A stretch of DNA of 64,000 nt, from the NCBI RefSeq assembly GCF_000424325.1, contig NZ_AUJR01000007.1:1-64000 (forward strand). Direction: 5' to 3'. The notes under the pieces were generated by a model. The model was not told the DNA's origin and did not search any database. It was given only the letters and a program-made list of their open reading frames with translations. The DNA is from [Clostridium] clostridioforme AGR2157 (lineage in GTDB: Bacteria; Bacillota; Clostridia; Lachnospirales; Lachnospiraceae). Each line of letters begins with the position of its first letter. The stretch's first letter is position 1. Of the stretch, positions 1 to 64,000 are shown one piece after another. A program made the translations under genes and the position numbers.

Positions 1-1
1 A

Positions 2-679
2 ATACAGCACGTTAAGATAGATAATATGAAGGAGATGCCGAATTTAATTTGCGGTAATGTTGCCGTAGGTAGGAACTATAATTCGACGCATGACAGTGTG
101 GCACGGGATGCGGATGGGAAACAGTTTGATGTAGAAATTCAGCAGGATAATGAAGGGGCGTCTCCGAAGAGAGCCAGATACCATAGCGGCTTGATGGATA
201 TGAACACCTTGAATGCCGGACAGGATTTTGATGAGCTGCCAGAATCCCATGTGATTTTCATTACAAGGGACGATGCGCTTGGATATGGCCTTCCGATTTA
301 CCACATTGGAAGAAAAATCGAAGAGGTCGGAGAGAATTTTAAGGATGAGGCGTATATTATATATGTGAATTCCAGCAGGCAGGATGACACAGTATTGGGG
401 CGTCTGATGCATGATTTTTACTGTAAAGATGCGGAGGATATCCACAGTGAAATCCTGGCAAAGCGTGTGTATGAATTGAAAGAGACTCAGGAAGGAGTTG
501 ATACTATGTGCCGTGAGATGGATCAGATTTACAAGGAAGGCGAGATGAAAGCAAAAAAGGAAACTGCTATCAATATGAAGAAAAAAGGTTACTCTGATAG
601 CACCATTGCCGACCTACTGGAGGTAGGTTTGAATATTGTTCAGCAGTGGGTATCTGGAGTTGTGAGCTTGGCAAAATAA
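2..679 (+). CDS. Rpn-like PD-(D/E)XK nuclease / putative transposase, 5' end outside window
   Basis: The frame is open back to base 2, so the gene probably starts before the window; the first internal ATG is at 26. The protein resembles the Rpn / PDDEXK_2 transposase-like nucleases: the core FDVEIQQDNEGASPKRARYHSGLMD carries the D-x9-ExQ type nuclease motif and is followed by LPESHVIFITRDD, GLPIYHIGRKIEE and a tail with LGRLMHDFYC. The last 35 residues (KKKGYSDSTIADLLEVGLNIVQQW) look like the helix-turn-helix tail common in this family. Family members act in recombination and DNA cleavage. Residues before the catalytic motif (about 10-30) look unlike the family, so a frameshift or decay at the N-terminus is possible. 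No partner gene is adjacent. Confidence 0.75.
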   Translation: MQHVKIDNMKEMPNLICGNVAVGRNYNSTHDSVARDADGKQFDVEIQQDNEGASPKRARYHSGLMDMNTLNAGQDFDELPESHVIFITRDDALGYGLPIYHIGRKIEEVGENFKDEAYIIYVNSSRQDDTVLGRLMHDFYCKDAEDIHSEILAKRVYELKETQEGVDTMCREMDQIYKEGEMKAKKETAINMKKKGYSDSTIADLLEVGLNIVQQWVSGVVSLAK

Positions 680-746
680 GAATTCTAGCCCTCTGTGAGG
701 AACGAAAGTAAGTAGGTAATCATCCGTACCTTGATTTTTCAAAATA

Positions 747-774
747 AGCCGCCCCAAAAGGGCGGCTCAAATTT
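747..774 (+). terminator. hairpin terminator after the Rpn-like gene
   Basis: An 8-bp perfect stem (AGCCGCCC 747-754 with GGGCGGCT 760-767) with loop CAAAA is followed by a short A/T-rich tail. The U-run is weak (CAAATTTAT), so termination may be partial. Confidence 0.6.
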
Positions 775-840
775 ATGGGCTTTAGCCTGTTGAGTATGTC
801 GGAGTTTTTGGTGTTCCGAAAAATGGAGACATGCGAAACT

Positions 841-870
841 AAAAACCACCCGCTTTGCGGGTGCGAGTCA
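841..870. repeat. short hairpin, possible IS200/IS605-type end
   Basis: The stem CACCCGC (847-853) / GCGGGTG (857-863) with a TTT loop follows an A-run. It resembles the subterminal hairpins of IS200/IS605 elements, but no transposase is next to it. The surrounding bases 775-953 contain no gene that I can support. The identification is tentative. Confidence 0.25.
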
Positions 871-1267
871 AGATGTTATACAAAATCACCTTTCCGATTT
901 ATGATAGAGGTGCGACACCGTAAATCGATTGATGGAATGTACGTGATTCACAATTGGATTGTAATGTAGATTTAATGTACAATTTACCATATCAAGAGTC
1001 GGAAGATCCATTAGACGATATTAATTGTTGCTTTGGGACTGGAATAAATTGTATTGATTTATACCATCTAAATATATTTCCGGGTACAAGGATGTATAAA
1101 TGGATGCATGAAAAAGAACTTTTAAGTAAATATTATTCAATTTCTCGACAAAATGATTTTTATCAAGCATACCAACAATTAATTAATGATTCATGTATTA
1201 ATTTTTGCATGTCAAACACGATTTCTCAGCGGCAAAAAGGGACTTTTTTATCTCATGTATATTTCAC

Positions 1268-1353
1268 TTTCTCCCGAAACATAATATGGTTTGGGAGATT
1301 TTTCTCCCGATGTCTTGACTTATATCCCAAATATAAGTATGATTCGGGAGAAA
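1268..1353. promoter_or_regulatory. three-copy operator-like repeat around the fic promoter
   Basis: The 10-mer TTTCTCCCGA occurs exactly at 1268-1277 and 1301-1310. Its reverse complement TCGGGAGAAA is at 1344-1353. The last two face each other and enclose the -35 and -10 boxes exactly. The direct copies are 33 bp apart, about three helical turns. Looser GGGAG half-sites lie at 1293-1297 and 1366-1370. This is the layout of a repressor binding on one DNA face; the repressor is unknown, but the Fic protein has its own C-terminal winged helix. Confidence 0.6.
1315..1343 (+). promoter_or_regulatory. SigA-type promoter of the fic gene
   Basis: TTGACT (1315-1320), a 17-bp spacer and TATGAT (1338-1343) form a near-consensus vegetative promoter about 70 bp ahead of the fic start codon. 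Confidence 0.7.
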
Positions 1354-1412
1354 GGAATGCAAAGTGGGAGGAAAATCTGAAGTTGCTATTATAGCAAGCG
1401 AGGTGTTTGGAT

Positions 1413-2465
1413 ATGAAAGTTTTTGATTATTCGGTACTGAAAGATAAAAAATGGGATAGCGAGGTACTTGGTCTTGTGGCACAGATACATGAGTATAAAG
1501 GCCGACAGGAGCAATATTTGAGGCAGAAACCAGACGAACTGTATAAGCTGGTGGTAATTGCAAAAGTGCAAAGTACTGAGGCATCGAATGAGATTGAAGG
1601 AATCAGGACGACGAACACACGACTGCGCCAGCTTGTGGCAGACAAGACAACACCCAAAAACCGGGACGAAGAAGAGATAATGGGATATTGTGATGTGTTG
1701 AACACAATTCATGAAAGTTATGAATACATTCCCATTCGTCCGGTTTATATTCTGCAGATGCACCGGGATTTGTTTGGCTATTCAGAAAGAGACATTGGTG
1801 GAAAGTTCAAGAATACGCAGAATTATATCAGTGCAACGGATGCTGATGGGAATTCGTTTGTTCTGTTTACTCCGCTGGCACCGTGGGAAACGGAACCTGC
1901 AATCGACAGTATTTGTGAAAATTTCAACCGCCTTGCGGATACAAAAGAAATTGATTCACTGATATTGATTCCGGTCTTTATTCATGATTTTCTTTGTATA
2001 CACCCATTCAATGATGGAAATGGGCGTATGAGCCGGCTGCTTACGACATTGCTCTTGTACCGATCGGGTTATGTGATTGGAAAATATATTTCTCTGGAAA
2101 GCAAGATTGCAAAGAATAAAGGCCTGTATTACGATGCCCTTGAGAAATGCCAGAAAGGATGGCATGAAAATCAGGAAGATGTGACTCCGTTTATCAAGTA
2201 TCTGCTTCAAACGATACTCGCAGCATATAGAGATTTTGAGGATCGTGTAGATATTGTGAGCGAAAAACTTTCTGCCCTTGAAGTGGTGCGCCGTGCAGTA
2301 TATGGGAAGATAGGTAAATTCACCAAGAGTGACATTATGGAGATGTGCCCAACGCTCGGAAAGACATCTGTGGAAAGCTCAATTAAAAAACTGGTAGACA
2401 GTGGGGCGTTGGTAAAACATGGATCGGGACGCAGTACGTTCTATACAAGGAGCGATGCGAAGTAA
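1413..2465 (+). CDS. Fic family protein with winged-helix C-terminus
   Basis: Fic proteins transfer AMP (or another nucleotide part) to hydroxyl groups of target proteins. The signature HPFNDGNGRMSR is intact at residues 197-208, with the catalytic histidine at 197. An inhibitory-helix motif S-x3-E-G (SNEIEG) lies upstream at 58-63, so the enzyme is of the class autoinhibited from its own N-terminal side. Residues about 290-345 look like a winged helix (KFTKSDIMEMCPTLGKTSVESSIKKLVDSGALVKHG), suggesting DNA binding and possible autoregulation. I chose ATG 1413 because AGGTG sits 7 bases upstream; the TTG two codons earlier has no such spacing. It stands alone between gene fragments, as expected for cargo of a mobile region. 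The target protein is unknown. Confidence 0.85.
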   Translation: MKVFDYSVLKDKKWDSEVLGLVAQIHEYKGRQEQYLRQKPDELYKLVVIAKVQSTEASNEIEGIRTTNTRLRQLVADKTTPKNRDEEEIMGYCDVLNTIHESYEYIPIRPVYILQMHRDLFGYSERDIGGKFKNTQNYISATDADGNSFVLFTPLAPWETEPAIDSICENFNRLADTKEIDSLILIPVFIHDFLCIHPFNDGNGRMSRLLTTLLLYRSGYVIGKYISLESKIAKNKGLYYDALEKCQKGWHENQEDVTPFIKYLLQTILAAYRDFEDRVDIVSEKLSALEVVRRAVYGKIGKFTKSDIMEMCPTLGKTSVESSIKKLVDSGALVKHGSGRSTFYTRSDAK

Positions 2466-2657
2466 AAGTATTGTGCCCACTGTCAGTTCCAGACAGGACG
2501 ATGCTGAAGAAACACTTTTCATCAGTTCAGAAGGAACAGATATGATGTTTTGTGATTCCGCTTCTTCAGGAAGATTCTCAAGACATGCCATTTGAACCTG
2601 TCTGAATCGATAATATTCTGATCCGCCCATTCACGAAGCCGATATTGTCGCGCAACG

Positions 2658-2979
2658 TGCCTGGCGCATATCCTGCGCTGCCTCAAAGGCAGTATGGAAA
2701 ATGAACCGGAGCGCAGCTGGAGAGAAGGATACATTCTGTCCGTACGCATGGAAGAGTATATGGAGAGTCATCTTTTATTTCTCCATGACAGCCGTTCCGC
2801 CAACCAACAATACAGCCGAGAGAATGCTTAGAGCCTTTAAAAGGAAGCAGGTGCAGGCCATGTCATTCCGGAGTTTCGAAACCATCGATTATCTCTGTCA
2901 GTGCATGAGCATGCTAGTTAGAATGCGCCAAAATGAAGATGGGACTCTGTATGACAGAGTCGCCCGGATATTTGGCTGA
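2658..2979 (+). pseudogene. IS66-family transposase C-terminal remnant
   Basis: Two adjacent frames join to give the end of an IS66-type transposase: CLAHILRCLKGSMENEPERSW, then MEEYMESHLLFLHD, and after a frameshift near 2790 the well-conserved VPPTNNTAERMLRAFKRKQVQAMSFRSFE with tail YDRVARIFG. The N-terminal two thirds are gone and part of the middle is deleted. It is non-functional. Bases 2466-2657 contain no recognisable gene. Confidence 0.75.
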
Positions 2980-2981
2980 AG

Positions 2982-3029
2982 AGAACCGATGGTTTGGACT
3001 GAGTTCAGTCTACACCATCGGTTCTTTTA
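2982..3029 (+). terminator. terminator of the IS66 remnant
   Basis: The 12-bp stem AGAACCGATGGT (2982-2993) pairs with ACCATCGGTTCT (3014-3025), with a smaller inner stem in the loop, followed by TTTTAT. It lies directly after the transposase stop codon. Confidence 0.7.
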
Positions 3030-3091
3030 TGGCAAGCCGACCTGTGAACAGTAACATAAAATGCCCCTCTGTCGGAGAGCGCATTCGCAGC

Positions 3092-3335
3092 TACCGCGGA
3101 TGACCATTTTCCAGATACCGTTTCAGGAATGCTTCCTGATTCAGGGTATACTAAACTGCTTCCCCTATCTTAGAGAATCTGTCTACCGCATCCTTCAGGG
3201 TATGTAGCCACTCGAAGAAAGCCTCTAAAAGCGGCTTTGCCTGCTTTTGACACTCTTCATATCTTTCTTCCGTTGATTTGTCGCGGTTCAGCTACCACAG
3301 ACTGGCTCTGTATTCGATAGAAAACTGCTTTCTGA
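3092..3335 (-). pseudogene. second IS66-family remnant, opposite strand
   Basis: The reverse strand reads KQFSIEYRASLW-stop-LNRDKSTEERYEECQKQAKP, then LLEAFFEWLHTLKDAV and, after another TAG, YTLNQEAFLKRYLENG. This is the segment of IS66 transposases just before the conserved NNxAER motif. Two in-frame stops show that it is dead. It faces the other IS66 fragment tail to tail. The track of open frames shows only a shadow here. Bases 3336-3490 hold no gene I recognise. Confidence 0.6.
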
Positions 3336-3496
3336 AACAAAGGAAAATCTATATGATATCCAGCGAATTTCGGCTTTTTGCGCATTGACCGGGCAAGGCG
3401 CGATATCTTCAACCCGAGTACCGCACCGACTTCGCCCAGTGATACGCTTGTCACGAGCTGGGCATAAACTATTGTATAAAAGAGATGTAATTCCCT

Positions 3497-3522
3497 TATC
3501 TTTTATTCAAAATTGCCGATAT
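3497..3522 (+). promoter_or_regulatory. sigma-28 (FliA) type promoter
   Basis: TATC (3497-3500), 14 bases, then GCCGATAT (3515-3522). It matches the spacing of five other sites in this window that stand ahead of flagellar or chemotaxis genes, and lies about 165 bp ahead of the next start codon. Confidence 0.65.
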
Positions 3523-3684
3523 AAATTAAAAAGATAAGTTTCCATGAGGTTAGAAGGAGGAGATTGTACAAAGTTGTCAACATAATAACAGTTTTCCCAG
3601 TTCCCCGCGATTAAAAAACATAACAGAAAAATAGGTCCAGGCAATCTCATAATATTTTTGTGCCTGAGAGAAAGGAGATTAAAC

Positions 3685-4308
3685 ATGCAAGTTAATGTAA
3701 ATCAGGATACAGCCATCAAACAATATACACAGACAGTTCAGAATATGGAAAAAATATCAACAGCTGCAGCCGAGACAGCATATATGAAAGAAACGGTTTC
3801 CGGCGTTCAGAAGCAGGATACGGATCGTGCTGAATTTAACAAGGATATGGCGGTCACCAGCAAGATGAGCGATTCGGAGAGAGCCTCTCTTGTACAGAGT
3901 TTAAAAGTGGATTTGGACAATCAAATGTCCCGTTTTACCAATATGATGATGAAGACCTTCCAGAAGCAGGGGATTACAGCCAATCAGGCAAATGGAAATG
4001 ATTTCTGGAAGATGATAGCGAGCGGTAACTTTACAGTGGACTCACAGACCAGGGCAGAGGCCCAGGAGGCAATTTCGGAGAACGGATATTGGGGAGTGTC
4101 GCAGACTTCTCAGAGAATCTTTGATTTCGCGTACGCTCTTGCGGGAGATGATGTAGATAAAATGAAGGAGATGCAGGCAGCTGTGGAAAAGGGGTTTCAA
4201 CAGGCCGGAGCGGCATGGGGAGGTGAACTGCCGTCTATTTGCGGCAATACACATACAGCGGTCACAAAGCTGTTTGATGATTATTATGCGCAGCGGGGAG
4301 AAGTATAG
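3685..4308 (+). CDS. unknown protein of the FliA regulon
   Basis: A soluble 207-residue protein with no signal peptide or membrane segment. I chose ATG 3685, which follows AAAGGAGATT; the TTG at 3658 has no ribosome binding site. The N-terminal half is polar and Gln/Thr/Met-rich. The C-terminal half (ENGYWGVSQTSQRIFDFAYALAGDDVDKMKEM, then GFQQAGAAWGGELPSICGNT) recalls a small conserved domain seen in uncharacterised proteins near bacterial flagellar genes (DUF5610-like), but I cannot confirm this. The sigma-28 type promoter upstream places it with the late flagellar genes. It is a single gene closed by its own terminator. The function is not known. Confidence 0.75.
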   Translation: MQVNVNQDTAIKQYTQTVQNMEKISTAAAETAYMKETVSGVQKQDTDRAEFNKDMAVTSKMSDSERASLVQSLKVDLDNQMSRFTNMMMKTFQKQGITANQANGNDFWKMIASGNFTVDSQTRAEAQEAISENGYWGVSQTSQRIFDFAYALAGDDVDKMKEMQAAVEKGFQQAGAAWGGELPSICGNTHTAVTKLFDDYYAQRGEV

Positions 4309-4380
4309 TTCAACATTGTATTTTGAAAACTAATCCGGGGAGCTATCATAAAGCCTGATTTTTATTCGCAATCAGGAACA

Positions 4381-4426
4381 GGGATGGCAAAGCGGTATTG
4401 TGGATTTACCGCCTTGCCATCCCTTT
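4381..4426 (+). terminator. terminator of the 3685-4308 gene
   Basis: A long stem, GGGATGGCAAAGCGGTA (4381-4397) with TTACCGCCTTGCCATCCC (4406-4423, one mismatch), is followed by TTTG. The rest of the gap 4427-4599 holds no gene that I can support. Confidence 0.75.
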
Positions 4427-4599
4427 GAATTTTGAATCGCCGGCAGGAGCTTTCACTTGGTATTTAATTTCAACCAATCCCTCTTCTCAATGTAACCTAA
4501 AACATGTTAGTTGTATACCGGCTCACATGAAATTGATTGCAGAGACCCTTGACGAGGCAGCAGTTCCCGGGAAGTATCTGGCCTTATAAGATGCGCAGC

Positions 4600-4627
4600 T
4601 TGATTTCATTACGTATGAATGTATATT
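4600..4627 (+). promoter_or_regulatory. candidate SigA promoter of the HD-GYP/GGDEF gene
   Basis: TTGATT (4600-4605), 16-bp spacer, TATATT (4622-4627), about 43 bp ahead of the chosen start codon. Confidence 0.45.
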
Positions 4628-4669
4628 TATAATCAAACCGTAAAATTATTTTTGAAGAGATTAAGGCAT

Positions 4670-6313
4670 ATGGAAAAACAAAAAATTTTAATTGTGGACG
4701 ATTCAGAGATGAACCGTGACCTATTGATAGATATTCTGGAAGATCAATATGATATTGTAGAAACTGATAACGGTGCGGAGGCGGTTGCGCTTCTCTCGCA
4801 GCAGAGAACGGATTTCTCACTCCTGCTTCTGGATATTATGATGCCTGAAATGGATGGATTTGAAGTATTAACCTACATAAACAAATACCATTGGAATGAT
4901 ACATTCGCTGTTATTATGATTTCTGCTGATGATTCTCCCGCGAATATAAAACGCGCCTACGACTTGGGGGCTTTTGACTATATCAGCCGTCCCTTTGATC
5001 CGACAATTGTCCAGCGCCGAATTTCTAATACGATGTTTTTATATGCGCGGCAGCAGCGGCTTGAAAAAATTATCGCAGAACAATTCTATGAACAGGAAAA
5101 AAATAATAGGCTGATGATCTCAATCCTGTCTCATATTGTGGAATTCCGCAATGGAGAGAGCGGTTTGCATGTACTGCATGTGAATATCATTACGAAATAT
5201 CTGCTGAAACAGCTGGTTCAGCGGACAGACCAGTATCCTTTGTCTAAATCTGATATAACTTTAATAAGTACTGCTTCATCGCTGCATGATATTGGAAAAA
5301 TCTCAATTTCAGATACGATATTGAATAAGCCGGGACGCCTTACAGCAGAGGAGTTTGAAGTGATAAAAACGCACTCGGCAATCGGCGCCAAAATGCTGAT
5401 GGAATTGCCAATGGAGCAGCAGGAGGCGCCGCTTGTCAAAGTGGCTTTTGAAATCTGCCGGTGGCATCATGAAAGATATGACGGCAATGGTTATCCGGAT
5501 GGACTAAAGGGCGAAGAAATTCCCATTGCTGCCCAGGTGGTTGCTTTGGCCGATGTATATGATGCTCTGATCAGCAAGAGGTGCTATAAGAAAGCATATT
5601 CACATGATGAAGCATTGAAAATGATTTTAGAAGGTCAATGCGGGGCCTTTAATCCTGTTCTTTTACTGTGCCTGCAGGAAATTTCGGATACACTTAAACA
5701 TGAGTTGACGTTTGCCTCGCCTGAAAAAGAGACTAAAAACATTCAGGATATGAGAAGTAAAATAGACTATGACAGGCTGTTTTCCAGGGAAAAATACACT
5801 GTCTTGTCCCGCAAACAGCGGCACCTGCAGTTATTATATATTGATTCCTTAACCAATGTCTTCAATCGCCGTTATTATGACGAGCATTTTCAAGGTGAAG
5901 AAAATATCCAGGCTATCGTTATGATAGATGTAGATAACTTTAAGCACATTAATGACACGTATGGACACAATGTAGGCGATATCGTGCTCCAAGGCATTGC
6001 CCAGACTGTTTTATCATGTGTACGAAAGACAGACGCCGTGATCCGTTATGGCGGTGATGAATTTGTAATTATATTTAACAGTATACCTGCTGAGGTTTTT
6101 GAACAAAAGCTGGAGCTAATAAGACACTCTGTTGATATCCTGGTGATGGACGGATATCCCAAAATACATATGTCTGTAAGCATAGGAGGAGCATATGGAA
6201 TGGGAATAACAAAGGAACTGTTTAAAGTTGCAGACAGTATGATGTATCAGGCAAAAATCACAAAAAACCAAGTGGCAATACGTTTTCTTGACAAAGAAGC
6301 AGACGACATCTAA
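4670..6313 (+). CDS. response regulator with HD-GYP and GGDEF domains
   Basis: A 547-residue cytoplasmic protein with three parts. Residues 5-120 are a receiver domain with phospho-acceptor Asp55 (LLLLDIMMP). Residues about 150-345 are an HD-GYP phosphodiesterase with HDIGK (206-210) and HHERYDGNGYPDG (266-278). Residues about 385-540 are a diguanylate cyclase with intact GGDEF (461-465) and an inhibitory-site RxxD (RKTD, 452-455) exactly five residues before it. It could therefore both make and break c-di-GMP, with phosphorylation choosing the direction. ATG 4670 was taken as the start because the protein then begins directly at the receiver domain and AAGG precedes it; ATG 4619 lacks a binding site. 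The HPt protein follows 18 bp downstream, probably as co-transcribed partner. No sensor kinase is adjacent. Confidence 0.9.
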   Translation: MEKQKILIVDDSEMNRDLLIDILEDQYDIVETDNGAEAVALLSQQRTDFSLLLLDIMMPEMDGFEVLTYINKYHWNDTFAVIMISADDSPANIKRAYDLGAFDYISRPFDPTIVQRRISNTMFLYARQQRLEKIIAEQFYEQEKNNRLMISILSHIVEFRNGESGLHVLHVNIITKYLLKQLVQRTDQYPLSKSDITLISTASSLHDIGKISISDTILNKPGRLTAEEFEVIKTHSAIGAKMLMELPMEQQEAPLVKVAFEICRWHHERYDGNGYPDGLKGEEIPIAAQVVALADVYDALISKRCYKKAYSHDEALKMILEGQCGAFNPVLLLCLQEISDTLKHELTFASPEKETKNIQDMRSKIDYDRLFSREKYTVLSRKQRHLQLLYIDSLTNVFNRRYYDEHFQGEENIQAIVMIDVDNFKHINDTYGHNVGDIVLQGIAQTVLSCVRKTDAVIRYGGDEFVIIFNSIPAEVFEQKLELIRHSVDILVMDGYPKIHMSVSIGGAYGMGITKELFKVADSMMYQAKITKNQVAIRFLDKEADDI

Positions 6314-6331
6314 AAGGGAGGAAATATAATT

Positions 6332-6694
6332 ATGGATTTAAGAGATTGCTATAATAGTTTTGGCGGTGATTTTGATGAGGTGCTTGGCAGATTGCGGCGT
6401 GAACAGACTGTCCAGAAATTTGTTTATAAATTTCTGGATGATAAAAGTTTTGATCTGTTTCAAGCGGCTATGGGGGATAGGGATTATGGAGAGGCGCTTC
6501 GGGCTGTTCATACACTCAAAGGTATCTGCCAGAATCTTTCGTTTGACAGGTTATATGCAAGCAGCAGCCTTGTGACAAAGGCATTAAAAGAAAACGATTT
6601 TAATAAAGCCGTTGATATGATGCCCCAATTATCAAATGATTATTACCAAATAATTAATATGGTTAAAGAATATAAAAGGTCCAGGGAGGAATAA
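6332..6694 (+). CDS. HPt-domain phosphotransfer protein
   Basis: A 120-residue protein that is a single histidine phosphotransfer domain, with the phospho-acceptor motif RAVHTLKGICQNL around His57. Such proteins pass phosphate between hybrid kinases and response regulators. It sits 18 bp behind the c-di-GMP response regulator, preceded by AGGGAGG, so the receiver of that protein is the likely partner. The kinase that feeds it is not in this window (CheA, which has its own HPt, is 15 kb away). Confidence 0.85.
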   Translation: MDLRDCYNSFGGDFDEVLGRLRREQTVQKFVYKFLDDKSFDLFQAAMGDRDYGEALRAVHTLKGICQNLSFDRLYASSSLVTKALKENDFNKAVDMMPQLSNDYYQIINMVKEYKRSREE

Positions 6695-6737
6695 CAATAC
6701 AATAGGGAGCAGGTTGTGCCATGAGTGCGGATGCTAT

Positions 6738-6776
6738 AAAAAAATAAGAGTAGGGGATTTCCTATTCTTATTTTTT
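6738..6776 (+). terminator. terminator of the c-di-GMP regulator / HPt operon
   Basis: The stem AAAATAAGAGTAGG (6741-6754) pairs with CCTATTCTTATTTT (6761-6774) with one G-T pair and runs into TTTTTT. Confidence 0.75.
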
Positions 6777-6904
6777 GAGTTCCTTCGGAACTTATGTCCC
6801 TACTATTGTACAGGTATACAAATAGCTGGATATTTTTGGCCGATGACAGCCTGGAAGGCATTGGATATAATAAAAACAACTTATAAACTAGGAGGAGATA
6901 AACC

Positions 6905-8392
6905 ATGGTTCCACAAACGACCAAGTTTTCTTATGTGTATGATGAATTAAAACAGAGAATAACAGATGGTCAGATATTGCCCGGAAGCCGCCTTCCGTCT
7001 TCCAGACGGCTGTGCGACGAATTTCAGGTAAGCCTGTATACAATTAACAACGTATTAGAGGCATTAAAGGAGGAGGGCCTGATTGAAAACCAGCCCCGCC
7101 TTGCCCCGCGGGTTCTTTTAAGAAAGGATATGCCTCAGTCAGAGAATATGGTGCTGAGTATATTAAAACAGAGGGATAGTATCATACAGCTATATCAAAC
7201 TTTAGTTTACATAATGCCACCGCTTTTGACATTTGCATCCCAAGGCTGCGACTTGGAGATAATGCCTCATTACGGGCAGGCAGCAGAAGCGGCAAAGGCA
7301 GGTATGGCTGCCGGTGGGTGGCGTCCGCCTTCCGCTTTAAACAGAGATATTCTGAAATCAGGGGGAAGCCCTTTGATCGGAGATCTCTATTCAACATTTG
7401 AACTCCACAGTAAACTCACGTTTTTTACAGAGAAATGTTCTTATTTTACGGAAATCTTTTTACAGGACAATATATTTGGGGCAGGCGCTCTCATGGATAT
7501 TTTGAAAGGAAAGGATTCCTCTGTAAAATACAGGCAATTAACAGCCTTATATCAAAGGCTTTCGGATTCCATTTCCGGTACCATGAAATATCTGGCAGGC
7601 ACTGTGCCTCAATGTCCAAGTCAATCCCCAGTACCGTTTTCATGGAATCCCACACGGGGACAGGACTACTGTTACGCCAGGATCGTCAGTGATTTAAACC
7701 GGAAAATCGTCAGCGGATTTTATCCGCCGGGAACATATCTTCCCTATGAAAAGCAATTAGCCAACCAGTACAGCGTATCCGTATCCACAGTCAGAAAAGC
7801 ATTGGCTGAGCTGGAACAAAGAGGTTATGTAAAAAAGATGAATGCAAAGGGAACCATAGTTACGGAACCGGATGATTCCAGGGTAAGCCAGCTGCTTCCG
7901 AATCCAAGACGCACAAAGGAGGCGCTGCGCTATCTCAACGCGCTTCAATTGCTCACATTGGTAATTCATCCGGCCGCGCTGCTTGCAGCTGAGCAGTTTA
8001 CAGAAAAAGAGATAAAGGAATTAACTGAAAGGTTCAGCCGGACCGGTTCTGTTTATTTAATCGATATGTTTGAGGCTGTTTTAAAACATATTGAGTTAGA
8101 GCCTATGCGTGTTATACTGACTGAAGCGTTCCGGCTTACTGAATGGGGGTACTATATTACGTATTATACGAAAAAAAGACGGAGCATTTTAACGCTCAAT
8201 AATTTGGTTCTCACAGCACATCAGCATCTGTGCAGGGGAAATAAAGATGCTTTTGCAGACAGTATGGAAGATTGCTACCGTCATGTTTTGGAACGCGCCA
8301 AAAAGATTATGGTAGAAGAGTATATATTTTACGGGGCGGTTTATATCCGGATCCCGGAAAGATCCAGGATGGTCTGGGGATGGCCTTCATAA
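6905..8392 (+). CDS. transcription regulator with two GntR-type winged helices
   Basis: A 495-residue protein with two separate GntR DNA-binding domains. The first (residues about 8-72) contains ITDGQILPGSRLPSSRRLCDEF and VSLYTINNVLEALKEEGLI. The second (about 255-320) contains KIVSGFYPPGTYLPYEKQLANQY and VSVSTVRKALAELEQRGYV. Between them and after them lie mostly helical regions without a recognisable effector domain. Most GntR proteins carry a single such domain and dimerise, so one chain here could bind a two-part operator alone. AGGAGGA 7 bases upstream fixes the start. It lies directly ahead of flagellin on the same strand and might regulate this locus; that link is inference from position only. 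Confidence 0.85.
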   Translation: MVPQTTKFSYVYDELKQRITDGQILPGSRLPSSRRLCDEFQVSLYTINNVLEALKEEGLIENQPRLAPRVLLRKDMPQSENMVLSILKQRDSIIQLYQTLVYIMPPLLTFASQGCDLEIMPHYGQAAEAAKAGMAAGGWRPPSALNRDILKSGGSPLIGDLYSTFELHSKLTFFTEKCSYFTEIFLQDNIFGAGALMDILKGKDSSVKYRQLTALYQRLSDSISGTMKYLAGTVPQCPSQSPVPFSWNPTRGQDYCYARIVSDLNRKIVSGFYPPGTYLPYEKQLANQYSVSVSTVRKALAELEQRGYVKKMNAKGTIVTEPDDSRVSQLLPNPRRTKEALRYLNALQLLTLVIHPAALLAAEQFTEKEIKELTERFSRTGSVYLIDMFEAVLKHIELEPMRVILTEAFRLTEWGYYITYYTKKRRSILTLNNLVLTAHQHLCRGNKDAFADSMEDCYRHVLERAKKIMVEEYIFYGAVYIRIPERSRMVWGWPS

Positions 8393-8470
8393 TTGCTGAT
8401 ATTTTGCCATTTGTCTGTGCGGAAAGTTAAAACAGCAGGCTATTTTTATGAAATATAATAAAAAAATCCT

Positions 8471-8496
8471 TATGAAAGTAGAAAAACAGCCGATAT
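8471..8496 (+). promoter_or_regulatory. sigma-28 (FliA) type promoter of flagellin
   Basis: TATG (8471-8474), 14 bases, GCCGATAT (8489-8496). Transcription would start near 8503, giving flagellin mRNA a leader of about 120 bases. Confidence 0.75.
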
Positions 8497-8570
8497 TATA
8501 TCATGTAAGGGAAAATAATTACCCTTCCAGCTGTGTTCTAAAACGGGCCCATGAAGAACACCAAAGCCGG

Positions 8571-8613
8571 TACATGGAGGTTTCGGCAAGTATAGAGAAC
8601 AATTCAAGGAGGA
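8571..8613 (+). promoter_or_regulatory. candidate CsrA binding sites in the flagellin leader
   Basis: Two GGA-centred sites, TACATGGAGG (8571-8580) and AATTCAAGGAGGA (8601-8613), lie 30 bases apart. The second covers the ribosome binding site of flagellin. CsrA binding to two such sites blocks hag translation in Bacillus subtilis. Both csrA and its antagonist fliW are in this window (57,019-57,730). This is a prediction from the motif. Confidence 0.5.
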
Positions 8614-8621
8614 AATTTTTT

Positions 8622-9440
8622 ATGATAATTCAGCACAACATATCCGCAATTAATTCTTACAGAAATTTAGGCACAAATCAGAGCTCCCTGAACAAGAACC
8701 TGGAGAAGCTGTCTTCCGGTTATAAGATTAACCGCGCAGGCGACGACGCAGCCGGTCTGGCTATTTCCGAGCAGATGAGATCCCAGATTAATGGTCTGAA
8801 TCAGGCTGCGGTTAACGCAAATGATGCAATCGGTCTGATCAAGACAGCAGAAGGCGCCCTGACCGAGGTACACTCCATGCTTCAGCGTATGGTGACTCTG
8901 GCTACCCAGTCTGCAAACGGTACTTACAACTCTGTTGCGAGAAACAATATCCAGACTGAGTTTGATAAGCTGAATGAAGAGATTAACCGTATTGCAGAGT
9001 ATACGGACTTTAACGGGGTTAAGCCGATTGCTTCAAGTGGCAGCACCGGCGATATGACATTCCAGATTGGTCCGACAAAGGCAGAAACTATTTTAGTTAA
9101 GGCAAGCGCAATGGATTCTGCAACACTTGGCGTTAAGGATGCTAAGGTATCAGAACAGAGTGACGCAAGCGATGCTCTTGCAAAAATTAATAGCGCTATT
9201 GATAAGGTCTCCACTTACCGTGCGCACCTTGGTGCTTCCCAGAACCGTCTGGAGCATACCATTAACAACCTGAAGGTTACTTCTGAGAATATCACAGATG
9301 CGGAGAGCCGTATCCGCGATACTGATATGGCGGATGAGATTACAGCGTTCACAAAGAACAATGTTCTGCTTCAGGCTGCACAGTCCATGCTGTCCCAGTC
9401 CAATGCTGTTCCGCAGAATGTTTTGAGTCTGCTCCGGTAA
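8622..9440 (+). CDS. fliC: flagellin
   Basis: A 272-residue flagellin, the filament subunit. Both conserved ends are present: N-terminal MIIQHNISAINSYRNLG with LSSGYKINRAGDDAAGLAISE, and C-terminal NITDAESRIRDTDMADE with NNVLLQAAQSMLSQSN and LLR. The variable D2/D3 part is nearly absent, so the subunit is short. ATG 8622 is the start: AAGGAGGA lies 8 bases upstream, and the protein begins exactly as other flagellins do. In the TLR5-contacting D1 helix it reads QRMVTL (88-93), keeping the key arginine but with Thr where Salmonella FliC has Glu. Expression should depend on FliA and on FliW-CsrA. The putative glycan operon follows directly. Confidence 0.95.
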   Translation: MIIQHNISAINSYRNLGTNQSSLNKNLEKLSSGYKINRAGDDAAGLAISEQMRSQINGLNQAAVNANDAIGLIKTAEGALTEVHSMLQRMVTLATQSANGTYNSVARNNIQTEFDKLNEEINRIAEYTDFNGVKPIASSGSTGDMTFQIGPTKAETILVKASAMDSATLGVKDAKVSEQSDASDALAKINSAIDKVSTYRAHLGASQNRLEHTINNLKVTSENITDAESRIRDTDMADEITAFTKNNVLLQAAQSMLSQSNAVPQNVLSLLR

Positions 9441-9481
9441 TCAGCAGTACATATAGTAACCCGTTTTATTGCGGGATATTT

Positions 9482-9530
9482 AGGAAAAGCCATTTGAAAG
9501 CCGATGCTTTAAATGGCTTTTCCTGTATCG
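9482..9530 (+). terminator. terminator after flagellin
   Basis: A perfect 14-bp stem, AGGAAAAGCCATTT (9482-9495) with AAATGGCTTTTCCT (9511-9524), and a second small stem (AAAGC/GCTTT) in its loop. There is no long U-tract beyond the stem, so some read-through into the glycan operon is possible. Confidence 0.7.
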
Positions 9531-9585
9531 GAAAGAGTTTTATGATATGACCTATTTATAGAATAAAAACAGCAGGATAATGCAA

Positions 9586-11184
9586 ATGAGAAAATATAAG
9601 AAAAAAGAAATACTCCATACAGTGGAAACTCTATTGAATGCTAATGATGCAATCAGGAAAACCATTAAGTCTGATCCTTCAACAACCCTGGATACGCTGG
9701 CTGCCTGCCAGGAATTAGGGATTCTCATAGGCACATATCTTGAGTCCTTAGGCGGAAGATGCGGACATATGGTCCGGCTTCTGGAAGAATACTGCGAACA
9801 TATATATCAGGTAAGCGCAAATATTTCAGATGAGGGTTTGTATAAAGGGCTGTTGGAAAGAATCCGGGTTCAATTGACAGAGCTTGAACAGGATGTATGG
9901 ATTGAAGTGCCGGATGACAGAAAGGAGATTGTTTTTCTGCCGTACAAGGTGAGTATGTGGGATTCCCTTGAAAGCATCTGGAGAGCGGCGGATGAGGACA
10001 AGGATGTGGATGCTGTTGTAATCCCCATACCATATTATAGTAAAAATCCGGACGGCAGCTTTAAGGAAGAACACTATGAAGGAGACCGCTATCCTTCTTA
10101 TGTACCTGTGGTGGATTACAGAGATTATAATTTCCAGGAGAAACGTCCGGACGTGATATTCATCCACAATCCTTATGATGCCTTTAACCGGGTGACAAGT
10201 ATACCCCCCTTTTTTTACTCGGACCATTTAAAAGAATATACAGATAAATTGGTATATGTTCCATATTATGTTGTGCCCTGGTCTATTCCGGAGCACTTTG
10301 TTCTGACTCCGGGGGTGATTTCTGCAGATATCATATTTGTTCAAAGTGAACCCATAAAAAAGCAGTATGTGAAACTTCTTGAAACAAATCTGTACCATGG
10401 GGAAAGCAGGCGTCTGGAGAAAAAAATTGCTGCCCTTGGTTCTCCCAAAACAGACAAATTGCTTCTGGAAATAAAGAACCGTGCAGAAATGCCGGAAACA
10501 TGGAAACAGAGGATTGGAAACAGGAGAGTTATATTTTTTAATACAAATGTCAGCCTGATTTTAAATAACGGAGCACACTTTATTGATAATCTATACCGCA
10601 TTTTTCATGTCTTTGCAGCGCACAGGGACAAATTCGTTTTGCTGTGGAGGGAGCATCCTCTAACCATGGAGACTTTACACTCCATGCACCCTGAACTTCT
10701 CGTAAGCTATCTGAAGCTGAAAAAGGAGTTTGAGGAATGGGAACTGGGTATATTGGATGAAAGTGAAGAACCTCATTTGGCAATGGCTGTGTCTGATTGT
10801 TATTTTGGAGCGGGCGGTTCACTTGTGACCATCTATTCAGTTACAGGAAAACCAATGATGCTCACAGCCTACCATTATCCGGAAGAATTGCTGGAAAACG
10901 AGATAACAAAGGAAGAATTTTATGGCTCGTTGGAGCACAGGCCTTATTATAAGGAAAAGAATATAAATGCCCTCAGCCTGTTTCTTGAAAATTATGAAGA
11001 AATTGCGGGTTTTAGAGACCATAGGCTGGAAGTGATCTCGAAGCACCTGGCAAATTTGGATGGAACAGTGGGAAGCAAAATATATCAACATGTAATAAAT
11101 GAGGTGGATTATGAATTACGCGATTATTCTGGCAGGAGGGAACGGAGTCAGATTTCAGGGAGATGTGCCGAAGCAGTTTATTGA
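9586..11184 (+). CDS. putative polyol-phosphate / glycosyl transferase of the flagellin-glycan operon
   Basis: A 532-residue soluble protein. Residues 60-290 contain LLEEYCEHIYQ, EIVFLPYKVSMWDSLESIW, RPDVIFIHNPYD, KLVYVPYYVVPW and SADIIFVQSE, a pattern seen in CDP-glycerol-transferase-like proteins of Clostridia. Residues about 300-480 look like the second half of a GT-B fold (VIFFNTNVSLILNN, LWREHPL, DCYFGAGGSLVTIYSVTGKPMML), where GGSL.T.YS takes the place of the TagF motif DYSS. I infer transfer of an activated polyol or sugar to flagellin, because it is the first gene after flagellin. ATG 9586 was chosen over 9580 for spacing to AGCAGGA. Its 3' end overlaps the next gene by 74 bases, longer than usual. 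A half-length paralogue lies at 24,082. Confidence 0.65.
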   Translation: MRKYKKKEILHTVETLLNANDAIRKTIKSDPSTTLDTLAACQELGILIGTYLESLGGRCGHMVRLLEEYCEHIYQVSANISDEGLYKGLLERIRVQLTELEQDVWIEVPDDRKEIVFLPYKVSMWDSLESIWRAADEDKDVDAVVIPIPYYSKNPDGSFKEEHYEGDRYPSYVPVVDYRDYNFQEKRPDVIFIHNPYDAFNRVTSIPPFFYSDHLKEYTDKLVYVPYYVVPWSIPEHFVLTPGVISADIIFVQSEPIKKQYVKLLETNLYHGESRRLEKKIAALGSPKTDKLLLEIKNRAEMPETWKQRIGNRRVIFFNTNVSLILNNGAHFIDNLYRIFHVFAAHRDKFVLLWREHPLTMETLHSMHPELLVSYLKLKKEFEEWELGILDESEEPHLAMAVSDCYFGAGGSLVTIYSVTGKPMMLTAYHYPEELLENEITKEEFYGSLEHRPYYKEKNINALSLFLENYEEIAGFRDHRLEVISKHLANLDGTVGSKIYQHVINEVDYELRDYSGRRERSQISGRCAEAVY

Positions 11185-11833
11185 GATGACAGGATATCCA
11201 ATGTTGGTGTACTCTCTGAGAACAGCCCAGGAAAACAGGAACGTGGATGTAATTTGCGTCTGCGCACCTGCCAAATACCATGAAAAAATTAAAGAGTGGG
11301 CCTTCAAATATGGAATAACAAAGATGCTTATTTTGGCAGAATCCGGAAAAGAACGCTATGAATCCGTGTATAACGGGATTATGGCCCTTCCGGCTAAAGC
11401 AAGGGATACGGTTATTATTATGACGGCTGTATGTCCTTTTGTATCTCAAAAAACAATGGACAAATTGTATGAGCAGATATCATTATATGACGCCAGCATT
11501 ACGGTTATTAAAGCAACAGATGCTATTACTTTCAGCAACAATGGGAAGATGGTAAACAGGACGCTGCAAAAGAAAAAACTATTTGTGCAGCAGGGACCGC
11601 AGATATACCGGTATGCAGTATTAAAACAGGCACATCAATCTTATCTGCAGGACGAGCAGAGGGTGGAAGTAAATGAGGACAGTGAACTTGTTTTGAATCT
11701 TGGCGTAGAATGCAGCATGGTTATGGGGGATCGGTTCTGTATCAAAGTTACATATCCGGAGGATCTTGCCATAGCAGAAGCATTATATCCGCTGTTTATA
11801 GAACAGGAAAAATTGTATGGAGGCGGGGAATGA
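11111..11833 (+). CDS. IspD/TarI-family cytidylyltransferase
   Basis: A 240-residue nucleotidyltransferase with the CTP-binding signature AIILAGGNGVRFQGDVPKQF at residues 4-23, followed by ESGKERYESVYNGI and VCPFVSQKTMD. This family makes CDP-activated alcohols: CDP-methylerythritol (IspD) or CDP-ribitol (TarI). The setting next to a dehydratase/epimerase and two TagF-like transferases favours a TarI-like role, making the CDP-polyol that those enzymes use. ATG 11111 is fixed by GAGGTGG 4 bases upstream. The stop codon overlaps the next start (ATGA), so the two are translationally coupled. IspD activity for isoprenoids cannot be excluded from the sequence alone. Confidence 0.8.
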   Translation: MNYAIILAGGNGVRFQGDVPKQFIEMTGYPMLVYSLRTAQENRNVDVICVCAPAKYHEKIKEWAFKYGITKMLILAESGKERYESVYNGIMALPAKARDTVIIMTAVCPFVSQKTMDKLYEQISLYDASITVIKATDAITFSNNGKMVNRTLQKKKLFVQQGPQIYRYAVLKQAHQSYLQDEQRVEVNEDSELVLNLGVECSMVMGDRFCIKVTYPEDLAIAEALYPLFIEQEKLYGGGE

Positions 11834-12873
11834 ACAGGATTCTGGAAGAAGACGCATTGACGATTGCGCAGACGCCTATTAATTGGCAAAAATTTCATAA
11901 CAAAACCATCCTGATTGCCGGAGCCAACGGATATGTCCCCCAGCATTTTGTACACGGGTTTATGATGAGAAACAAAATGTCTAATGAAAACATCCATGTC
12001 ATTGCCCTGTGCAGGAATGAGAATAAGGCAAGAGAACGCTTTGGGGAATATTTTGGCAGAGATGATTTTACGTTATTGATTGGAGATGTTCTGGAAGAGA
12101 TAAGAATTGAAAAGAAAATTGATTTTATCATTGACGCTGCAAGCCCGGCCGGAGTGAAAATCAGCAATGAAGATCCGGTTGCCACTTTTGAGACAAATGT
12201 GTTTGGCTGCAGCAACCTGCTGAAGCTTGCACAGCATCATCATGCAGAATTTCTTTACCTTTCCAGTGTTGATATTTATGGGAGATCCCATCAGGAGAGA
12301 TTTGCAGAGGATGAGACCGGAATACTGGATTCCCTTGATGTGAGAAATGTATATGCAGTGGCAAAGCGGGCTGCTGAAAATTTATGCGTCTGCTATGGCC
12401 GGAGAGGTTCTGTTTGTAAAATTGTAAGGCCCGGACAGATAATGGGATGCGGAATTGCATTGGATGACGGAAGGCTTCACATAGATTTTATATCCCAGAT
12501 GCTGAAATCAGATAAGATTGTCCTTAAAGGGGATGGGACACCGGTAAGGACATTTATATATATGACAGACGCCATTGCCGGGATGCTTTATGTGATGACG
12601 GAGGGAGAGAACGCCGAGGCATACAATATATGCACGGAAATGGGCGAAGCTTCTGTCCTGGAACTGGCACAGACCATGGCAGGACAGGTAAAAGGGAAAT
12701 CAATTCAGGTGGACTTTAACCGGGAAACAAGAAAAAACGATCCGGCAGTAAAGCATGCGGTTTCAAGAGTCTGCACAAGCTCTAACAAATTAAGCAGTCT
12801 TGGGTGGAGCGAGCAGGTATCACTGGAGGAGGCCTGCCGGCGGATGATGACGTATTACGGGATTCCATTATAA
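11830..12873 (+). CDS. NAD-dependent epimerase/dehydratase
   Basis: A 347-residue extended short-chain dehydrogenase. The Rossmann loop is GANGYVP (about 30-36), in which the third glycine of the usual GxxGxxG is replaced by proline. The catalytic Tyr-x3-Lys is YAVAK (about 174-178), and SSVDIYG supplies the catalytic serine region. VRPGQIMG and FIYMTDAIAGM match sugar epimerases and dehydratases. It probably modifies the nucleotide-activated or phosphorylated precursor of the flagellin glycan. Its start overlaps the cytidylyltransferase stop by 4 bases. The true substrate cannot be read from the sequence. Confidence 0.8.
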   Translation: MNRILEEDALTIAQTPINWQKFHNKTILIAGANGYVPQHFVHGFMMRNKMSNENIHVIALCRNENKARERFGEYFGRDDFTLLIGDVLEEIRIEKKIDFIIDAASPAGVKISNEDPVATFETNVFGCSNLLKLAQHHHAEFLYLSSVDIYGRSHQERFAEDETGILDSLDVRNVYAVAKRAAENLCVCYGRRGSVCKIVRPGQIMGCGIALDDGRLHIDFISQMLKSDKIVLKGDGTPVRTFIYMTDAIAGMLYVMTEGENAEAYNICTEMGEASVLELAQTMAGQVKGKSIQVDFNRETRKNDPAVKHAVSRVCTSSNKLSSLGWSEQVSLEEACRRMMTYYGIPL

Positions 12874-12890
12874 TTGAGAGGTGCTTTTAA

Positions 12891-14870
12891 ATGCTGTTTG
12901 TGTTTATGTCACAGCCGGATTTTGCATGCAATCCACATGCTCTCTGGGAATATGTGAAAGATAATACAAATCATGAGACGGCCTGGCTGGTAAAAAGGGA
13001 TAAAAAGTATTATGAACTGTTAAGAAGAGGCATCAGGTGTGCTGTTTACGATACTGTGGAGGGAAATGCTTTATTAAAGGAAGCAGATTATGTCATTATG
13101 AATTCCTACACCTTTGAGCGCCTGCCAAAACGTGAAAACCAGATATTTGTCAATCTTTGGCATGGAAGTGGAATTAAGGCCCACGATTTCTACAATCATG
13201 ATATGGACCCGGAATATGCAAAAAAACTGGCAGAGTTTTTTGAAAAAATAGATTTGATGTGTGTACATAGCCTGGACGACCGTTTTAAGCTTTCGGCCCA
13301 GCTTCATTTTGATTTGCGGAAATGCTATGTTACAGGCCAGGCGCGCCTGGACAGTGTCAAAAAGGCACAGGGATATGGGAAGATGGAAAAAATGTTTGGG
13401 AGCAGGATAAGAAACTATAAGCGGTATATCTTTTTCGCTCCCTCATTTCGGGCCAACAGCAGCAGCCATTCCGGAACGATTTTTTCAGACAACCTTTTTC
13501 GCCTGAAGGATTTTGAAAAAGAAGGGTTTGCTGATTTTTTAAAGGAAAACCAGGCGGCTTTTATATATAAACTTCATCCGATTGAACAAACGGCTTTTTC
13601 AGGAAGGAAATTTTCTCTTGGCCCGGATTGCTTTGAATTAACGGATGATCTGCTGTTTGAGAATGATACGCGATATTGTGATCTGCTTAATGTATTTGAC
13701 GTCATGGTCAGCGATTACTCATCCATAGCATACGATTATCTTCTGCTGAACAGGCCCATTGTATATCTTATTCCGGATTATGAGGAATATGTATCTGAGA
13801 GAGGCTTTGTATTCCATAATATAGATATGTTTATGCCCGGTGAAAAAGTTCTTTATTTTAAGGATATGCTGTCCGCTTTGGAGGAAGCGTTTAATAATCC
13901 GGGAAAATATGAAAAGGAACGGGAAAGTGTGCTGGCATACAGGTTTGACTTTAAGGATGACCAGTCAGCCAGGCGCTGTTATGAGACAATTACAAATTAC
14001 AGAGGGCTGCCGGGGGAAGAGGAAAAAGCAGAGGAAATCACTTTGTTAAGATACCCCTCCTCAGCGGAACTTTTAAAAAAGTATGTGCCGGAAACATATG
14101 AAATCATTGATTCAACAAAACCTGTTTCAAAAGAGCAGCAGCTGGAGGCAGTTGGTAAAAATCCAGCTCAAAGATATCTGTATATCACAGAAGAGATACC
14201 TGGAAAATTACGAAGATTAACAGGCCGATCCTCTGCTGAGATTGAGGATATTGCCTATTATTACGGCATAACTGAATGCGCCAATGTGACGGTTTGCAAT
14301 ATTACCGGCGGAGTGGATTACCCAATGTTTTCATCATATTCTCACAGTGCAAAATATATGGGTGGGCGGAAACGAATTGGATTTGCCGGGGTAATAGATA
14401 ACAGGATTTATTTTGCAATGGTGCAGTGTATCTGTGAGGTGTTTTCTGACTGTGATGTTATATTTGCAGGGGAGGTTTTTGGAACATATCCTGTATGGAT
14501 GCACGGGTTTGATAATCTTCATTATATACCGGCGTCTTATGAAGAACTTCCATCAATGATACAATCCTTTGATATAGGGATTCTTCCTTTTTTTGGAAGA
14601 CATGCGAATACGGTTCCAAAGGAATATTTTCAATACCTTGCCTGCGGAAAGCAGGTAGTTGCATCTGATATGGGCCGTCTTCCGGATTCTCCAGCCCTGT
14701 ACAAAAGCGCTTCTGTAGATGAAGCCATTCAAAACATAAGGATTGCCCTTACGCGCACAGAGGATGAGGGGATTAAGGAATGTGCAAAAAGTCTTGCGTC
14801 AGGATATGATTGGAAAAAAATTGCTCAAGAGCTGCAGGAAAAGCGATCCATGGCGGATACGTTGCCATAG
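12891..14870 (+). CDS. fusion of TagF-like CDP-glycerol/polyol transferase and GT4-like glycosyltransferase
   Basis: A 659-residue two-part enzyme. Residues 1-390 match CDP-glycerol glycerophosphotransferases, with NLWHGSGIKAHDF (about 84-96), YIFFAPSFR, IYKLHPIE and MVSDYSSIAYDYLLLNRPIVYLIPDYEEY (about 271-299). Residues about 400-655 are a second domain with a GT4-like end, IGFAGVIDNR and DIGILPFFGRHANTVPKEYFQYLACGKQVVASD. One protein could therefore add both a phospho-polyol and a sugar. Similar pairs exist as separate proteins in teichoic-acid pathways. Here the flagellin neighbour suggests filament modification. No membrane helix is seen, in keeping with cytoplasmic modification before export. 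AGAGGTG precedes the ATG. Confidence 0.8.
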   Translation: MLFVFMSQPDFACNPHALWEYVKDNTNHETAWLVKRDKKYYELLRRGIRCAVYDTVEGNALLKEADYVIMNSYTFERLPKRENQIFVNLWHGSGIKAHDFYNHDMDPEYAKKLAEFFEKIDLMCVHSLDDRFKLSAQLHFDLRKCYVTGQARLDSVKKAQGYGKMEKMFGSRIRNYKRYIFFAPSFRANSSSHSGTIFSDNLFRLKDFEKEGFADFLKENQAAFIYKLHPIEQTAFSGRKFSLGPDCFELTDDLLFENDTRYCDLLNVFDVMVSDYSSIAYDYLLLNRPIVYLIPDYEEYVSERGFVFHNIDMFMPGEKVLYFKDMLSALEEAFNNPGKYEKERESVLAYRFDFKDDQSARRCYETITNYRGLPGEEEKAEEITLLRYPSSAELLKKYVPETYEIIDSTKPVSKEQQLEAVGKNPAQRYLYITEEIPGKLRRLTGRSSAEIEDIAYYYGITECANVTVCNITGGVDYPMFSSYSHSAKYMGGRKRIGFAGVIDNRIYFAMVQCICEVFSDCDVIFAGEVFGTYPVWMHGFDNLHYIPASYEELPSMIQSFDIGILPFFGRHANTVPKEYFQYLACGKQVVASDMGRLPDSPALYKSASVDEAIQNIRIALTRTEDEGIKECAKSLASGYDWKKIAQELQEKRSMADTLP

Positions 14871-14895
14871 CGGAAAGGGATGAATGGAATAGCTT

Positions 14896-16773
14896 ATGGA
14901 AAACAAAAAACTGAATATCCTCCTGGCAGAGTACATCAACCGCAATTTAGGGGATACCGTGATTGCGGAGTGTACAAAGTATTTTGTAGAAAAAGCCCTG
15001 CAAAATGAGGGGATCCAAAACTATATAATTCACGATTATAACATGTACCAGGAAGATATGGAATATGTTAAAAATGCTGATGTGGTTATTTTTGCCGGCG
15101 GCGGATTGATCAAATACAGGAGAGAGAAATTTTATCAGTATGTTCCGGACATTATCAGGATTGCGTCGGAAAATAATATTCCTGTTTTTATTAACTGTAC
15201 CGGGGTCGAGGGATATGATGAAAGGGATGAAAGATGCCGGCGTCTTAAAATAGCGGTCAATGATGCCTGCGTTAAGGGAATTACGGTTCGTGATGATTAC
15301 CAGACCTTTATAAAGCATTATCTGGAGACGGAAAAAGAGTGGATTGGACAGGTTCCGGATCCCGCTGCATTTTGTTCAGAGGTTTATGGTATTTCCGGAA
15401 ATCCGAATACGGATAAAATAGGGCTTGGAATAGCACGTGACGGATTGTTTTTTGATTATGGCCATCAGAATATTACCAGAGAGTTTCTTCTGGATTTTTG
15501 GAAACAGGTGATATTCAGGCTGGAGGAATTAGGGTATCAGTGGGAGATATTTAACAATGGCCTGCATTCAGATTACGAATTTGGATTAGATGTTCTGGAA
15601 TATGCCGGTGTGGAAAATAAAAAATATTTTATCAGAAAACGTCCGGCAGAGGGCGCGGAGCTGGTGCGGATCATATCAGATTATAAGGGAATCATCGCAA
15701 CAAGGCTGCATACCAATATCATAGCCTATTCCATGGGATGTCCCAGCATAGGATTGGTGTGGAATGATAAGCTGGCACAATGGGGGGCTGGAATTGGGCA
15801 TCCGGAACGGTTTGTGGAAGCTGACCGCATGGAGGCACTGGATGTGGTTTCGCGCCTTAAAAGGGCTATGAGTGAAAAGCATAAAAAACGGGGGGGGGGG
15901 GACGATGAAATCCTGAATTCTTTGGGAGGATTCCTGAAAAAATACGGCTTTCATACGGAAAGGCAGAAACAGGGGGAGGAAACAAAGATTGGAAAAAAGG
16001 ATTGGAAACGTATTCTCACAGCAGCAGCTTTAGGAGGAAAAAACAGCCAGTTTGCAGGGATGAATTCTCCGGATACCGTTTTGGAAAAATATAACAGTGG
16101 CTTTCGTCTGTTTGAAACAGATCTAAAATTGACCTCGGACAAGAAACTGGTATGCGTCAATGGCTGGACAAAAAATACTCTGAGAAAGCTGGGACAGCCG
16201 GCGTCTGAGCAGCAGGGTTTTGCCAATGGTATGAAATATGAGCAGTTTATAGGTTCAAGCTATTATGATGGGCATTATAGGACCATGGACTGGGATATGC
16301 TGGTTTCTTATATAACAGAATTAGAGGATGCGCATTTTATTTTGGATATCAGAAATAGTACCAATGAGCAGATGATACAGATTAAAAATATCATAAACAG
16401 GGACTTGATGAAAAATACTTTTCTGCGGAGGCGTCTGATCCTTAGGATTATGAAACGGGAGGAATATGACATAATCAGGGACATGGGTCTGGAAATTATG
16501 TACGACATTCCGTCAAAGGCAGAAATGATGGATCTGTCAATCAATGATCAGGATATTGAAAGCATGTGCAGGAATGAGGAGATTAGCTGGATTTCAATCC
16601 GGCGCAGCTTATGCTGTCCAGAGCTGGTGAAAAAAATAAAAGCATATGGAAAAAAGACTGGTCTGTTTTCCTGTAATAAGGTGTCAGAAATAAAAGAGTG
16701 GCTGCTTCTGGGAGTGGATATTATTGGAACGGATTATCTGGACGTCTGCAGGCTGGATGATTTATTGAATTAA
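14896..16773 (+). CDS. polysaccharide pyruvyltransferase-like protein fused to a degenerate GDPD domain
   Basis: A 625-residue protein. Residues 1-330 are a pyruvyltransferase-family domain: NRNLGDTVIAE, VVIFAGGGLIKYR (about 65-78), INCTGVEGYD and ATRLHTNIIAYSMGCPSIGLVWNDKL (268 onward). Residues about 370-620 resemble a glycerophosphodiester phosphodiesterase (NSPDTVLEKYNSGFRLFETDLKLTSDKKLV), but the usual catalytic histidines are missing: AALGG stands where HxGG is expected, and VCVNGW where VxxHDW is expected. The second domain is probably non-catalytic, perhaps a binding module. The linker at codons 332-336 is written with a run of 12 G (15,890-15,901). One G more or less gives a stop within a few codons and leaves only the first domain. 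Confidence 0.75.
   Translation: MENKKLNILLAEYINRNLGDTVIAECTKYFVEKALQNEGIQNYIIHDYNMYQEDMEYVKNADVVIFAGGGLIKYRREKFYQYVPDIIRIASENNIPVFINCTGVEGYDERDERCRRLKIAVNDACVKGITVRDDYQTFIKHYLETEKEWIGQVPDPAAFCSEVYGISGNPNTDKIGLGIARDGLFFDYGHQNITREFLLDFWKQVIFRLEELGYQWEIFNNGLHSDYEFGLDVLEYAGVENKKYFIRKRPAEGAELVRIISDYKGIIATRLHTNIIAYSMGCPSIGLVWNDKLAQWGAGIGHPERFVEADRMEALDVVSRLKRAMSEKHKKRGGGDDEILNSLGGFLKKYGFHTERQKQGEETKIGKKDWKRILTAAALGGKNSQFAGMNSPDTVLEKYNSGFRLFETDLKLTSDKKLVCVNGWTKNTLRKLGQPASEQQGFANGMKYEQFIGSSYYDGHYRTMDWDMLVSYITELEDAHFILDIRNSTNEQMIQIKNIINRDLMKNTFLRRRLILRIMKREEYDIIRDMGLEIMYDIPSKAEMMDLSINDQDIESMCRNEEISWISIRRSLCCPELVKKIKAYGKKTGLFSCNKVSEIKEWLLLGVDIIGTDYLDVCRLDDLLN
15890..15901 (+). repeat. 12-G homopolymer tract inside the pyruvyltransferase-GDPD gene
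   Basis: The G-run is in frame as shown (KKRGGGDDE). With 13 G the frame ends at TGA three codons after the tract. With 11 G it ends at TGA after four more residues. Such tracts slip during replication and switch genes on and off in, for example, Campylobacter flagellar glycosylation loci. Confidence 0.9.
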
Positions 16774-16790
16774 AACAAGGGGGAAAGGAC

Positions 16791-18122
16791 ATGCGTTTGT
16801 CACAGTGCATGATTGTAAAAAATGAGGAGCGTAATATAGAAAGGGCGCTGCGCTGGGGAAAGGGAGTTGTCTGGGAGCAGATTGTGGTAGACACAGGAAG
16901 TACGGACAGGACAGTGGAGCTGGCGGAGAAAATGGGGGCAAAGGTATTTTATTTTGAGTGGCAGGATGATTTTTCAGCTGCCAAGAACTTTGCCATCAGC
17001 AAAGCTTCCGGAGACTGGATCGCGTTTTTAGATGCAGATGAATATTTCCCTTTGGAGGAGACCAAAAAGCTGATTCCTCTTTTGGAGCGTTTTGACAAAA
17101 AGGAGTACTACGCGGTAATGACCTCATGGCTTCAGGTACGGGAGGATGAAAGCATATTTGCCGGAGGAAGTCAGGCACGGCTTTTTAAAAAGACTGAGGG
17201 GCTGGCCTACCGGTACCGGATTCATGAGGAGCTTTCCTTTCGTGGGGAGGGAATACTGCCCTATACGGCTGACGCAACGGACCTGCTTGCAATCTATCAT
17301 ACAGGATATGCGGGCAGTGACGTATATAACAAAGAAAAAGGGGAGCGGAATATAAGGCTGCTTCTAATGGAATTAAAAGAACACCCTGATAATTATCATC
17401 TGATGGGCTATCTTGGGGATTCCTATTTGACGGGAAAGGAATCCAAAAAGGCAAAGGAGTGGTACTACAAGGCCGTTGATCTGATGCCGGAAAAACTCAG
17501 CAGGCATGATATCATAAGCGCAATGGCTTTTTGGAAACTTATGATAATCCTTGTTGAGGAGGACGATGAAAAAGCGCTTCTTGAAATATATGAAAAGGCA
17601 GCGCGGCTCCTGCCGGAGGAAAGCGATTTTGACTTTATCGTGGGCAGGTTTTATGCGCAGAAAAATGAATTTAAAAAAGCCGCCTTTCATCTGAAAAAAT
17701 GCCTTTCATTGCTCGAAACCCATGGGAACGCCAATTGTGGGATGGTGGTCACCGGGGATCTTCCGGGAGCCTGGGAGCTGCTTGCCTCGTGCTGTTACCA
17801 GACAGGGGATTTGGGAGAATGCGTTAAGTACTGTACCGCTCTTTTGAAAGCAGATCCACATATTCCGTCCGCCCTGGTGCTGCTTTTGCGCGCGTTTCTA
17901 AAAGAGGATGGGGGCAGCCGGGAAAATGCGGAACAGGTGGCTGCTTTTTTGGAGAGGTTATACAATATGGACCAGCTGAAGGACCGTCTCCTTCTAATGC
18001 GCGCTGCCAGAGAGGCAGGATACGGCAGGCTGGAAGAATTGATAAGGCAGAAGTGTTCCGGCATAGAGCTGCAGTGTTTTGATAAAGCAATGGAACAGCA
18101 TGGAAAGAAGGCTGAAACCTAA
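16791..18122 (+). CDS. family 2 glycosyltransferase with TPR-like C-terminus
   Basis: A 443-residue protein. The N-terminal 180 residues are a GT2 domain: CMIVKNEERNIERAL, VVDTGSTDRTVELAEKMGA, WQDDFSAAKNFAISKASGDWIAFLDADEYF (metal-binding DAD about 79-83) and RIHEEL. The rest is helical with TPR-like units (GYLGDSYLTGKESKKAKEWYYKAVDLMP, FDFIVGRFYAQKNEFKKAAFHLKKCLSL). GT2-TPR proteins are the known first-step flagellin O-glycosyltransferases in Clostridioides difficile and relatives, so this is the best candidate for attaching the first sugar to FliC. It is last in the glycan operon, 17 bp behind the previous gene with GGGGAAAGGA upstream, and is followed by a terminator. Confidence 0.85.
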   Translation: MRLSQCMIVKNEERNIERALRWGKGVVWEQIVVDTGSTDRTVELAEKMGAKVFYFEWQDDFSAAKNFAISKASGDWIAFLDADEYFPLEETKKLIPLLERFDKKEYYAVMTSWLQVREDESIFAGGSQARLFKKTEGLAYRYRIHEELSFRGEGILPYTADATDLLAIYHTGYAGSDVYNKEKGERNIRLLLMELKEHPDNYHLMGYLGDSYLTGKESKKAKEWYYKAVDLMPEKLSRHDIISAMAFWKLMIILVEEDDEKALLEIYEKAARLLPEESDFDFIVGRFYAQKNEFKKAAFHLKKCLSLLETHGNANCGMVVTGDLPGAWELLASCCYQTGDLGECVKYCTALLKADPHIPSALVLLLRAFLKEDGGSRENAEQVAAFLERLYNMDQLKDRLLLMRAAREAGYGRLEELIRQKCSGIELQCFDKAMEQHGKKAET

Positions 18123-18124
18123 AA

Positions 18125-18181
18125 AGTCAGCCCCCGGAAGGAAGGCTGACTGCCCAAAGGGGAGCCCCGCTGTCGCGGCTC
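18125..18181 (+). terminator. double hairpin after the glycan operon
   Basis: The stem AGTCAGCC (18125-18132) / GGCTGACT (18144-18151) is followed by a second GC-rich hairpin, GAGCCCCGC/GCGGCTC (18162-18181), and then TGCTTT. Termination of the glycan operon is likely. Confidence 0.6.
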
Positions 18182-18198
18182 TGCTTTAATCAAAAAGA

Positions 18199-18528
18199 GG
18201 GTTTAATTCCCCGCAGCTTGCTGCGTAACAAACTTTTTCAATCATCCAAATAGTGAAGAGCATCATAGCCCGGGAGGTGTTCGCGAAATGTCCACAAGTG
18301 AAGAAAAAATTGTGGGGAGGAGAATTCTGGACAGATGGCTATTACGTAGCAACGGTGAGTGAACATGGGAATGAGCAAATCATAAGTAGATATGTGAAAG
18401 AACAGGGACAGGAAAAAAATTATAAAACAATCTATAAAAACGTAGAGAAAACAAAGCAGTATAGCATATGGGATTATATGTAGAGGTTGCAACCTTCGAT
18501 ACCCCGCAGCTTGCTGCGGGGTAGTTCA
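18199..18528 (+). mobile_element. IS200/IS605-type remnant with both end hairpins
   Basis: A short element bounded by matching hairpins, CGCAG-CTTG-CTGCG at 18212-18225 and CCCCGCAG-CTTG-CTGCGGGG at 18502-18521, the latter followed by TAGTTCATT as in many IS200-group right ends. Between them only the last third of the transposase gene remains. It resembles an internally deleted, non-autonomous copy. The right edge lies inside the 3' end of the peptidase gene on the other strand. Confidence 0.7.
18253..18483 (+). pseudogene. tnpA: IS200-type TnpA transposase, C-terminal fragment
   Basis: A 76-residue frame reading IIAREVFAKCPQVKKKLWGGEFWTDGYYVATV and QIISRYVKEQGQEKNYK, the end of IS200/IS605 Y1 transposases including the region of the catalytic tyrosine helix. 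The HUH metal-binding half is missing, so it cannot transpose the element by itself. Confidence 0.75.
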
Positions 18529-19360
18529 TTTCAGACAGAAGCTGGGAAAGCTTCCATTCCTTTGTGCTGTTTGCATAGCTGTTGGGATCAGCTATACGGA
18601 CATTTCCATTTTCCAGAATCTGGGTAATTATAATAAAATGTCCGTTTTGGGTAAGGGAGCCTTTGCCCATAAGAGCTATTAAAATTGAACCTTCTTTCAG
18701 CAAATCTGACACATGCTCTTGGGAGCGCTCCGTCACGCTTTGTACATTTAGGCCATATGCGGTCAGCGAACCTGTAATGAGACTGTGATATGAACCCTGA
18801 CCGCGGGCGTAAAATCCATTGGATTTTGCCCACGCAGCGGCTTCAGGCGGCGTAAGGCTTGCAGGAGAAAAGCTGGAGATGACCATGGCCGCGGCAGTGG
18901 GGCCGCAGCCGTGGGAACGCATGGGATCGCTGCCTCCGTATAAATAATCCGCCCACCGGCTGTCTCCCTGATTGTAATAAATCATAGGGCCCATAGCGCT
19001 GTCCATAATATAATAATATGCGGTCTCATCCTGTTCTGCCGTAAGGTATGTATCAAAATCTTTTATTTCTCCCAGTTCCCCGGAGGAAATAAGCTCCTCC
19101 AATCCTTTTTTGGAATCATCTCCCGCTGAGGATAGCTTTGGGGAAGATGCCATGCGGGGATCCGCCTCCGTTTCGATGAATGCCTGCTCTGGACGTGCCA
19201 AAAGCTCCTTTGGCAGAGAGACAGCCCTTGAAAGAAGGCTGGGATAAGCCCATACTAAAATACTGGCGCACAGCGTGAGGGCGGAAAGAGCAATGCCGGC
19301 TGTCAAAATATGCTGGAGAGATAAATGCAGTGCCGGTAGTTTCTTTTTTGCGCGTTTCAT
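18380..19360 (-). CDS. membrane-anchored C39-like peptidase, tail replaced by an IS remnant
   Basis: A 326-residue protein. An N-terminal membrane anchor lies at residues about 17-42 (ILTAGIALSALTLCASILVWAY). The extracellular part is a C39-type papain-like domain with SHGCGPTAAAMVIS (Cys152), GHFIIITQI (His241) and ADPNS (Asp258). The native protein seems to end near Glu277; the last 49 residues (from MNYPAASCGVS) are encoded by the IS200-type remnant, so the C-terminus is chimeric. It is last in the che operon, 7 bp after cheB, which is an unusual place for a wall or peptide hydrolase. It may process a surface protein or peptidoglycan near flagella; this is inference from position only. Confidence 0.8.
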   Translation of the reverse strand: MKRAKKKLPALHLSLQHILTAGIALSALTLCASILVWAYPSLLSRAVSLPKELLARPEQAFIETEADPRMASSPKLSSAGDDSKKGLEELISSGELGEIKDFDTYLTAEQDETAYYYIMDSAMGPMIYYNQGDSRWADYLYGGSDPMRSHGCGPTAAAMVISSFSPASLTPPEAAAWAKSNGFYARGQGSYHSLITGSLTAYGLNVQSVTERSQEHVSDLLKEGSILIALMGKGSLTQNGHFIIITQILENGNVRIADPNSYANSTKEWKLSQLLSEMNYPAASCGVSKVATSTYNPICYTALFSLRFYRLFYNFFPVPVLSHIYL

Positions 19361-19367
19361 GGCCTGT

Positions 19368-20444
19368 CTATGATGTCATCCCGGATTTTACGGTCAGACG
19401 GTTCATCACTATTTGAGGAATGGAGCTTAAGTTTGCCTGGACGCATACGGCCCCTATTTTATGCGCTTCCATTGGCATCCCATAGACAACGCAGGATTCC
19501 CGGTCCTGTCCGATGGTAAAGGCCCCGTTTTTCCTCATGCGCAGAAGTCCGGCGGCCCCATCGGCCCCCATGCCTGTAAGCAGGATGCCCATGGCGTTTT
19601 CCTTTGCCGTGTAGGCCACTGAATCAAAAAGCACGTCCACAGAGGGCCGGTGCCCGCTTACCTTTTCACCGTTCACACATTGTACCGCATAACCGGTCCC
19701 CATCCGTACTACGCGCATCTGCCTGCCGCCAGGAGCCAGCAGCACAAGGTTAGGCTGAATCCGTTCTCCGCCCTGAGCTTCCTTTACCGTAAGGCGGCAC
19801 TGCCGGTTTAAGCGCTCCGCGTACATGGATGTAAAACCTTCCGGCATGTGCTGGGTAACCACAATACCCGGCATGTTGGCAGGAAAGCGGGTCAGGATCT
19901 CAAGAATGGCCTCGGTCCCTCCTGTGGAGGCCCCGATGGCGATGATTATGCCGTTGCCTGAACCTGACCTTACAGGATGAAAAAAGCCGCGGCCTTTTGC
20001 CTGGCTAAGAGGCCGCACCTCTGTTTTTTTTGTATCTTCCGGAATGCGCACATGGAAATTGGAGGCAAACATAAGCTTGGAAGATAACCTTGTCAAAAAG
20101 GCTTCTTTTTCAGCAGAGCTTCCCATATCCGGTTTTTTTACATAATCCACGGCTCCGGCAGCAAGGGCATCGATTACCTTTATACTTAAAGAAGATACAA
20201 GAATAACAGGAACCGGATGGAGTGGAAGCAGTTTCTTTAAAAAATCAATGCCGGACATCCCCGGCATCTCAATGTCCAGCGTAAGTATATCAGGCTTTAA
20301 CAGCGGGATTTTCCGCTGGGCGTCAAAGGCGTCCACCGCGTGGCCCACAATCTCAAAGCGGTCGTTTTTTGACAAGGAGCTTATGAGCCAGCTTCTGTAG
20401 ACCGCGGAGTCGTCAACTATCATCAAACGTATTTTTTTATCCAT
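19368..20444 (-). CDS. cheB: chemotaxis glutamate methylesterase / deamidase CheB
   Basis: CheB removes methyl groups from chemoreceptors and is switched on by phosphate from CheA. Residues 5-120 are the receiver domain with Asp57 (LTLDIEMPG). Residues about 165-355 are the esterase with Ser173 (GASTGGT), His199 (TQHMPEGFT) and Asp295 (GMGADGA). I set the start at the ATG (20444) that gives MDKKIRLMIVDD, as the 9 codons upstream add nothing conserved; AAGGGATC is upstream. It lies between cheR and the peptidase gene in the operon cheA-cheW-cheR-cheB. Confidence 0.95.
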   Translation of the reverse strand: MDKKIRLMIVDDSAVYRSWLISSLSKNDRFEIVGHAVDAFDAQRKIPLLKPDILTLDIEMPGMSGIDFLKKLLPLHPVPVILVSSLSIKVIDALAAGAVDYVKKPDMGSSAEKEAFLTRLSSKLMFASNFHVRIPEDTKKTEVRPLSQAKGRGFFHPVRSGSGNGIIIAIGASTGGTEAILEILTRFPANMPGIVVTQHMPEGFTSMYAERLNRQCRLTVKEAQGGERIQPNLVLLAPGGRQMRVVRMGTGYAVQCVNGEKVSGHRPSVDVLFDSVAYTAKENAMGILLTGMGADGAAGLLRMRKNGAFTIGQDRESCVVYGMPMEAHKIGAVCVQANLSSIPQIVMNRLTVKSGMTS

Positions 20445-20476
20445 AAACAAGATCCCTTCTTTCTGCATCACGCGGA

Positions 20477-21292
20477 TTATAGGCAGCGGCGGTAAATTGC
20501 GGGAACGATATAATTATAGGGACAGTTTTCTTTGCCTAAGCTTTCTGAATGGCCGATAAAAAGATAGCCGCCCGGTACGGTAGCCTGATAAAAGCGCCGG
20601 ACCAGGGCATCCTTTGTGGGCATATCAAAATAAATCATAACATTCCGGCAGAAGATAATATCAAAAGGCCGCTTGAACTGAATCGGAGCCATCAGATTAA
20701 AAGGGCGGAAAATAACATTCTCACGGATAGCCGGCGCAATGGTATAGGAGCCGCTGCCATCCTTTATAAAATATCTGTGCTTCCATGAGGAGGGGACGCG
20801 GGCCAGGCTTTCTTCATGGTAAGAGGGATGTTGGGCGGTATCCAGGATATTCTGTGAAATATCTGTGGCCAAGATACGGGTATCCCAGGCAGAAGCCTGG
20901 GAACCGAAATAATCCTTCAGATACATGGAAATGGTATATGGCTCTTCTCCTGAGGAACAGCCCGCGCTCCAGATGGAAAGCACTTTATCATGGGCATGCT
21001 TTTTAGCCAGGTCAGGGAGCACTGTTTGATACAGATAATTAAAATGCTCTTCTTCACGCATAAAATATGTATAGTTAGTGGTGAGCTTATTTAGCATATC
21101 CGTAACCATTTCAGGTTTTCGGGAAGATACCAGGTCATCAACATACCTGGTAAAATCCGTGTACCCCATCTTTGCAAGGGTATTGGAAAGCCTGCTTATA
21201 ATCAGCTGCTTTTTTTTGGACAAGTCAATCCCATAATGTTTTTGGATATAAACATACATCCGATGAAAATCCGCTTCACTCAGGCTGATCAT
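20477..21292 (-). CDS. cheR: chemotaxis protein methyltransferase CheR
   Basis: A 271-residue SAM-dependent enzyme that methylates receptor glutamates. The N-terminal helical CheR domain (to about residue 80) is followed by the methyltransferase domain with IWSAGCSSGEEPYTISM, RILATDISQNIL, IIFCRNVMIYF and GYLFIGHSESL. It opposes CheB, which follows after 32 bp. Confidence 0.95.
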   Translation of the reverse strand: MISLSEADFHRMYVYIQKHYGIDLSKKKQLIISRLSNTLAKMGYTDFTRYVDDLVSSRKPEMVTDMLNKLTTNYTYFMREEEHFNYLYQTVLPDLAKKHAHDKVLSIWSAGCSSGEEPYTISMYLKDYFGSQASAWDTRILATDISQNILDTAQHPSYHEESLARVPSSWKHRYFIKDGSGSYTIAPAIRENVIFRPFNLMAPIQFKRPFDIIFCRNVMIYFDMPTKDALVRRFYQATVPGGYLFIGHSESLGKENCPYNYIVPAIYRRCL

Positions 21293-21320
21293 AAAAAATC
21301 AATCCTCCTCTCGTAGTATT

Positions 21321-21800
21321 TCAGCACGGATCGTTAATAAGGGCTTTGCAGTCAAAGGACATAAGGACACGCCCGTCTTCCAGGGTTACCATGCCGTCTA
21401 AAAGCTTCTGCTGCCGCTTTACAGGAATGGAGCGGACATTTGCCAGGTCAATATCAATTACCTGCTGCACGGAATCCACAATGATTCCCAAAGAAAGGGA
21501 GTCCACCTGGAGAACAATGATGCAGGTCTGGCGGGTGAATTCCATTTCCTCATGACCCATGTAAAGGCGGATATCGACAACTGGAAGTATCTGTCCCCGA
21601 AGGTTTAAAATCCCCTTAATAAACGAAGGTATCATGGGAATCGGAGTGATGGAGTGGCCGTTTATGATTTCGATGACATAATTTGTACTCATGAACAGAG
21701 AAAGGGCTCCGGACTCAAAAACAAGACAGCGCTCAACAGACGGACTTCCTGTCTGAATTTCAGGCTGCTTCTCTGCTTGATTTTCAATGTGATTGGACAT
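21321..21800 (-). CDS. cheW: chemotaxis adaptor CheW
   Basis: A 159-residue SH3-like adaptor that couples receptors to CheA. It shows the typical CheW pattern ITPIPMIPSFIKGILNLRGQILPVVDIRLYMG and a late LGIIVDSVQQVIDI. The first 25 residues are polar and probably disordered. It lies 19 bp behind cheA, preceded by GGGAGG. Confidence 0.9.
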   Translation of the reverse strand: MSNHIENQAEKQPEIQTGSPSVERCLVFESGALSLFMSTNYVIEIINGHSITPIPMIPSFIKGILNLRGQILPVVDIRLYMGHEEMEFTRQTCIIVLQVDSLSLGIIVDSVQQVIDIDLANVRSIPVKRQQKLLDGMVTLEDGRVLMSFDCKALINDPC

Positions 21801-21819
21801 GACACAAAACCTCCCTCAA

Positions 21820-23913
21820 TTACATATTTTTAATAGCGGCAGCGTACAGGCCGAGAATATCCAGGATGATGCTGATATTCCCATCCCCAAGAATGGTGCA
21901 TCCGCTTATACCATAATTTTTGAGTTCAAACGTGTTTAAATATGCGGGAAGAGGTTTTACCACAACCTGCTGTTCTCCTATAAGGCTGTCAACCAGCAGG
22001 CAGTAGGAACAGTCGCTGGCTTCCACCCATATCAGTATTCCATCCTTAATATTGGGAGCATTGGTATCCATGTGGAAAAATTGATGAAGCCGGATGATGG
22101 GGTAAAAGCTGCCCAGGCAGTCTACGATTTCATTGCCGTATTCATCATGAATCACCTGTTCCTCCGTTACCTTAAAGGATTGGCGGATGTTGGAAACAGG
22201 GATGGTAAAAATCGAATCTCCAACCGTTATCTTCATGCCGTCCACAATTGCCAGCGTAAGGGGGATCTTCATGCTGATCGTGGTGCCTAAACCTGCTTCA
22301 CTGGAAATGGAAATAGTCCCCCCCACTGATTCCACGTTCTTTTTAACAACATCCATTCCCACGCCGCGGCCGGAATATTCCGTTACAGCCTGGTTGGTTG
22401 AGAATCCGGGCAGCATAATAAGCCCCAAGGCTTCTTTTTGGCTGTACTCGCTCTCGGGTTTTGTAAGAAGCCCCTTTTCAGCCGCTTTTGCAAGGAGTTT
22501 TTGGGCGTTCATTCCATAGCCGTCGTCAGATACAGAGATCACTACCTCGCTGCTGGTGTGGGAAGCGCTGAGAATGATCTCTCCCTGGGCTGCTTTGCCG
22601 GCCTCGATCCGTTCCTCCTGCGTTTCCTCAATGCCATGGTCCATGCTGTTGCGGACAATATGCATAATGGGATCCTGTATGCTGTCAACGATTGTCTTGT
22701 CCACTTCCGTATCCTCACCTATAATGGTAAGACGCACATCTTTTCCCAGCTTTTGCTTCATGTCCCGGACAATGCGGTTCATCTTCTGGAATACCCCTGA
22801 TATGGGCACCATGCGCAGCGACATGGAAATGTCCTGAAGGTCATGGGTGAGTTTGCGCAGCTGCCGCGCGGATTTCATAAAGTTGTCAAAGCTTTCTTTG
22901 GGCAGAAGGTTCAGCTCCGGAGAGGAGGTGACCATGGATTCCGTAATAACGATTTCGCCCACAATATCATTAAGGCTGTTTAACTTCATCAGATTGACGC
23001 TGATCAGGCTCTGCTTTACCGGCGAATGGCTGGGCGCGGAGGCGGAAGGACCAGCGGCTGCCGGCTTTGCGGCGGGGAGGGAGACATTGTCCGCCGCCGG
23101 GGAATCCTGGGTTTTAGCAGGAACGTCCCTGTCCTGAGTATGGTCCGGGGAATCCAGCAGTTCGTAGGACCGTATGTAATTCTGTGATTTTATAATGCCC
23201 TCTGCCTGGGCGGCGGCTTCATGGCTTTCAAAGGACAGGAAGAAACCGTTGTCAATAAGGTCCTGGCAGACGGAAGGGTTGCTCTCCATATCCGCCGGAT
23301 AATATCTGAAATCCAATCCGCATTCTTTGAGGGCATTGACGATAATATAAGCCCGGAGGTTTTCCATCCCTATCCCTTCCTCCAGGAAAATATGGAAAAA
23401 GCAGACCGCTTTGGGGTCCTGGGGCAGGGCAGGCGCATCCGCCCTGGCTTTTGGACCCACAGAAGCCTCCTGGGCTTCTGGTTCCATGGAACTGTTTTCT
23501 TCAGCACTGATTTTTTTGAGAAATTCATTGATCTCAGATGAGAATGAGTCAATGTTATCAGAGAGCGGAGTACCGCTTTCCACCTTTCCTACCTCACTCC
23601 TTAAATAGTCCTCTGATTTGAACATCAGGTCAAACAGTTCCCTTTTGTGCTCCGGGCTCAGGGACTCGATTCCTTTATCGCGGATGTAGAAGAACAAATC
23701 CTCAATATGATGAGCGATTGTAGAAAGGGAATTAAATTCCATCATGGCAGAGGAGCCTTTGATGGTATGCATGATCCGGAAAATTTCATTCACATCATCA
23801 GGGGAAAAGTCCCCTTCTTTTTCATCCTTTACCAGCATTTCATCCAGCTGATCCAACAGAGAATTGGATTCATACAGATAGGTATCAAGAATATTATCCA
23901 TGCCGTTATCCAT
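21820..23913 (-). CDS. cheA: chemotaxis histidine kinase CheA
   Basis: A 697-residue kinase with all five domains. P1 is an HPt with the phosphorylated His49 (IMHTIKGSSAMMEF). P2, about residues 165-250, is a response-regulator binding domain (AVCFFHIFLEEG). P3 is the dimer helix pair from about 300. P4 is the ATPase with MHIVRNSMDHGIEE, VSDDGYGMN, LPGFSTN and YSGRGVGMDVVKKN. P5 is a CheW-like regulatory domain after about 560. It is the first gene of the minus-strand che operon and is read from a sigma-28 type promoter about 55 bp upstream. Confidence 0.95.
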   Translation of the reverse strand: MDNGMDNILDTYLYESNSLLDQLDEMLVKDEKEGDFSPDDVNEIFRIMHTIKGSSAMMEFNSLSTIAHHIEDLFFYIRDKGIESLSPEHKRELFDLMFKSEDYLRSEVGKVESGTPLSDNIDSFSSEINEFLKKISAEENSSMEPEAQEASVGPKARADAPALPQDPKAVCFFHIFLEEGIGMENLRAYIIVNALKECGLDFRYYPADMESNPSVCQDLIDNGFFLSFESHEAAAQAEGIIKSQNYIRSYELLDSPDHTQDRDVPAKTQDSPAADNVSLPAAKPAAAGPSASAPSHSPVKQSLISVNLMKLNSLNDIVGEIVITESMVTSSPELNLLPKESFDNFMKSARQLRKLTHDLQDISMSLRMVPISGVFQKMNRIVRDMKQKLGKDVRLTIIGEDTEVDKTIVDSIQDPIMHIVRNSMDHGIEETQEERIEAGKAAQGEIILSASHTSSEVVISVSDDGYGMNAQKLLAKAAEKGLLTKPESEYSQKEALGLIMLPGFSTNQAVTEYSGRGVGMDVVKKNVESVGGTISISSEAGLGTTISMKIPLTLAIVDGMKITVGDSIFTIPVSNIRQSFKVTEEQVIHDEYGNEIVDCLGSFYPIIRLHQFFHMDTNAPNIKDGILIWVEASDCSYCLLVDSLIGEQQVVVKPLPAYLNTFELKNYGISGCTILGDGNISIILDILGLYAAAIKNM

Positions 23914-23967
23914 TGTGTTCCCACCACTTTCGTTAAATATAGTTGAAAATCATAAAGCTTTATTTAT

Positions 23968-23993
23968 TTATCGGCAAAAAACAGAAAAGAATA
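23968..23993 (-). promoter_or_regulatory. sigma-28 (FliA) type promoter of the cheA operon
   Basis: Read on the minus strand: TATT, 14 bases, GCCGATAA. It is divergent from the promoter at 24024-24049. Confidence 0.7.
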
Positions 23994-24023
23994 AGAAAAA
24001 AATATGGGAATTAAAATAATAGT

Positions 24024-24049
24024 TATGGATTGTGGAAAAGTGCCGATAT
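24024..24049 (+). promoter_or_regulatory. sigma-28 (FliA) type promoter
   Basis: TATG (24024-24027), 14 bases, GCCGATAT (24042-24049), 33 bases ahead of the next start codon. Confidence 0.7.
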
Positions 24050-24081
24050 AAATAAAAACAGCGAGGAAAGGCGGCAGTAAC

Positions 24082-24900
24082 ATGCGGGAGCAATTGAGAC
24101 AGAAGATGCGGGAAATGGTTGCCACCCTTGGAAAAGGGGAAGCGCTACTGGATTCCGGGGTAAAGAAAAAAGATACGGACATGCTGGAACAGCTGCTTGA
24201 GGATATGCAGAATTCAGCGATTGCCATTGGAAAGATCATTGAACAGGAAGAGGGATACGGAACAAAGACCGTGGCAATGCTGGAGGAATACTGCGAGCTG
24301 CTCTATGAGTACCTGACGGAGCAGGAACCCAGGGCACGCTTCAAAATAGGAAGAGCGCTGGCCGGAAAGCGGGGAGAAATCAGCAAATACCTGGAAACGG
24401 AATTTGAGGGCACCCTGGTGGCTGTGTTTCTGGTTGGCAGCCGGGAGGGATGGCATCTTATGGAACCCTTCTGGGACAGCTTCCGGGACAAAGGGCAGCG
24501 CCGTCTTTATCGTGTATCAGACACATGCCCTGATGTCTTTGGCGGGGTAAAAGCAGAGGCCTTTGAGCTGTACCATATGGCCGGAGAACGTCCGGATTTT
24601 GTGTTCCTGGACGGACCGGGGGGAAAAGCGGCCTGTGAGTTCGGGCCGGTCAGGGAAAACGCGGAGATTGTAATCTACCTTCCCCACTGGGAAGGAGGCG
24701 CAGAGCCAAAAAAAGAAGACTGTATAAGCCCCGCGTCCCTGCAGTCAGATATTCTTGTGGTTCCGTCAAAACAGGCAGGGTATCTTTACAGCCAATACAT
24801 AAGCCCGCTGGAAAATGGAAATGAACTGGCGCGCAGGATTTATGTGGCCGGCGCGGCGGACAGCGCCAGGCTGATGAAAAAATGTAAAAGTTTTTCTTAA
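24082..24900 (+). CDS. short paralogue of the first flagellin-glycan transferase, lacking its C-terminal half
   Basis: A 272-residue soluble protein that lines up with the first half of the 9586-11184 product: MLEEYCELLYE (66-76) with LLEEYCEHIYQ (65-75), VAVFLVGSREGWHLMEPFWDSF with IVFLPYKVSMWDSLESIW, RPDFVFLDGP with RPDVIFIHNP, and LQSDILVVPSKQAGYLYSQY with ISADIIFVQSEPIKKQYVKL. The nucleotide-sugar binding half is missing, so it is unlikely to be a transferase by itself. A regulatory or scaffolding role, for example binding flagellin or the glycan enzymes, is possible. It is driven by its own sigma-28 type promoter, apart from the glycan operon. GAGGAAAGG precedes the ATG. Confidence 0.65.
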   Translation: MREQLRQKMREMVATLGKGEALLDSGVKKKDTDMLEQLLEDMQNSAIAIGKIIEQEEGYGTKTVAMLEEYCELLYEYLTEQEPRARFKIGRALAGKRGEISKYLETEFEGTLVAVFLVGSREGWHLMEPFWDSFRDKGQRRLYRVSDTCPDVFGGVKAEAFELYHMAGERPDFVFLDGPGGKAACEFGPVRENAEIVIYLPHWEGGAEPKKEDCISPASLQSDILVVPSKQAGYLYSQYISPLENGNELARRIYVAGAADSARLMKKCKSFS

Positions 24901-24970
24901 CTTTTTCCATTTTTTGACGACATATAAAATAAAGTGTTTTCTATAAATCATAAGATAAAGGAGAGCCATT

Positions 24971-26716
24971 ATGTTTGAAAAGATGAAACTGAAATCTTAT
25001 TTGTTAGCAGTATTTTCCGCCATTATTTTCCTGGGAGGCATCCTTACGGCTGTTTCTGTGTTCGGAATGGGGAAAATCGAAAGCAGCACCAATAAACTGC
25101 TGGACAATATAATTGCCGCGGATACTGCCATGGAGGACAGCAGGATTTATGTGAACGTTGCAGCCCGGGACCTGCGGGAGATGATGCTGACGGAAGAAAG
25201 GGCCTCGGAGGAAAACCTGAAATCTGAGATTAACGCAAGCCTGGCGGCTGCCAGGGAGAAGATAACCCAGTTTAAAAGCGTTCACGGAGAGCGGGACGGG
25301 CTGGCGGCAGAGTATGAGGCTGCGTTTAACCAGTGGGTTGATATTGCCAACAGGGCGGTTTCGGAAATAGAAAGGGGCAATAAGGAACAGGCAAAGCAGA
25401 TTATATTGAATGAATGCTCTCCGGTTCTCAGCAGTCTCTCTTCCATCGCTCAGAGAATCAACGCAGCCACAACCCAGGAAAGGAATGAAAGTGAAAAAGC
25501 ATCTCTGCAGGAAATTACAATCTTCAGGTGGCTGTGCATTTTCACATTCCTTATCGTACTGGTGGGAAGCCTTTTCCTTGCAATTGTCACAACCAGAAAG
25601 ATTACCGGTATTGTGAAGAAGGTGGAGGAAGTGGTGATCGGGCTTTCCAAGGGAGATTTGAAAAGTACAATTGATTACCAGGCAAACAATGAATTCGGCA
25701 GCCTGGTGGAGCGCATGAATTTTTCCTTCAAAGAGCTTCTGAAGTATGTGGAAACCATAGACTATGTAATGGGAGAATACGCAAAGGGCAATTTTGCCTG
25801 CGCCACGGATGTGGAATTCCTGGGGGATTTCAAGAATATAAAAATTTCGGTCAGGAATTTCCGCTCAAAGATAAGCGATGTGTTAAGCGAGCTGCATGCT
25901 GCTTCTGAACAGGTGAATGTGGGTGCCGGCCAGGTTGCCAGCGGGGCGCAGGCCCTGGCCCAGGGAGCCACCGAGCAGGCCGGAAGCGTGGAAGACTTGT
26001 CCGACAGGATTAACGAAATTTCCGAACAGATTTCAAAAAGCGCTGAATACGCCCAGAATGCCAATGTGGTGGGGCATAAAGCCAGCGAGGTTGTAAACAG
26101 AAGCCGTGATGAAATGAAACAGATGCTTGGCGCCATAAAAGATATTGCTGTTGCTTCAGAGGATATTCAAAAAATCATTAAGGTGATTGACGATATTGCA
26201 TTCCAAACCAATATTTTGGCATTAAACGCAGCTGTGGAAGCAGCGCGGGCAGGAAATGCAGGCAAGGGTTTTGCTGTTGTTGCAGATGAGGTGCGCAACC
26301 TGGCGCAGAAGTCCGCGGACGCGGCAAAGAATACCACAGAGCTGATTGGAAGATCCCTGCAGCATGTAAAAAATGGAGAGGAGCTGGCAGCTAACACAGA
26401 CGCGGCATTTGATGAAATGGCTGAGCAGACAACACAAATACTGGATATGGTAGAAAAAATCGCGGATTCCTCCCAGCAGCAGGCTGACGCTATCGCAAAC
26501 ATCTCCCAGGGCGTTAAGCAGATATCTTCAGTGGTACAGATGAATTCCGCCACATCTGAAGAAAGCGCTGCGGCAAGCGAGGAGCTGAGCGGGCAGGCCA
26601 ATGTTATGAAGTCCCTTTTAAGCCAGTTCCGGATATCAGAGGACACAGGATATAAAAGTGAACCGTACACATCGGAAAAGAGAAGGGAAACACGGGAGGA
26701 CATGAGCAAATACTAA
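24971..26716 (+). CDS. methyl-accepting chemotaxis protein
   Basis: A 581-residue chemoreceptor. Membrane segments lie at about 9-31 and 187-208; between them is an extracellular four-helix-bundle type sensor (about 155 residues). A HAMP domain follows (to about 265), then a signalling coiled coil with the conserved hairpin [19 protein letters not shown] and [14 protein letters not shown] near residues 410-445. It should sense a small ligand and control CheA through CheW. A ligand cannot be named. AAAGGAGAG precedes the ATG. It lies 70 bp behind the transferase paralogue and may share its transcript. Confidence 0.9.
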
Positions 26717-26745
26717 GATTTCCATGATGAAGCGGGAAAAGTTTT

Positions 26746-26793
26746 GCCGAAGCGTAATAAATTACGCTCCGGCATTTTGCGCGAAAATGCCGG
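26746..26793 (+). terminator. overlapping hairpins after the chemoreceptor gene
   Basis: GCCGAAGCGTAAT (26746-26758) pairs with ATTACGCTCCGGC (26761-26773, one mismatch), followed by ATTTTG. CCGGCATTTT/AAAATGCCGG (26771 region to 26793) can form an alternative hairpin from the same bases. Probably a terminator; the two folds exclude each other. A further imperfect inverted repeat (CCAGTTAAAG/CTTAAACTGG, 26810-26846) precedes the recombinase promoter. Confidence 0.5.
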
Positions 26794-26854
26794 AATTCCC
26801 GGCAGCCGTCCAGTTAAAGCTGTATCCATCCTTTTACTTAAACTGGAAATCAGG

Positions 26855-26883
26855 TTTACTTCCATTATTGGGTATACTATAAT
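26855..26883 (+). promoter_or_regulatory. SigA-type promoter of the recombinase gene
   Basis: TTTACT (26855-26860), 17-bp spacer, TATAAT (26878-26883), 51 bases ahead of the start codon. It lies outside the invertible segment, so it would work in both orientations. Confidence 0.65.
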
Positions 26884-26934
26884 AAAAAGATAACCTAATA
26901 ACAAAGCTGATCACAGTACGAGGAGGAAAACAAC

Positions 26935-27807
26935 ATGGAAGATCAGAAACTGGAACAGTTTGCCGCTTGGCTGCGTGACAGGGAGCGCAGTAAGAATACG
27001 GTGGAAAAATACGTAAGAGACGCCAGACGTTTCCTTGAATTTGCGGGAACAGATAACTGGGGACGGGAACAGGTGCTTCTGTACAAGGGCTATCTGCAGA
27101 AAGAATATAAGATTACCAGCGTCAATTCCATGCTGGTAGCTTTAAACAGCTATCTGCTTTTTATTGGCAGGCCGGAGTGCTCCGTGAATATTTGCCGGGT
27201 GCAGAGATGCCTTTTTCGGGATGAATCCCGGGAACTTTCCTATCGGGATTATAAAAACCTGGTGAGAGCGGCCAATATGCAGAAAAAAATACAGCTGAGC
27301 TGTATACTGCAGACCATTGCTTCCACAGGAATCCGGGTCAGTGAACTGAAATATATCACCGTGGAAGCCTTGAAAGGCCAAATGGTGGAAATCGACTGTA
27401 AGGGAAAATACCGGTTTATCCCATTGCCTGCTGCCCTTGTGATTGTACTGAAAGACTATTGCCGCAAGAAAAAAATCAAAAAGGGCTGCATTTTTGTTAC
27501 AGACAAGGGAGAGCCGATGGACAGGAGAAATATCTGGGCAGGGATGAAAGAATTATGCGGTGCGGCCCAGGTAGCGGAAACAAAGGTATTTCCTCATAAT
27601 CTGCGTCACCTGTTTGCGCGCTGTTACTACGAGCAGAAAAAAGATCTGGTCCGGCTGGCTGATTTCCTGGGACACAGCAGTGTGGAAACAACCAGGCGTT
27701 ATACCATGGTCAGCAGCAAAGAGGCCTACCAGAAGCAATTGGAACTGGGACTTGTGCTTGATGATAAGAGTGAAAACCCTCAAGAAAAAATCAGCATTAT
27801 GACATAA
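26935..27807 (+). CDS. tyrosine site-specific recombinase, probable flagellar-switch invertase
   Basis: A 290-residue tyrosine recombinase. An N-terminal SAM-like DNA-binding domain (to about 95) is followed by the catalytic domain with all key residues: Arg134 (TGIRVSEL), Lys158 (CKGKYRFIPL), His221 and Arg224 (FPHNLRH), His247 (LGHSS) and Tyr256 (TTRRYTM). Members of this size that are not phage integrases often invert promoters. The last codons (ATG ACA TAA) lie within the left inverted site at 27797-27824, and the right site lies 340 bp on, immediately upstream of the flgB operon. I infer that it inverts this segment. GAGGAGG precedes the ATG. Because both sites share GACATAAT, inversion would leave its stop codon unchanged. 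Confidence 0.9.
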   Translation: MEDQKLEQFAAWLRDRERSKNTVEKYVRDARRFLEFAGTDNWGREQVLLYKGYLQKEYKITSVNSMLVALNSYLLFIGRPECSVNICRVQRCLFRDESRELSYRDYKNLVRAANMQKKIQLSCILQTIASTGIRVSELKYITVEALKGQMVEIDCKGKYRFIPLPAALVIVLKDYCRKKKIKKGCIFVTDKGEPMDRRNIWAGMKELCGAAQVAETKVFPHNLRHLFARCYYEQKKDLVRLADFLGHSSVETTRRYTMVSSKEAYQKQLELGLVLDDKSENPQEKISIMT

Positions 27808-27824
27808 TGTGGATTATGTCTTAA
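27797..27824. repeat. left inverted recombination site
   Basis: The core GACATAAT-GTGG-ATTATGTC (27801-27820) is flanked by TTAT and TTAA. It can be read as two 11-bp arms (TTATGACATAA and TTATGTCTTAA) around a 6-bp centre TGTGGA, the layout of Xer-like recombinase sites. The core is the exact reverse complement of the right site's core. Confidence 0.9.
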
Positions 27825-27919
27825 AAAAACAAGATAGAAAAACTACATACTGTAATTAATGTTTCAAATTATGCAGACAACAGAACAACTCATACATCCA
27901 GTGGCTTCTGCCACATCTT

Positions 27920-27945
27920 AAAGTATGGGAATCCCCATACTTTTT
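27920..27945 (+). terminator. terminator inside the invertible segment
   Basis: A perfect 10-bp stem, AAAGTATGGG (27920-27929) with CCCATACTTT (27934-27943), with a TTTTT run at its end and T8 at 27952-27959. It works as a terminator only when read on the plus strand as given. Confidence 0.8.
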
Positions 27946-28083
27946 CCTCGGTTTTTTTTAGTTGCTGCTGTGTTTTTTACAGCACGATTTTATTTGGTTC
28001 CATGAGACGGCACGGTGCAACTGATACCATGATATGACAATTATCTTAAGATTGCAACCCAAAATTTTCAAAATCCCTAAAAT

Positions 28084-28156
28084 TTGTTAAAAGTAATAAA
28101 ATAATAATAATTTATGCATAGAAATTCGACAGGAAATTATTTAATCCGGCTATAGT
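28084..28156 (+). promoter_or_regulatory. candidate promoters in the invertible segment, pointing to flgB
   Basis: Two weak SigA-like pairs: TTGTTA (28084-28089) with TAATTT (28108-28113, spacer 18), and TCGACA (28126-28131) with TATAGT (28151-28156, spacer 19). Neither is a strong match, so the start point needs mapping. Confidence 0.35.
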
Positions 28157-28184
28157 TTATGACATAATCCACATTATGTCGTAA
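28157..28184. repeat. right inverted recombination site
   Basis: The core GACATAAT-CCAC-ATTATGTC (28161-28180) is flanked by TTAT and GTAA. The asymmetric centre CCAC is the complement of GTGG at the left site, which sets the two sites in inverted orientation. Confidence 0.9.
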
Positions 28185-28394
28185 CTAAGGTGGATTTTTT
28201 ATTGAGGCTTAAAATATTGATTGTGAAAAATGCGCATACCAGGTGCTTATATAAATATATTTTTTTGTACGGTTTTACGATAGACATCAGTCAGTACTTT
28301 TTAAAATGAGATTGTTAATGGCGGTTTCATAACCATAAGGCCTGATTGTTGCTATATATAAATGTCGAAATTTGAAATATAAAGGAGTGGTAAT
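28185..28394 (+). other. leader region between the switch and flgB
   Basis: 210 bases, AT-rich, with no gene. It would be the fixed part of the flgB mRNA leader if transcription starts in the invertible segment. I looked for a c-di-GMP riboswitch and did not recognise one. A weak SigA-like pair (TTGTTA 28312-28317, ATAAGG 28335-28340) could give switch-independent transcription. Confidence 0.4.
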
Positions 28395-28790
28395 GTGTCG
28401 GGAATGTATGGAAATGGAATAGGGCTTACAGAAAAGGTTCTGGACTATTTATGGGGGAGACAGAACATAACTTTAAATAATATTGTCAATGTGGATACCC
28501 CTGGTTTTAAAGCCCAGTATGTAACGTTTGAGGAAGAATTGGCAAAGAAGATCCAAAATGCCGGCGGCGCAGACGGGAGGAAGACCCAAAGCGCAATAGC
28601 GGAAGCAATCAGGTCAAGCAGGGCAGGCCTGCTCACAACCTGGAATGAAGCTACCCGTCTGGACGGCAATAATGTGGACATGGATCAGGAGCAGGTGGAG
28701 CTTGTGCGCACGGCCTACGAGTATCAGCAGGCGGCGAATTCAATCAACAGTGAATTAAACCGTCTGCGCACTGCGGCCAAAACCTTTTAA
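28395..28790 (+). CDS. flgB: flagellar basal-body rod protein FlgB
   Basis: A 131-residue proximal rod subunit. The N-terminal rod motif ITLNNIVNVDTPGFKAQ and the C-terminal helix with DQEQVELVRTAYEYQQAANSINSELNRLR are both present. It starts with GTG at 28395, 4 bases after AAAGGAGTGG. It is the first gene of the long flagellar operon. Its usual partner flgC is not next to it but 12 kb downstream. Confidence 0.95.
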   Translation: MSGMYGNGIGLTEKVLDYLWGRQNITLNNIVNVDTPGFKAQYVTFEEELAKKIQNAGGADGRKTQSAIAEAIRSSRAGLLTTWNEATRLDGNNVDMDQEQVELVRTAYEYQQAANSINSELNRLRTAAKTF

Positions 28791-28833
28791 GCAGGCATTG
28801 ATCATTAAATTCAATTAACAGGAGATACGGAAG

Positions 28834-29163
28834 ATGGAATTATCAATGAAATTATCAGCAGAATTTATCAGGCCAATGGAGGAGTGGAATTCCGTGCCGG
28901 GTATAGGGTCTGCTGAAAACAAAGATGTTTTTGGGGAAAAGAAATCCCTTTTTCAGAACGTATTGGAAAACGCCGTGGAACAGGTGCGCATTACTCAGGA
29001 AGACGCGGAGAATAAAAAATATCTTTTGGCCACAGGGCAGTTGGACGATGTTCATTCCCTGCCTATTGCTGAGGCAAAAGCAGCCCTTTGCGTTGAGGTG
29101 CTGGTTGCTTTGAGGAATAAGGCAATGGAGTCTTATAACGAAATCATGAAAATGAGCGTATAG
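28834..29163 (+). CDS. fliE: hook-basal body complex protein FliE
   Basis: A 109-residue protein that joins the MS ring to the rod. The conserved part is FQNVLENAVEQVRITQEDAE, then LATGQLDDVHSLPIAEAKAALCVEVLVALRNKAMESYNEIMKM. It lies between flgB and fliF, as usual once flgC is left out. Confidence 0.9.
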   Translation: MELSMKLSAEFIRPMEEWNSVPGIGSAENKDVFGEKKSLFQNVLENAVEQVRITQEDAENKKYLLATGQLDDVHSLPIAEAKAALCVEVLVALRNKAMESYNEIMKMSV

Positions 29164-29197
29164 TTCAAACCAATAATGGCAGAAGGCTGGAAGGAAA

Positions 29198-30925
29198 ATG
29201 CACACTCTAAAGGAAAACTGGCAGAAATTGTCGGATAAATCAAAGAAAATGTTAATGACAATCACTGGAGTAACGGCAGTGGTTGTTGTTTTGGCGGTTA
29301 TAGCCCTTAAAATTGGCTGGCAGCCAGAATACAGCACCCTTTTTACAGGGCTGAATCAGGAGGAAGCCCAGGAGGTGGTGTCGCTTCTTCAAGAGGGAAA
29401 TGTTGACTATCGGTTTAATGATAAGGAGGGTGCAATCCAGGTCCCCAAGGAAAATGTGGACCAGACAAGAGCGAGACTTTTAAGCCAGGGGTATCCCAAG
29501 AGCGGGTTTACCTATGATATGTATCGTGATAACGCAGGCCTGATGACAACAGAATCAGATAAAAAGCAGTATACGCTTTATGACTTGCAGGACCGGCTGG
29601 GTGCCCAGATTCGTTTGTTTGAGGGAGTGAGGGATGCGAAGGTAACGATTGCAGAGGCAGGTGAGCAGAAATACGCTATTTCTGACCAGACCGGCACGGA
29701 CGCGTCTGCTTCCGTTGTGGTAACCATGGAGAGTGGAAAGGCCCTTACGCCGGATAAAGCGGCGGCCATAAAGAACCTGATCGCCCGCGCTGTAAAGGGG
29801 ATGAATTTTACCAGCGTCTCTGTTTTTGACGCGGAAACCATGATGGAGATCGGGGATAACAGCGCGGATGAAAGCGGCCTGGGCGGCGCAAAGGATTTGA
29901 CTGCCCTTACAAGCCTGATTGAAAACAATATCGGGGCAAATGTGCGGCGGGTACTGGAAAAGCTTTACGGCCAGGGAAATGTGGCTGTCTCAGTTAAGGG
30001 GACCCTGAACATGGAAAAACTGATCCAGGAAAATACACAGTATTCCACTCCGGATAAGATTGACGAGCAGGATAAAACCGGTCTGCTTCATAAAGAAGAT
30101 GTTGTAAATGAAAATTCACTGGCAGCAGATGTGTCTGCCGGCGGTGTGGCAGGCGCGGATGCCAATGCGGATACGCCCAGATATACAAATAATGATAATA
30201 CCCAGACTGTGGCGGACAACTATGCCAACAGCAGCGCCGCAAGGGAATGGCTGTATAACACAGTGAAGGAACAGCGCCAGGTAGAGCCGGGGGTGTTGGA
30301 AAATATCACGGTGGGCATTGTGATCAATACGGATGATATGTCTGTAAGCCGGAATGACCTTGTAAAGCTGGTTGCCAACTCCGCAGGCATTCCCCAGGAT
30401 GCGGCGGAGCAGAACATCGCAATCGTGCGTGCGGCAGCGCCCGGCGCGGGCCAGTCTCCTGGTGCAGAAGCCCGGCAGGTGAGCGCCCAGCCGGATCAGG
30501 CATTGAATCTTCCGCTGCCAGTGGTGATTGCAATTATTTCGGGCATAGTGCTGCTTGTGCTGCTGGTTCTTTTACTTATACTCCGCAGCAGGGGCAGGAA
30601 GAAGGCAAAAGCCGGGGATGCGGACATGGACGGGCTGTTCGACCTTGTGGAAAATACAGAGGAGGAGTTTGTGGCCGGAGAATCGCCCGGAATAGCTGAT
30701 GGGGCAGCTGCTGAAGCGGGGGTGGCCGCACAGGATGAGGAGATGCGCAGGAACGAAGAAATCATCAACCTTCGTATGCAGCATAGTATGAAGCTGAAAC
30801 AGAATATCGGCGATTTTGTGGAGCAAAATCCGCAGATTGCCGCAAAATTAGTGCAGAGTTGGCTGAGAGGAGAGGTCGAGGACATTGGCAGAAAAGGCAG
30901 TGATACAAGAAGAAAAGAAAAGTGA
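29198..30925 (+). CDS. fliF: flagellar MS-ring protein FliF
   Basis: A 575-residue membrane ring protein. Membrane helices lie near residues 22-40 and 433-460. The periplasmic-side ring-building motifs are present (YSTLFTGLNQEEAQEVVSLLQEGNVDYR, ARLLSQGYPKSGF, YDLQDRLGAQIRLFEGVRDAKVTIA). The cytoplasmic tail, including NPQIAAKLVQSWLRGE, binds FliG. Its last 41 bases overlap fliG in another frame, so the two ring partners are translationally coupled. Confidence 0.95.
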   Translation: MHTLKENWQKLSDKSKKMLMTITGVTAVVVVLAVIALKIGWQPEYSTLFTGLNQEEAQEVVSLLQEGNVDYRFNDKEGAIQVPKENVDQTRARLLSQGYPKSGFTYDMYRDNAGLMTTESDKKQYTLYDLQDRLGAQIRLFEGVRDAKVTIAEAGEQKYAISDQTGTDASASVVVTMESGKALTPDKAAAIKNLIARAVKGMNFTSVSVFDAETMMEIGDNSADESGLGGAKDLTALTSLIENNIGANVRRVLEKLYGQGNVAVSVKGTLNMEKLIQENTQYSTPDKIDEQDKTGLLHKEDVVNENSLAADVSAGGVAGADANADTPRYTNNDNTQTVADNYANSSAAREWLYNTVKEQRQVEPGVLENITVGIVINTDDMSVSRNDLVKLVANSAGIPQDAAEQNIAIVRAAAPGAGQSPGAEARQVSAQPDQALNLPLPVVIAIISGIVLLVLLVLLLILRSRGRKKAKAGDADMDGLFDLVENTEEEFVAGESPGIADGAAAEAGVAAQDEEMRRNEEIINLRMQHSMKLKQNIGDFVEQNPQIAAKLVQSWLRGEVEDIGRKGSDTRRKEK

Positions 30926-31937
30926 GACAGATATCATTACTGATACCAGGCAAAAAGCTGCCATTGTGGTCGTGTCCCTGGGAGCGGACCGGGCTTCGCA
31001 GATTTACAAGTATCTCAGCGAGCAGGATATTGAGGATCTGACCTATGAAGTGGCGAAGATGGGAAAAACTTCCAACAGTCAGGTGGAAAATTCCCTGGAT
31101 GAATTCTATAAACTGTGTCTGACACACAAGATGATGTCAGACGGAGGACTGGATTATGCCAGAAATGTACTTGAAAAGGCATTTGGAGAAACAGCAGCCA
31201 GAAGCCTTTTGGAAAAGGTTTCCAGAACCTTGCAGTCCAAACCCTTTAATTTCTTCATGAAAGGGGATCCGAAGGCGCTGCTGTCTTTGCTGCAGCATGA
31301 GCGTCCCCAGGTAATCGCCCTTATTATGGCTTATATGGATCCCAAGCAGGCTGCCCTGGTACTGGAGCAGCTTCCGGATAAAAAGCGGATCCCGATTTTG
31401 GAAAAAATGGCTAATATGGACAGGGTGTCCCCGGAGGCCATTGCCATTGTTGAGGAGGAGATGAAGCGTAAGTTTGCAACCATTATCACCAGCGAGGACA
31501 ATATGAACCTTGGCGGAATCGACTTTGTGGCAGATGTTATGAACAATGTGGACAGAAGCAGTGAAAGACGTATTTTTGATGAGATGGATAAACATAATCC
31601 TGATCTGTCACAGAATATCAGGTCCAGGATGTTTGTATTTGAAAACATTCTGGATATGGATGACCGGTCCATTCAGCGTTTTGTCCGTGACTGCGATACA
31701 AAGGATATCGTGTATGCCCTTAAGAGCGCCCCGGATGAGATGAAGCAGGTATTCTTTTCCAATATGTCCAAGCGTATGGCTGAAACTGTAAAGGGAGATT
31801 TGGAGGTTACCACCAATGTAAGGCTTAAGGATGTTGAGGAGGCGCAGCAGCGCATTGTCAATATTATCCGAAGTCTGGAAGAAGCAGGAGAGGTCATTAT
31901 AAAGAAGGGAGGAGAGGATGATAACATCATCGTTTAA
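30885..31937 (+). CDS. fliG: flagellar motor switch protein FliG
   Basis: A 350-residue rotor protein. The N-terminal domain binds FliF. The middle EHPQ-like motif is LQHERPQVIALIMAYM. The C-terminal torque domain includes LVRDCDTKD-type VRDCDTKDIVYALKSAPDEMKQVFFSNMSKR, with the charged helix that faces the stator. The start is TTG 30885, which follows AGAGGAGAGG; no ATG in frame is near the expected N-terminus. It overlaps fliF at its start and fliH at its end. Confidence 0.95.
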   Translation: MAEKAVIQEEKKSETDIITDTRQKAAIVVVSLGADRASQIYKYLSEQDIEDLTYEVAKMGKTSNSQVENSLDEFYKLCLTHKMMSDGGLDYARNVLEKAFGETAARSLLEKVSRTLQSKPFNFFMKGDPKALLSLLQHERPQVIALIMAYMDPKQAALVLEQLPDKKRIPILEKMANMDRVSPEAIAIVEEEMKRKFATIITSEDNMNLGGIDFVADVMNNVDRSSERRIFDEMDKHNPDLSQNIRSRMFVFENILDMDDRSIQRFVRDCDTKDIVYALKSAPDEMKQVFFSNMSKRMAETVKGDLEVTTNVRLKDVEEAQQRIVNIIRSLEEAGEVIIKKGGEDDNIIV

Positions 31938-32748
31938 AGGCATTGTAAAGCCGGGGGAGGCGAAGGTGGAAGCCTTTTCTTTTCCTGTCCAGCTGTCTTC
32001 TCCTGCAAAAAAATCAGTAAAGGAAAAGGGGCCAAAGGCAGAAGATGTACCTCTTCCCTGCCCGGAGTCGAGGGAGGAGGCGGATTACATGGCCCTTGGC
32101 GGGGCCGGAGGAATCATAGAGGGAGCAAAAGCGGACGCCCGGCAGATCATCATGGAAGCAAATGCACAGGCTGAAGATATCATTGCAAAAGCAAGGCAGA
32201 CCGCAGACCGGATAAAAAAGGAATCCGCCTCCCAGGGGCGGGAGGAGGGATACAGGGAGGGATATGAGCAGGGGCGGAAAGAGAGCATGGAAAAAAGCGG
32301 CAGGTTGCTGAGAGAGCAGCAGGACGTGTTTCGCAGCAGCCTGGAGACCGCCCTCAGCGCCATTGATGCTGCCAAGGAAAGAAGCATTGAAAAATACCTT
32401 GATGAATTAAAAGACTGCTCTCTTGCCGTGGCGGAAAAAGTGATTTGCGTCAGTCTTAAATCCAGCGGCCATATCATCAAGAGAATGCTTGTCTCAGAAA
32501 TAGAAAAACTGAAACGGACCGCATGGGTAAAGATATACATGGAGAAAAGCGATTACAACATGATGATGGAGGCGGACGCGGACGTTGTAAATGAATTGGC
32601 CAGGCTGTCGGACAATATCAAATTTATAGTCATGAATAAAGAAAGCAATGGAAGCTGCATCATTGAAATGCCGGAAGAAATCGTGGATATCAGTGTGGAT
32701 ACCCAGATGGATAATATAAGGGAATTGCTGGAAAATATCAAAGTTTAG
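31918..32748 (+). CDS. fliH: flagellar export stator protein FliH
   Basis: A 276-residue regulator of the export ATPase FliI. An Ala/Glu/Lys-rich coiled coil (GAKADARQIIMEANAQAEDIIAKARQTADRIKKE) is followed by a Gly-repeat segment (SQGREEGYREGYEQGRKE), typical of FliH, and a V-ATPase-E-like C-terminal domain. It overlaps fliG by 20 bases and ends 8 bases before fliI. Confidence 0.9.
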   Translation: MITSSFKGIVKPGEAKVEAFSFPVQLSSPAKKSVKEKGPKAEDVPLPCPESREEADYMALGGAGGIIEGAKADARQIIMEANAQAEDIIAKARQTADRIKKESASQGREEGYREGYEQGRKESMEKSGRLLREQQDVFRSSLETALSAIDAAKERSIEKYLDELKDCSLAVAEKVICVSLKSSGHIIKRMLVSEIEKLKRTAWVKIYMEKSDYNMMMEADADVVNELARLSDNIKFIVMNKESNGSCIIEMPEEIVDISVDTQMDNIRELLENIKV

Positions 32749-32756
32749 GAGCGCTT

Positions 32757-34058
32757 ATGTTTAAGAAAATCCCTCAGATGGTGGCCAAGGCGGAGGCTGT
32801 AAGCCACATTGGGAAAATTGAAAATGTGGTAGGGATGTCCATAGAAGCATCCGGCGGCCGGTCCGGCGTCGGAGATATTGTCATGATCTATAACGAAGAG
32901 CAGAACCGTCAGGTGCCGGCAGAAGTAGTGGGCTTTAAAGACGGGAAAGTCCAGCTTATGACCTATGAGCCCACCAGCGGGATAACCTCCGGAAGCTTTG
33001 TGCGCAACACAAGGCGCAGGCTTAAGGTGCCGGTGGGGAATTTCCTGCGGGGCAGGATCATCAATGCCCTGGGAGAACCCCTGGATGGAAAAGAGGAATT
33101 TCAGCCAACCCAGTTTTATACGGTTAACAGTTCCTATACAAATCCTTTAAGCCGGCCGCCGATCCGGGAACGCCTGGAGTTTGGAGTCAAGGCGATCGAT
33201 GGACTTAATACCATTGGGAAAGGCCAGAGAATAGGGATTTTTGCAGGCTCAGGCGTGGGAAAAAGCACTTTGATGGGAATGATCGCTAAAAACGTAAAGG
33301 CTGACATTAATGTGATCGCGCTGGTGGGAGAGCGGGGGCGGGAGGTCCTGGAGTTTGTGCAAAAGGACTTGGGAGAAGAGGGAATGAACCGGTCGGTTTT
33401 AGTGGTTGCGACATCGGACCAGCCCGCCATGCTCAGAATGAAATGCCCCTTGGTCGCCACTACAATAGCGGAGTATTTCAGGGACCGGGGAAATGACGTG
33501 CTTTTGATGATGGACTCCCTTACCCGCTATGCCATGGCCCAGCGGGAAGTTGGGCTTGCCATTGGAGAACCGCCTATTGCCAGGGGCTATACGCCCTCTA
33601 TCTATGCCGAGCTTCCAAAACTTTTGGAGCGGAGCGGGAATTTTAATCAGGGCTCCATAACAGGGGTATACACGGTGCTGGTGGAGGGCGATGATACAAA
33701 CGAACCGATTTCCGACACGGTCCGGGGGATTCTGGACGGCCATATCGTGCTCAGCCGGCAGCTTGCAAGTGAGAACCATTTTCCTGCCATTGACATTGGA
33801 GCCAGTATTTCAAGATTAATGGTAGAAGTAGTTTCAAAGGAACACAGGATTTTGGCCTCCCGTTTCCGGAATATGATGGGGCTGTATCAGAAAAACGCAG
33901 ATCTTATCTCAATCGGCGCATATAAAAAAGGGAGCAATGGAGCCTTAGACGAGGCGGTTTCTAAAATTGACCGCATGAACCAGTTCCTGGAGCAGGACAT
34001 TGATGAAAGCTTTGAATACCATGAGATATTGGCATTAATGAAAGAAATTACCGGCTAG
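32757..34058 (+). CDS. fliI: flagellum-specific ATPase FliI
   Basis: A 433-residue hexameric ATPase that feeds substrates to the type III export gate. Walker A is GSGVGKST (164-171), Walker B is VLLMMDSLTRYA, and the family signature PSIYAELPKLLERSG follows. Length and motifs are normal. Confidence 0.95.
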   Translation: MFKKIPQMVAKAEAVSHIGKIENVVGMSIEASGGRSGVGDIVMIYNEEQNRQVPAEVVGFKDGKVQLMTYEPTSGITSGSFVRNTRRRLKVPVGNFLRGRIINALGEPLDGKEEFQPTQFYTVNSSYTNPLSRPPIRERLEFGVKAIDGLNTIGKGQRIGIFAGSGVGKSTLMGMIAKNVKADINVIALVGERGREVLEFVQKDLGEEGMNRSVLVVATSDQPAMLRMKCPLVATTIAEYFRDRGNDVLLMMDSLTRYAMAQREVGLAIGEPPIARGYTPSIYAELPKLLERSGNFNQGSITGVYTVLVEGDDTNEPISDTVRGILDGHIVLSRQLASENHFPAIDIGASISRLMVEVVSKEHRILASRFRNMMGLYQKNADLISIGAYKKGSNGALDEAVSKIDRMNQFLEQDIDESFEYHEILALMKEITG

Positions 34059-34069
34059 GAGACAATACC

Positions 34070-34528
34070 ATGAAACAATTCCGGTTTGGCCTGGATACAG
34101 TCCTTGATTATAAAATGCAGACATTGGAACATTTAAAAACAGAACACGCTGCCATGAACAGAAAAGTCATCCGTCAGGAGGAAGAAGTGATCCGCGCCCA
34201 CAGCAGCCTGAGCGGTTATGAAGATGCATTTGACCGGACAAAGGGGGCAGGGGCCTTAATTGAACATTACCGCTTGTATGATATGTGCATTGAACGGATG
34301 GGAAAAATCCTGGAGGAAGAAGAGAGAAGGCTTGAGGATTTAAGGGAAAAGGAAGAATGCAAAAAAAAGGAGGTTGTGGCGGCTAAGATAGACACCTCCA
34401 AATTTGAGAAGCTGAAGGACAGGCGCCAGACCGCGTATAATAAAGAGCTGATGAGAGCGGAAGAACGGTTTTCCGAGGAATTTGTAATCCGGAGCGTGGT
34501 GCTAAACCGCAGCCAGCACCGGGGATAA
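34070..34528 (+). CDS. fliJ: flagellar export chaperone FliJ
   Basis: A 152-residue coiled-coil protein, highly charged, beginning FRFGLDTVLDYKMQTLEHLKTEHA as FliJ does. It is the central stalk of the FliI ring. Position directly after fliI supports the call. Confidence 0.85.
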   Translation: MKQFRFGLDTVLDYKMQTLEHLKTEHAAMNRKVIRQEEEVIRAHSSLSGYEDAFDRTKGAGALIEHYRLYDMCIERMGKILEEEERRLEDLREKEECKKKEVVAAKIDTSKFEKLKDRRQTAYNKELMRAEERFSEEFVIRSVVLNRSQHRG

Positions 34529-34587
34529 GGCTGATAATTGCAGCAACTGCTGTTGATTATAAAAATAATAATGAGGAGGAAACGCTT

Positions 34588-35781
34588 ATGGCCAATGTTG
34601 AGATGGTGCGGATGATAAGGCAGGATAAGAAGCTGTCCAATCCATCAAAACCATCCGGAAAGAAAAATGCGGATTTTTCCCACATGCTCAGCGCAAAGGC
34701 TGCGGATGTGAGGGATGCCGGATCGCCGCGGCCGGATGGGAAAGTCCGGGAAAAGGAGGACGGCGGGAAAACAAAACCAAAGGAGGGGCCGGACGCTGAT
34801 GATTTCCAGACACTGAAACTGCACCATGATTTTGCGGCAAGGTTTGAATGGGGTATGAGCCAGCCTGTTTTGGTGTGTGAAGAGCTGCTTTTGGAACAGG
34901 GCGAAGCAGTCCTGGATCTGGAATCTGTGAAGGCGCGGCAAAGCGGGATGGCGGAAGGAGAAAAAACGGCCAGGATATTTGCAGAAAGCCGGACAACCCC
35001 GGAGGAAGCTGCCGTCCATGGGAAAATGCTTCAGGCGGAACAGGAAATAAAGGAGTCAAAGACAATGGCTGATATGGGACTTCCCATGGATGGGACAAAA
35101 AAACTCCAAAAGGCCGGAGCAGGGCAGGATTCCAATGTTCTGCGGCAGGAAAAGGCCAGGGATTTGCAGGAAGGCATCAAACCACAGGCTGATGAACCGT
35201 CCCGCCAGGCAGGTGGAAAAATAACTGAGATTGCCTCGAAAAAGGAAGAAGCAGGCCGGCCGGGGCAGGCGAGCCTGGGAAGGGAGAATGAAGCGCCGGA
35301 ACAAGCGCATTTTGCATCCGCGGCAAAAGGCAGTAAAGGGGCGGAGGGCGCCGTACATCAGGCGGCCGGACATGTTGAGACAGTCAGAACGACCCGGCAG
35401 GAACTTCCGGCAGATGTTGGAAAAACCATTGCCAACAGGATGCCGCAGAGAAATGGGGAAATGACCATTGAACTGGAACCGGCGAGCCTTGGCAGAATTA
35501 TTGTCCGTGTGACCTACGACGCAGGCAGGGCATCGGTGGCGCTTATGTCCGCTAATCCCAGAACTCTTGAAATCCTGAGCCGGGATGCGGGCAGCATTGC
35601 AGGGATGATTGAGGAAAAAACCGGCCAGGAGACAGTTGTTTACATACCGCAGCAGGAAGCCTATCCTGAGGATTCCGGAAGGAAACGCGGGTCAGAGGGC
35701 CGGGAACAAAAACAGCAAAATGACAGAAAAAAACAGCAGTCTGAGTCTTTTATACAGCAGGTCAGGCTGGGGCTGGTCTGA
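34588..35781 (+). CDS. fliK: flagellar hook-length control protein FliK
   Basis: A 397-residue secreted ruler protein. The first 290 residues are low-complexity, Lys/Glu/Ala/Gln-rich and poorly conserved, as usual in FliK. The C-terminal hook domain (about 290-350) reads RNGEMTIELEPASLGRIIVRVTYDAGRASVALMSANPRTLEIL, which triggers the export switch in FlhB. GAGGAGG precedes the ATG. It is followed after 12 bases by flgD. Confidence 0.9.
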   Translation: MANVEMVRMIRQDKKLSNPSKPSGKKNADFSHMLSAKAADVRDAGSPRPDGKVREKEDGGKTKPKEGPDADDFQTLKLHHDFAARFEWGMSQPVLVCEELLLEQGEAVLDLESVKARQSGMAEGEKTARIFAESRTTPEEAAVHGKMLQAEQEIKESKTMADMGLPMDGTKKLQKAGAGQDSNVLRQEKARDLQEGIKPQADEPSRQAGGKITEIASKKEEAGRPGQASLGRENEAPEQAHFASAAKGSKGAEGAVHQAAGHVETVRTTRQELPADVGKTIANRMPQRNGEMTIELEPASLGRIIVRVTYDAGRASVALMSANPRTLEILSRDAGSIAGMIEEKTGQETVVYIPQQEAYPEDSGRKRGSEGREQKQQNDRKKQQSESFIQQVRLGLV

Positions 35782-35793
35782 TAAGGAGGAAAA

Positions 35794-36306
35794 ATGGCTG
35801 ATAGTTTAGGAGTAAGCGGCACAAATAACCCATACATAACACAATACTATACAGCATCTTCCAATGAGAAGAATACGCTGACAATCGAAAGCTACTTCAA
35901 GCTGCTGGCTGCGCAGCTTAAGAATCAGGATATGACAAATCCCATGAGCAACAGCGAGATGATGGCGCAGATGACGCAGATGGCAATGGTCCAGTCTCTG
36001 GGCACAATGACAGACGCTGTAAATAATTCTATGAACATTACGACACAGACCTACGCAGCCGGGCTGGTGGGACAGGAAATCACAGTTGCCGTGACAAAAG
36101 AAAATGAATATGGACAGCCGGTGCCCGTGGATGTGAAATATGGAATTGTTGAGTCCGTGAGCTTAGTGGGAGGAAACCCCACCATCAGGCTTGCGGATGA
36201 CGGCACAGATTATTCTCTTTCCTATATAGTGGGAATGGGAAAGATTGATAATCCCTTTGGAGGAACAGATAAGGGAGAGGAAGAGAAGGTTCAGTTTCTT
36301 GTGTAG
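35794..36306 (+). CDS. flgD: flagellar hook capping protein FlgD
   Basis: A 170-residue hook cap. The conserved N-terminal part is LTIESYFKLLAAQLKNQDMTNPMSNSEMMAQMTQMAMVQSLGTM. A short C-terminal beta-rich segment follows; the Fn3-like cap domain of enteric FlgD is mostly missing, which is common in Firmicutes. AAGGAGG precedes the start. Confidence 0.9.
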   Translation: MADSLGVSGTNNPYITQYYTASSNEKNTLTIESYFKLLAAQLKNQDMTNPMSNSEMMAQMTQMAMVQSLGTMTDAVNNSMNITTQTYAAGLVGQEITVAVTKENEYGQPVPVDVKYGIVESVSLVGGNPTIRLADDGTDYSLSYIVGMGKIDNPFGGTDKGEEEKVQFLV

Positions 36307-36320
36307 AGGAAAAAGAAAAT

Positions 36321-36599
36321 ATGGAGATAAAAGCAGTAGAAGGCCTGAACTTTTCCAAACATGCCGCAAAGCGGAGTATAGAGCGGGGGATTACAACAGA
36401 CGGACAGTTTAAGAATGTTCTGGAACATGCGGTAGAGGAGGCCCGGAAAAAGGGGGCTAAGGATTTGGCGGTTATTGGAAGCCAGGCGGTTTTTGTTGTA
36501 AATGTACCTAATAATGTAGTAGTTACAGTCATGTCCAAAGAGGATATGAAGGACAGGATTTTTACAAATATTGACAGTGCTGTTCTCATTTCAAAATAG
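36321..36599 (+). CDS. small flagellar operon protein (TIGR02530-like)
   Basis: A 92-residue protein between flgD and flgE. The pattern LNFSKHAAKRSIERGI, VEEARKKGAKDLAVIGSQAVFVVNVPNNVVVTVMSKEDMKDRIFTNIDSAVLI matches a small family that is confined to this place in flagellar operons of Firmicutes and some others. Its role is not established; a function in hook assembly is likely from position. Confidence 0.85.
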   Translation: MEIKAVEGLNFSKHAAKRSIERGITTDGQFKNVLEHAVEEARKKGAKDLAVIGSQAVFVVNVPNNVVVTVMSKEDMKDRIFTNIDSAVLISK

Positions 36600-36670
36600 G
36601 CAGGACCGAAAGGATGCCTGGCGAAGTGCCGGAAGTGCAACAGTAGAGACAGCGGAAAGGGAGATAAAAA

Positions 36671-37612
36671 ATGTTAAGAGCAATGGATTCAGCAGTATCA
36701 GGGCTGCGGGCACATCAGAACAAACTGGATGTAATCGGACACAACATTGCCAATGTTAACACCTTTGGGTTTAAGGCTCAGAGCTACAGTTTTAAGGAGG
36801 CCATGTATCAGACAGCCACCCAGTCAACGGGCGGAGTTCAGAATGATGACACGACGGCGGCCGGTACAAACGGAGCCCAGTATGGATACGGAAGTATGAT
36901 GGGCTCCATCAGTACGGATATGCTTTCCTCCACACCTACCTATGTGGGAGGCCTGAACGCATGTATTAATGGACAGGGTTTTTTTGCAACCCAGGCCATA
37001 TCAACAAAAGAGATTGAGGTGGGCGGGGATGCCGCTGAGGTGACAGATGCATTAAAGGAAGCGGAATTTGCCTATACCCGTGTGGGGCAGTTTCAGCTTG
37101 ACAGTCAGGGATACCTTACCGACGGAACGAATTTTATATACGGATTCCGCCCGGATGGCAATAAGGGGTTTGAGACAGACAATTTAGTGGCGCTCAGGGT
37201 CCCCTCTGATTTGAACAATGGGTTTGATGATGACGCGCTTCAGGCTGCCAGTGTGAAGATCAATGAACTGGGAGAGGTTACAGCCACTGTTACGAACCCC
37301 GACAATGGCGAGAGCGTCCAGGTATCTTTGGGGAAGATAGCCATTGTAACCTTTCAAAATCAGGAAGGCCTTATGAAAAGCGGGGGAAGCTATTACTCCG
37401 CAAGCATTGGCGATAATACGGGCTTTTGTTCCGCAACCATTCCAGGCGGTTCCACATCCAAATTGATGACCGGTTACCTGGAGGCATCCAACGTGGATCT
37501 GGCAAAGGAGTTTTCAGAAATGATCACGACACAGAGGGGATTCCAGGCAAATACTAAGATGATTACTGTCAGCGATGAGATATTATCAGACCTGATCAGT
37601 ATGAAACGATAA
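36671..37612 (+). CDS. flgE: flagellar hook protein FlgE
   Basis: A 313-residue hook subunit. The N-terminal motif is MLRAMDSAVSGLRAHQNKLDVIGHNIANVNTFGFKAQ, the middle has FTRVGQF-like FAYTRVGQFQLDSQGYLTDG, and the C-terminus is NVDLAKEFSEMITTQRGFQANTKMITVSDEIL. It is shorter than enteric FlgE, mostly by loss of the outer domain. GGGAG precedes the ATG. Confidence 0.95.
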   Translation: MLRAMDSAVSGLRAHQNKLDVIGHNIANVNTFGFKAQSYSFKEAMYQTATQSTGGVQNDDTTAAGTNGAQYGYGSMMGSISTDMLSSTPTYVGGLNACINGQGFFATQAISTKEIEVGGDAAEVTDALKEAEFAYTRVGQFQLDSQGYLTDGTNFIYGFRPDGNKGFETDNLVALRVPSDLNNGFDDDALQAASVKINELGEVTATVTNPDNGESVQVSLGKIAIVTFQNQEGLMKSGGSYYSASIGDNTGFCSATIPGGSTSKLMTGYLEASNVDLAKEFSEMITTQRGFQANTKMITVSDEILSDLISMKR

Positions 37613-37676
37613 TAAATTCTCTTCCCGGGGCTGTCTGACGGCGGCCCCGGGAGGATAAGGGCGAAAAGAGAATATT

Positions 37677-37871
37677 ATGATTACAGTAATCCGTTTGAAT
37701 GGTGAGGCACTTTTACTTAATTTCTTCCAGATTGAATCCGTGGAAATGATACCTGAGACAAAAATTAAGATGATGAATGGGACATTTTATCTTGTAAAAG
37801 ACAGCGCAGAATCCATTACCCAACAGGTAAAAGAAGTTATGAGGGATTGCTGCCTTCATCTATTGCATTGA
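37677..37871 (+). CDS. flbD: FlbD/SwrD family protein
   Basis: A 64-residue protein, MITVIRLNGEALLLNFFQIESVEMIPETKIKMMNGTFYLV, matching the FlbD family found between flgE and motA or fliL. In Bacillus subtilis the homologue SwrD raises motor power through the stators. It lies 18 bases ahead of motA here. Confidence 0.85.
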   Translation: MITVIRLNGEALLLNFFQIESVEMIPETKIKMMNGTFYLVKDSAESITQQVKEVMRDCCLHLLH

Positions 37872-37889
37872 TACAGGGGGCATTTTCGT

Positions 37890-38702
37890 ATGGATTTAAC
37901 AACATTAATAGGAATCGTATGCGGTATTTTTCTGGTTATCAACGGAATTGGACTGGATAAAATTGGAAATTTTGTGGATATACCCAGTATCCTGATTGTG
38001 GTGGGAGGCACCCTTGCCGCCACCATTGCCAGCTATCCCTTATCCATCCTGCTGGATATACCAAAACATATTTTAATATTGTTCCGGGGAAAAAAATATA
38101 ATATTCCGGCACTGGTGGAGCAGATGGTGGATCTGGCCATGGTGGCGCGGCAGAATGGCCTGCTGGCTTTGGAGGAAAAGGCAGAGGAGATTAAGGACCC
38201 GTTCTTTAAACAGAGTGTGCTGATGATCGTTGATGCCAATGATCCGGACAAGGTCCGGTTTGTGCTGGAGCGGGAACTGGAAAACATGATGGTCCGCCAT
38301 GACGCGGCGGCGGGGCTGTATGAAAAGGCGTCTGCCTATGCTCCGGCTTTTGGAATGGTGGGTACGCTGGTTGGACTGATCAACATGCTGAAAGGCCTTA
38401 ATCTGGATGGCGGCGGAGGAGCTTCCAATCTGGGGCAGGATATGTCGGTAGCTCTTATTACTACCTTTTACGGAAGCTTTCTCTCCAATCTGTTTTTCCA
38501 TCCAATTGCTAAAAAACTGCGTATCCGCAATGATGAAGAGGAGCTTTACTGTTCCACCATTATTGAGGGGATTATTGCCATACAGGCAGGGGAAAATCCA
38601 AAATATCTGCGGGAGCACCTTCTGGCTTCCACGAAACAATCCGTTCAGCGTAAGCTGCTGGCAAAAGCAGAAAAGGCCCCCAATCCAGAGGCAGGTGAGT
38701 AG
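37890..38702 (+). CDS. motA: flagellar motor stator protein MotA
   Basis: A 270-residue membrane protein with four predicted helices. It has the conserved VGGTLAATIASYP, PAFGMVGTLVGLINMLKGL (the proline that works in torque) and ISVALITTFYGSFLSNLFFHPIAKKL-type motif. With MotB it forms the ion-driven stator. It is followed by motB after 2 bases. Confidence 0.95.
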   Translation: MDLTTLIGIVCGIFLVINGIGLDKIGNFVDIPSILIVVGGTLAATIASYPLSILLDIPKHILILFRGKKYNIPALVEQMVDLAMVARQNGLLALEEKAEEIKDPFFKQSVLMIVDANDPDKVRFVLERELENMMVRHDAAAGLYEKASAYAPAFGMVGTLVGLINMLKGLNLDGGGGASNLGQDMSVALITTFYGSFLSNLFFHPIAKKLRIRNDEEELYCSTIIEGIIAIQAGENPKYLREHLLASTKQSVQRKLLAKAEKAPNPEAGE

Positions 38703-38704
38703 CA

Positions 38705-39628
38705 ATGAAGAAAAAGAAAGGGAACCGTCCCACAGACGGGGGCGGAAACTGGATGGATACATACGGCGACATGGTTACCCTGCTGTTGACATTTTTTATC
38801 ATGCTCTATTCTATGTCCAGTTTAAGCGAACAGAAATGGGAAATCTTTGTCCGCAGTATATATCCTGAGGATTTGAAGGAAGCCCAGGAACAGATTGATG
38901 TTGGCGGAATCATTGACCCGGATGCAGCGGTAGAGGGAATGAAGCCGGACGAACTCACCACAGATGACGCGGAAGATTTGAATAAGCTTTATCTGACCAT
39001 TGCCCAGCGAATGAATGAGAATGGGGCTGAGGGCGTGACAATTTCAAGAGGAGACGGATACACATACGTAAGCTTTAACGACAATGTGTTCTTTAACGGC
39101 AATGAGTCTGCTATAACGGAATCCGGCCAAAGGATTCTGGCTGCCTTTTGCTCGGCAATCAGCCCGGTGAGTGATAAGCTGTCCCAGATTAATATTATGG
39201 CCCATACGGCCCAGGGGGACCCCAGACGGCTTAACAATCCGCGTGTAGACCGCATGCTGTCAGCCATGCGGGGGGCGGAGGTGTGCACTTTTATACAGGA
39301 AAAGAATGTGATCGGACCGGATAAATTAATCAATATCAGCTATGGACAGTTCAGGCCGGTGGCTTCCAATGACACCTCGGAGGGAAGGGCAAAAAACCGC
39401 AGGGTTGAGATGCTGCTGATTGATGAGGGCACGGCTGAACGTTCCATAAGCGAATATATTGAAGAATATAACAGTGAAAAAAATACAGACAAGACCGTTG
39501 TGACAGGCAGTCAGAACGGGAACGCTGACTCTGGTTTTACACAGACACAGCCCTCGCCTGAGAATATAGCCAGCACAATGCCGCCCTCAGGCACAGAGGC
39601 TTTTGCAGGCGGAGAGACATCAGAATAA
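38705..39628 (+). CDS. motB: flagellar motor stator protein MotB
   Basis: A 307-residue protein with one N-terminal membrane helix (WMDTYGDMVTLLLTFFIMLYSMSSL) carrying the ion-binding Asp22. Residues about 90-245 are an OmpA-like peptidoglycan-binding domain (DNVFFNGNESAITESGQRILAAF, INIMAHTAQGD, LSAMRGAEVCTFI, EGRAKNRRVEMLL). The last 60 residues are a polar tail. Confidence 0.95.
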   Translation: MKKKKGNRPTDGGGNWMDTYGDMVTLLLTFFIMLYSMSSLSEQKWEIFVRSIYPEDLKEAQEQIDVGGIIDPDAAVEGMKPDELTTDDAEDLNKLYLTIAQRMNENGAEGVTISRGDGYTYVSFNDNVFFNGNESAITESGQRILAAFCSAISPVSDKLSQINIMAHTAQGDPRRLNNPRVDRMLSAMRGAEVCTFIQEKNVIGPDKLINISYGQFRPVASNDTSEGRAKNRRVEMLLIDEGTAERSISEYIEEYNSEKNTDKTVVTGSQNGNADSGFTQTQPSPENIASTMPPSGTEAFAGGETSE

Positions 39629-39650
39629 AAGAGTAAAGGTGGTTTCAGCA

Positions 39651-40709
39651 ATGGCAGATGTACTATCCCAAAGCCAGATAGATGCGCTTCTTAAGTCAAT
39701 GCAGAGCGATGGTCCTGAAAAGATGGAGCAGTCAGTTGAGAAGAAGCCGGAGGCCGAAGAGACAAAGTACAGTAAATATGATTTCTACAGTCCAAGAAAG
39801 TTTACAAAGGACAAAATAAAAATACTGAACAGCGTCTTTGAAAATTATGCCCGTATTTTGACTTCTCAGGTAAACGGAATATTCAGGGTTCTTACAGACA
39901 TAACCGTGATGGAAGTGCAGGAGCGCAGATACTATGAGTTCGTCAATTCACTTCATGAAAATGACAGTATTACATTGGCGGATGTTGAGATTTCTGACAA
40001 GGGAAAGAATAATGTTCCGCTCATGGTGTATGTTACTCCCGGATTGATCATCACACTGATCAACCACATGCTGGGCGGCGGAGATGAAATCGTGAAGCTG
40101 GAGGAAAATTACCATTATTCTGATGTGGAAGTGGCATTATACCGGAGAGTGGTGAAGTATTTTGTGCAGGCGCTAAAAGACGGTTTTTCCAATTATATCA
40201 ATGCCGGTTTTGAGGTACAAAGAATTGAAGAAAACCCAAGCATGGTCCAGGAAATCGGTCTTGACGAGACAGTGGCGATCATACTTCTCAATGTGGATGT
40301 GGCAGGCATGGCGGTAGAAAAGATAAAAATATGCATTCCAGGCACGCTGCTGGAGTACATGTTCCATCTGATCGACAGCCGCAAGCATATTGCCAGAGGC
40401 TATTCCTATGAGGACAACAGAGAAGTGATCATGGATAACCTGCGCTATACGGCTCTTCCTGTAACAGGACAGCTGGGCACCGTGGAACTGGAGCTGGAGA
40501 CCCTTTATAACCTGAAGGTGGGGGATGTCATTTCCATGAATAAACCCAAGGATGGAAATGTAAAGATTTTTGTGGGCCGCCAGCCCTGGTTTACCGGAAA
40601 GATGGGGGCCTATAAGAAGAACATAGCTGTCTGCATTGAAAAACAGATTTATGAGGAAGCTGAAAACGGAGAAAGTGAAGGGCATCTTAGGCAGGAAAAT
40701 ACAAATTAA
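39651..40709 (+). CDS. fliM: flagellar motor switch protein FliM
   Basis: A 352-residue C-ring protein. The N-terminal CheY-binding peptide is LSQSQIDALL (about 5-14). The middle CheC-like domain lacks phosphatase residues. The C-terminal SpoA domain ends with VGDVISMNKPKDGNVKIFVGRQPWFTGKMG. I set the start at ATG 39651, which follows AAAGGTGG and gives the CheY peptide at the very N-terminus. It starts 22 bases after motB. Confidence 0.95.
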   Translation: MADVLSQSQIDALLKSMQSDGPEKMEQSVEKKPEAEETKYSKYDFYSPRKFTKDKIKILNSVFENYARILTSQVNGIFRVLTDITVMEVQERRYYEFVNSLHENDSITLADVEISDKGKNNVPLMVYVTPGLIITLINHMLGGGDEIVKLEENYHYSDVEVALYRRVVKYFVQALKDGFSNYINAGFEVQRIEENPSMVQEIGLDETVAIILLNVDVAGMAVEKIKICIPGTLLEYMFHLIDSRKHIARGYSYEDNREVIMDNLRYTALPVTGQLGTVELELETLYNLKVGDVISMNKPKDGNVKIFVGRQPWFTGKMGAYKKNIAVCIEKQIYEEAENGESEGHLRQENTN

Positions 40710-40724
40710 AGCGAGGATAAGAAG

Positions 40725-41087
40725 ATGGAAAAAATTATGTTGGTAGATGATGCTGCGTTTATGCGGATGATGATAAAAAATGCTTTAACAAAGAGCGGTT
40801 ACAGTAATTTTGTCGAGGCGCAGGACGGGGCGGAGGCAGTGAAAAAGTATGAGGAGGAAAAGCCGGATCTGGTTATCATGGACATTACCATGCCCAATAT
40901 GGATGGCCTTCAGGCCCTAAAGAAAATCAAGGAAGGTGATTCGTCCGCAAAAGTAGTTATGTGTACCGCAATGGGACAGGAAAGTATGGTGGTGGATGCC
41001 ATAAAATCCGGGGCAAAGGATTTTATTGTAAAGCCGTTTAATGCGGACAGGATTGTCCAGACAGTAAATTCCATTTTTGGAAAATAG
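40725..41087 (+). CDS. cheY: chemotaxis response regulator CheY
   Basis: A 120-residue single receiver domain. Acidic pocket Asp8/Asp9, phospho-acceptor Asp53 (LVIMDITMPNMDG), Thr in MCTAMGQ and Lys in FIVKPF are all present. It binds FliM when phosphorylated. It sits between fliM and flgC, away from the cheA operon. Confidence 0.95.
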   Translation: MEKIMLVDDAAFMRMMIKNALTKSGYSNFVEAQDGAEAVKKYEEEKPDLVIMDITMPNMDGLQALKKIKEGDSSAKVVMCTAMGQESMVVDAIKSGAKDFIVKPFNADRIVQTVNSIFGK

Positions 41088-41099
41088 GGAGGGATACAG

Positions 41100-41549
41100 A
41101 TGGCGTTTTTAAGCTCTTTTGATATTGCCGCCTCCGGTATGAGCGCTCAGAGACTCCGGATGGATATCGCAGCGGAAAATATAGCTAATACTGACACCAC
41201 GCGGACAGAGGCAGGAGGGCCTTACAGAAGAAAGGATGTGCTGTTTGAGAGCTACGGGGCCGGTTCCTTCCGGGAGGCTTTGCGCAATGCTTCCCTGGGA
41301 AAGGGATTTTTAAGCAGGAATGCGGGGGTGAGGGTGGCAGGTATTATTGAGGATGACAGGGAACTGAAGCGGGTCTACAATCCGGGACACCCGGATGCCG
41401 ACGCACAGGGATATGTGAATTATCCAAATGTGGATTTACTAAAGGAAACAGTAGACAGCATGTCGGCCACCAGATCCTATGAGGCAAATGTGACGGCATT
41501 AAATGCAATGAAGGTTATGGCTCAGAAAGCGCTGGATATAGGGAAATAG
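41100..41549 (+). CDS. flgC: flagellar basal-body rod protein FlgC, displaced
   Basis: A 149-residue rod protein: FDIAASGMSAQRLRMDIAAENIANTDTTRTEAGGPYRRKDVLFE and YVNYPNVDLLKETVDSMSATRSYEANVTALNAMKVMAQKALDIG. The motifs are complete. In most bacteria it follows flgB directly; here it lies between cheY and fliY. Confidence 0.95.
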   Translation: MAFLSSFDIAASGMSAQRLRMDIAAENIANTDTTRTEAGGPYRRKDVLFESYGAGSFREALRNASLGKGFLSRNAGVRVAGIIEDDRELKRVYNPGHPDADAQGYVNYPNVDLLKETVDSMSATRSYEANVTALNAMKVMAQKALDIGK

Positions 41550-41589
41550 AGGTACGGTAAGAAAATGAAAGAGCAAAAGGAGACAAACA

Positions 41590-42804
41590 ATGGGCGCTTG
41601 TGATTTTACGGAAATGGAACTGGATGCCATAGGCGAGATAATGAATATCAGCCTGGGGGCGTCGGCAACAGCCGTATCTAAAATGCTTGGCGAAACGGTA
41701 AATATTACCACCCCTACTGTCCGGGTATTAATGAGAGATGATTTTGATTTTAAAAAACTGGAACCGGCGGTAGGGGTTGAGATTGCCTATGTAGAAGGAT
41801 TAACGGGCAATAATGTTATGATGTTTGCCCTCAATGATGTCCGTATTATCGTAGGGATGCTCATGGGGGCGGAGATACCGGCGGAGGAATTTGAGCTGAA
41901 TGAGATCAATATGAGTGCAATATGCGAGGTTATGAACCAGATGATGGGGTCATCAGCAACTGCGCTTTCTGAGTTCTTTGGCTATGCCGTTAATATATCC
42001 ACGCCGGTATCCTTTCCTGTGGAAAGTGAAGAGTGGTTTAAGGAACGATTCTTTCCCCAGGGCGAAAAGATGGTGGTGGTACATTTCCTGCTTGAAATAG
42101 AAGGAAAGCTGAAAAATGAATTTTTGAATATTATGTCCACTGATTTGGCAAAGCGCTTGATTGAGCCTTTTACAGAAAGCCTGAAAGAAAATGAAAGCCA
42201 AACCGCGGCGGAATCAGAAGAGAGCGGGGCAATTCCGGAACCGGACTCAGCGGAAGGGCCAAAAGAGCTGACGGCGGACCGGCAGGGGCAGCCGGTACAG
42301 GAGCCGCAGCCAGTGTTACAGCCACAGCCGGCAGTATCACCTTCCGCTTTTACGGTATCTCCCGGATATCAGCCAACGCCTGTGGATTCAGGGATGCTGC
42401 AGCTGATAAACCAGATGCAGCAGTCTCAGATGCAGATGATGGAACTGATGAGGGATATGAAGGAAAGGGGAAGCCGGGAAAGCACGCTGATTCATCCGGC
42501 CCAAAATAAGCCGCTGGAGGCAGGCGCCTTAAGCGGAGAGGAGGAGACCGTAAACCAGGAAATGCTGATGAAGGTTCCATTGGAAATATCCGTGGAGATC
42601 GGCCGGACAAAAAAGCTGGTCAAGGATATTCTGGAATTGACCCAGGGGTCCCTGGTAGTGCTGGACAAAATGGCAGGAGAGCAGGCTGATTTGTATGTCA
42701 ATGGCCAGTGCGTTGCCAGAGGAGACATTGTGGTGGTGGAAGACAATTTTGGCATCCGTATCACTGAAATCATTGCCAGGAATTTAAACCCGGAGATTTT
42801 ATAG
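41590..42804 (+). CDS. fliY: flagellar motor switch phosphatase FliY
   Basis: A 404-residue C-ring protein joining a CheC-like part to a FliN domain. Two CheY-P phosphatase motifs are intact: LDAIGEIMNISLGASATAVS (start of protein) and MSAICEVMNQMMGSSATALSEF. A long Pro/Gln/Glu-rich linker (about 200-310) precedes the SpoA domain LMKVPLEISVEIGRTKKLVKDILELTQGSLVVLDKMAGEQADLYVNG... It removes phosphate from CheY at the motor. No N-terminal FliM-type CheY peptide is obvious. Confidence 0.9.
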   Translation: MGACDFTEMELDAIGEIMNISLGASATAVSKMLGETVNITTPTVRVLMRDDFDFKKLEPAVGVEIAYVEGLTGNNVMMFALNDVRIIVGMLMGAEIPAEEFELNEINMSAICEVMNQMMGSSATALSEFFGYAVNISTPVSFPVESEEWFKERFFPQGEKMVVVHFLLEIEGKLKNEFLNIMSTDLAKRLIEPFTESLKENESQTAAESEESGAIPEPDSAEGPKELTADRQGQPVQEPQPVLQPQPAVSPSAFTVSPGYQPTPVDSGMLQLINQMQQSQMQMMELMRDMKERGSRESTLIHPAQNKPLEAGALSGEEETVNQEMLMKVPLEISVEIGRTKKLVKDILELTQGSLVVLDKMAGEQADLYVNGQCVARGDIVVVEDNFGIRITEIIARNLNPEIL

Positions 42805-42806
42805 TT

Positions 42807-43112
42807 ATGATGGGATTTTTTTCATTATTCAGCGCCATATTTATAGTGTGTCTTGTGCTGCTGCTGGCCTGGTGGTTCAGCCGGCAGCTGGGCAGCCGTT
42901 ATATGAAAGCGTCTTCAGATCAAAACATAAGGATTCTTGAACAAATACGTCTGGGGACAGACCAGCGTCTTCTGCTTATGAAGATGAGGGAGAGAGTGTT
43001 TCTGATCGGAGTCAGCCAGGCAGGGATTCAGATGCTGGCTGAACTGGGAGAGGATTTTAAAGGAGAATATGAGGCCCGTATAGGAAAGGAACAGGAGGAA
43101 GAAAATGAATGA
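42807..43112 (+). CDS. fliO: flagellar export protein FliO
   Basis: A 101-residue protein with one membrane helix (SLFSAIFIVCLVLLLAWWFSRQLG) and a short cytoplasmic domain, ILEQIRLGTDQRLLLMKMRERVFLIGVSQAGIQMLAEL, typical of FliO/FliZ. It helps FliP assemble. The stop overlaps fliP by 8 bases. Confidence 0.85.
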   Translation: MMGFFSLFSAIFIVCLVLLLAWWFSRQLGSRYMKASSDQNIRILEQIRLGTDQRLLLMKMRERVFLIGVSQAGIQMLAELGEDFKGEYEARIGKEQEEENE

Positions 43113-43761
43113 TCTTCTGACAGGGCTTAATGGAGGCAATGTACCGGCTCTGGAATTGATTTTTATGATTACATTAGTGGGGCTGCTTCCATCCGTTGTA
43201 GTCATGATGACTTCTTTTACAAGAACCATCATTATCCTTTCTTTCACCAGAAATGCAATGGGGATTCAGCAGACCCCCCCTAATCTGGTGTTGGCCGGGA
43301 TTTCTTTGTTTTTGACCCTTTATATTATGGGGCCTGTTATAGGACAGATCAATGAGACCGCATATCAGCCCTATCTGCGGGGAGAGCTTACGCAGGAGGA
43401 GGCTGTGGCTCAGATGTCTGTTCCAATGAAAGAATTCATGCTGCGCAACACGGAAAAGGAAACATTAGATCATTTTGTGGAAATGTCCGGAGCAGAGATA
43501 AGGGAGGATGTAACGGCTTATCCAATGACCATAGTGACTCCTGCTTTTATGACCAGTGAACTGAAGCGCGGATTTATGGCAGGCTTTCTTATTTACCTGC
43601 CGTTTCTCCTGATTGATATTGTGGTTGCGACAACGCTTATGTCCATGGGAATGGTCATGCTGCCTCCCACAATGGTTTCATTGCCCTTTAAACTTTTGCT
43701 GTTTGTAACTGTTAACGGATGGGAACTGCTGTTTTCCAGTATTGTGAGAAGCTTCCGCTAG
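43105..43761 (+). CDS. fliP: flagellar export gate protein FliP
   Basis: A 218-residue integral membrane protein. MMTSFTRTIIILSFTRNAMGIQQTPPNLVLAGISLFLTLYIM and LKRGFMAGFLIYLPFLLIDIVVATTLMSMGMVMLPP are the family signatures. It is shorter than enteric FliP because the cleaved signal peptide is missing. A run of seven C (43,274-43,280) encodes the Pro-Pro. Confidence 0.95.
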   Translation: MNDLLTGLNGGNVPALELIFMITLVGLLPSVVVMMTSFTRTIIILSFTRNAMGIQQTPPNLVLAGISLFLTLYIMGPVIGQINETAYQPYLRGELTQEEAVAQMSVPMKEFMLRNTEKETLDHFVEMSGAEIREDVTAYPMTIVTPAFMTSELKRGFMAGFLIYLPFLLIDIVVATTLMSMGMVMLPPTMVSLPFKLLLFVTVNGWELLFSSIVRSFR

Positions 43762-43783
43762 GCAGGCCGGATGGGAGGTAATT

Positions 43784-44047
43784 ATGAGCAACGTCCAGGT
43801 ATTGGATGTGATGTACCAGGCATTACAGCTGATGATGAGGCTGTCGCTGCCCTTTTTGATCATCAGCATGGCAGTTGGCGTGCTTGTTGCCATTTTTCAG
43901 GCAGCAACGCAGATTAATGAACAGACGATTACGTTTGTTCCAAAGTTACTGGCTATTTTAGGGCTTCTTGGAGTACTGGGCAGTTCCATGCTGGTAATGC
44001 TTCAGGATTTTGTCAGGATGATTTTTGAAATAATAGCCGGAGGATGA
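43784..44047 (+). CDS. fliQ: flagellar export gate protein FliQ
   Basis: An 87-residue protein with two membrane helices and the motif ISMAVGVLVAIFQAATQINEQTITFVPKLLAI. It is part of the FliPQR export gate. Confidence 0.95.
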   Translation: MSNVQVLDVMYQALQLMMRLSLPFLIISMAVGVLVAIFQAATQINEQTITFVPKLLAILGLLGVLGSSMLVMLQDFVRMIFEIIAGG

Positions 44048-44053
44048 TAAGGG

Positions 44054-44806
44054 ATGTTTATATTATTTTCCTTGATCGTCATGCGGATGAGCGGGGCAAT
44101 TGCTTTAAACCCCATATTTGGAAGAAACAATTTCCCGTCTTCTGCAAAAGCCGCTTTTGTGTTTGTATGTTCGCTTATGCTTTACGCCGGTATGGGGCAG
44201 GCTCTGGAACGCGAACCAGCCAGTCTGATAGAATACGGTGTGATGCTGGCGTCAGAACTGTTATTTGGGTTTATTTTAGGCTTTGGAATAGAATTATGCG
44301 TTCTGGTGGTCCGTTTTGCCTCGTCTGTCATGGATTATATGATGGGACTTAACATGGCGCAGATTTACGATCCTCAGTACAACTCCCAGATGACAATTAC
44401 ATCAGGAATGTACTACGCATTTTTGATGCTGCTTTTTTTTGCTGTTGACGGCCATTTGAAGCTGTTTGGGATTTTTTTCGCCGCGGCCCGTTTCATACCC
44501 TTTGGTTCTGTGTCAATAAGGCCGGAACTGTCGGAAGCGGTATTGACAATATTCCAGGACAGCATCCTGATGGGGCTCCAGTATGCAATGCCCCTTATTG
44601 CAATGGAACTGGTGGCGGAGGTGGCAGTGGGGGTCATTATGCGTATGATTCCCCATATCAATGTGTTTGTGATCAATTTCCAGATGAAGATCATTGTAGG
44701 AATTTTGATGCTGATGTTTTTGTTCAGCCCCATGTCAGATAAGCTGAACGTGATAATGGATGCCATGTTCCGGTCCCTTTGGAGGATGGCGCTGATGATG
44801 AGGTGA
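44054..44806 (+). CDS. fliR: flagellar export gate protein FliR
   Basis: A 250-residue membrane protein with several helices. MRMSGAIALNPIFGRNNFPSSAKAAFVF and ELLFGFILGFGIELCVLVVRFASSVMDYMMGLNMAQIYDPQ are characteristic. It starts 6 bases after fliQ. Confidence 0.95.
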   Translation: MFILFSLIVMRMSGAIALNPIFGRNNFPSSAKAAFVFVCSLMLYAGMGQALEREPASLIEYGVMLASELLFGFILGFGIELCVLVVRFASSVMDYMMGLNMAQIYDPQYNSQMTITSGMYYAFLMLLFFAVDGHLKLFGIFFAAARFIPFGSVSIRPELSEAVLTIFQDSILMGLQYAMPLIAMELVAEVAVGVIMRMIPHINVFVINFQMKIIVGILMLMFLFSPMSDKLNVIMDAMFRSLWRMALMMR

Positions 44807-44832
44807 TTGCACGGAGAAGGGAGTGGTGAGGG

Positions 44833-45906
44833 GTGGCGGATCACGGCGGACAGGAAAAGACCGAACAACCTACCAGTAAACGCCGCAAAGATGCCAGAAA
44901 AGAAGGAAATGTATTCCAGAGCAAGGATATTGCCACGGTTGTAATGCTTTTGGGGATTTTTTTTGTGATGCGGCTGCTGATGCCGTTTATATACCGCAAT
45001 ATACGGGATTATATGAAGTTTGTGATTGACAGCATCAGTCTGGAACAGGAGTCTGTCCTGGCATACAGGCTATTTGCAGCCACAGCCATTACTTTTTTAA
45101 AATGCAGCCTTCCGCTGCTCCTTTCCTCCATGGCTCTGGGAATTGCGGCCCATGGGGTCCAGACGCGTTTTAATATATCGTTTAAGACGTTAAAGCCTAA
45201 ATTTGACAGGCTTAATCCTATCAGTGGAATAAAAAAAATGTTTGCTGTAAGAAATGCGGTGGAGCTGCTGAAGAACCTGCTTAAAATCGCAGTACTGGGA
45301 ATCCTGCTTTTTAACCTGATTAAAGGCGATATCGTACAGGTGGCCCGGATGATTGATGTGGAGCCCCTGAATTCATGTATCCATTTGCTCCAAATGGCGT
45401 TTCAGTTAATTCTCAAGGTCTGTATGGTATTTGTAATTGTAGCGTTTTTTGATTTTCTGTATCAGAGATGGGAGTATGAGAAAAATCTGAAAATGACCAA
45501 GCAGGAGGTAAAGGATGAATATAAGCAGACGGAAGGGAATCCTGAAATAAAAGGACGCATACGCAGGATCCAGAGACAGATGGCTCTTAGCAGGATGATA
45601 CAGAAGGTTCCGGAGGCGGATGTGATCGTAAGGAACCCTACGCATTTTGCAGTGGCCCTGAAATATGACCCAAAGCGCCATGGGGCGCCGGTGGTATTGG
45701 CAAAAGGCCAGGATGAGCTGGCGCTGCGCATTGTAAAGGCAGGAGAGGAAAACGGGGTTTTTATTATTGAAAATAAACCCCTGGCAAGAGCCTTGTATGC
45801 TTCCTGCAGGCTGGATCAGGAGATTCCGGCGGAGTTCTACGGCGCGGTAGCGGAGATACTTATATATATCTACAGAGCCAGCCGCAGGGAAGACATGTTC
45901 CAATAA
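44833..45906 (+). CDS. flhB: flagellar export switch protein FlhB
   Basis: A 357-residue protein. The N-terminus KTEQPTSKRRKDARKEGNVFQSKD is typical. Four membrane helices follow, then the cytoplasmic domain with the self-cleaving site NPTH at about residue 268 and FAVALKYDPKRHGAPVVLAKG. It changes export from hook to filament proteins. The start is GTG 44833 after GTGAGGGG. A second copy of its C-terminal domain (FlhX) is at 63,641. Confidence 0.95.
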   Translation: MADHGGQEKTEQPTSKRRKDARKEGNVFQSKDIATVVMLLGIFFVMRLLMPFIYRNIRDYMKFVIDSISLEQESVLAYRLFAATAITFLKCSLPLLLSSMALGIAAHGVQTRFNISFKTLKPKFDRLNPISGIKKMFAVRNAVELLKNLLKIAVLGILLFNLIKGDIVQVARMIDVEPLNSCIHLLQMAFQLILKVCMVFVIVAFFDFLYQRWEYEKNLKMTKQEVKDEYKQTEGNPEIKGRIRRIQRQMALSRMIQKVPEADVIVRNPTHFAVALKYDPKRHGAPVVLAKGQDELALRIVKAGEENGVFIIENKPLARALYASCRLDQEIPAEFYGAVAEILIYIYRASRREDMFQ

Positions 45907-45927
45907 AACCAGGATGGAGTTAGTTTC

Positions 45928-48051
45928 ATGAAAAAGATACTTAATTACTCGGTTGTGCTGTTTGTACTGACCATCATACTTTTATTAATCATACCGCTGC
46001 CGGCCGGAATGGTGGATGTTGCAATCATATTAAATATGGCTCTTTCCATGATGATCCTGGTGTCCACCATGACGATACGGGAACCCCTGGAACTTTCAAT
46101 TTTTCCATCCCTTCTGCTGGTAACCACTCTTTTCCGGCTTGGCATCAATGTTTCTACAACCCGGAACATTCTTTCCAATGGAGGTTCATCAGGACAGATC
46201 ATAAAAGCCTTTGGTGATTTTATCCTTCGCGGGAATGTGGTAGTGGGTTTTATCATTTTCCTTATTATTGTCTTAATGCAGTTTATTGTCATTACAAAAG
46301 GAGCTGAGCGCGTTGCGGAGGTAGCGGCCAGATTTAACCTGGATGCCATGCCGGGGAAACAGATGGCCATTGATGCGGATTTGAGCTCCGGCCTTATTAA
46401 CGAGCAGCAGGCAAAGGATCGCAGACAAAAGGTTCAGAGAGAGGCGGATTTTTACGGCGCAATGGATGGCGCCACAAAGATAGTTAAGGGAGACGCCGTC
46501 ATGTCCCTGATTACAACGGCGATCAATTTGATCGGGGGAAGCGTCATAGGCATCCTTCAGTCAGGAAGCAGCATTGGAACGGTATTAAATACATATTCTA
46601 TTGCAACAGTGGGAGATGGACTGGTATCCCAGATTCCGGCCTTGCTCATATCTGTTTCAACTGGAATGATCGTAACAAGAGCTGTTTCTGACGGCAGTCT
46701 GAATGAGGATATCTCCAGACAGTTTATGTCACAGCCCTATGCCATTATGATGAGCGGTGTGGTAATGGCGGTCCTGGCTTTTATCCCGGGGATGCCGGTA
46801 TTGCAGCTGCTTATTATCTCCGCGGCTTTAATGTCAGGGGGATACTATCTGTCCGGAAAAGTGGCGGAAGCCTCCTATGCTCCGGGAGCGGTGCTCTATC
46901 AGGATTCCGAGGCGGCTCAGGCATCCCAGGCAGAAGCTGCGGCGTCCAATGCTGTTGCAGAGGACGAGTATTTCAAGGATGTCAATAATGTTTACACACT
47001 CTTGTCAGTGGAGCCCATAGAGATGGAATTTGGATACAGCCTTATTCCATTGGCCGATGAATCAGTGGGAGGAAGGCTTATCAGCAGGATTGTCATATTC
47101 CGCAGACAATATGCCCAGGATATGGGTTTTGTGATCCCATCCATCCGGCTCAGGGACAGCTCAGGGCTTAGCACCAACCAATACTGCATCAAGATAAAGG
47201 GAGAGGAGGTGGCAAGGGGCGAGCTTTTGGTGGATTATTACCTGGCTCTGGAACCGGAACACCCGGAAAAAGAGGTGGATGGAATCGAAGCCATTGAGCC
47301 GGCTTACGGGATTCCCAGCCGCTGGATACGGCCGGAGGACAGGGAACGGGCGGAACTGTACGGATATACGGTCATTGACCCTCTTTCCGTTATGGTAACG
47401 CATCTCTCGGAAATCATACGGCAGCACGCCTTTGAGCTTGTTACAAGACAGGAAGTGCTCCGTTTGATCGAGAATGTGAAAAAGACTTCTCCGGAACTGG
47501 TGGAGGAAGCCTTTCCGGGCCTTATCTCCTATAATCTGTTTCAGCGTGTTCTCACGGCTCTCTTAAAAGAGGGCGTGCCTGTCAAGGACCTGGAGACCAT
47601 CATAGAAACCATGATAGAAACCATATCTGAGGCAGGTCTTCCCGTCAGGGATTTTGACGGAATTATTGAGCAGATACGGATAGCGCTGAAACGGACGATT
47701 ACCAGACTGTACTGCGAGGATGGAAGCATGAAAGTCATTACCCTGGATACGGAGCTGGAACGCACCATGGCAGGGTCTGTACAGAAAGGTGAGAGCGGAA
47801 TGTATCTGGCCCTGCAGCCGGATATTCTCCAGAGTCTTATAAGCCAGCTGGCTGAACAGATGAAAAAATTTAATGGCCTTACACAAAACCCGGTTATTCT
47901 GACCTCACAGGTAATGCGGATACATTTTTACCATTTAATCGAGCAGTTCTATCCGAAAGTGCGTGTTCTGTCATTTAATGAGATTGCAAACAATGTGCAG
48001 ATACAATCAATCGGCAGCCTTAGACTGGAGGAGACCAGGAACCATATGTGA
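45928..48051 (+). CDS. flhA: flagellar export gate protein FlhA
   Basis: A 707-residue export channel protein. The first 320 residues hold eight membrane helices and the FHIPEP-like loop (VAARFNLDAMPGKQMAIDADLSSGLINEQQAKDRR). The cytoplasmic ring domain follows from about 350. Length is normal. The next gene is fliA, without the flhF and flhG found here in many relatives. Confidence 0.95.
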   Translation: MKKILNYSVVLFVLTIILLLIIPLPAGMVDVAIILNMALSMMILVSTMTIREPLELSIFPSLLLVTTLFRLGINVSTTRNILSNGGSSGQIIKAFGDFILRGNVVVGFIIFLIIVLMQFIVITKGAERVAEVAARFNLDAMPGKQMAIDADLSSGLINEQQAKDRRQKVQREADFYGAMDGATKIVKGDAVMSLITTAINLIGGSVIGILQSGSSIGTVLNTYSIATVGDGLVSQIPALLISVSTGMIVTRAVSDGSLNEDISRQFMSQPYAIMMSGVVMAVLAFIPGMPVLQLLIISAALMSGGYYLSGKVAEASYAPGAVLYQDSEAAQASQAEAAASNAVAEDEYFKDVNNVYTLLSVEPIEMEFGYSLIPLADESVGGRLISRIVIFRRQYAQDMGFVIPSIRLRDSSGLSTNQYCIKIKGEEVARGELLVDYYLALEPEHPEKEVDGIEAIEPAYGIPSRWIRPEDRERAELYGYTVIDPLSVMVTHLSEIIRQHAFELVTRQEVLRLIENVKKTSPELVEEAFPGLISYNLFQRVLTALLKEGVPVKDLETIIETMIETISEAGLPVRDFDGIIEQIRIALKRTITRLYCEDGSMKVITLDTELERTMAGSVQKGESGMYLALQPDILQSLISQLAEQMKKFNGLTQNPVILTSQVMRIHFYHLIEQFYPKVRVLSFNEIANNVQIQSIGSLRLEETRNHM

Positions 48052-48071
48052 TGATAGCGAAGGTGGTTAAG

Positions 48072-48839
48072 ATGCAAAAGGGAATGGAAGAAATGACGAA
48101 TGAGGAGCTGTTTGTCCTTTACCAGGAGAGCAGGGACCAGGGAATAAAACAGGAATTGACACTCCGGTATCTTTACCTGGCAAAGTCCGTGGCAATTCAA
48201 ATGAACAATCTGTACTCTGATTTTATGCAGATGGAAGATATCATTCATGAGGGGGTTATTGCGATCATGAAAGGTATTGACCGATATGAGCCGGAACGGG
48301 ACAGTAAATTTGAGACATTTATTTCGCGGCGCATACGAGGAACAGTGATAGATCTTATCCGCCAAAATAACTGGATACCAAGAAATTATCACAAGAACCG
48401 TCAGTCCATTGAAAATGCAAGGCAGTATTTGTATGAAAAGCAGGGGCATATACCGTCCGATGAAGAGATAGCAGGGTATTTGAGGATGAATCTAAGAAAA
48501 TTTCAGCGGATCCAGAGGATGAGCACCATGATGAATGTACTTTCATTGGATATGATTACACGGGGGGATGAGAACGGGCAGACGGTTCAGGTGCCAAGCG
48601 ATGATATCGAGGGACAGCCGGAGGATATCTTTTTTAAGGGAGAAACGGTAAAAACACTGGTTGAGGCAGTTGAAAAGCTGAAAGAAAAAGAAAAGCTGGT
48701 TATCTCTCTTTATTATGTAGAGGAATTGAGCATGACGCAGGTTGCTCAGGTCTTAAATGTGAGCGAGCCAAGGATTTCCCAAATCCACAGCGAGGCGATC
48801 CGAAAGCTGAAAGCATACATGAAATCACATCTTGGATAA
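48072..48839 (+). CDS. fliA: RNA polymerase sigma-28 factor FliA/SigD
   Basis: A 255-residue sigma factor for late flagellar genes. Region 2 has QMEDIIHEGVIAIMKGIDRYEPERDSKFETFISRRIRGTVIDLIRQNNWIPR; region 3 has YLYEKQGHIPSDEEIAGYL; region 4 ends with EELSMTQVAQVLNVSEPRISQIHSEAIRKLKAYM. I placed the start at ATG 48072, five bases after GAAGGTGG; an ATG at 48051 overlaps flhA and has a poorly spaced site. It should read the six GCCGATAW promoters in this window and is bound by FlgM. Confidence 0.95.
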   Translation: MQKGMEEMTNEELFVLYQESRDQGIKQELTLRYLYLAKSVAIQMNNLYSDFMQMEDIIHEGVIAIMKGIDRYEPERDSKFETFISRRIRGTVIDLIRQNNWIPRNYHKNRQSIENARQYLYEKQGHIPSDEEIAGYLRMNLRKFQRIQRMSTMMNVLSLDMITRGDENGQTVQVPSDDIEGQPEDIFFKGETVKTLVEAVEKLKEKEKLVISLYYVEELSMTQVAQVLNVSEPRISQIHSEAIRKLKAYMKSHLG

Positions 48840-48861
48840 TAAAAAGGAGGATGAAGCAAAA

Positions 48862-49641
48862 ATGTATCAGGGATTTTATAATCTGGCTTCTGGAATGCTT
48901 ACCCAGAACCGGAACTTAAATGTTATCAGCAATAATATGGTAAACCTTCAAACCGCCGGTTATAAGCGGGATAAAATGGTTTCCAGCACCTTTCAGGAGG
49001 AGATGCTTTACCGCACCGGAAGGCGCGGTAAAGGAACAGCTGAACCGCTGGCCTCCACATCAAAGATCCGTACAGCTTCCAGGACCTATGTGAATTATGA
49101 GCAGGGAAGCTATGAGCCTACGGAAGGCATATATGATTTTGCAATTGGGGGAAAGGGGTTTTTCTGCATACAGACGCCAAATGGGGTTCAGTATACCAGA
49201 AACGGTTCCTTTGCCGTGGATTCTGAAGGATACCTTGTACTGGGGGAAAACGGCAGGGTACTCTCAGCCGGCGGCCAGCCCATCCGGATTCAGAATGAAA
49301 ATTTTACGGTGGATGATAAAGGGCGTATTACAGCCTCTGAACAGACGGACGCAAACGCGGAACAGATGGATTTGGGGACGCTTCAGATTGTGGATTTTGG
49401 GGATTACGGACAGCTTCATAAGGAGGATAACGGGCTGTTCTCCGCAAACCAGGCAGGGGCGCAGGTAAGCGGGGAAGAAACGCAGATTCTCTGGAAGACA
49501 CTTGAGAAATCAAACGTTGACATGGTGGATGAAATGACTGCAATGATGTCTTCCCAAAGAGCGCTTCAGAGCGCGGCCCAGGTATTAAAAATGTACGATC
49601 AGATCATGGGAAAGTCTGCATCTGACGTAGGAAGGGTATAA
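48862..49641 (+). CDS. flgF: flagellar rod/hook-basal body protein, FlgF type
   Basis: A 259-residue rod-class protein: MYQGFYNLASGMLTQNRNLNVISNNMVNLQTAGYKRDK, then FAIGGKGFFCIQTPNGVQYTRNGSFAVDSEGYLV, and C-terminal KSNVDMVDEMTAMMSSQRALQSAAQVLKMYDQIMGK. The start is ATG 48862, 11 bases after AAAAAGGAGG. With the next gene it corresponds to the FlhO/FlhP pair of Bacillus subtilis; which is proximal or distal is not certain. Confidence 0.85.
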   Translation: MYQGFYNLASGMLTQNRNLNVISNNMVNLQTAGYKRDKMVSSTFQEEMLYRTGRRGKGTAEPLASTSKIRTASRTYVNYEQGSYEPTEGIYDFAIGGKGFFCIQTPNGVQYTRNGSFAVDSEGYLVLGENGRVLSAGGQPIRIQNENFTVDDKGRITASEQTDANAEQMDLGTLQIVDFGDYGQLHKEDNGLFSANQAGAQVSGEETQILWKTLEKSNVDMVDEMTAMMSSQRALQSAAQVLKMYDQIMGKSASDVGRV

Positions 49642-49653
49642 GGAGGAAGGGAT

Positions 49654-50433
49654 ATGAACCAGTCATTTTATGTGGGAGCCGTTGGCGCCGGAAGCTGCAC
49701 GGAAAAGCTCAGCGTCATTGCAAATAATCTTGCCAATGTAAATAACAATGGATTTAAGCCTAAGACAGCTGTTTTTTCCGATCTGATTAACTACAATCTC
49801 AATGATTCTCCCGGCGCGGTGACACAACTGCAGGCAGGAGCCGGTTCACGTGTTGAAAGGACATATACCAGTTTTGACAGCGCGGGAATTACTCAGACCG
49901 GGGCTCAGTATGATTACGCAATTTTGGAGCCCAACGCATTTTTTAAGGTCCAGGACCCGGGCACAGGGGCAATCAGCTATACCAGAAACGGACACTTTCA
50001 TCGGGCGGAGCGGGAGGATGGCTTTTATCTGATGACAGATGCCGGAAAGCTGGTTTTGGACCAAAACAGCGAACCGCTTAAACTGGAAGTAGCGGATGTG
50101 GAAGAGCTGCGGGCGGAGATGGAAGAAGGGTATGAGAGGGATGAGGAAATAACGGATGAGGACGAGAAGCCAAAGGTCAGTCTATATACGTTTCAGAATC
50201 CCAGCAGGCTTGTGAGCACGGGCAGCCAGGAGTATGTTCCCAGGGATGCGGGCGTGGATGCGGTTCTGATAGAAAAACCGGCCCTGGCACAGGGAGCCCT
50301 GGAAGCGTCGGGAACAGATATGGCCAAAGAGATGACCAGGCTGATTGAGTGCCAGCGGGCATTTTCCTATGCGCTGCGCATGGTAATTACATCAGATGAA
50401 ATTGAGGGGACCATTAACTCTCTGCGGGGATAG
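49654..50433 (+). CDS. flgG: flagellar rod/hook-basal body protein, FlgG type
   Basis: A 259-residue rod-class protein: LSVIANNLANVNNNGFKPKTAVFSDLI, YAILEPNAFFKVQDPGTGAISYTRNGHFHR and C-terminal LEASGTDMAKEMTRLIECQRAFSYALRMVITSDEIEGTINSL. It contains an unusual acidic insert (residues about 150-175, EEGYERDEEITDEDEKPK). Confidence 0.8.
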   Translation: MNQSFYVGAVGAGSCTEKLSVIANNLANVNNNGFKPKTAVFSDLINYNLNDSPGAVTQLQAGAGSRVERTYTSFDSAGITQTGAQYDYAILEPNAFFKVQDPGTGAISYTRNGHFHRAEREDGFYLMTDAGKLVLDQNSEPLKLEVADVEELRAEMEEGYERDEEITDEDEKPKVSLYTFQNPSRLVSTGSQEYVPRDAGVDAVLIEKPALAQGALEASGTDMAKEMTRLIECQRAFSYALRMVITSDEIEGTINSLRG

Positions 50434-50464
50434 GGAAAGATGATGAATAAACGGTAAAGGTGAG

Positions 50465-51091
50465 ATGGACATGAAGATAAATGATTACGGGGAACTGAAG
50501 CTGCAGGAACTGGATGTGATGCGGGAGATCAGCAGTATTGGCACCAGCCATGCGGCCACGGCTCTTTCCAAACTTCTTCAAAAGGAAATACGCATTACCC
50601 TTCCCCAGGTCAATGTCCTGGGATATGAGGACGCAGTGAACCGAATTGGCAATATTGAAGAGATCGTAGCAGCGACCCTGGTTAAAATGAGCGGGGACGT
50701 GGAAGGGCTGATGCTGTTTCTGTTTAACATGGAGTTTGCCAATACGCTGTTGGAAAAGCTTCTGGGAAAACGTTTCTCCAGCTTTGAAGAACTGGACGCC
50801 CTGGCTTATTCCGCATTGGAAGAGGTAGGAAATATCACGATTTGTTCATATATAAATGCCTTTGCACAGCTGGTGAAGATGGATATACGGCTTTCAGTGC
50901 CCAGCTCCACCGTGAATATGCTGGGCGGTATATTGACGGTTCCTATGGCGGAATACGGATATGAGACAGATAAACTGATGTATTTTAACTCGGATTTTAT
51001 TATGGATGAAACGCGGCTTTCAGACTGGCTTTTAATGCTTCCTGATATGAAGTCTTTAAATGATATTTTAGACAAGTTAGGAGTCTTATAA
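50465..51091 (+). CDS. cheC: CheY-P phosphatase CheC
   Basis: A 208-residue protein of the CheC family. The second phosphatase motif is intact (SALEEVGNITICSYINAF), but the first reads LDVMREISSIGTSHAATALS, where the usual Asn after Glu is Ser. So one of two active sites is probably dead. CheC dephosphorylates CheY and is stimulated by CheD, whose gene follows with start and stop codons touching. AAAGGTGAG precedes the ATG. Confidence 0.9.
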   Translation: MDMKINDYGELKLQELDVMREISSIGTSHAATALSKLLQKEIRITLPQVNVLGYEDAVNRIGNIEEIVAATLVKMSGDVEGLMLFLFNMEFANTLLEKLLGKRFSSFEELDALAYSALEEVGNITICSYINAFAQLVKMDIRLSVPSSTVNMLGGILTVPMAEYGYETDKLMYFNSDFIMDETRLSDWLLMLPDMKSLNDILDKLGVL

Positions 51092-51576
51092 TGCAGGAGA
51101 GGGAACTGAGGGTAGGAATTGGAGATATGAAATTTACCAGAGGCACCGGGAAGATCATTACATATGCTCTGGGCTCCTGCATTGGAATCTCGTTTTGGGA
51201 CCCCTTTTTACATCTGGGAGCGCTTCTTCATATTATGCTTCCTGAACGTCATGACGCGGAGGAGGGGAATGTTTATAAATACGCTGATTCCGGTATCCAT
51301 GAGACGATCCGAAAATTAAGCGCTTTCGGCATGGTAAAATCCAGAACCGTGGTTAAAATCGCCGGAGGCGCGAAGATGTTTGAAATCCGCGGAAATGCGG
51401 AGTTTGGAAATATCGGCTCCAGGAATACTTTTATGGTAAAAAAGATACTGCAGGAAGAGAATATGAGGATTGCGGCAGAGGATACCGGCGGCGCCTTTGC
51501 AAGGACCATGATATTGGATATTGAAAGCGGTGAGGTTGCAATCCGAACAATGGGAAAGCCTGAGCGGCATTTATAG
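51091..51576 (+). CDS. cheD: chemoreceptor glutamine deamidase CheD
   Basis: A 161-residue enzyme that deamidates receptor glutamines and binds CheC. The catalytic Cys30 lies in TYALGSCIGISFWD and the His47 in LLHIMLP, with Thr24 nearby. The gene overlaps cheC by one base. Confidence 0.95.
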   Translation: MQERELRVGIGDMKFTRGTGKIITYALGSCIGISFWDPFLHLGALLHIMLPERHDAEEGNVYKYADSGIHETIRKLSAFGMVKSRTVVKIAGGAKMFEIRGNAEFGNIGSRNTFMVKKILQEENMRIAAEDTGGAFARTMILDIESGEVAIRTMGKPERHL

Positions 51577-51588
51577 AGGAGGTAACTG

Positions 51589-52530
51589 ATGAAAAGGGAA
51601 AAGGAAGGAATTTTGCTTGAATCCGGAACAAATGAAATTGAAATCATGAAGTTTACGATCCAGGATGAGTTTTACGGCATTAATGTGGCAAAGGTCAAGG
51701 AAATTATGATGAGTCAAAAGGTAAAATCCATGCCCCATGCCAATCCGTCCGTAGAGGGAATCTTTAAACCAAGGGATACGCTTATCACAGTGATCGACCT
51801 GGCATGCTATCTTTCAGGGGCGCAGGTGGAAAAAGGGGCCAGGGATTTATTTATTGTGACCAACTTTAATAAAATGACAGTGGCGTTCCGGGTTCATGGG
51901 ATTGAGGGGATCAGCCGCATATCCTGGGGAGATATCCAGAAACCGGATAAAACCATAGCCAATGGGGATGAAAGCATAGCCACAGGGATTGCCCAGTGCG
52001 ACGGCCAGCTGGTTACTATTTTGGATTTTGAGAAAATCGTGGCGGAGCTTGCCCCGGAAACCACCATTCAGGTTTCAGAGGTAGATGCCATGGGAGACCG
52101 GCCTTTAAACGAGGCGCCCATTGTGATTGCGGAAGATTCTGTTCTGCTCAGGAAAATGATTGACGATTCACTGGAACGGGCAGGCTTTACCAACATACAT
52201 AATTTTGGAAACGGAAAGGAGGCCTGGGATTATCTGTCATCCATTAAGGATGAACCTGATTTATATGAGAAAGCCAAGCTTATAATAACAGATATTGAGA
52301 TGCCCCAGATGGACGGGCACCGTCTCACAAAGCTTATTAAGGATGATTCCAGGCTTAAGAAGATTCCTGTCATCATCTTTTCATCCCTGATTGACGACCA
52401 GATGCGGAGAAAAGGAAAGGAACTGGGAGCCGATGGCCAGCTGGCAAAACCGGAGATCGGGCGCCTGGTGGCGCTGATGGATAAGCTTCTCAAAGAATAT
52501 GAAGAGGAAAGGGCAAAAGCAAGGGGGTAG
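51589..52530 (+). CDS. cheV: chemotaxis coupling protein CheV
   Basis: A 313-residue fusion of a CheW adaptor (to about 165) and a receiver domain (about 178-300) with Asp235 (LIITDIEMPQMDGH). It couples receptors to CheA and adapts when phosphorylated. The window thus has both CheW and CheV. Confidence 0.95.
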   Translation: MKREKEGILLESGTNEIEIMKFTIQDEFYGINVAKVKEIMMSQKVKSMPHANPSVEGIFKPRDTLITVIDLACYLSGAQVEKGARDLFIVTNFNKMTVAFRVHGIEGISRISWGDIQKPDKTIANGDESIATGIAQCDGQLVTILDFEKIVAELAPETTIQVSEVDAMGDRPLNEAPIVIAEDSVLLRKMIDDSLERAGFTNIHNFGNGKEAWDYLSSIKDEPDLYEKAKLIITDIEMPQMDGHRLTKLIKDDSRLKKIPVIIFSSLIDDQMRRKGKELGADGQLAKPEIGRLVALMDKLLKEYEEERAKARG

Positions 52531-52531
52531 T

Positions 52532-53452
52532 ATGGATATGGAGAAGGGGAAGCGCATCATATTCCGGATGCTGCCGGCTGCGGTTGCTTTTTCCCTGCTG
52601 TCCCCCTTCCTTTCTCTGGCCGCAAAGGGTACCTGGGAACTTCAGGAGGATGGAAAACGGTGGAAATACATGTATTCTCCCGGAGAACCTGCTGTGGACC
52701 AATGGATTGAAGACCAGGGAAAGGAATATTATGTGGATTCCAATGGATACATGCGTACAGGATGGGTAACTGACAGGAAAGACAAGCAGCGTTATTACCT
52801 GGGGGAAGACGGAGCGAAATGCTTTAATGTCTTTACCCCGGATAACCATTATGTGGGGCCGGAAGGAATCATACTGGAGGAGTTTGACACTTACCGCAGG
52901 AAGGTATCAAAGCAGCTGAAGGCATTTGCTGATAAAAAGGCGGCGGATATGGAACAGCCCGGTTTTCTGCTGGCGGATTTAAACGGGGACGGATACAGGG
53001 ATATTGCGGTATTTGACAATGCCATATTACCTGAACGTGTTTTGCTGGCAGCAGTGTGGATGCCTGAGGATGAGGAACTGGCCGTCTCATCAAAATCGGA
53101 TTCCGATGCGGCGGAGCAATCCTTCCTCACCTATAATGCGGAACAACAATTAACCTATCTTACAATCGTGGAGGACAATGGGGGAAGAAATTATTTTTCC
53201 CTTAAGGAAGGGGGCTGCGATTTTGAGAATGTATGGAGCCTGGAGCTGGAACACGATGACTGGGGAGATCCGGTGTATTATGTCAATGGGGATGAGGCGG
53301 ATGCAGAGGAATGGGAGGATGCGGCTGAAATTGCGCAGACCCAGGCAGGGGCGCCGTTTTCTGAATATCTGCTGCCGGTAAATGAAGAGAATATAAAACG
53401 GAAGGTGGATTGCAGTCCGTCAGAGAATGAGCTTGCCCTGTGGCAGCGTTAA
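52532..53452 (+). CDS. secreted protein with choline-binding-like wall repeats
   Basis: A 306-residue secreted protein. The signal peptide is MDMEKGKRIIFRMLPAAVAFSLLSPFLSLAAKG. Residues about 30-110 hold aromatic-rich repeats (KGTWELQEDGKRWKYM, GKEYYVDSNGYMRTGWV, KQRYYLGEDGAKC) like the CW-binding repeats that anchor proteins to wall polymers. The rest is acidic with a DLNGDGYRDIAVFD segment that looks like a calcium-binding or FG-GAP-like repeat. It lies in the run of flagellar genes right after cheV. The role is unknown. ATG 52532 follows AAGGGGG. Confidence 0.7.
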   Translation: MDMEKGKRIIFRMLPAAVAFSLLSPFLSLAAKGTWELQEDGKRWKYMYSPGEPAVDQWIEDQGKEYYVDSNGYMRTGWVTDRKDKQRYYLGEDGAKCFNVFTPDNHYVGPEGIILEEFDTYRRKVSKQLKAFADKKAADMEQPGFLLADLNGDGYRDIAVFDNAILPERVLLAAVWMPEDEELAVSSKSDSDAAEQSFLTYNAEQQLTYLTIVEDNGGRNYFSLKEGGCDFENVWSLELEHDDWGDPVYYVNGDEADAEEWEDAAEIAQTQAGAPFSEYLLPVNEENIKRKVDCSPSENELALWQR

Positions 53453-53518
53453 AATGTATCTGAAAACAGTCCGGTGATTTTGATATGAACATACACGAAA
53501 GAATAGGGAGGAAATATT

Positions 53519-54319
53519 TTGGCTATTATCATAACTGTTTCTAATCAGAAAGGCGGTGTCGGGAAAACCACTACCTCAGCCGCATTGGCTACAGGAATAT
53601 CTTCCACGGGCAGGCGGGTATTGGGGATTGATTTGGATCCCCAGGGAAATCTGGGGTTCTGCCTTGGGCTTGGCTCCTCTGATATGTCCACAGTGCTGGA
53701 TGCCTTAAAAGGAAAAATCCCAATACAGGAAGCCATCATACGGACAGAATACTGTGATATCCTGCCCTCGGATATTACACTCAGCAGCAGCGGCCTGGAG
53801 CAGGGAAATTCCGGAAGAAAAGAATATCTTTTACGCGATACCCTGATGCCCGTAATGGAGAAATACGATTATATTATTATTGATACACCGCCGGCGCTAA
53901 ACCTTCTCACAGTGAATGCTTATGTGGTATCTGATTTTTTGATCATTCCCATGGCGTCCGATATCCTTAGTCTGGTGGGGCTGTCACAATTAAAGGAAAC
54001 CATAGAATCCGTGCAGGAAAATTTGAACCCGGAATTAAATGTGCTGGGAATTTTATTAACCCGTTTTAACAGGCGGACTCTTCTTTCAAGGGATGTGCTG
54101 GAAATGGCGCAGCAGCTGGCCGGGCAGATAAAAACAGCTGTATTTGATACGAAAATACGAAGCGGAGTTGCGATTGCAGAAGCGCCGGCCCATGGGGAAA
54201 GCATTTTTGATTATAATCCCCGTTCAGCCGCGGTAAAAGATTATCAGGATTTGATTGATGAGATTGCAGACAGGATTCACTTAAAGGAGGCGGCGGGATA
54301 TGCCAAAGAAAACGAATAA
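53519..54319 (+). CDS. ParA/Soj-type ATPase in the flagellar operon
   Basis: A 266-residue ATPase of the ParA/MinD group. Deviant Walker A is QKGGVGKTTT (residues 10-18 region), switch I DLDPQGN and Walker B YDYIIIDTPPAL are present. It is of the short Soj type without an added DNA-binding domain. The start is TTG 53519 after GGGAGGAAA. There is no ParB here, no parS-like site that I can see, and no FlhF/FlhG in the window, so it may place or count flagella as FlhG does elsewhere. It overlaps the ComFB gene by 20 bases. Confidence 0.8.
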   Translation: MAIIITVSNQKGGVGKTTTSAALATGISSTGRRVLGIDLDPQGNLGFCLGLGSSDMSTVLDALKGKIPIQEAIIRTEYCDILPSDITLSSSGLEQGNSGRKEYLLRDTLMPVMEKYDYIIIDTPPALNLLTVNAYVVSDFLIIPMASDILSLVGLSQLKETIESVQENLNPELNVLGILLTRFNRRTLLSRDVLEMAQQLAGQIKTAVFDTKIRSGVAIAEAPAHGESIFDYNPRSAAVKDYQDLIDEIADRIHLKEAAGYAKENE

Positions 54320-54881
54320 GACATCTCATGTATTGAGCCTGCTTACCAATGGTGCAGACCCGGAGGAAATCTCCGGACAGGATTTGGCTGGAGAAAGAGT
54401 GCCAAAGGTATCTCCTTCGGGCGATAAGAGGGTAGTTGTGGTGGATGATCAGGAGGAGTATATCTCACACAAGATTTTAGATGATTTGGCAAAGCAGTTG
54501 GAGAACCAGGAAGCGCAGAACGGAGGTCAGGAACCCCAGGACGGAGGTCAGGAACCCCAGGGCGGAGGTCAGGAACCCCAGGACGGGGACCGGGATTCCG
54601 GACAGGAGGAATGCCACATTGAAAATGTTATGGAAAATATCATTACGCGCATGGATTTAAAAAAATATATGGAGCAGTACGGTGTGTGCAGGTGCAGCCG
54701 CTGCTGCGCAGATGTAAAGGCATTGATTTTAACCCGGCTTCCGTCCAAATATGTTGTGGCCCATGAGGATTCGGTGGCTCCAATGATAGGATTTTACGAA
54801 AATAAATTTAAAGTCAGAATTTTTACTGAGATTCTTAAATCCTGCCTGCAGGTCAAGGAAGAGCCGAGACACGTTTTATAA
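54300..54881 (+). CDS. ComFB-domain protein with Gly-Gln-Glu-Pro repeats
   Basis: A 193-residue protein. The C-terminal 90 residues are a ComFB domain: ENVMENIITRMDLKKYMEQYGVCRCSRCCADVKALILTRLPSKYVVAHED, with cysteines 130, 132, 135 and 136. Members of the ComFB family have been reported to bind cyclic dinucleotides, so a c-di-GMP or c-di-AMP receptor role is possible here. The N-terminal half is acidic and contains three copies of a seven-residue repeat, GGQEPQD (54,521-54,583). It is coupled to the ParA gene by a 20-base overlap, suggesting that the pair works together. Confidence 0.75.
   Translation: MPKKTNKTSHVLSLLTNGADPEEISGQDLAGERVPKVSPSGDKRVVVVDDQEEYISHKILDDLAKQLENQEAQNGGQEPQDGGQEPQGGGQEPQDGDRDSGQEECHIENVMENIITRMDLKKYMEQYGVCRCSRCCADVKALILTRLPSKYVVAHEDSVAPMIGFYENKFKVRIFTEILKSCLQVKEEPRHVL
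54521..54583 (+). repeat. three 21-bp tandem repeats in the ComFB gene
   Basis: Units at 54521-54541, 54542-54562 and 54563-54583 are nearly identical (one base differs at the end of the second). Each unit is in frame, so changes in number would alter linker length only. Confidence 0.9.
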
Positions 54882-54967
54882 GCTGTAGTAAACCGTACAT
54901 GGGGCTGCCAGGTCAGGGCAGCACAGAAGTAATACTCGCAAATGGAACTTGGGAGGGAGTGAGGCCG

Positions 54968-55807
54968 ATGTTGAAAAAACGTTTTTGCACAAGATCACGG
55001 TTTTCCATTGCCATTCAATGCAGTGTAGGAGTGGCGGTAATTATAATCAGCGTCCTGGCAGCGGTAGTTACCAGTAATGGCGATACGGAACCTGCAGGAG
55101 CGGATTTAACAGCAATTATCCCGTTAAAAGAGGATGTAACCGCACCTGTTGTGGATGAAGGACAAAGGGGCGATTTTTTAACATCAGTCGAGGAATTGGA
55201 AACAGAAGAATACTTGGGAGAGATGGAGATAGCTGCTTATTGCAGCTGCGAAATCTGTGTAAAGAAATCGGACGGCTATCTTACCTATTCCGGGCAGAGG
55301 CCCGCACAGGGTATTACTGTGGCTGCCAATCTTGAGGTTTTCCGGATAGGAGATAAATTAAGGATTGGAGGACATGTATACGAAGTACAGGATAAGCTGT
55401 CGGCCAGGGCCAGAGAAACCCTGAGCCTGTATTTTGACAGCCATGAGGCTGCCCTGGCTTTTGGAAGGACGAGACTTCCGGTACATATGATCCATCAGAA
55501 GGAAGTGCATGAAGGGACGCTGTTAGGGGTATTTGATATTACCGGTTACTGCAGCTGTGAAGTGTGCTGCGGAAAGAAGGAGATTTATTTGACAAAATCA
55601 GAGACCATACCAAGAGCCGGACATACTGTGGCGGCAGATCCAAGCATTCTGGAAATGGGTACAAAAGTGGAAATCGGTGGGATTGTCTATACCGTAGAGG
55701 ATACAGGGGAGAGTGCGACAGGCAATGTGATTGACATTTATTTTGATACCCATGAGGAGGCGGTCAGATTCGGAAGGCAGAGGAAGGAAGTATACTTAGT
55801 TCAATAA
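54968..55807 (+). CDS. membrane-anchored protein with two 3D domains
   Basis: A 279-residue protein with an N-terminal membrane helix (SIAIQCSVGVAVIIISVLAAVVTS) and two 3D domains, each with a CSCExC cluster. The second, about residues 185-278, keeps the acidic triad (VYTVEDTG, VIDIYFDTHEEA). The first, about 85-175, has lost one Asp (TLSLYFDSHEAA where VIDIYFD is expected). 3D domains occur in wall-active (MltA-like) enzymes and are often found in germination and flagellar loci. ATG 54968 was chosen for GGGAGTGAGG and the signal directly after it. A wall-opening role for flagella is inference. Confidence 0.75.
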   Translation: MLKKRFCTRSRFSIAIQCSVGVAVIIISVLAAVVTSNGDTEPAGADLTAIIPLKEDVTAPVVDEGQRGDFLTSVEELETEEYLGEMEIAAYCSCEICVKKSDGYLTYSGQRPAQGITVAANLEVFRIGDKLRIGGHVYEVQDKLSARARETLSLYFDSHEAALAFGRTRLPVHMIHQKEVHEGTLLGVFDITGYCSCEVCCGKKEIYLTKSETIPRAGHTVAADPSILEMGTKVEIGGIVYTVEDTGESATGNVIDIYFDTHEEAVRFGRQRKEVYLVQ

Positions 55808-55819
55808 TAGGAGATTTTT

Positions 55820-57016
55820 ATGGAACGATTAATCTACGAAGGCCGTTTTCTTGTTAACACAGTAGGCGGGATTATGCGTCAGGATGATTTGCGGGTAATG
55901 TACAGCAGGGTAAATTGGGAAAAAATGTTCCGGGAAGCGGATTACCATAAAATTGCCAATATCATATATTTAGCTTCATTGGGAAATGGCGACAAAATAC
56001 CGGAGCGGTGGAGGGAACGGTTTTTTGAACGCTATCAGAAAGCCCTGGGGTTTGGGGATGTGTGCAGGGAGGCTCAGCAGGAAGTTCTGATGATGATGGA
56101 AATGATGAATCTTCCCTGTTTTGTTATTTCTTCCTGTGCAATCCGCGAATTATACCCGGTTCCGGAGATGGCGGCCTGCGGACTGCTTAAGCTTTTGGTG
56201 GATGAAAAAAGTTATGTCCTGGCCAAGGGGTATATGGTGGATTTGGGCTATGAGACAGACTATTATTATAAGGGCTATGGAGAACATATGAAGAATGCAG
56301 CCGGCTTTGACATGGAGATCTATTATAAGCTGCCTTTACGCACCAGGCTGTATGATAAAAATATGAAGCTTATGCTGGAGACCGCGCCTTTTTGGGGCAG
56401 ATATAAATATGTGAGGGGATTTTCCCTTGAAAATCAATTTGTGTTTATGCTGGCAAGAGCGGCTTACGCATATGCGGCGGATGAGCTTTTAATCCGCGAT
56501 GTATTGGATCTGTATGTGTTTCACAGGACGTGGAGAGAAAAAATGAATGAAGAATCCATTGAGAAAAGGATGGAGGGATTTCGGGTTGATGAATTGGGAA
56601 AGAAAATCCTTCAGATTGCATATATGTGGTTTGGGAGCAAAGGTGAAAAGGCATCTGACGGCCTGACTGAGGATATAAAGGTATATGATATTCTGGAGAA
56701 CCGGGTTTTGAGCAGAGGCCTTCTGAACAAGGAGACGGACCAGCAGGCATTAAAACTGGAGCGTTTAGTCCAACGGGAAATTAATAGGGAACAGTCCCGG
56801 GAAAAGAGGGCTGCTTTCACTGAAAAGTGGAGAAAGAGACGGAAAAACATAGGACGGATATTGAGATGGGTATTTCCGGAATATAAATATATGTGCGTTA
56901 TCTATCCCATACTGGAGGATTTTTCAATTCTTTTGCCAATCTGCTGGATATGGAGGGGAATACGGCAGTTAAAGGGATTGATCATAAGCAATATGTTTAA
57001 AAAGAAGCCGGATTGA
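55820..57016 (+). CDS. degenerate nucleotidyltransferase-like protein
   Basis: A 398-residue protein with the general pattern of the uncharacterised NTP_transf_5 family (NLPCFVISSCAIRELYPVPEMAACGLLKLLVDEKSYVLAKGYMVDLGYE, EIYYKLPLRTRLYDK). The metal-binding D-x-D expected in the stretch GDIDLLV is replaced by GLLKLLV, so catalysis is doubtful. A basic C-terminus ends with a possible amphipathic or membrane helix (VIYPILEDFSILLPICWIWRGI). Not clearly flagellar. It is the last plus-strand gene; its stop is 2 bases from the end of csrA, which converges on it. Confidence 0.6.
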   Translation: MERLIYEGRFLVNTVGGIMRQDDLRVMYSRVNWEKMFREADYHKIANIIYLASLGNGDKIPERWRERFFERYQKALGFGDVCREAQQEVLMMMEMMNLPCFVISSCAIRELYPVPEMAACGLLKLLVDEKSYVLAKGYMVDLGYETDYYYKGYGEHMKNAAGFDMEIYYKLPLRTRLYDKNMKLMLETAPFWGRYKYVRGFSLENQFVFMLARAAYAYAADELLIRDVLDLYVFHRTWREKMNEESIEKRMEGFRVDELGKKILQIAYMWFGSKGEKASDGLTEDIKVYDILENRVLSRGLLNKETDQQALKLERLVQREINREQSREKRAAFTEKWRKRRKNIGRILRWVFPEYKYMCVIYPILEDFSILLPICWIWRGIRQLKGLIISNMFKKKPD

Positions 57017-57018
57017 TA

Positions 57019-57264
57019 TTACTCCTGGACTTCCTTTCGCTGCTGTTCCAATATCTCCTGCAGGGAATGGATGGAACTGATGGAAGGCAGAAGAGATGCT
57101 TCGTTTGTTTTGGCGGCAATGGCCAACTCCTCCCGCATGATCTTAATATCTTTGGGGGCGTCAATCGCCAGACGAACCCCCATAGATGAATTTTCAATCA
57201 CTGTAATTCTGATATGATCCCCTATTAAAATACTTTCATTCGTTTTCCGGTGCAGTATCAGCAT
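57019..57264 (-). CDS. csrA: carbon storage regulator CsrA
   Basis: An 81-residue RNA-binding dimer: MLILHRKTNESILIGDHIRITVIENSSMGVRLAIDAPKDIKIMREEL is complete, with the basic strand RLAIDAP that contacts GGA sites. In Firmicutes it represses flagellin translation. The extra 20 residues at the C-terminus are of the type that FliW grips. Overlaps fliW by 29 bases. Confidence 0.95.
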   Translation of the reverse strand: MLILHRKTNESILIGDHIRITVIENSSMGVRLAIDAPKDIKIMREELAIAAKTNEASLLPSISSIHSLQEILEQQRKEVQE

Positions 57265-57730
57265 GGCAGTTACTCCTGTCTTGTGTTTTTTTTGTAATGC
57301 TGGAAAAGGTATTCAGCTTATGGCGGTATCCGTAATCGGTATTTTCTAAAATTACCTGACGGGCTGCTTTTGTTTTAGGATTGATAGCCAGCGGGCATTT
57401 GAGGTTGACAGTGTCCTCCAGGTAGTCATTTTTTATAACACATACTGCATAATAGGAAAGCTCATTGCAGTCTTCTGTATCCAGTGCGGCCAAATCTTCC
57501 TCTGTAAGGACAGGGGAATAATCCGGGCATAGAATGGTTGGCGCAATGACTACAAAAGCCACCTGGGAGTTTTCAACGGACTGAATCAAAAGCAGGGAGT
57601 CATTATCCTCATCTAAGCGGAGAGGAAGAAATTGTTTAAGTTCAGGAAAGCCAAAGAATCCGTCTGTCACCACAATTAAATCGGACAGATCATATTCGAT
57701 TTCTCCATAATAGCCGGTTTGCGTTTTCAT
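57236..57730 (-). CDS. fliW: flagellar assembly factor FliW
   Basis: A 164-residue protein that binds CsrA and flagellin in turn, so that free flagellin leads to repression of its own mRNA. The motifs GEIEYDLSDLIVVTDGFFGFPELKQF, LLLIQSVENSQVAFVVIAP, LSYYAVCVIKNDYLEDTVNLKCPLAINPKTKAARQVIL are present. The tail after ENTDYGYRH is longer than usual. Confidence 0.95.
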   Translation of the reverse strand: MKTQTGYYGEIEYDLSDLIVVTDGFFGFPELKQFLPLRLDEDNDSLLLIQSVENSQVAFVVIAPTILCPDYSPVLTEEDLAALDTEDCNELSYYAVCVIKNDYLEDTVNLKCPLAINPKTKAARQVILENTDYGYRHKLNTFSSITKKTQDRSNCHADTAPENE

Positions 57731-57757
57731 GAAAAGTCTGCCTTTCTGTTCTGCTGT

Positions 57758-58348
57758 TTATGCTTGTATATCAATCATGTCTCCTTTGGCGTCCTTACGG
57801 GGAGGCACGTAGTTAAATTCACCGGTGTACTCAAAGTGAATTTCAGGGTATTGTGTCACAATTGTTACGGACAGAGCCGGGATGTAAGAAAAGTCACCTT
57901 TTGCTATGCGGAATTCAAAGGCCTCTCTTTGTACCAGATATTCTGAAAGTGTCTCCGGGGAGGCTGCCGCAGGCGCCGCGGATTCCTCAGCGTCAATTGA
58001 AGTAAAGCTTGTCATTGGGGCGGGAGGATAGCCTGATGCAGACGCTGTGCCGGAAACCCGGCTGTTTTTTGGATTAACAGCCGGGAAAGACGGCGCTCCC
58101 TGGAGTGGCCCTGTACCCTGTGACGGGACGGCCGCAGGGGAGCCGGAAGGGAATGCCTGCCTGACCTGATTTATAAGATCAAAGCCGGAATAACACCCCC
58201 TGCCATGATATCGGTACTGGTATGCGCGATGAAGGGACAATGCCTTTTGTCGTTCTGCTGCCACCGTATCAGATGGAATCAGACGGGCATTCTGTGTAAA
58301 ACGAATGGATTCAAAGGGTATCGAAGTAACCTTAATAAGCGTTCCCAT
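57758..58348 (-). CDS. DUF6470-type flagellar operon protein
   Basis: A 196-residue protein of a kind found between flgL and fliW in Clostridia. The start is ATG 58348 after GGAGGTGAT. N-terminal MGTLIKVTSIPFESIRFTQNARLI and C-terminal FRIAKGDFSYIPALSVTIVTQYPEIHFEYTGEFNYVPP are the conserved parts. The middle is a Pro/Ser/Ala-rich linker. Function unknown. Confidence 0.7.
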   Translation of the reverse strand: MGTLIKVTSIPFESIRFTQNARLIPSDTVAAERQKALSLHRAYQYRYHGRGCYSGFDLINQVRQAFPSGSPAAVPSQGTGPLQGAPSFPAVNPKNSRVSGTASASGYPPAPMTSFTSIDAEESAAPAAASPETLSEYLVQREAFEFRIAKGDFSYIPALSVTIVTQYPEIHFEYTGEFNYVPPRKDAKGDMIDIQA

Positions 58349-58376
58349 GATATCACCTCCAGTCTGAACATGGGAA

Positions 58377-59534
58377 TCAGCGCATAAAATCAAATAATGA
58401 TGTTCCCATCATATAGGAGCCAACCCTTAGCGCGGCGTTGTAGGATTGCTGATAGGAATACATTTCAATGATTGAATCATAGGGATCCGCCCCCAGCTTG
58501 TTTTTGTATTGCTCGGTCAGGGTCATCTTGTCTGTTGTCAGCTTATCCTCCACATTTTCCAAAATGGCATATTTGTTGCCCAAATCACTATACACCGTGC
58601 TGAGCCGGTGCTCGGCCACAGTCATTGTATCCATGATTGCGCCAAGGGATTCTGAAAATTCCGTTTTGCTCCCGCCGTCCATGAAGCCGTTTACTGTCTG
58701 TACAGCCTGCCCCACTAATCCAATGGGGCTGTTGTTTAGAAGATCCTTTATTTGATTTCGCAGACCAGCCGGGTCCGATTGGTCCATTGCCCTTACAGCA
58801 TCGGAGGACAGGCCGGTGATAGCGTTCAGGCCGCCTGTATAGGTATCCATCAGGGTTTCGCGGTCAGAGATTGTTCCATAGCCTATATCCATCCTTCCCT
58901 GTTCTTTCATGGAGCGGACAATGGCATCAAGAGTCTGGTTCTCATCCAGGGCAGCAGACCCTTTGCTGCCGCTGAATTCATACTTATAACTTCCGTCCGC
59001 CTGTTTCGTCAGGGTCATCTCCATTTTAGTCGCTTCCGTATCACCGGAAAATTTGTGGGTATAAGTCAGGGTCTTTCCGTCCGCGCTGAGGGAGAAGGGA
59101 GCGGTGGACACGTCGTTCCCTCCATAAATGTAAAAGTCCTGATACTGGGCATTTAAATCATTGGCCATGGTCTGCTGAAAGGCCAGAAGCTCATCCCTGG
59201 TAGTCTGCACTAAGCCGGGGTCGGCATTGTTGGTATCATTAAGGATATATTCTACGCGGCCCTTTGCTTTTGATAACCGTGACTGAATATCCCTGATGCC
59301 CAGCTCCTGCTGATACAGGCGGTTTTTCACGTCGGGTATCAGGTTCAATTTACTCAGTGTATCCAGATACTGGTTGTCGATTTTTTTTCCCTCATAGTAA
59401 GCAAGGGGGTTATCAGCAGCTTTTTCATAAGCCTTTCCGCTTGATATTTTGTTCATGCTTTTATTCAGACGGCTGTGGACGTCGTTAACAGAACCGCTGA
59501 AGTTACGGTAAGCCGCAGTAGTTGCAACACGCAT
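58377..59534 (-). CDS. flgL: hook-filament junction protein FlgL
   Basis: A 385-residue flagellin-like junction protein. N-terminal VATTAAYRNFSGSVNDVHSRLNKSMNKISSGKAYEKAADNPLAYYEG and C-terminal DKMTLTEQYKNKLGADPYDSIIEMYSYQQSYNAALRVGSYMM match FlgL. It follows flgK by 25 bases with GAAGGAGG upstream. Confidence 0.95.
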   Translation of the reverse strand: MRVATTAAYRNFSGSVNDVHSRLNKSMNKISSGKAYEKAADNPLAYYEGKKIDNQYLDTLSKLNLIPDVKNRLYQQELGIRDIQSRLSKAKGRVEYILNDTNNADPGLVQTTRDELLAFQQTMANDLNAQYQDFYIYGGNDVSTAPFSLSADGKTLTYTHKFSGDTEATKMEMTLTKQADGSYKYEFSGSKGSAALDENQTLDAIVRSMKEQGRMDIGYGTISDRETLMDTYTGGLNAITGLSSDAVRAMDQSDPAGLRNQIKDLLNNSPIGLVGQAVQTVNGFMDGGSKTEFSESLGAIMDTMTVAEHRLSTVYSDLGNKYAILENVEDKLTTDKMTLTEQYKNKLGADPYDSIIEMYSYQQSYNAALRVGSYMMGTSLFDFMR

Positions 59535-59559
59535 AATAAACAGTACCTCCTTCTCAATA

Positions 59560-61260
59560 TTATCTTCCCACCAAGCCGGTATTGTTAATCAATGTATTAA
59601 GGGCCTCGTCTAAGACTGTCATCAGCCGTGACGCCGCATTGTATGCGGAAATGTAGGCCATCATATTGGCGCCTTCCTCGTCCATGCTGACGCCGGAAAT
59701 GGAATCCCTGGAATCCTGAATGCCGTTTAACACGGTAACGTCTGTCTTCAGGGTGTTGGAGTTATAACTGGAATCATTGGCCAAAACTGTGGAAATATTA
59801 TTCATATAATCAACAAATGATTTATTATCCAAATCCGCATATGTATCCGTCATGGAATTGAGCATATCTAAAATAGTGTCAGTGGGATTATCCCTCATTT
59901 CGTTAATATGGGCTTTGCCGCTGATCCAATCCTCACTGATACCGATATTAAGAGCCGTAATATCTGCCGCAGAGTTGTTCTGCTTATTGGCAAGAAGAAC
60001 TCCGCCTCCTCCGCCGCCTGGTACAAAATCGTTTTTATCATTAATTCCATTTATGGTATTGGCAAAGGTTTTAGCCAGGGTATCCAGCCTGTTCATATAG
60101 TATTGGTAACCTCTTACGTCATCAATGAAAGCGGTTCCGTTAATCGGGTTACCGGTACCGGTTTTTCCAAGCATATCAAGACTGGCCTGGATGGAGCCTC
60201 CGGACAGCTGGACTCCGGATGCAGAAGCGGATGCAGACTGTGCCCCGCTTGAGGCGGCTGCCGTAAATCTCACAGACGCATTTGCGGGATCATCCTGACT
60301 TCCCCCGTCAATGGAAAGGAAACCGTAATTTTCGCCTTTTATGCCCTCTGTTCCGTTGACAAGGGTGAGGCGCCGCTGACTGCCGTCAGTATCTGTATAA
60401 AGGAGCTCCACCTTCAGGTCGTCCGGCCAGTCCTTTTTTCCGATAATATTGCCGTAGTGGTCGTATTCATATAACTCTTCCGGAGCCTCTTCCATGGTAA
60501 CGCCGTCCGCGCCCGGTTTAACGCCGTCATGGTCACTGTCTTTAAAGTAAGAAACCTCAATGGGTATATAGCTGGAAAGGGTATCCAGAAGATTATTCCT
60601 CTCATCCTGCAGCTCCAGGCTTTGCTGTCCGAGGATCTGATTTTGTTTAATCTGCCGGTTTAAATCCCCAATCTGCTGCAGAATCTGGTTGACCGTGTCG
60701 ACAGCCCCATTCTCGCTGGTGCCTTTACCGTCCAGCTTTGAAAATTCTGATTTTTCAGCAGATTCAATCTGCCGCGCAGCGTCATTTAAAAGATTGGTGA
60801 GTACGTTCATGCGGGAACGAAGGTTGCTTTCAAATACCGTGTCATGAAATTTGTCTAAATCCTGCATGTCAGTGAGAACGGCCTGAATATCGTCAATGGC
60901 TGTGCGGATCCCATCAATATTACTTTCATCAAACGGCCTTGAAAGAACGTCCAGGGAGGTCTGCATAGATTCAGCGTAGCCGGCCTTTTTCATCTGAGTC
61001 CGGTACTGGGCGTCCAGATACGGGTCGCGTATTTGGGAAATCTTGTCCATACGGACGCCGAAACCCACGGCTATCTCAGATCCGTTCATATAATGGGCAA
61101 TGGGCTTTGTATAATTCAGGCTGGAGGTTTCCAGCTGCTGGCGGGTATATCCCGCCGTATTCATGTTTGACAGATTCTGTCCGACTATATCCAGCCGCTT
61201 CTGATTCGCCTGCAGGGCGGAAAGAGCAGTGGAAAAACCGGCAAATGTAGCTCGTACCAT
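59560..61260 (-). CDS. flgK: hook-associated protein FlgK
   Basis: A 566-residue junction protein: FSTALSALQANQKRLDIVGQNLSNMNTAGYTRQQ at the start and C-terminal GVSMDEEGANMMAYISAYNAASRLMTVLDEALNTLINNTG. It is complete and of normal length. Confidence 0.95.
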   Translation of the reverse strand: MVRATFAGFSTALSALQANQKRLDIVGQNLSNMNTAGYTRQQLETSSLNYTKPIAHYMNGSEIAVGFGVRMDKISQIRDPYLDAQYRTQMKKAGYAESMQTSLDVLSRPFDESNIDGIRTAIDDIQAVLTDMQDLDKFHDTVFESNLRSRMNVLTNLLNDAARQIESAEKSEFSKLDGKGTSENGAVDTVNQILQQIGDLNRQIKQNQILGQQSLELQDERNNLLDTLSSYIPIEVSYFKDSDHDGVKPGADGVTMEEAPEELYEYDHYGNIIGKKDWPDDLKVELLYTDTDGSQRRLTLVNGTEGIKGENYGFLSIDGGSQDDPANASVRFTAAASSGAQSASASASGVQLSGGSIQASLDMLGKTGTGNPINGTAFIDDVRGYQYYMNRLDTLAKTFANTINGINDKNDFVPGGGGGGVLLANKQNNSAADITALNIGISEDWISGKAHINEMRDNPTDTILDMLNSMTDTYADLDNKSFVDYMNNISTVLANDSSYNSNTLKTDVTVLNGIQDSRDSISGVSMDEEGANMMAYISAYNAASRLMTVLDEALNTLINNTGLVGR

Positions 61261-61263
61261 ATA

Positions 61264-61689
61264 TCATGCTTTCCTTTCAAATAGTTGGTTTGCCTGTCCC
61301 TGTTTCAAAAGGGCCTGCTGAAACTCAGCCAGACGGAGGGTGATCACCCGTTGTGCGCTGTCCTTGGCGTCCAGCAGAAGCCCAAGCTCCCTGTCCAGGT
61401 CTGTAAACAAGGGAAGCAGGCGTTCTTTTTGCGCTTTGGGTAATCCGGAAAGTATCTCGCGGAACGTAAGGTCTTTCCAGCCCATGGCTTCCATACAGCG
61501 AAGCCTGCTCTGCTCCAGGCCCCGCAGTTTGAGAAGAAATACCTGTTCCTGCTTTAAAAATCCATCCATTTTATCGTGCTGCCCTTCCGAAGCGGAAATT
61601 GCTTTCTGCTCTTCAATCTGCCGGAGATCCTTCACAGCATCCGTAATCAGAGTGATGGAACAGGCGAATTCATTCAGCGTGTTATCCAT
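61264..61689 (-). CDS. flgN: flagellar export chaperone FlgN
   Basis: A 141-residue mostly helical protein before flgK, MDNTLNEFACSITLITDAVKDLRQIEEQKAISASEG, consistent with FlgN, the chaperone for FlgK and FlgL. I moved the start to ATG 61689, which follows GGAGGGC. Confidence 0.85.
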   Translation of the reverse strand: MDNTLNEFACSITLITDAVKDLRQIEEQKAISASEGQHDKMDGFLKQEQVFLLKLRGLEQSRLRCMEAMGWKDLTFREILSGLPKAQKERLLPLFTDLDRELGLLLDAKDSAQRVITLRLAEFQQALLKQGQANQLFERKA

Positions 61690-61705
61690 ATGCCCTCCAT
61701 TTTTG

Positions 61706-62011
61706 TTACCGGTAGCCAAGCATATGTTCGGCTATGCGCCTGGAATCCGGCGCATAAGTCCCGGCCTCGATTTGTTGTTTTAAAGAGAGAATCCGTTCCC
61801 TGCCTGCGCCTGCTTCGATCTTAACAGCTGTTTCATGGGCCAGGGCGCGGGCAAAGGATGCGTCATCCGGAGAATGAGAGGATTCCTTAAGGGATACCTT
61901 GTCAAAATCACATGTCACGCGCCCCATAGATGCTCTGGACGGATTCGCAGAAGAAGCGGGAGAAACGTAATCTAATCCTCCGGCTCTGTTTATATATGGT
62001 TTAATATTCAT
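61706..62011 (-). CDS. flgM: anti-sigma-28 factor FlgM
   Basis: A 101-residue protein with disordered N-terminus and a C-terminal helical part (GRERILSLKQQIEAGTYAPDSRRIAEHMLG) that matches the sigma-binding region of FlgM. It holds FliA until the hook is complete and FlgM is exported. It is the first gene of flgM-flgN-flgK-flgL-DUF6470-fliW-csrA and has a sigma-28 type promoter, giving feedback control. AGGAGG precedes the ATG. Confidence 0.9.
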   Translation of the reverse strand: MNIKPYINRAGGLDYVSPASSANPSRASMGRVTCDFDKVSLKESSHSPDDASFARALAHETAVKIEAGAGRERILSLKQQIEAGTYAPDSRRIAEHMLGYR

Positions 62012-62098
62012 AAAAACCTCCTTCCCTTTATGGCTGAATCCATTATCTCACAGACAAAACCAGATGTTTTGCCAGAATGAAGCTTCCACATGCTTATT

Positions 62099-62124
62099 AT
62101 ATCGGCTTTTTTTTGCAGATAATA
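62099..62124 (-). promoter_or_regulatory. sigma-28 (FliA) type promoter of the flgM operon
   Basis: Read on the minus strand: TATT, 14 bases, GCCGATAT, about 90 bases ahead of flgM. Confidence 0.7.
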
Positions 62125-62169
62125 AGGCCTAAGTGAAAAACTATCTAAATATTTTTTGAATATAATACT

Positions 62170-62195
62170 AATGGAAAATGAAAATATGCCGATAT
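62170..62195 (+). promoter_or_regulatory. sigma-28 (FliA) type promoter of the ylqG-like gene
   Basis: AATG (62170-62173), 14 bases, GCCGATAT (62188-62195), divergent from the flgM promoter. Confidence 0.65.
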
Positions 62196-62235
62196 TAAAA
62201 CAGGAATAGAATGGTTTTTTATTCATGGAGGTATT

Positions 62236-63663
62236 ATGGCAAATATTCTGCAGGTAAGCAATATCCCTGTGAGGTCGGACAGAAACATGCCGGACGGACA
62301 GAAAACCGGAGGCTATGAGGAAAGCCGGCAGGTTCACAATCCGGTGGATACATCCCGTGTTGTACGGGCGGACGGACAGGAAACAGAGGACGCAAAGAAT
62401 ACGGCATCAGGGAACAGTTACAGCGTTATAGACTATGAAAGCAATTACGGAGCTTTCATAAAAAAAATCGGTGAAGGGGTTCAGACATCCAGACTGCTGG
62501 AACAGCTGTTTGCCGGAAAGGGGGCCGGTCTTTTAACAGGGGATGCAGCCGGGGCAGGAGAACTTGCGGAGCAGATGATGGCCTCAGTCCGGCTGGAGAC
62601 GCCGGAGGAGCTTCTGTCCTTTTTTAAAGAACAGCAGTCTGTCCAGGCAAAGTTTTCAGGCGCCTTTTTTGACGGGCTGAGGAGTATTCTGGGACAAGGG
62701 CCGTCTGATGGCTTAAGGGAAGCCGTCCTTTCCTTTTTAAAAGTTTATAATGATTTTTCCTCAGGGGAGCATTTTCTCCATCAAATGCGGTCCATTGCGG
62801 AGGATATAAACCAGCTGATGTTTCGGGGCTTTAGAGACGAGTTTGAACAGATACTGGACGGCATGGATTGGGGGGCGGAAAATGGGGATACGGCTGCTAA
62901 TACAGCGCTTTTAAATAACAGCCTGATTCCTTTTTTATCTAATTACATATCCAGGACACATGACTATGGGGCGGTCAGAGATGCAATTATGCTGTTTGTT
63001 TTCCATGCCGTGCGGTATGAGAACGGAAGCAGGGACAGGCTGGCCCAGCTATATGAGCGCATGACCGGAAACCGTGAATATGAGCGTTTTGACAGATCAG
63101 GAGGGAATCAGGATCTGTCCCGGATTTTGGAGACCCTTAAGCAATCGGAAAAAGAAAGGGCCTTTTCCGACGCTTTTGCTGCGCTTCTTTTAAAGGGGGC
63201 AAAGGGACAGGGGGGGTTGGAAAATGTCCAGCAGTTTCATAACGCGCTGGATGGAATGCTTTTGAATGAGAGCGTGTATATGCCTGTTTTGCATTTGCTG
63301 CTCCCATTCCGGTTCAGGGGGAAGGATGTCATGTCGGAATTATGGATTGATCCGGATTCAGGAAAAGAGGACGATATGGGGGGACGCAGGATTAAACTGC
63401 TGCTGAAATTTGACGTGCAGGATTTAGGGGGATTTCAACTGTTTTTGTCCCTTCAGGACAGGAAGGCGGACATGCAGCTGGATGTTCCGGAAATTTTGGT
63501 TAAAAAACAGGATGTAATCCAGAAAGGCATTGCGGAAATTTTCAAAAAAAACGGTATGGGAGTAAACCGTTTTCTGGTAAAAGGTAAAGACAGGGATATA
63601 GAAATCCAGGACGCTTTCCCGGAAATAAGAGAGAGGGGGCATGGAGTCAATGTCAGAATTTGA
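62236..63663 (+). CDS. YlqG-like flagellar protein
   Basis: A 475-residue soluble protein. It is directly followed (23-base overlap) by an FlhX-type gene, the order known for ylqG-ylqH of Bacillus subtilis. The last 150 residues (VMSELWIDPDSGK, RRIKLLLKFDVQDLGGFQLFLSLQDRKADMQLDVPEILVKKQDVIQKGI) recall the hook-length control type domain of FliK. The middle is helical. A role in export specificity together with FlhX is likely but not proven. GGAGGT precedes the ATG, and a sigma-28 type promoter lies upstream. A G7 run is present at 63,210-63,216. Confidence 0.65.
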   Translation: MANILQVSNIPVRSDRNMPDGQKTGGYEESRQVHNPVDTSRVVRADGQETEDAKNTASGNSYSVIDYESNYGAFIKKIGEGVQTSRLLEQLFAGKGAGLLTGDAAGAGELAEQMMASVRLETPEELLSFFKEQQSVQAKFSGAFFDGLRSILGQGPSDGLREAVLSFLKVYNDFSSGEHFLHQMRSIAEDINQLMFRGFRDEFEQILDGMDWGAENGDTAANTALLNNSLIPFLSNYISRTHDYGAVRDAIMLFVFHAVRYENGSRDRLAQLYERMTGNREYERFDRSGGNQDLSRILETLKQSEKERAFSDAFAALLLKGAKGQGGLENVQQFHNALDGMLLNESVYMPVLHLLLPFRFRGKDVMSELWIDPDSGKEDDMGGRRIKLLLKFDVQDLGGFQLFLSLQDRKADMQLDVPEILVKKQDVIQKGIAEIFKKNGMGVNRFLVKGKDRDIEIQDAFPEIRERGHGVNVRI

Positions 63664-63931
63664 CAACCTGATTAAAAGGAGAGCGGTTGCTTTAAAATAC
63701 GATTCAAGGAATAACCGGGCGCCGATTATTGTAGCTTCCGGAATGGGATATTTGGCGGAGAGAATTACGGAAGCCGCCGCTGAGGCGGGAGTGCCCGTAT
63801 ACGAGGATGATTCCCTGGCAGTCCTGCTGAGCCAGATGAAGCTGGGTTCAGCCATACCGGAAGAACTGTATCAGGCGGTGGTGGAAATATATTTGTATTT
63901 TTTGGATTATAACCTGGAGGAGGGACTATGA
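63641..63931 (+). CDS. FlhX, FlhB C-terminal domain homologue
   Basis: A 96-residue protein that corresponds to the cytoplasmic FlhB domain after its cleavage site: VALKYDSRNNRAPIIVASGMGYLAERI compares with FlhB VALKYDPKRHGAPVVLAKGQDELALRI. The NPTH site itself is absent, so it starts as if already cleaved. In other bacteria such proteins can replace the FlhB C-terminus in export. ATG 63641 follows GAGGGGG; an ATG three codons on is also possible. Confidence 0.85.
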   Translation: MESMSEFDNLIKRRAVALKYDSRNNRAPIIVASGMGYLAERITEAAAEAGVPVYEDDSLAVLLSQMKLGSAIPEELYQAVVEIYLYFLDYNLEEGL

Positions 63932-64000
63932 AAATACGGCGGATAGGAATGGCTCTGGTCATATGTTTTCTGATGCTGGGAATGCCGTCAGAGGCAGCGG
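63928..64000 (+). CDS. start of a secreted protein, cut by the window end
   Basis: Only 24 codons are visible: MKIRRIGMALVICFLMLGMP followed by SEAA, a typical signal peptide. GGAGGAGG precedes the ATG, which overlaps the FlhX stop codon. The mature protein is outside the window. Confidence 0.6.
   Translation, partial: MKIRRIGMALVICFLMLGMPSEAA

Follow-up and report, generated by a model that had tools for sequence, protein, structure and literature searches.

The DNA directly upstream of flgB in [Clostridium] clostridioforme AGR2157 is probably a self-contained inversion switch, whose orientation would gate the flagellar operon through directional elements carried in the invertible segment. 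At the level of the sequence, the anatomy of the locus, the opposite orientation of the segment in a relative (locus L107) and the family-wide coupling of recombinase and sites are established. The window referred to below is the whole stretch of 64,000 nucleotides analysed, and its features are collected in Table 1.

If orientation gates flgB, a DNA flip would decide whether these gut bacteria are motile and display flagellin, and consequently genome content alone would not predict swimming cells or flagellin-specific immune recognition. Lachnospiraceae flagellins are important to immunity. Both flagellar inversion switching and the recombinase-linked invertons of Clostridia are already known, and it is their combination at flgB that is new: among the literature matches listed, none reports a flagellar inverton from Enterocloster or any other member of Lachnospiraceae, and a prior mention is possible.

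Recombinase, sites and segment upstream of flgB

The sequence-only reading of this DNA had described two 20-bp sites as exact reverse complements of each other, and both positions and sequence match on re-check. Each site is made up of 8-bp dyad arms flanking an asymmetric 4-bp centre (GTGG or CCAC), within an extended inverted repeat of 29 nt with 93% complementarity (27797-27825 / 28156-28184). When up to three mismatches are allowed, the pattern GACATAATNNNNATTATGTC has four matches in the window (shuffled sequences: mean 0.41, largest 2), of which only these two sites are exact. Exact copies are likewise found in only two places of the window's own genome, both at the flgB switch, and in 24 places distributed over eight of 17 same-genus genomes (own included), the reversed control pattern giving 0. 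The enclosed 340 bp are gene-free, as had been claimed, the longest ORF starting with ATG, GTG or TTG having 37 aa. An outer imperfect inverted repeat (80%; 27775-27799 / 28186-28210) surrounds both sites, partly within the last codons of the recombinase gene, and perhaps provides accessory binding sites.

The residues R-K-H-R-H-Y are the catalytic signature of tyrosine recombinases. In the protein encoded beside the switch, the set R134-K158-H221-R224-H247-Y256 was located by alignment to XerD and to an archaeal XerC/XerA-like protein; with all six residues aligned and a Phage_integrase fold, it is a tyrosine recombinase, complete and ending in the left site, as the first reading held. None of the NCBIfam models scored above its cut-off with this protein. 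The stop codon TAA (27805-27807) lies inside the left site, and it had been argued that it survives inversion because both sites share sequence. This argument is unnecessary, since the stop sits in the outer half-site, which in the usual chemistry of tyrosine-recombinase inversion stays in place. In L107, a one-base shift leads to a TGA stop at the edge of the same site. The putative recombinase promoter is present as the same element in L107; its matrix score alone proves nothing, because a site on the - strand inside the recombinase gene scores 11.4. Three paralogs (40-47% identity) are encoded in the same genome, and homologs with 40-63% identity occur in the same genus and family, and one in another family of the order.

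The gene for which the switch was said to lie directly upstream is indeed flgB, its TIGR01396 match exceeding the cut-off and its start lying 214 bp after the right site. It opens a + strand run that includes genes for FliE, FliF, FliG, FliH, FliI, FlgD, MotA/B, FliP, FlhB, FlhA and FlgE/F/G-type proteins, as well as a FliA/WhiG-type sigma factor. As far as gene content is concerned, the basal-body genes and FliA do lie downstream of the switch. Between flgB and fliE (28790-28834 of the window) there is no ORF for flgC.

Table 1. Features of the flgB switch in the window and related elements in other loci
Feature	Position	Strand	Basis or remark
Putative recombinase promoter TTTACT-17-TATAAT	26855..26883	+	matrix scan only, score 10.4
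Tyrosine recombinase, 290 aa	26935..27807	+	Pfam PF00589 7.6e-25; sequence similarity to PDB 4a8e and XerD 1a0p
Left recombination site GACATAAT-GTGG-ATTATGTC	27801..27820	+	direct sequence comparison and pattern scans
Invertible segment, 340 bp	27821..28160	none	reversed in the relative L107
Hairpin GTGGC-TTCT-GCCAC	27901..27914	+	fold analysis
10-bp hairpin, terminator-like mainly in + direction	27920..27945	+	fold analysis; direction by eye
Second terminator-like hairpin, T-rich tail	27966..27994	+	segment scan and fold analysis
Candidate promoter TTGCAA-17-TATCAT (9/12)	28029..28057	-	score within shuffle range
Opposing weak candidate promoter TTGTTA-16-AATAAT (9/12)	28084..28111	+	scan
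Right recombination site GACATAAT-CCAC-ATTATGTC	28161..28180	+	exact reverse complement of left site
Fixed block in flgB leader	28281..28359	+	79 bp identical in L107
flgB, first gene of flagellar run	28395..28790	+	TIGR01396 92.4 bits, cut-off 59.05
Downstream flagellar genes	28834..50433	+	profile searches of selected ORFs
FliA/WhiG-type sigma factor	48048..48836	+	profile searches
Unlinked site pairs (other loci)	L131 7567-7777; L132 6656-6885; L133 2512-2730		same type as linked cassettes
Poly-G/C runs before flgB (other loci)	L093 11831-11843 (G005); L135 1028-1039 (G009); L139 3289-3299 (G010); L067 ~244 nt before flgB (G029)

Opposite orientations in related genomes

The L107 locus, found by scanning a collection of species genomes, belongs to a metagenome-assembled genome (MAG) labelled Enterocloster bolteae, of a genus that belongs to Lachnospiraceae, and its recombinase is 96% identical to that of the window. 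The flanks on the two sides of the switch are 94.6% and 94.9% identical. L107 keeps the two sites, with unchanged centres, and the segment that they enclose aligns to the opposite strand of the window (90% over 330 bp), with the breakpoints of the change in orientation falling at the sites. These opposite orientations between identical sites agree with the earlier claim that the segment is invertible. For the flgB switch, the reverse orientation was seen in this one genome pair, in which L107 is a MAG of a related lineage and not the same strain. The flagellar switch of C. difficile was first recognised from the same kind of evidence, as described among strains of one ribotype (PMC5386303).

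Beyond flgB, homologous cassettes of the family described below have oppositely oriented segments in 10 of 21 pairs, that of the window and L107 included. Moreover, both phases of one cassette seem to be present in the fragmented assembly G002, because contigs C181 and C299 meet at one switch, where 107 bp at the end of one are identical, in reverse, to the end of the other (L134 4324-4430, L089 116-222), C299 carrying recombinase, left site and segment, and C181 an operon-side gene, a site and the oppositely oriented segment. The two contigs share the centre GTAT and, overlapping as they do, look like one locus.

Short palindromes also occur as terminators, and the sites could in principle be ordinary repeats, or an artefact of assembly, with no function in recombination. 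Such an explanation is extremely improbable in view of the 24 sites found against 0 for the reversed control, of the coupling of recombinase and sites throughout the family, and of the true reversal in L107 with its breakpoints at the sites; furthermore, repeats of 20-29 bp are shorter than a sequencing read.

A family of recombinase-plus-inverton cassettes

The 53 homologs examined, the window and L107 among them, have 38% identity or more and are those in the retrieved stretches, a subset of the homologs across 98 genomes. Near the 3' end of the recombinase gene, 46 of them carry an inverted repeat. Once L041, whose repeat is not a site, and L097, whose repeat lies at an assembly gap, are dropped, family-type dyad sites are found in 44 of the 53, L045 having half of the left site. 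Among the seven homologs devoid of an inverted repeat (L091, L043, L093, L142, L149, L046 and L047) are some at a contig end, some that are fragments and some with a single site. No site pair was found near the 3' end in 16 lower matches from nine loci (26-33% identical, with one fragment at 38%); in L033, a repeat of 15 nt lies 0.9 kb upstream. The window switch has the dyad-symmetric inverted site pair at the recombinase 3' end that defines a linked cassette, and both orientations, as read from one genome pair, would also place it in the family. The switch had been called self-contained; this holds in that the recombinase is adjacent, but the arrangement is not special to flagella, being shared by the whole cassette family.

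A 17-member clade around the window protein (support 100/100) has GACATAAT arms or small variants of them, such as GGCATAAT, wherever a site is seen, and the arms in other recombinase clades are ACATAAT, ACCACAGAAT or of the TACAACA type. For 35 of the 42 other segments, scanned inside only, the best promoter scores at least 10 and has its -10 box 45-90 nt from the end that it faces (shuffles: mean 1.6, sd 1.0, largest of 60 = 4); this count excludes L041, L097, the window and L107, its criterion was set after a first look at the promoter data, and segments that are homologous do not count as independent. Strong promoters in the other cassettes number 38, of which 11 face the operon and 27 the recombinase. 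The genes downstream, judging from their proteins, resemble capsule operons, large secreted surface proteins, signal-peptidase/TasA-like sets and glycosyltransferases. A recurrent first gene, encoding a Cys-rich protein of ~170-255 aa that begins MxxDLTGxxFGRLTV..., follows many GACATAAT sites (L012, L038, L039, L040, L042, L044, L048, L088, L090, L131, L132 and L134).

Linkage of recombinase and sites is not a rule, because the 6-14 kb retrieved for each of three site pairs with the same arms contain no recombinase. These are the pair of G016:C36, which is perfect, and those of G008:C49 and G003:C175, each with a degenerate partner. The first two are followed by a Cys-rich first gene of the kind found after linked cassettes. 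These unlinked pairs may be decaying or served in trans; in G008 (L132) there is no close recombinase among the matches listed, the best having an E value of 8.6e-33.

The 4-bp centres of the cassettes sampled, which are not every cassette of each genome, all differ in 13 of the 14 genomes with at least two called cassettes, G015 repeating AATC; in L045 and L150 the script read the centre off-register. In loxP, spacers that differ hinder exchange. By analogy, different centres would hinder exchange between switches, and the compact unit of an enzyme and two sites, with variants differing mainly in four central bases, offers a test case for how cross-talk between switches is avoided. It is tentatively proposed, as a possibility that we regard as doubtful, that the family largely consists of one enzyme per switch, with shared 8-bp arms and a private 4-bp centre serving as address for independent flips, and that one such module was captured by the flagellar master operon and rebuilt from an invertible promoter into a larger, hairpin-bearing gate, convergent with that of C. 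difficile. The differing centres favour a private address, and the three site pairs lacking a linked recombinase speak against one enzyme per switch.

Similar arrangements have been described in other bacteria. The 2025 survey of hCom2, a defined gut community, reports an inverton group of Clostridia (group 139; 32 of 33 from Clostridia) with a tyrosine recombinase (invertase group 35) nearby, beside the invertons as in the cassettes here (PMC11892184). In Clostridium sp. D5, the 26-nt arms of group 139 lie ~205 nt apart by the printed coordinates, like those of many cassettes here (PMC11892184). Group 139 may be the present family, to which it is likened by description; flagell, motility and flgB do not occur in the main text of that paper (PMC11892184). 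The tyrosine-type DNA invertases PsrA of Streptococcus and Mpi of Bacteroides fragilis, the latter likened by description, belong to the enzyme class of the recombinase; over 89% of its length, the recombinase has 31% identity to a plasmid record annotated psrA. Mpi alone, however, serves 13 or more scattered switches (PMC5386303), whereas most switches examined here have their own enzyme. The cassettes may travel between genomes, because two large records of a plasmid collection (OY725846.1 and OY725857.1, Subdoligranulum variabile) carry recombinase homologs with 47% identity. An origin from phage was also considered and discarded: viral contigs contain no match to the exact left-site pattern, and no relative was found in them by the search patterns applied, which are sensitive to close relatives only.

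Among 30 flgB loci (own plus 29 relatives, six of the 30 having under 1.45 kb of upstream sequence), such a recombinase lies upstream only in the window and in G005, and a site pair only in the window. Five of the seven same-genus genomes with the same flgB type (own included) have no upstream recombinase. In G005, a recombinase 52% identical to that of the window is accompanied by a single site, GGCATAAT-ATAC-ATTATGCC. The two enzymes are not sisters in the tree (long branch, weak support); an independent capture at flgB in G005 was discarded, as a single flgB-linked clade is not rejected against the tree (p-AU 0.165 on 20 rows). The lone site in G005 and the five same-genus loci that have neither recombinase nor sites would suit a switch that has become locked or is in decay, with one or more inversions since the common ancestor and little or no activity at present. 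This is nevertheless unlikely, given the perfect sites in both the window and L107 and an intact recombinase with all its catalytic residues.

Segment orientation and the transcription of flgB

In the mechanism proposed, the dedicated tyrosine recombinase would bind the dyad-symmetric site pair found at the 3' end of its own gene, and strand exchange around the 4-bp centre, where we infer the cut within each site, would invert the 340-bp segment. The adjacent recombinase is probably the enzyme that flips it. The directional signals which the segment would carry are the terminator-like hairpins and the candidate promoter TTGCAA-17-TATCAT. Folding of 27890-27990 is far stronger than that of shuffled sequences (z -6.3 on the + strand and -4.3 on the - strand). 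If the last three A-U pairs of the 10-bp hairpin are counted as tail, the hairpin is followed by five U when read in the + direction, as compared with three in the - direction. The candidate promoter, both hexamers of which are identical in L107, points to the recombinase in the window and to flgB in L107; it lies 232 nt from the segment end that it faces, with a score of 10.4 against a mean of 8.9 (sd 2.2) in shuffles.

In the window orientation, transcription reading through from the recombinase would run into the hairpins, and the conserved candidate promoter would be directed away from flgB, for which reasons the operon is predicted to be insulated (OFF). With hairpins and candidate promoter reversed, as in L107, the promoter would point towards flgB and the operon is predicted to be transcribed (ON); in this phase the FliA-type sigma factor would be transcribed with the operon and the late genes would follow. 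The chances that the window is OFF and L107 ON are about even. The opposing candidate, TTGTTA-16-AATAAT, lies at the position typical of the family (73 nt from the segment end); as oriented in the window it faces flgB, and on that reading the window would be in the ON phase. It was not found in the L107 segment, which has further candidates with 8-9 of 12 matches in both directions.

Segment orientation is likely to control flgB expression. Against gating speaks that no promoter of the strength usual in the cassette family was found in the flgB segment: the family's 45-90 nt position is occupied by weak candidates only (8-9 of 12), a promoter matrix derived from the family finds nothing above shuffles in the 340 bp, and the promoter-like sites number 5 against 3.8 expected by chance. 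The main argument against an all-or-none switch is the fixed block in the flgB leader. Its 79 bp are 100% identical in L107, as compared with 94% and 92% in neighbouring coding genes and 70-95% per 20 bp in the leader before the block, and TAGACA-15-TAAAAT can be read in it by eye, so that it is a possible fixed promoter or regulatory site. Hence the segment might invert while a fixed promoter in this block accounts for most of the flgB transcription, the switch only adding or removing read-through or tuning expression. The identity of the block, the readable promoter and the weakness of those in the segment would all fit. However, a spacing of 15 nt is poor for sigma-A, the conservation may reflect another element, and a strong promoter is found inside the segment in most other cassettes, which leaves this arrangement possible but not favoured. 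The RNA of 28281-28394 has no significant fold (z -1.7). An attenuator formed by pairing of AATCCAC with GTGGATT across the right site was considered as well, and is unsupported, since the site hairpin wins in the fold.

The closest parallel to the gating switch proposed here is Cdi4 of Clostridioides difficile, a short segment that is bounded by inverted repeats, lies upstream of flgB, is inverted by the tyrosine recombinase RecV and occurs in both orientations among genomes (PMC5386303, PMC5903667). The two systems share these elements and differ in their sequences: Cdi4 has 154 bp and 21-bp repeats, AAGTT(A/G)CTAT(A/T)TTACAAAAAA, as compared with 340 bp and GACATAAT-nnnn-ATTATGTC in the window, whose repeats, compared by eye with those printed for Cdi4, do not have the Cdi4 sequence (PMC5386303). 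RecV, moreover, acts on other switches too, whereas the window has an adjacent recombinase and exact sites that are unique in the genome. The C. difficile segment is described as part of a 5' UTR behind a fixed sigma-A promoter, having no functional promoter inside and acting through Rho (PMC7446863). By a comparable post-initiation mechanism, transcription in the window would start at the recombinase promoter and segment orientation would decide on intrinsic or Rho-dependent termination. The putative recombinase promoter, the asymmetric terminator-like hairpins and the C. difficile precedent would be consistent with it; on the other hand, related cassettes look like invertible promoters and no Rfam family matches 26700-28700 at E values up to 1, which points to no known riboswitch such as that of C. 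difficile, and we consider this mechanism rather unlikely. Finally, Hin of Salmonella resembles the window switch in that the inversion adjoins flagellar genes and the recombinase is linked. Hin, however, is a serine recombinase, and the Salmonella switch changes the type of flagellin and does not gate the basal body operon.

Tracts of another kind were also observed before flgB. Runs of 10-13 G or C lie ~165-375 nt upstream of flgB in 4 of 29 relatives (Table 1), and slipped-strand phase variation of flgB is possible in relatives devoid of the inversion switch. In 662 kb of loci of at least 5 kb, which overlap in part, 13 poly-G/C runs of at least 9 were counted, three of them before flgB. 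The window itself has a run of 12 G at 15890-15901, inside the ORF 14896-16773, where it separates a part that by eye looks pyruvyl-transferase-like from a second domain; it is possibly a slippage tract in a surface-polysaccharide gene cluster.
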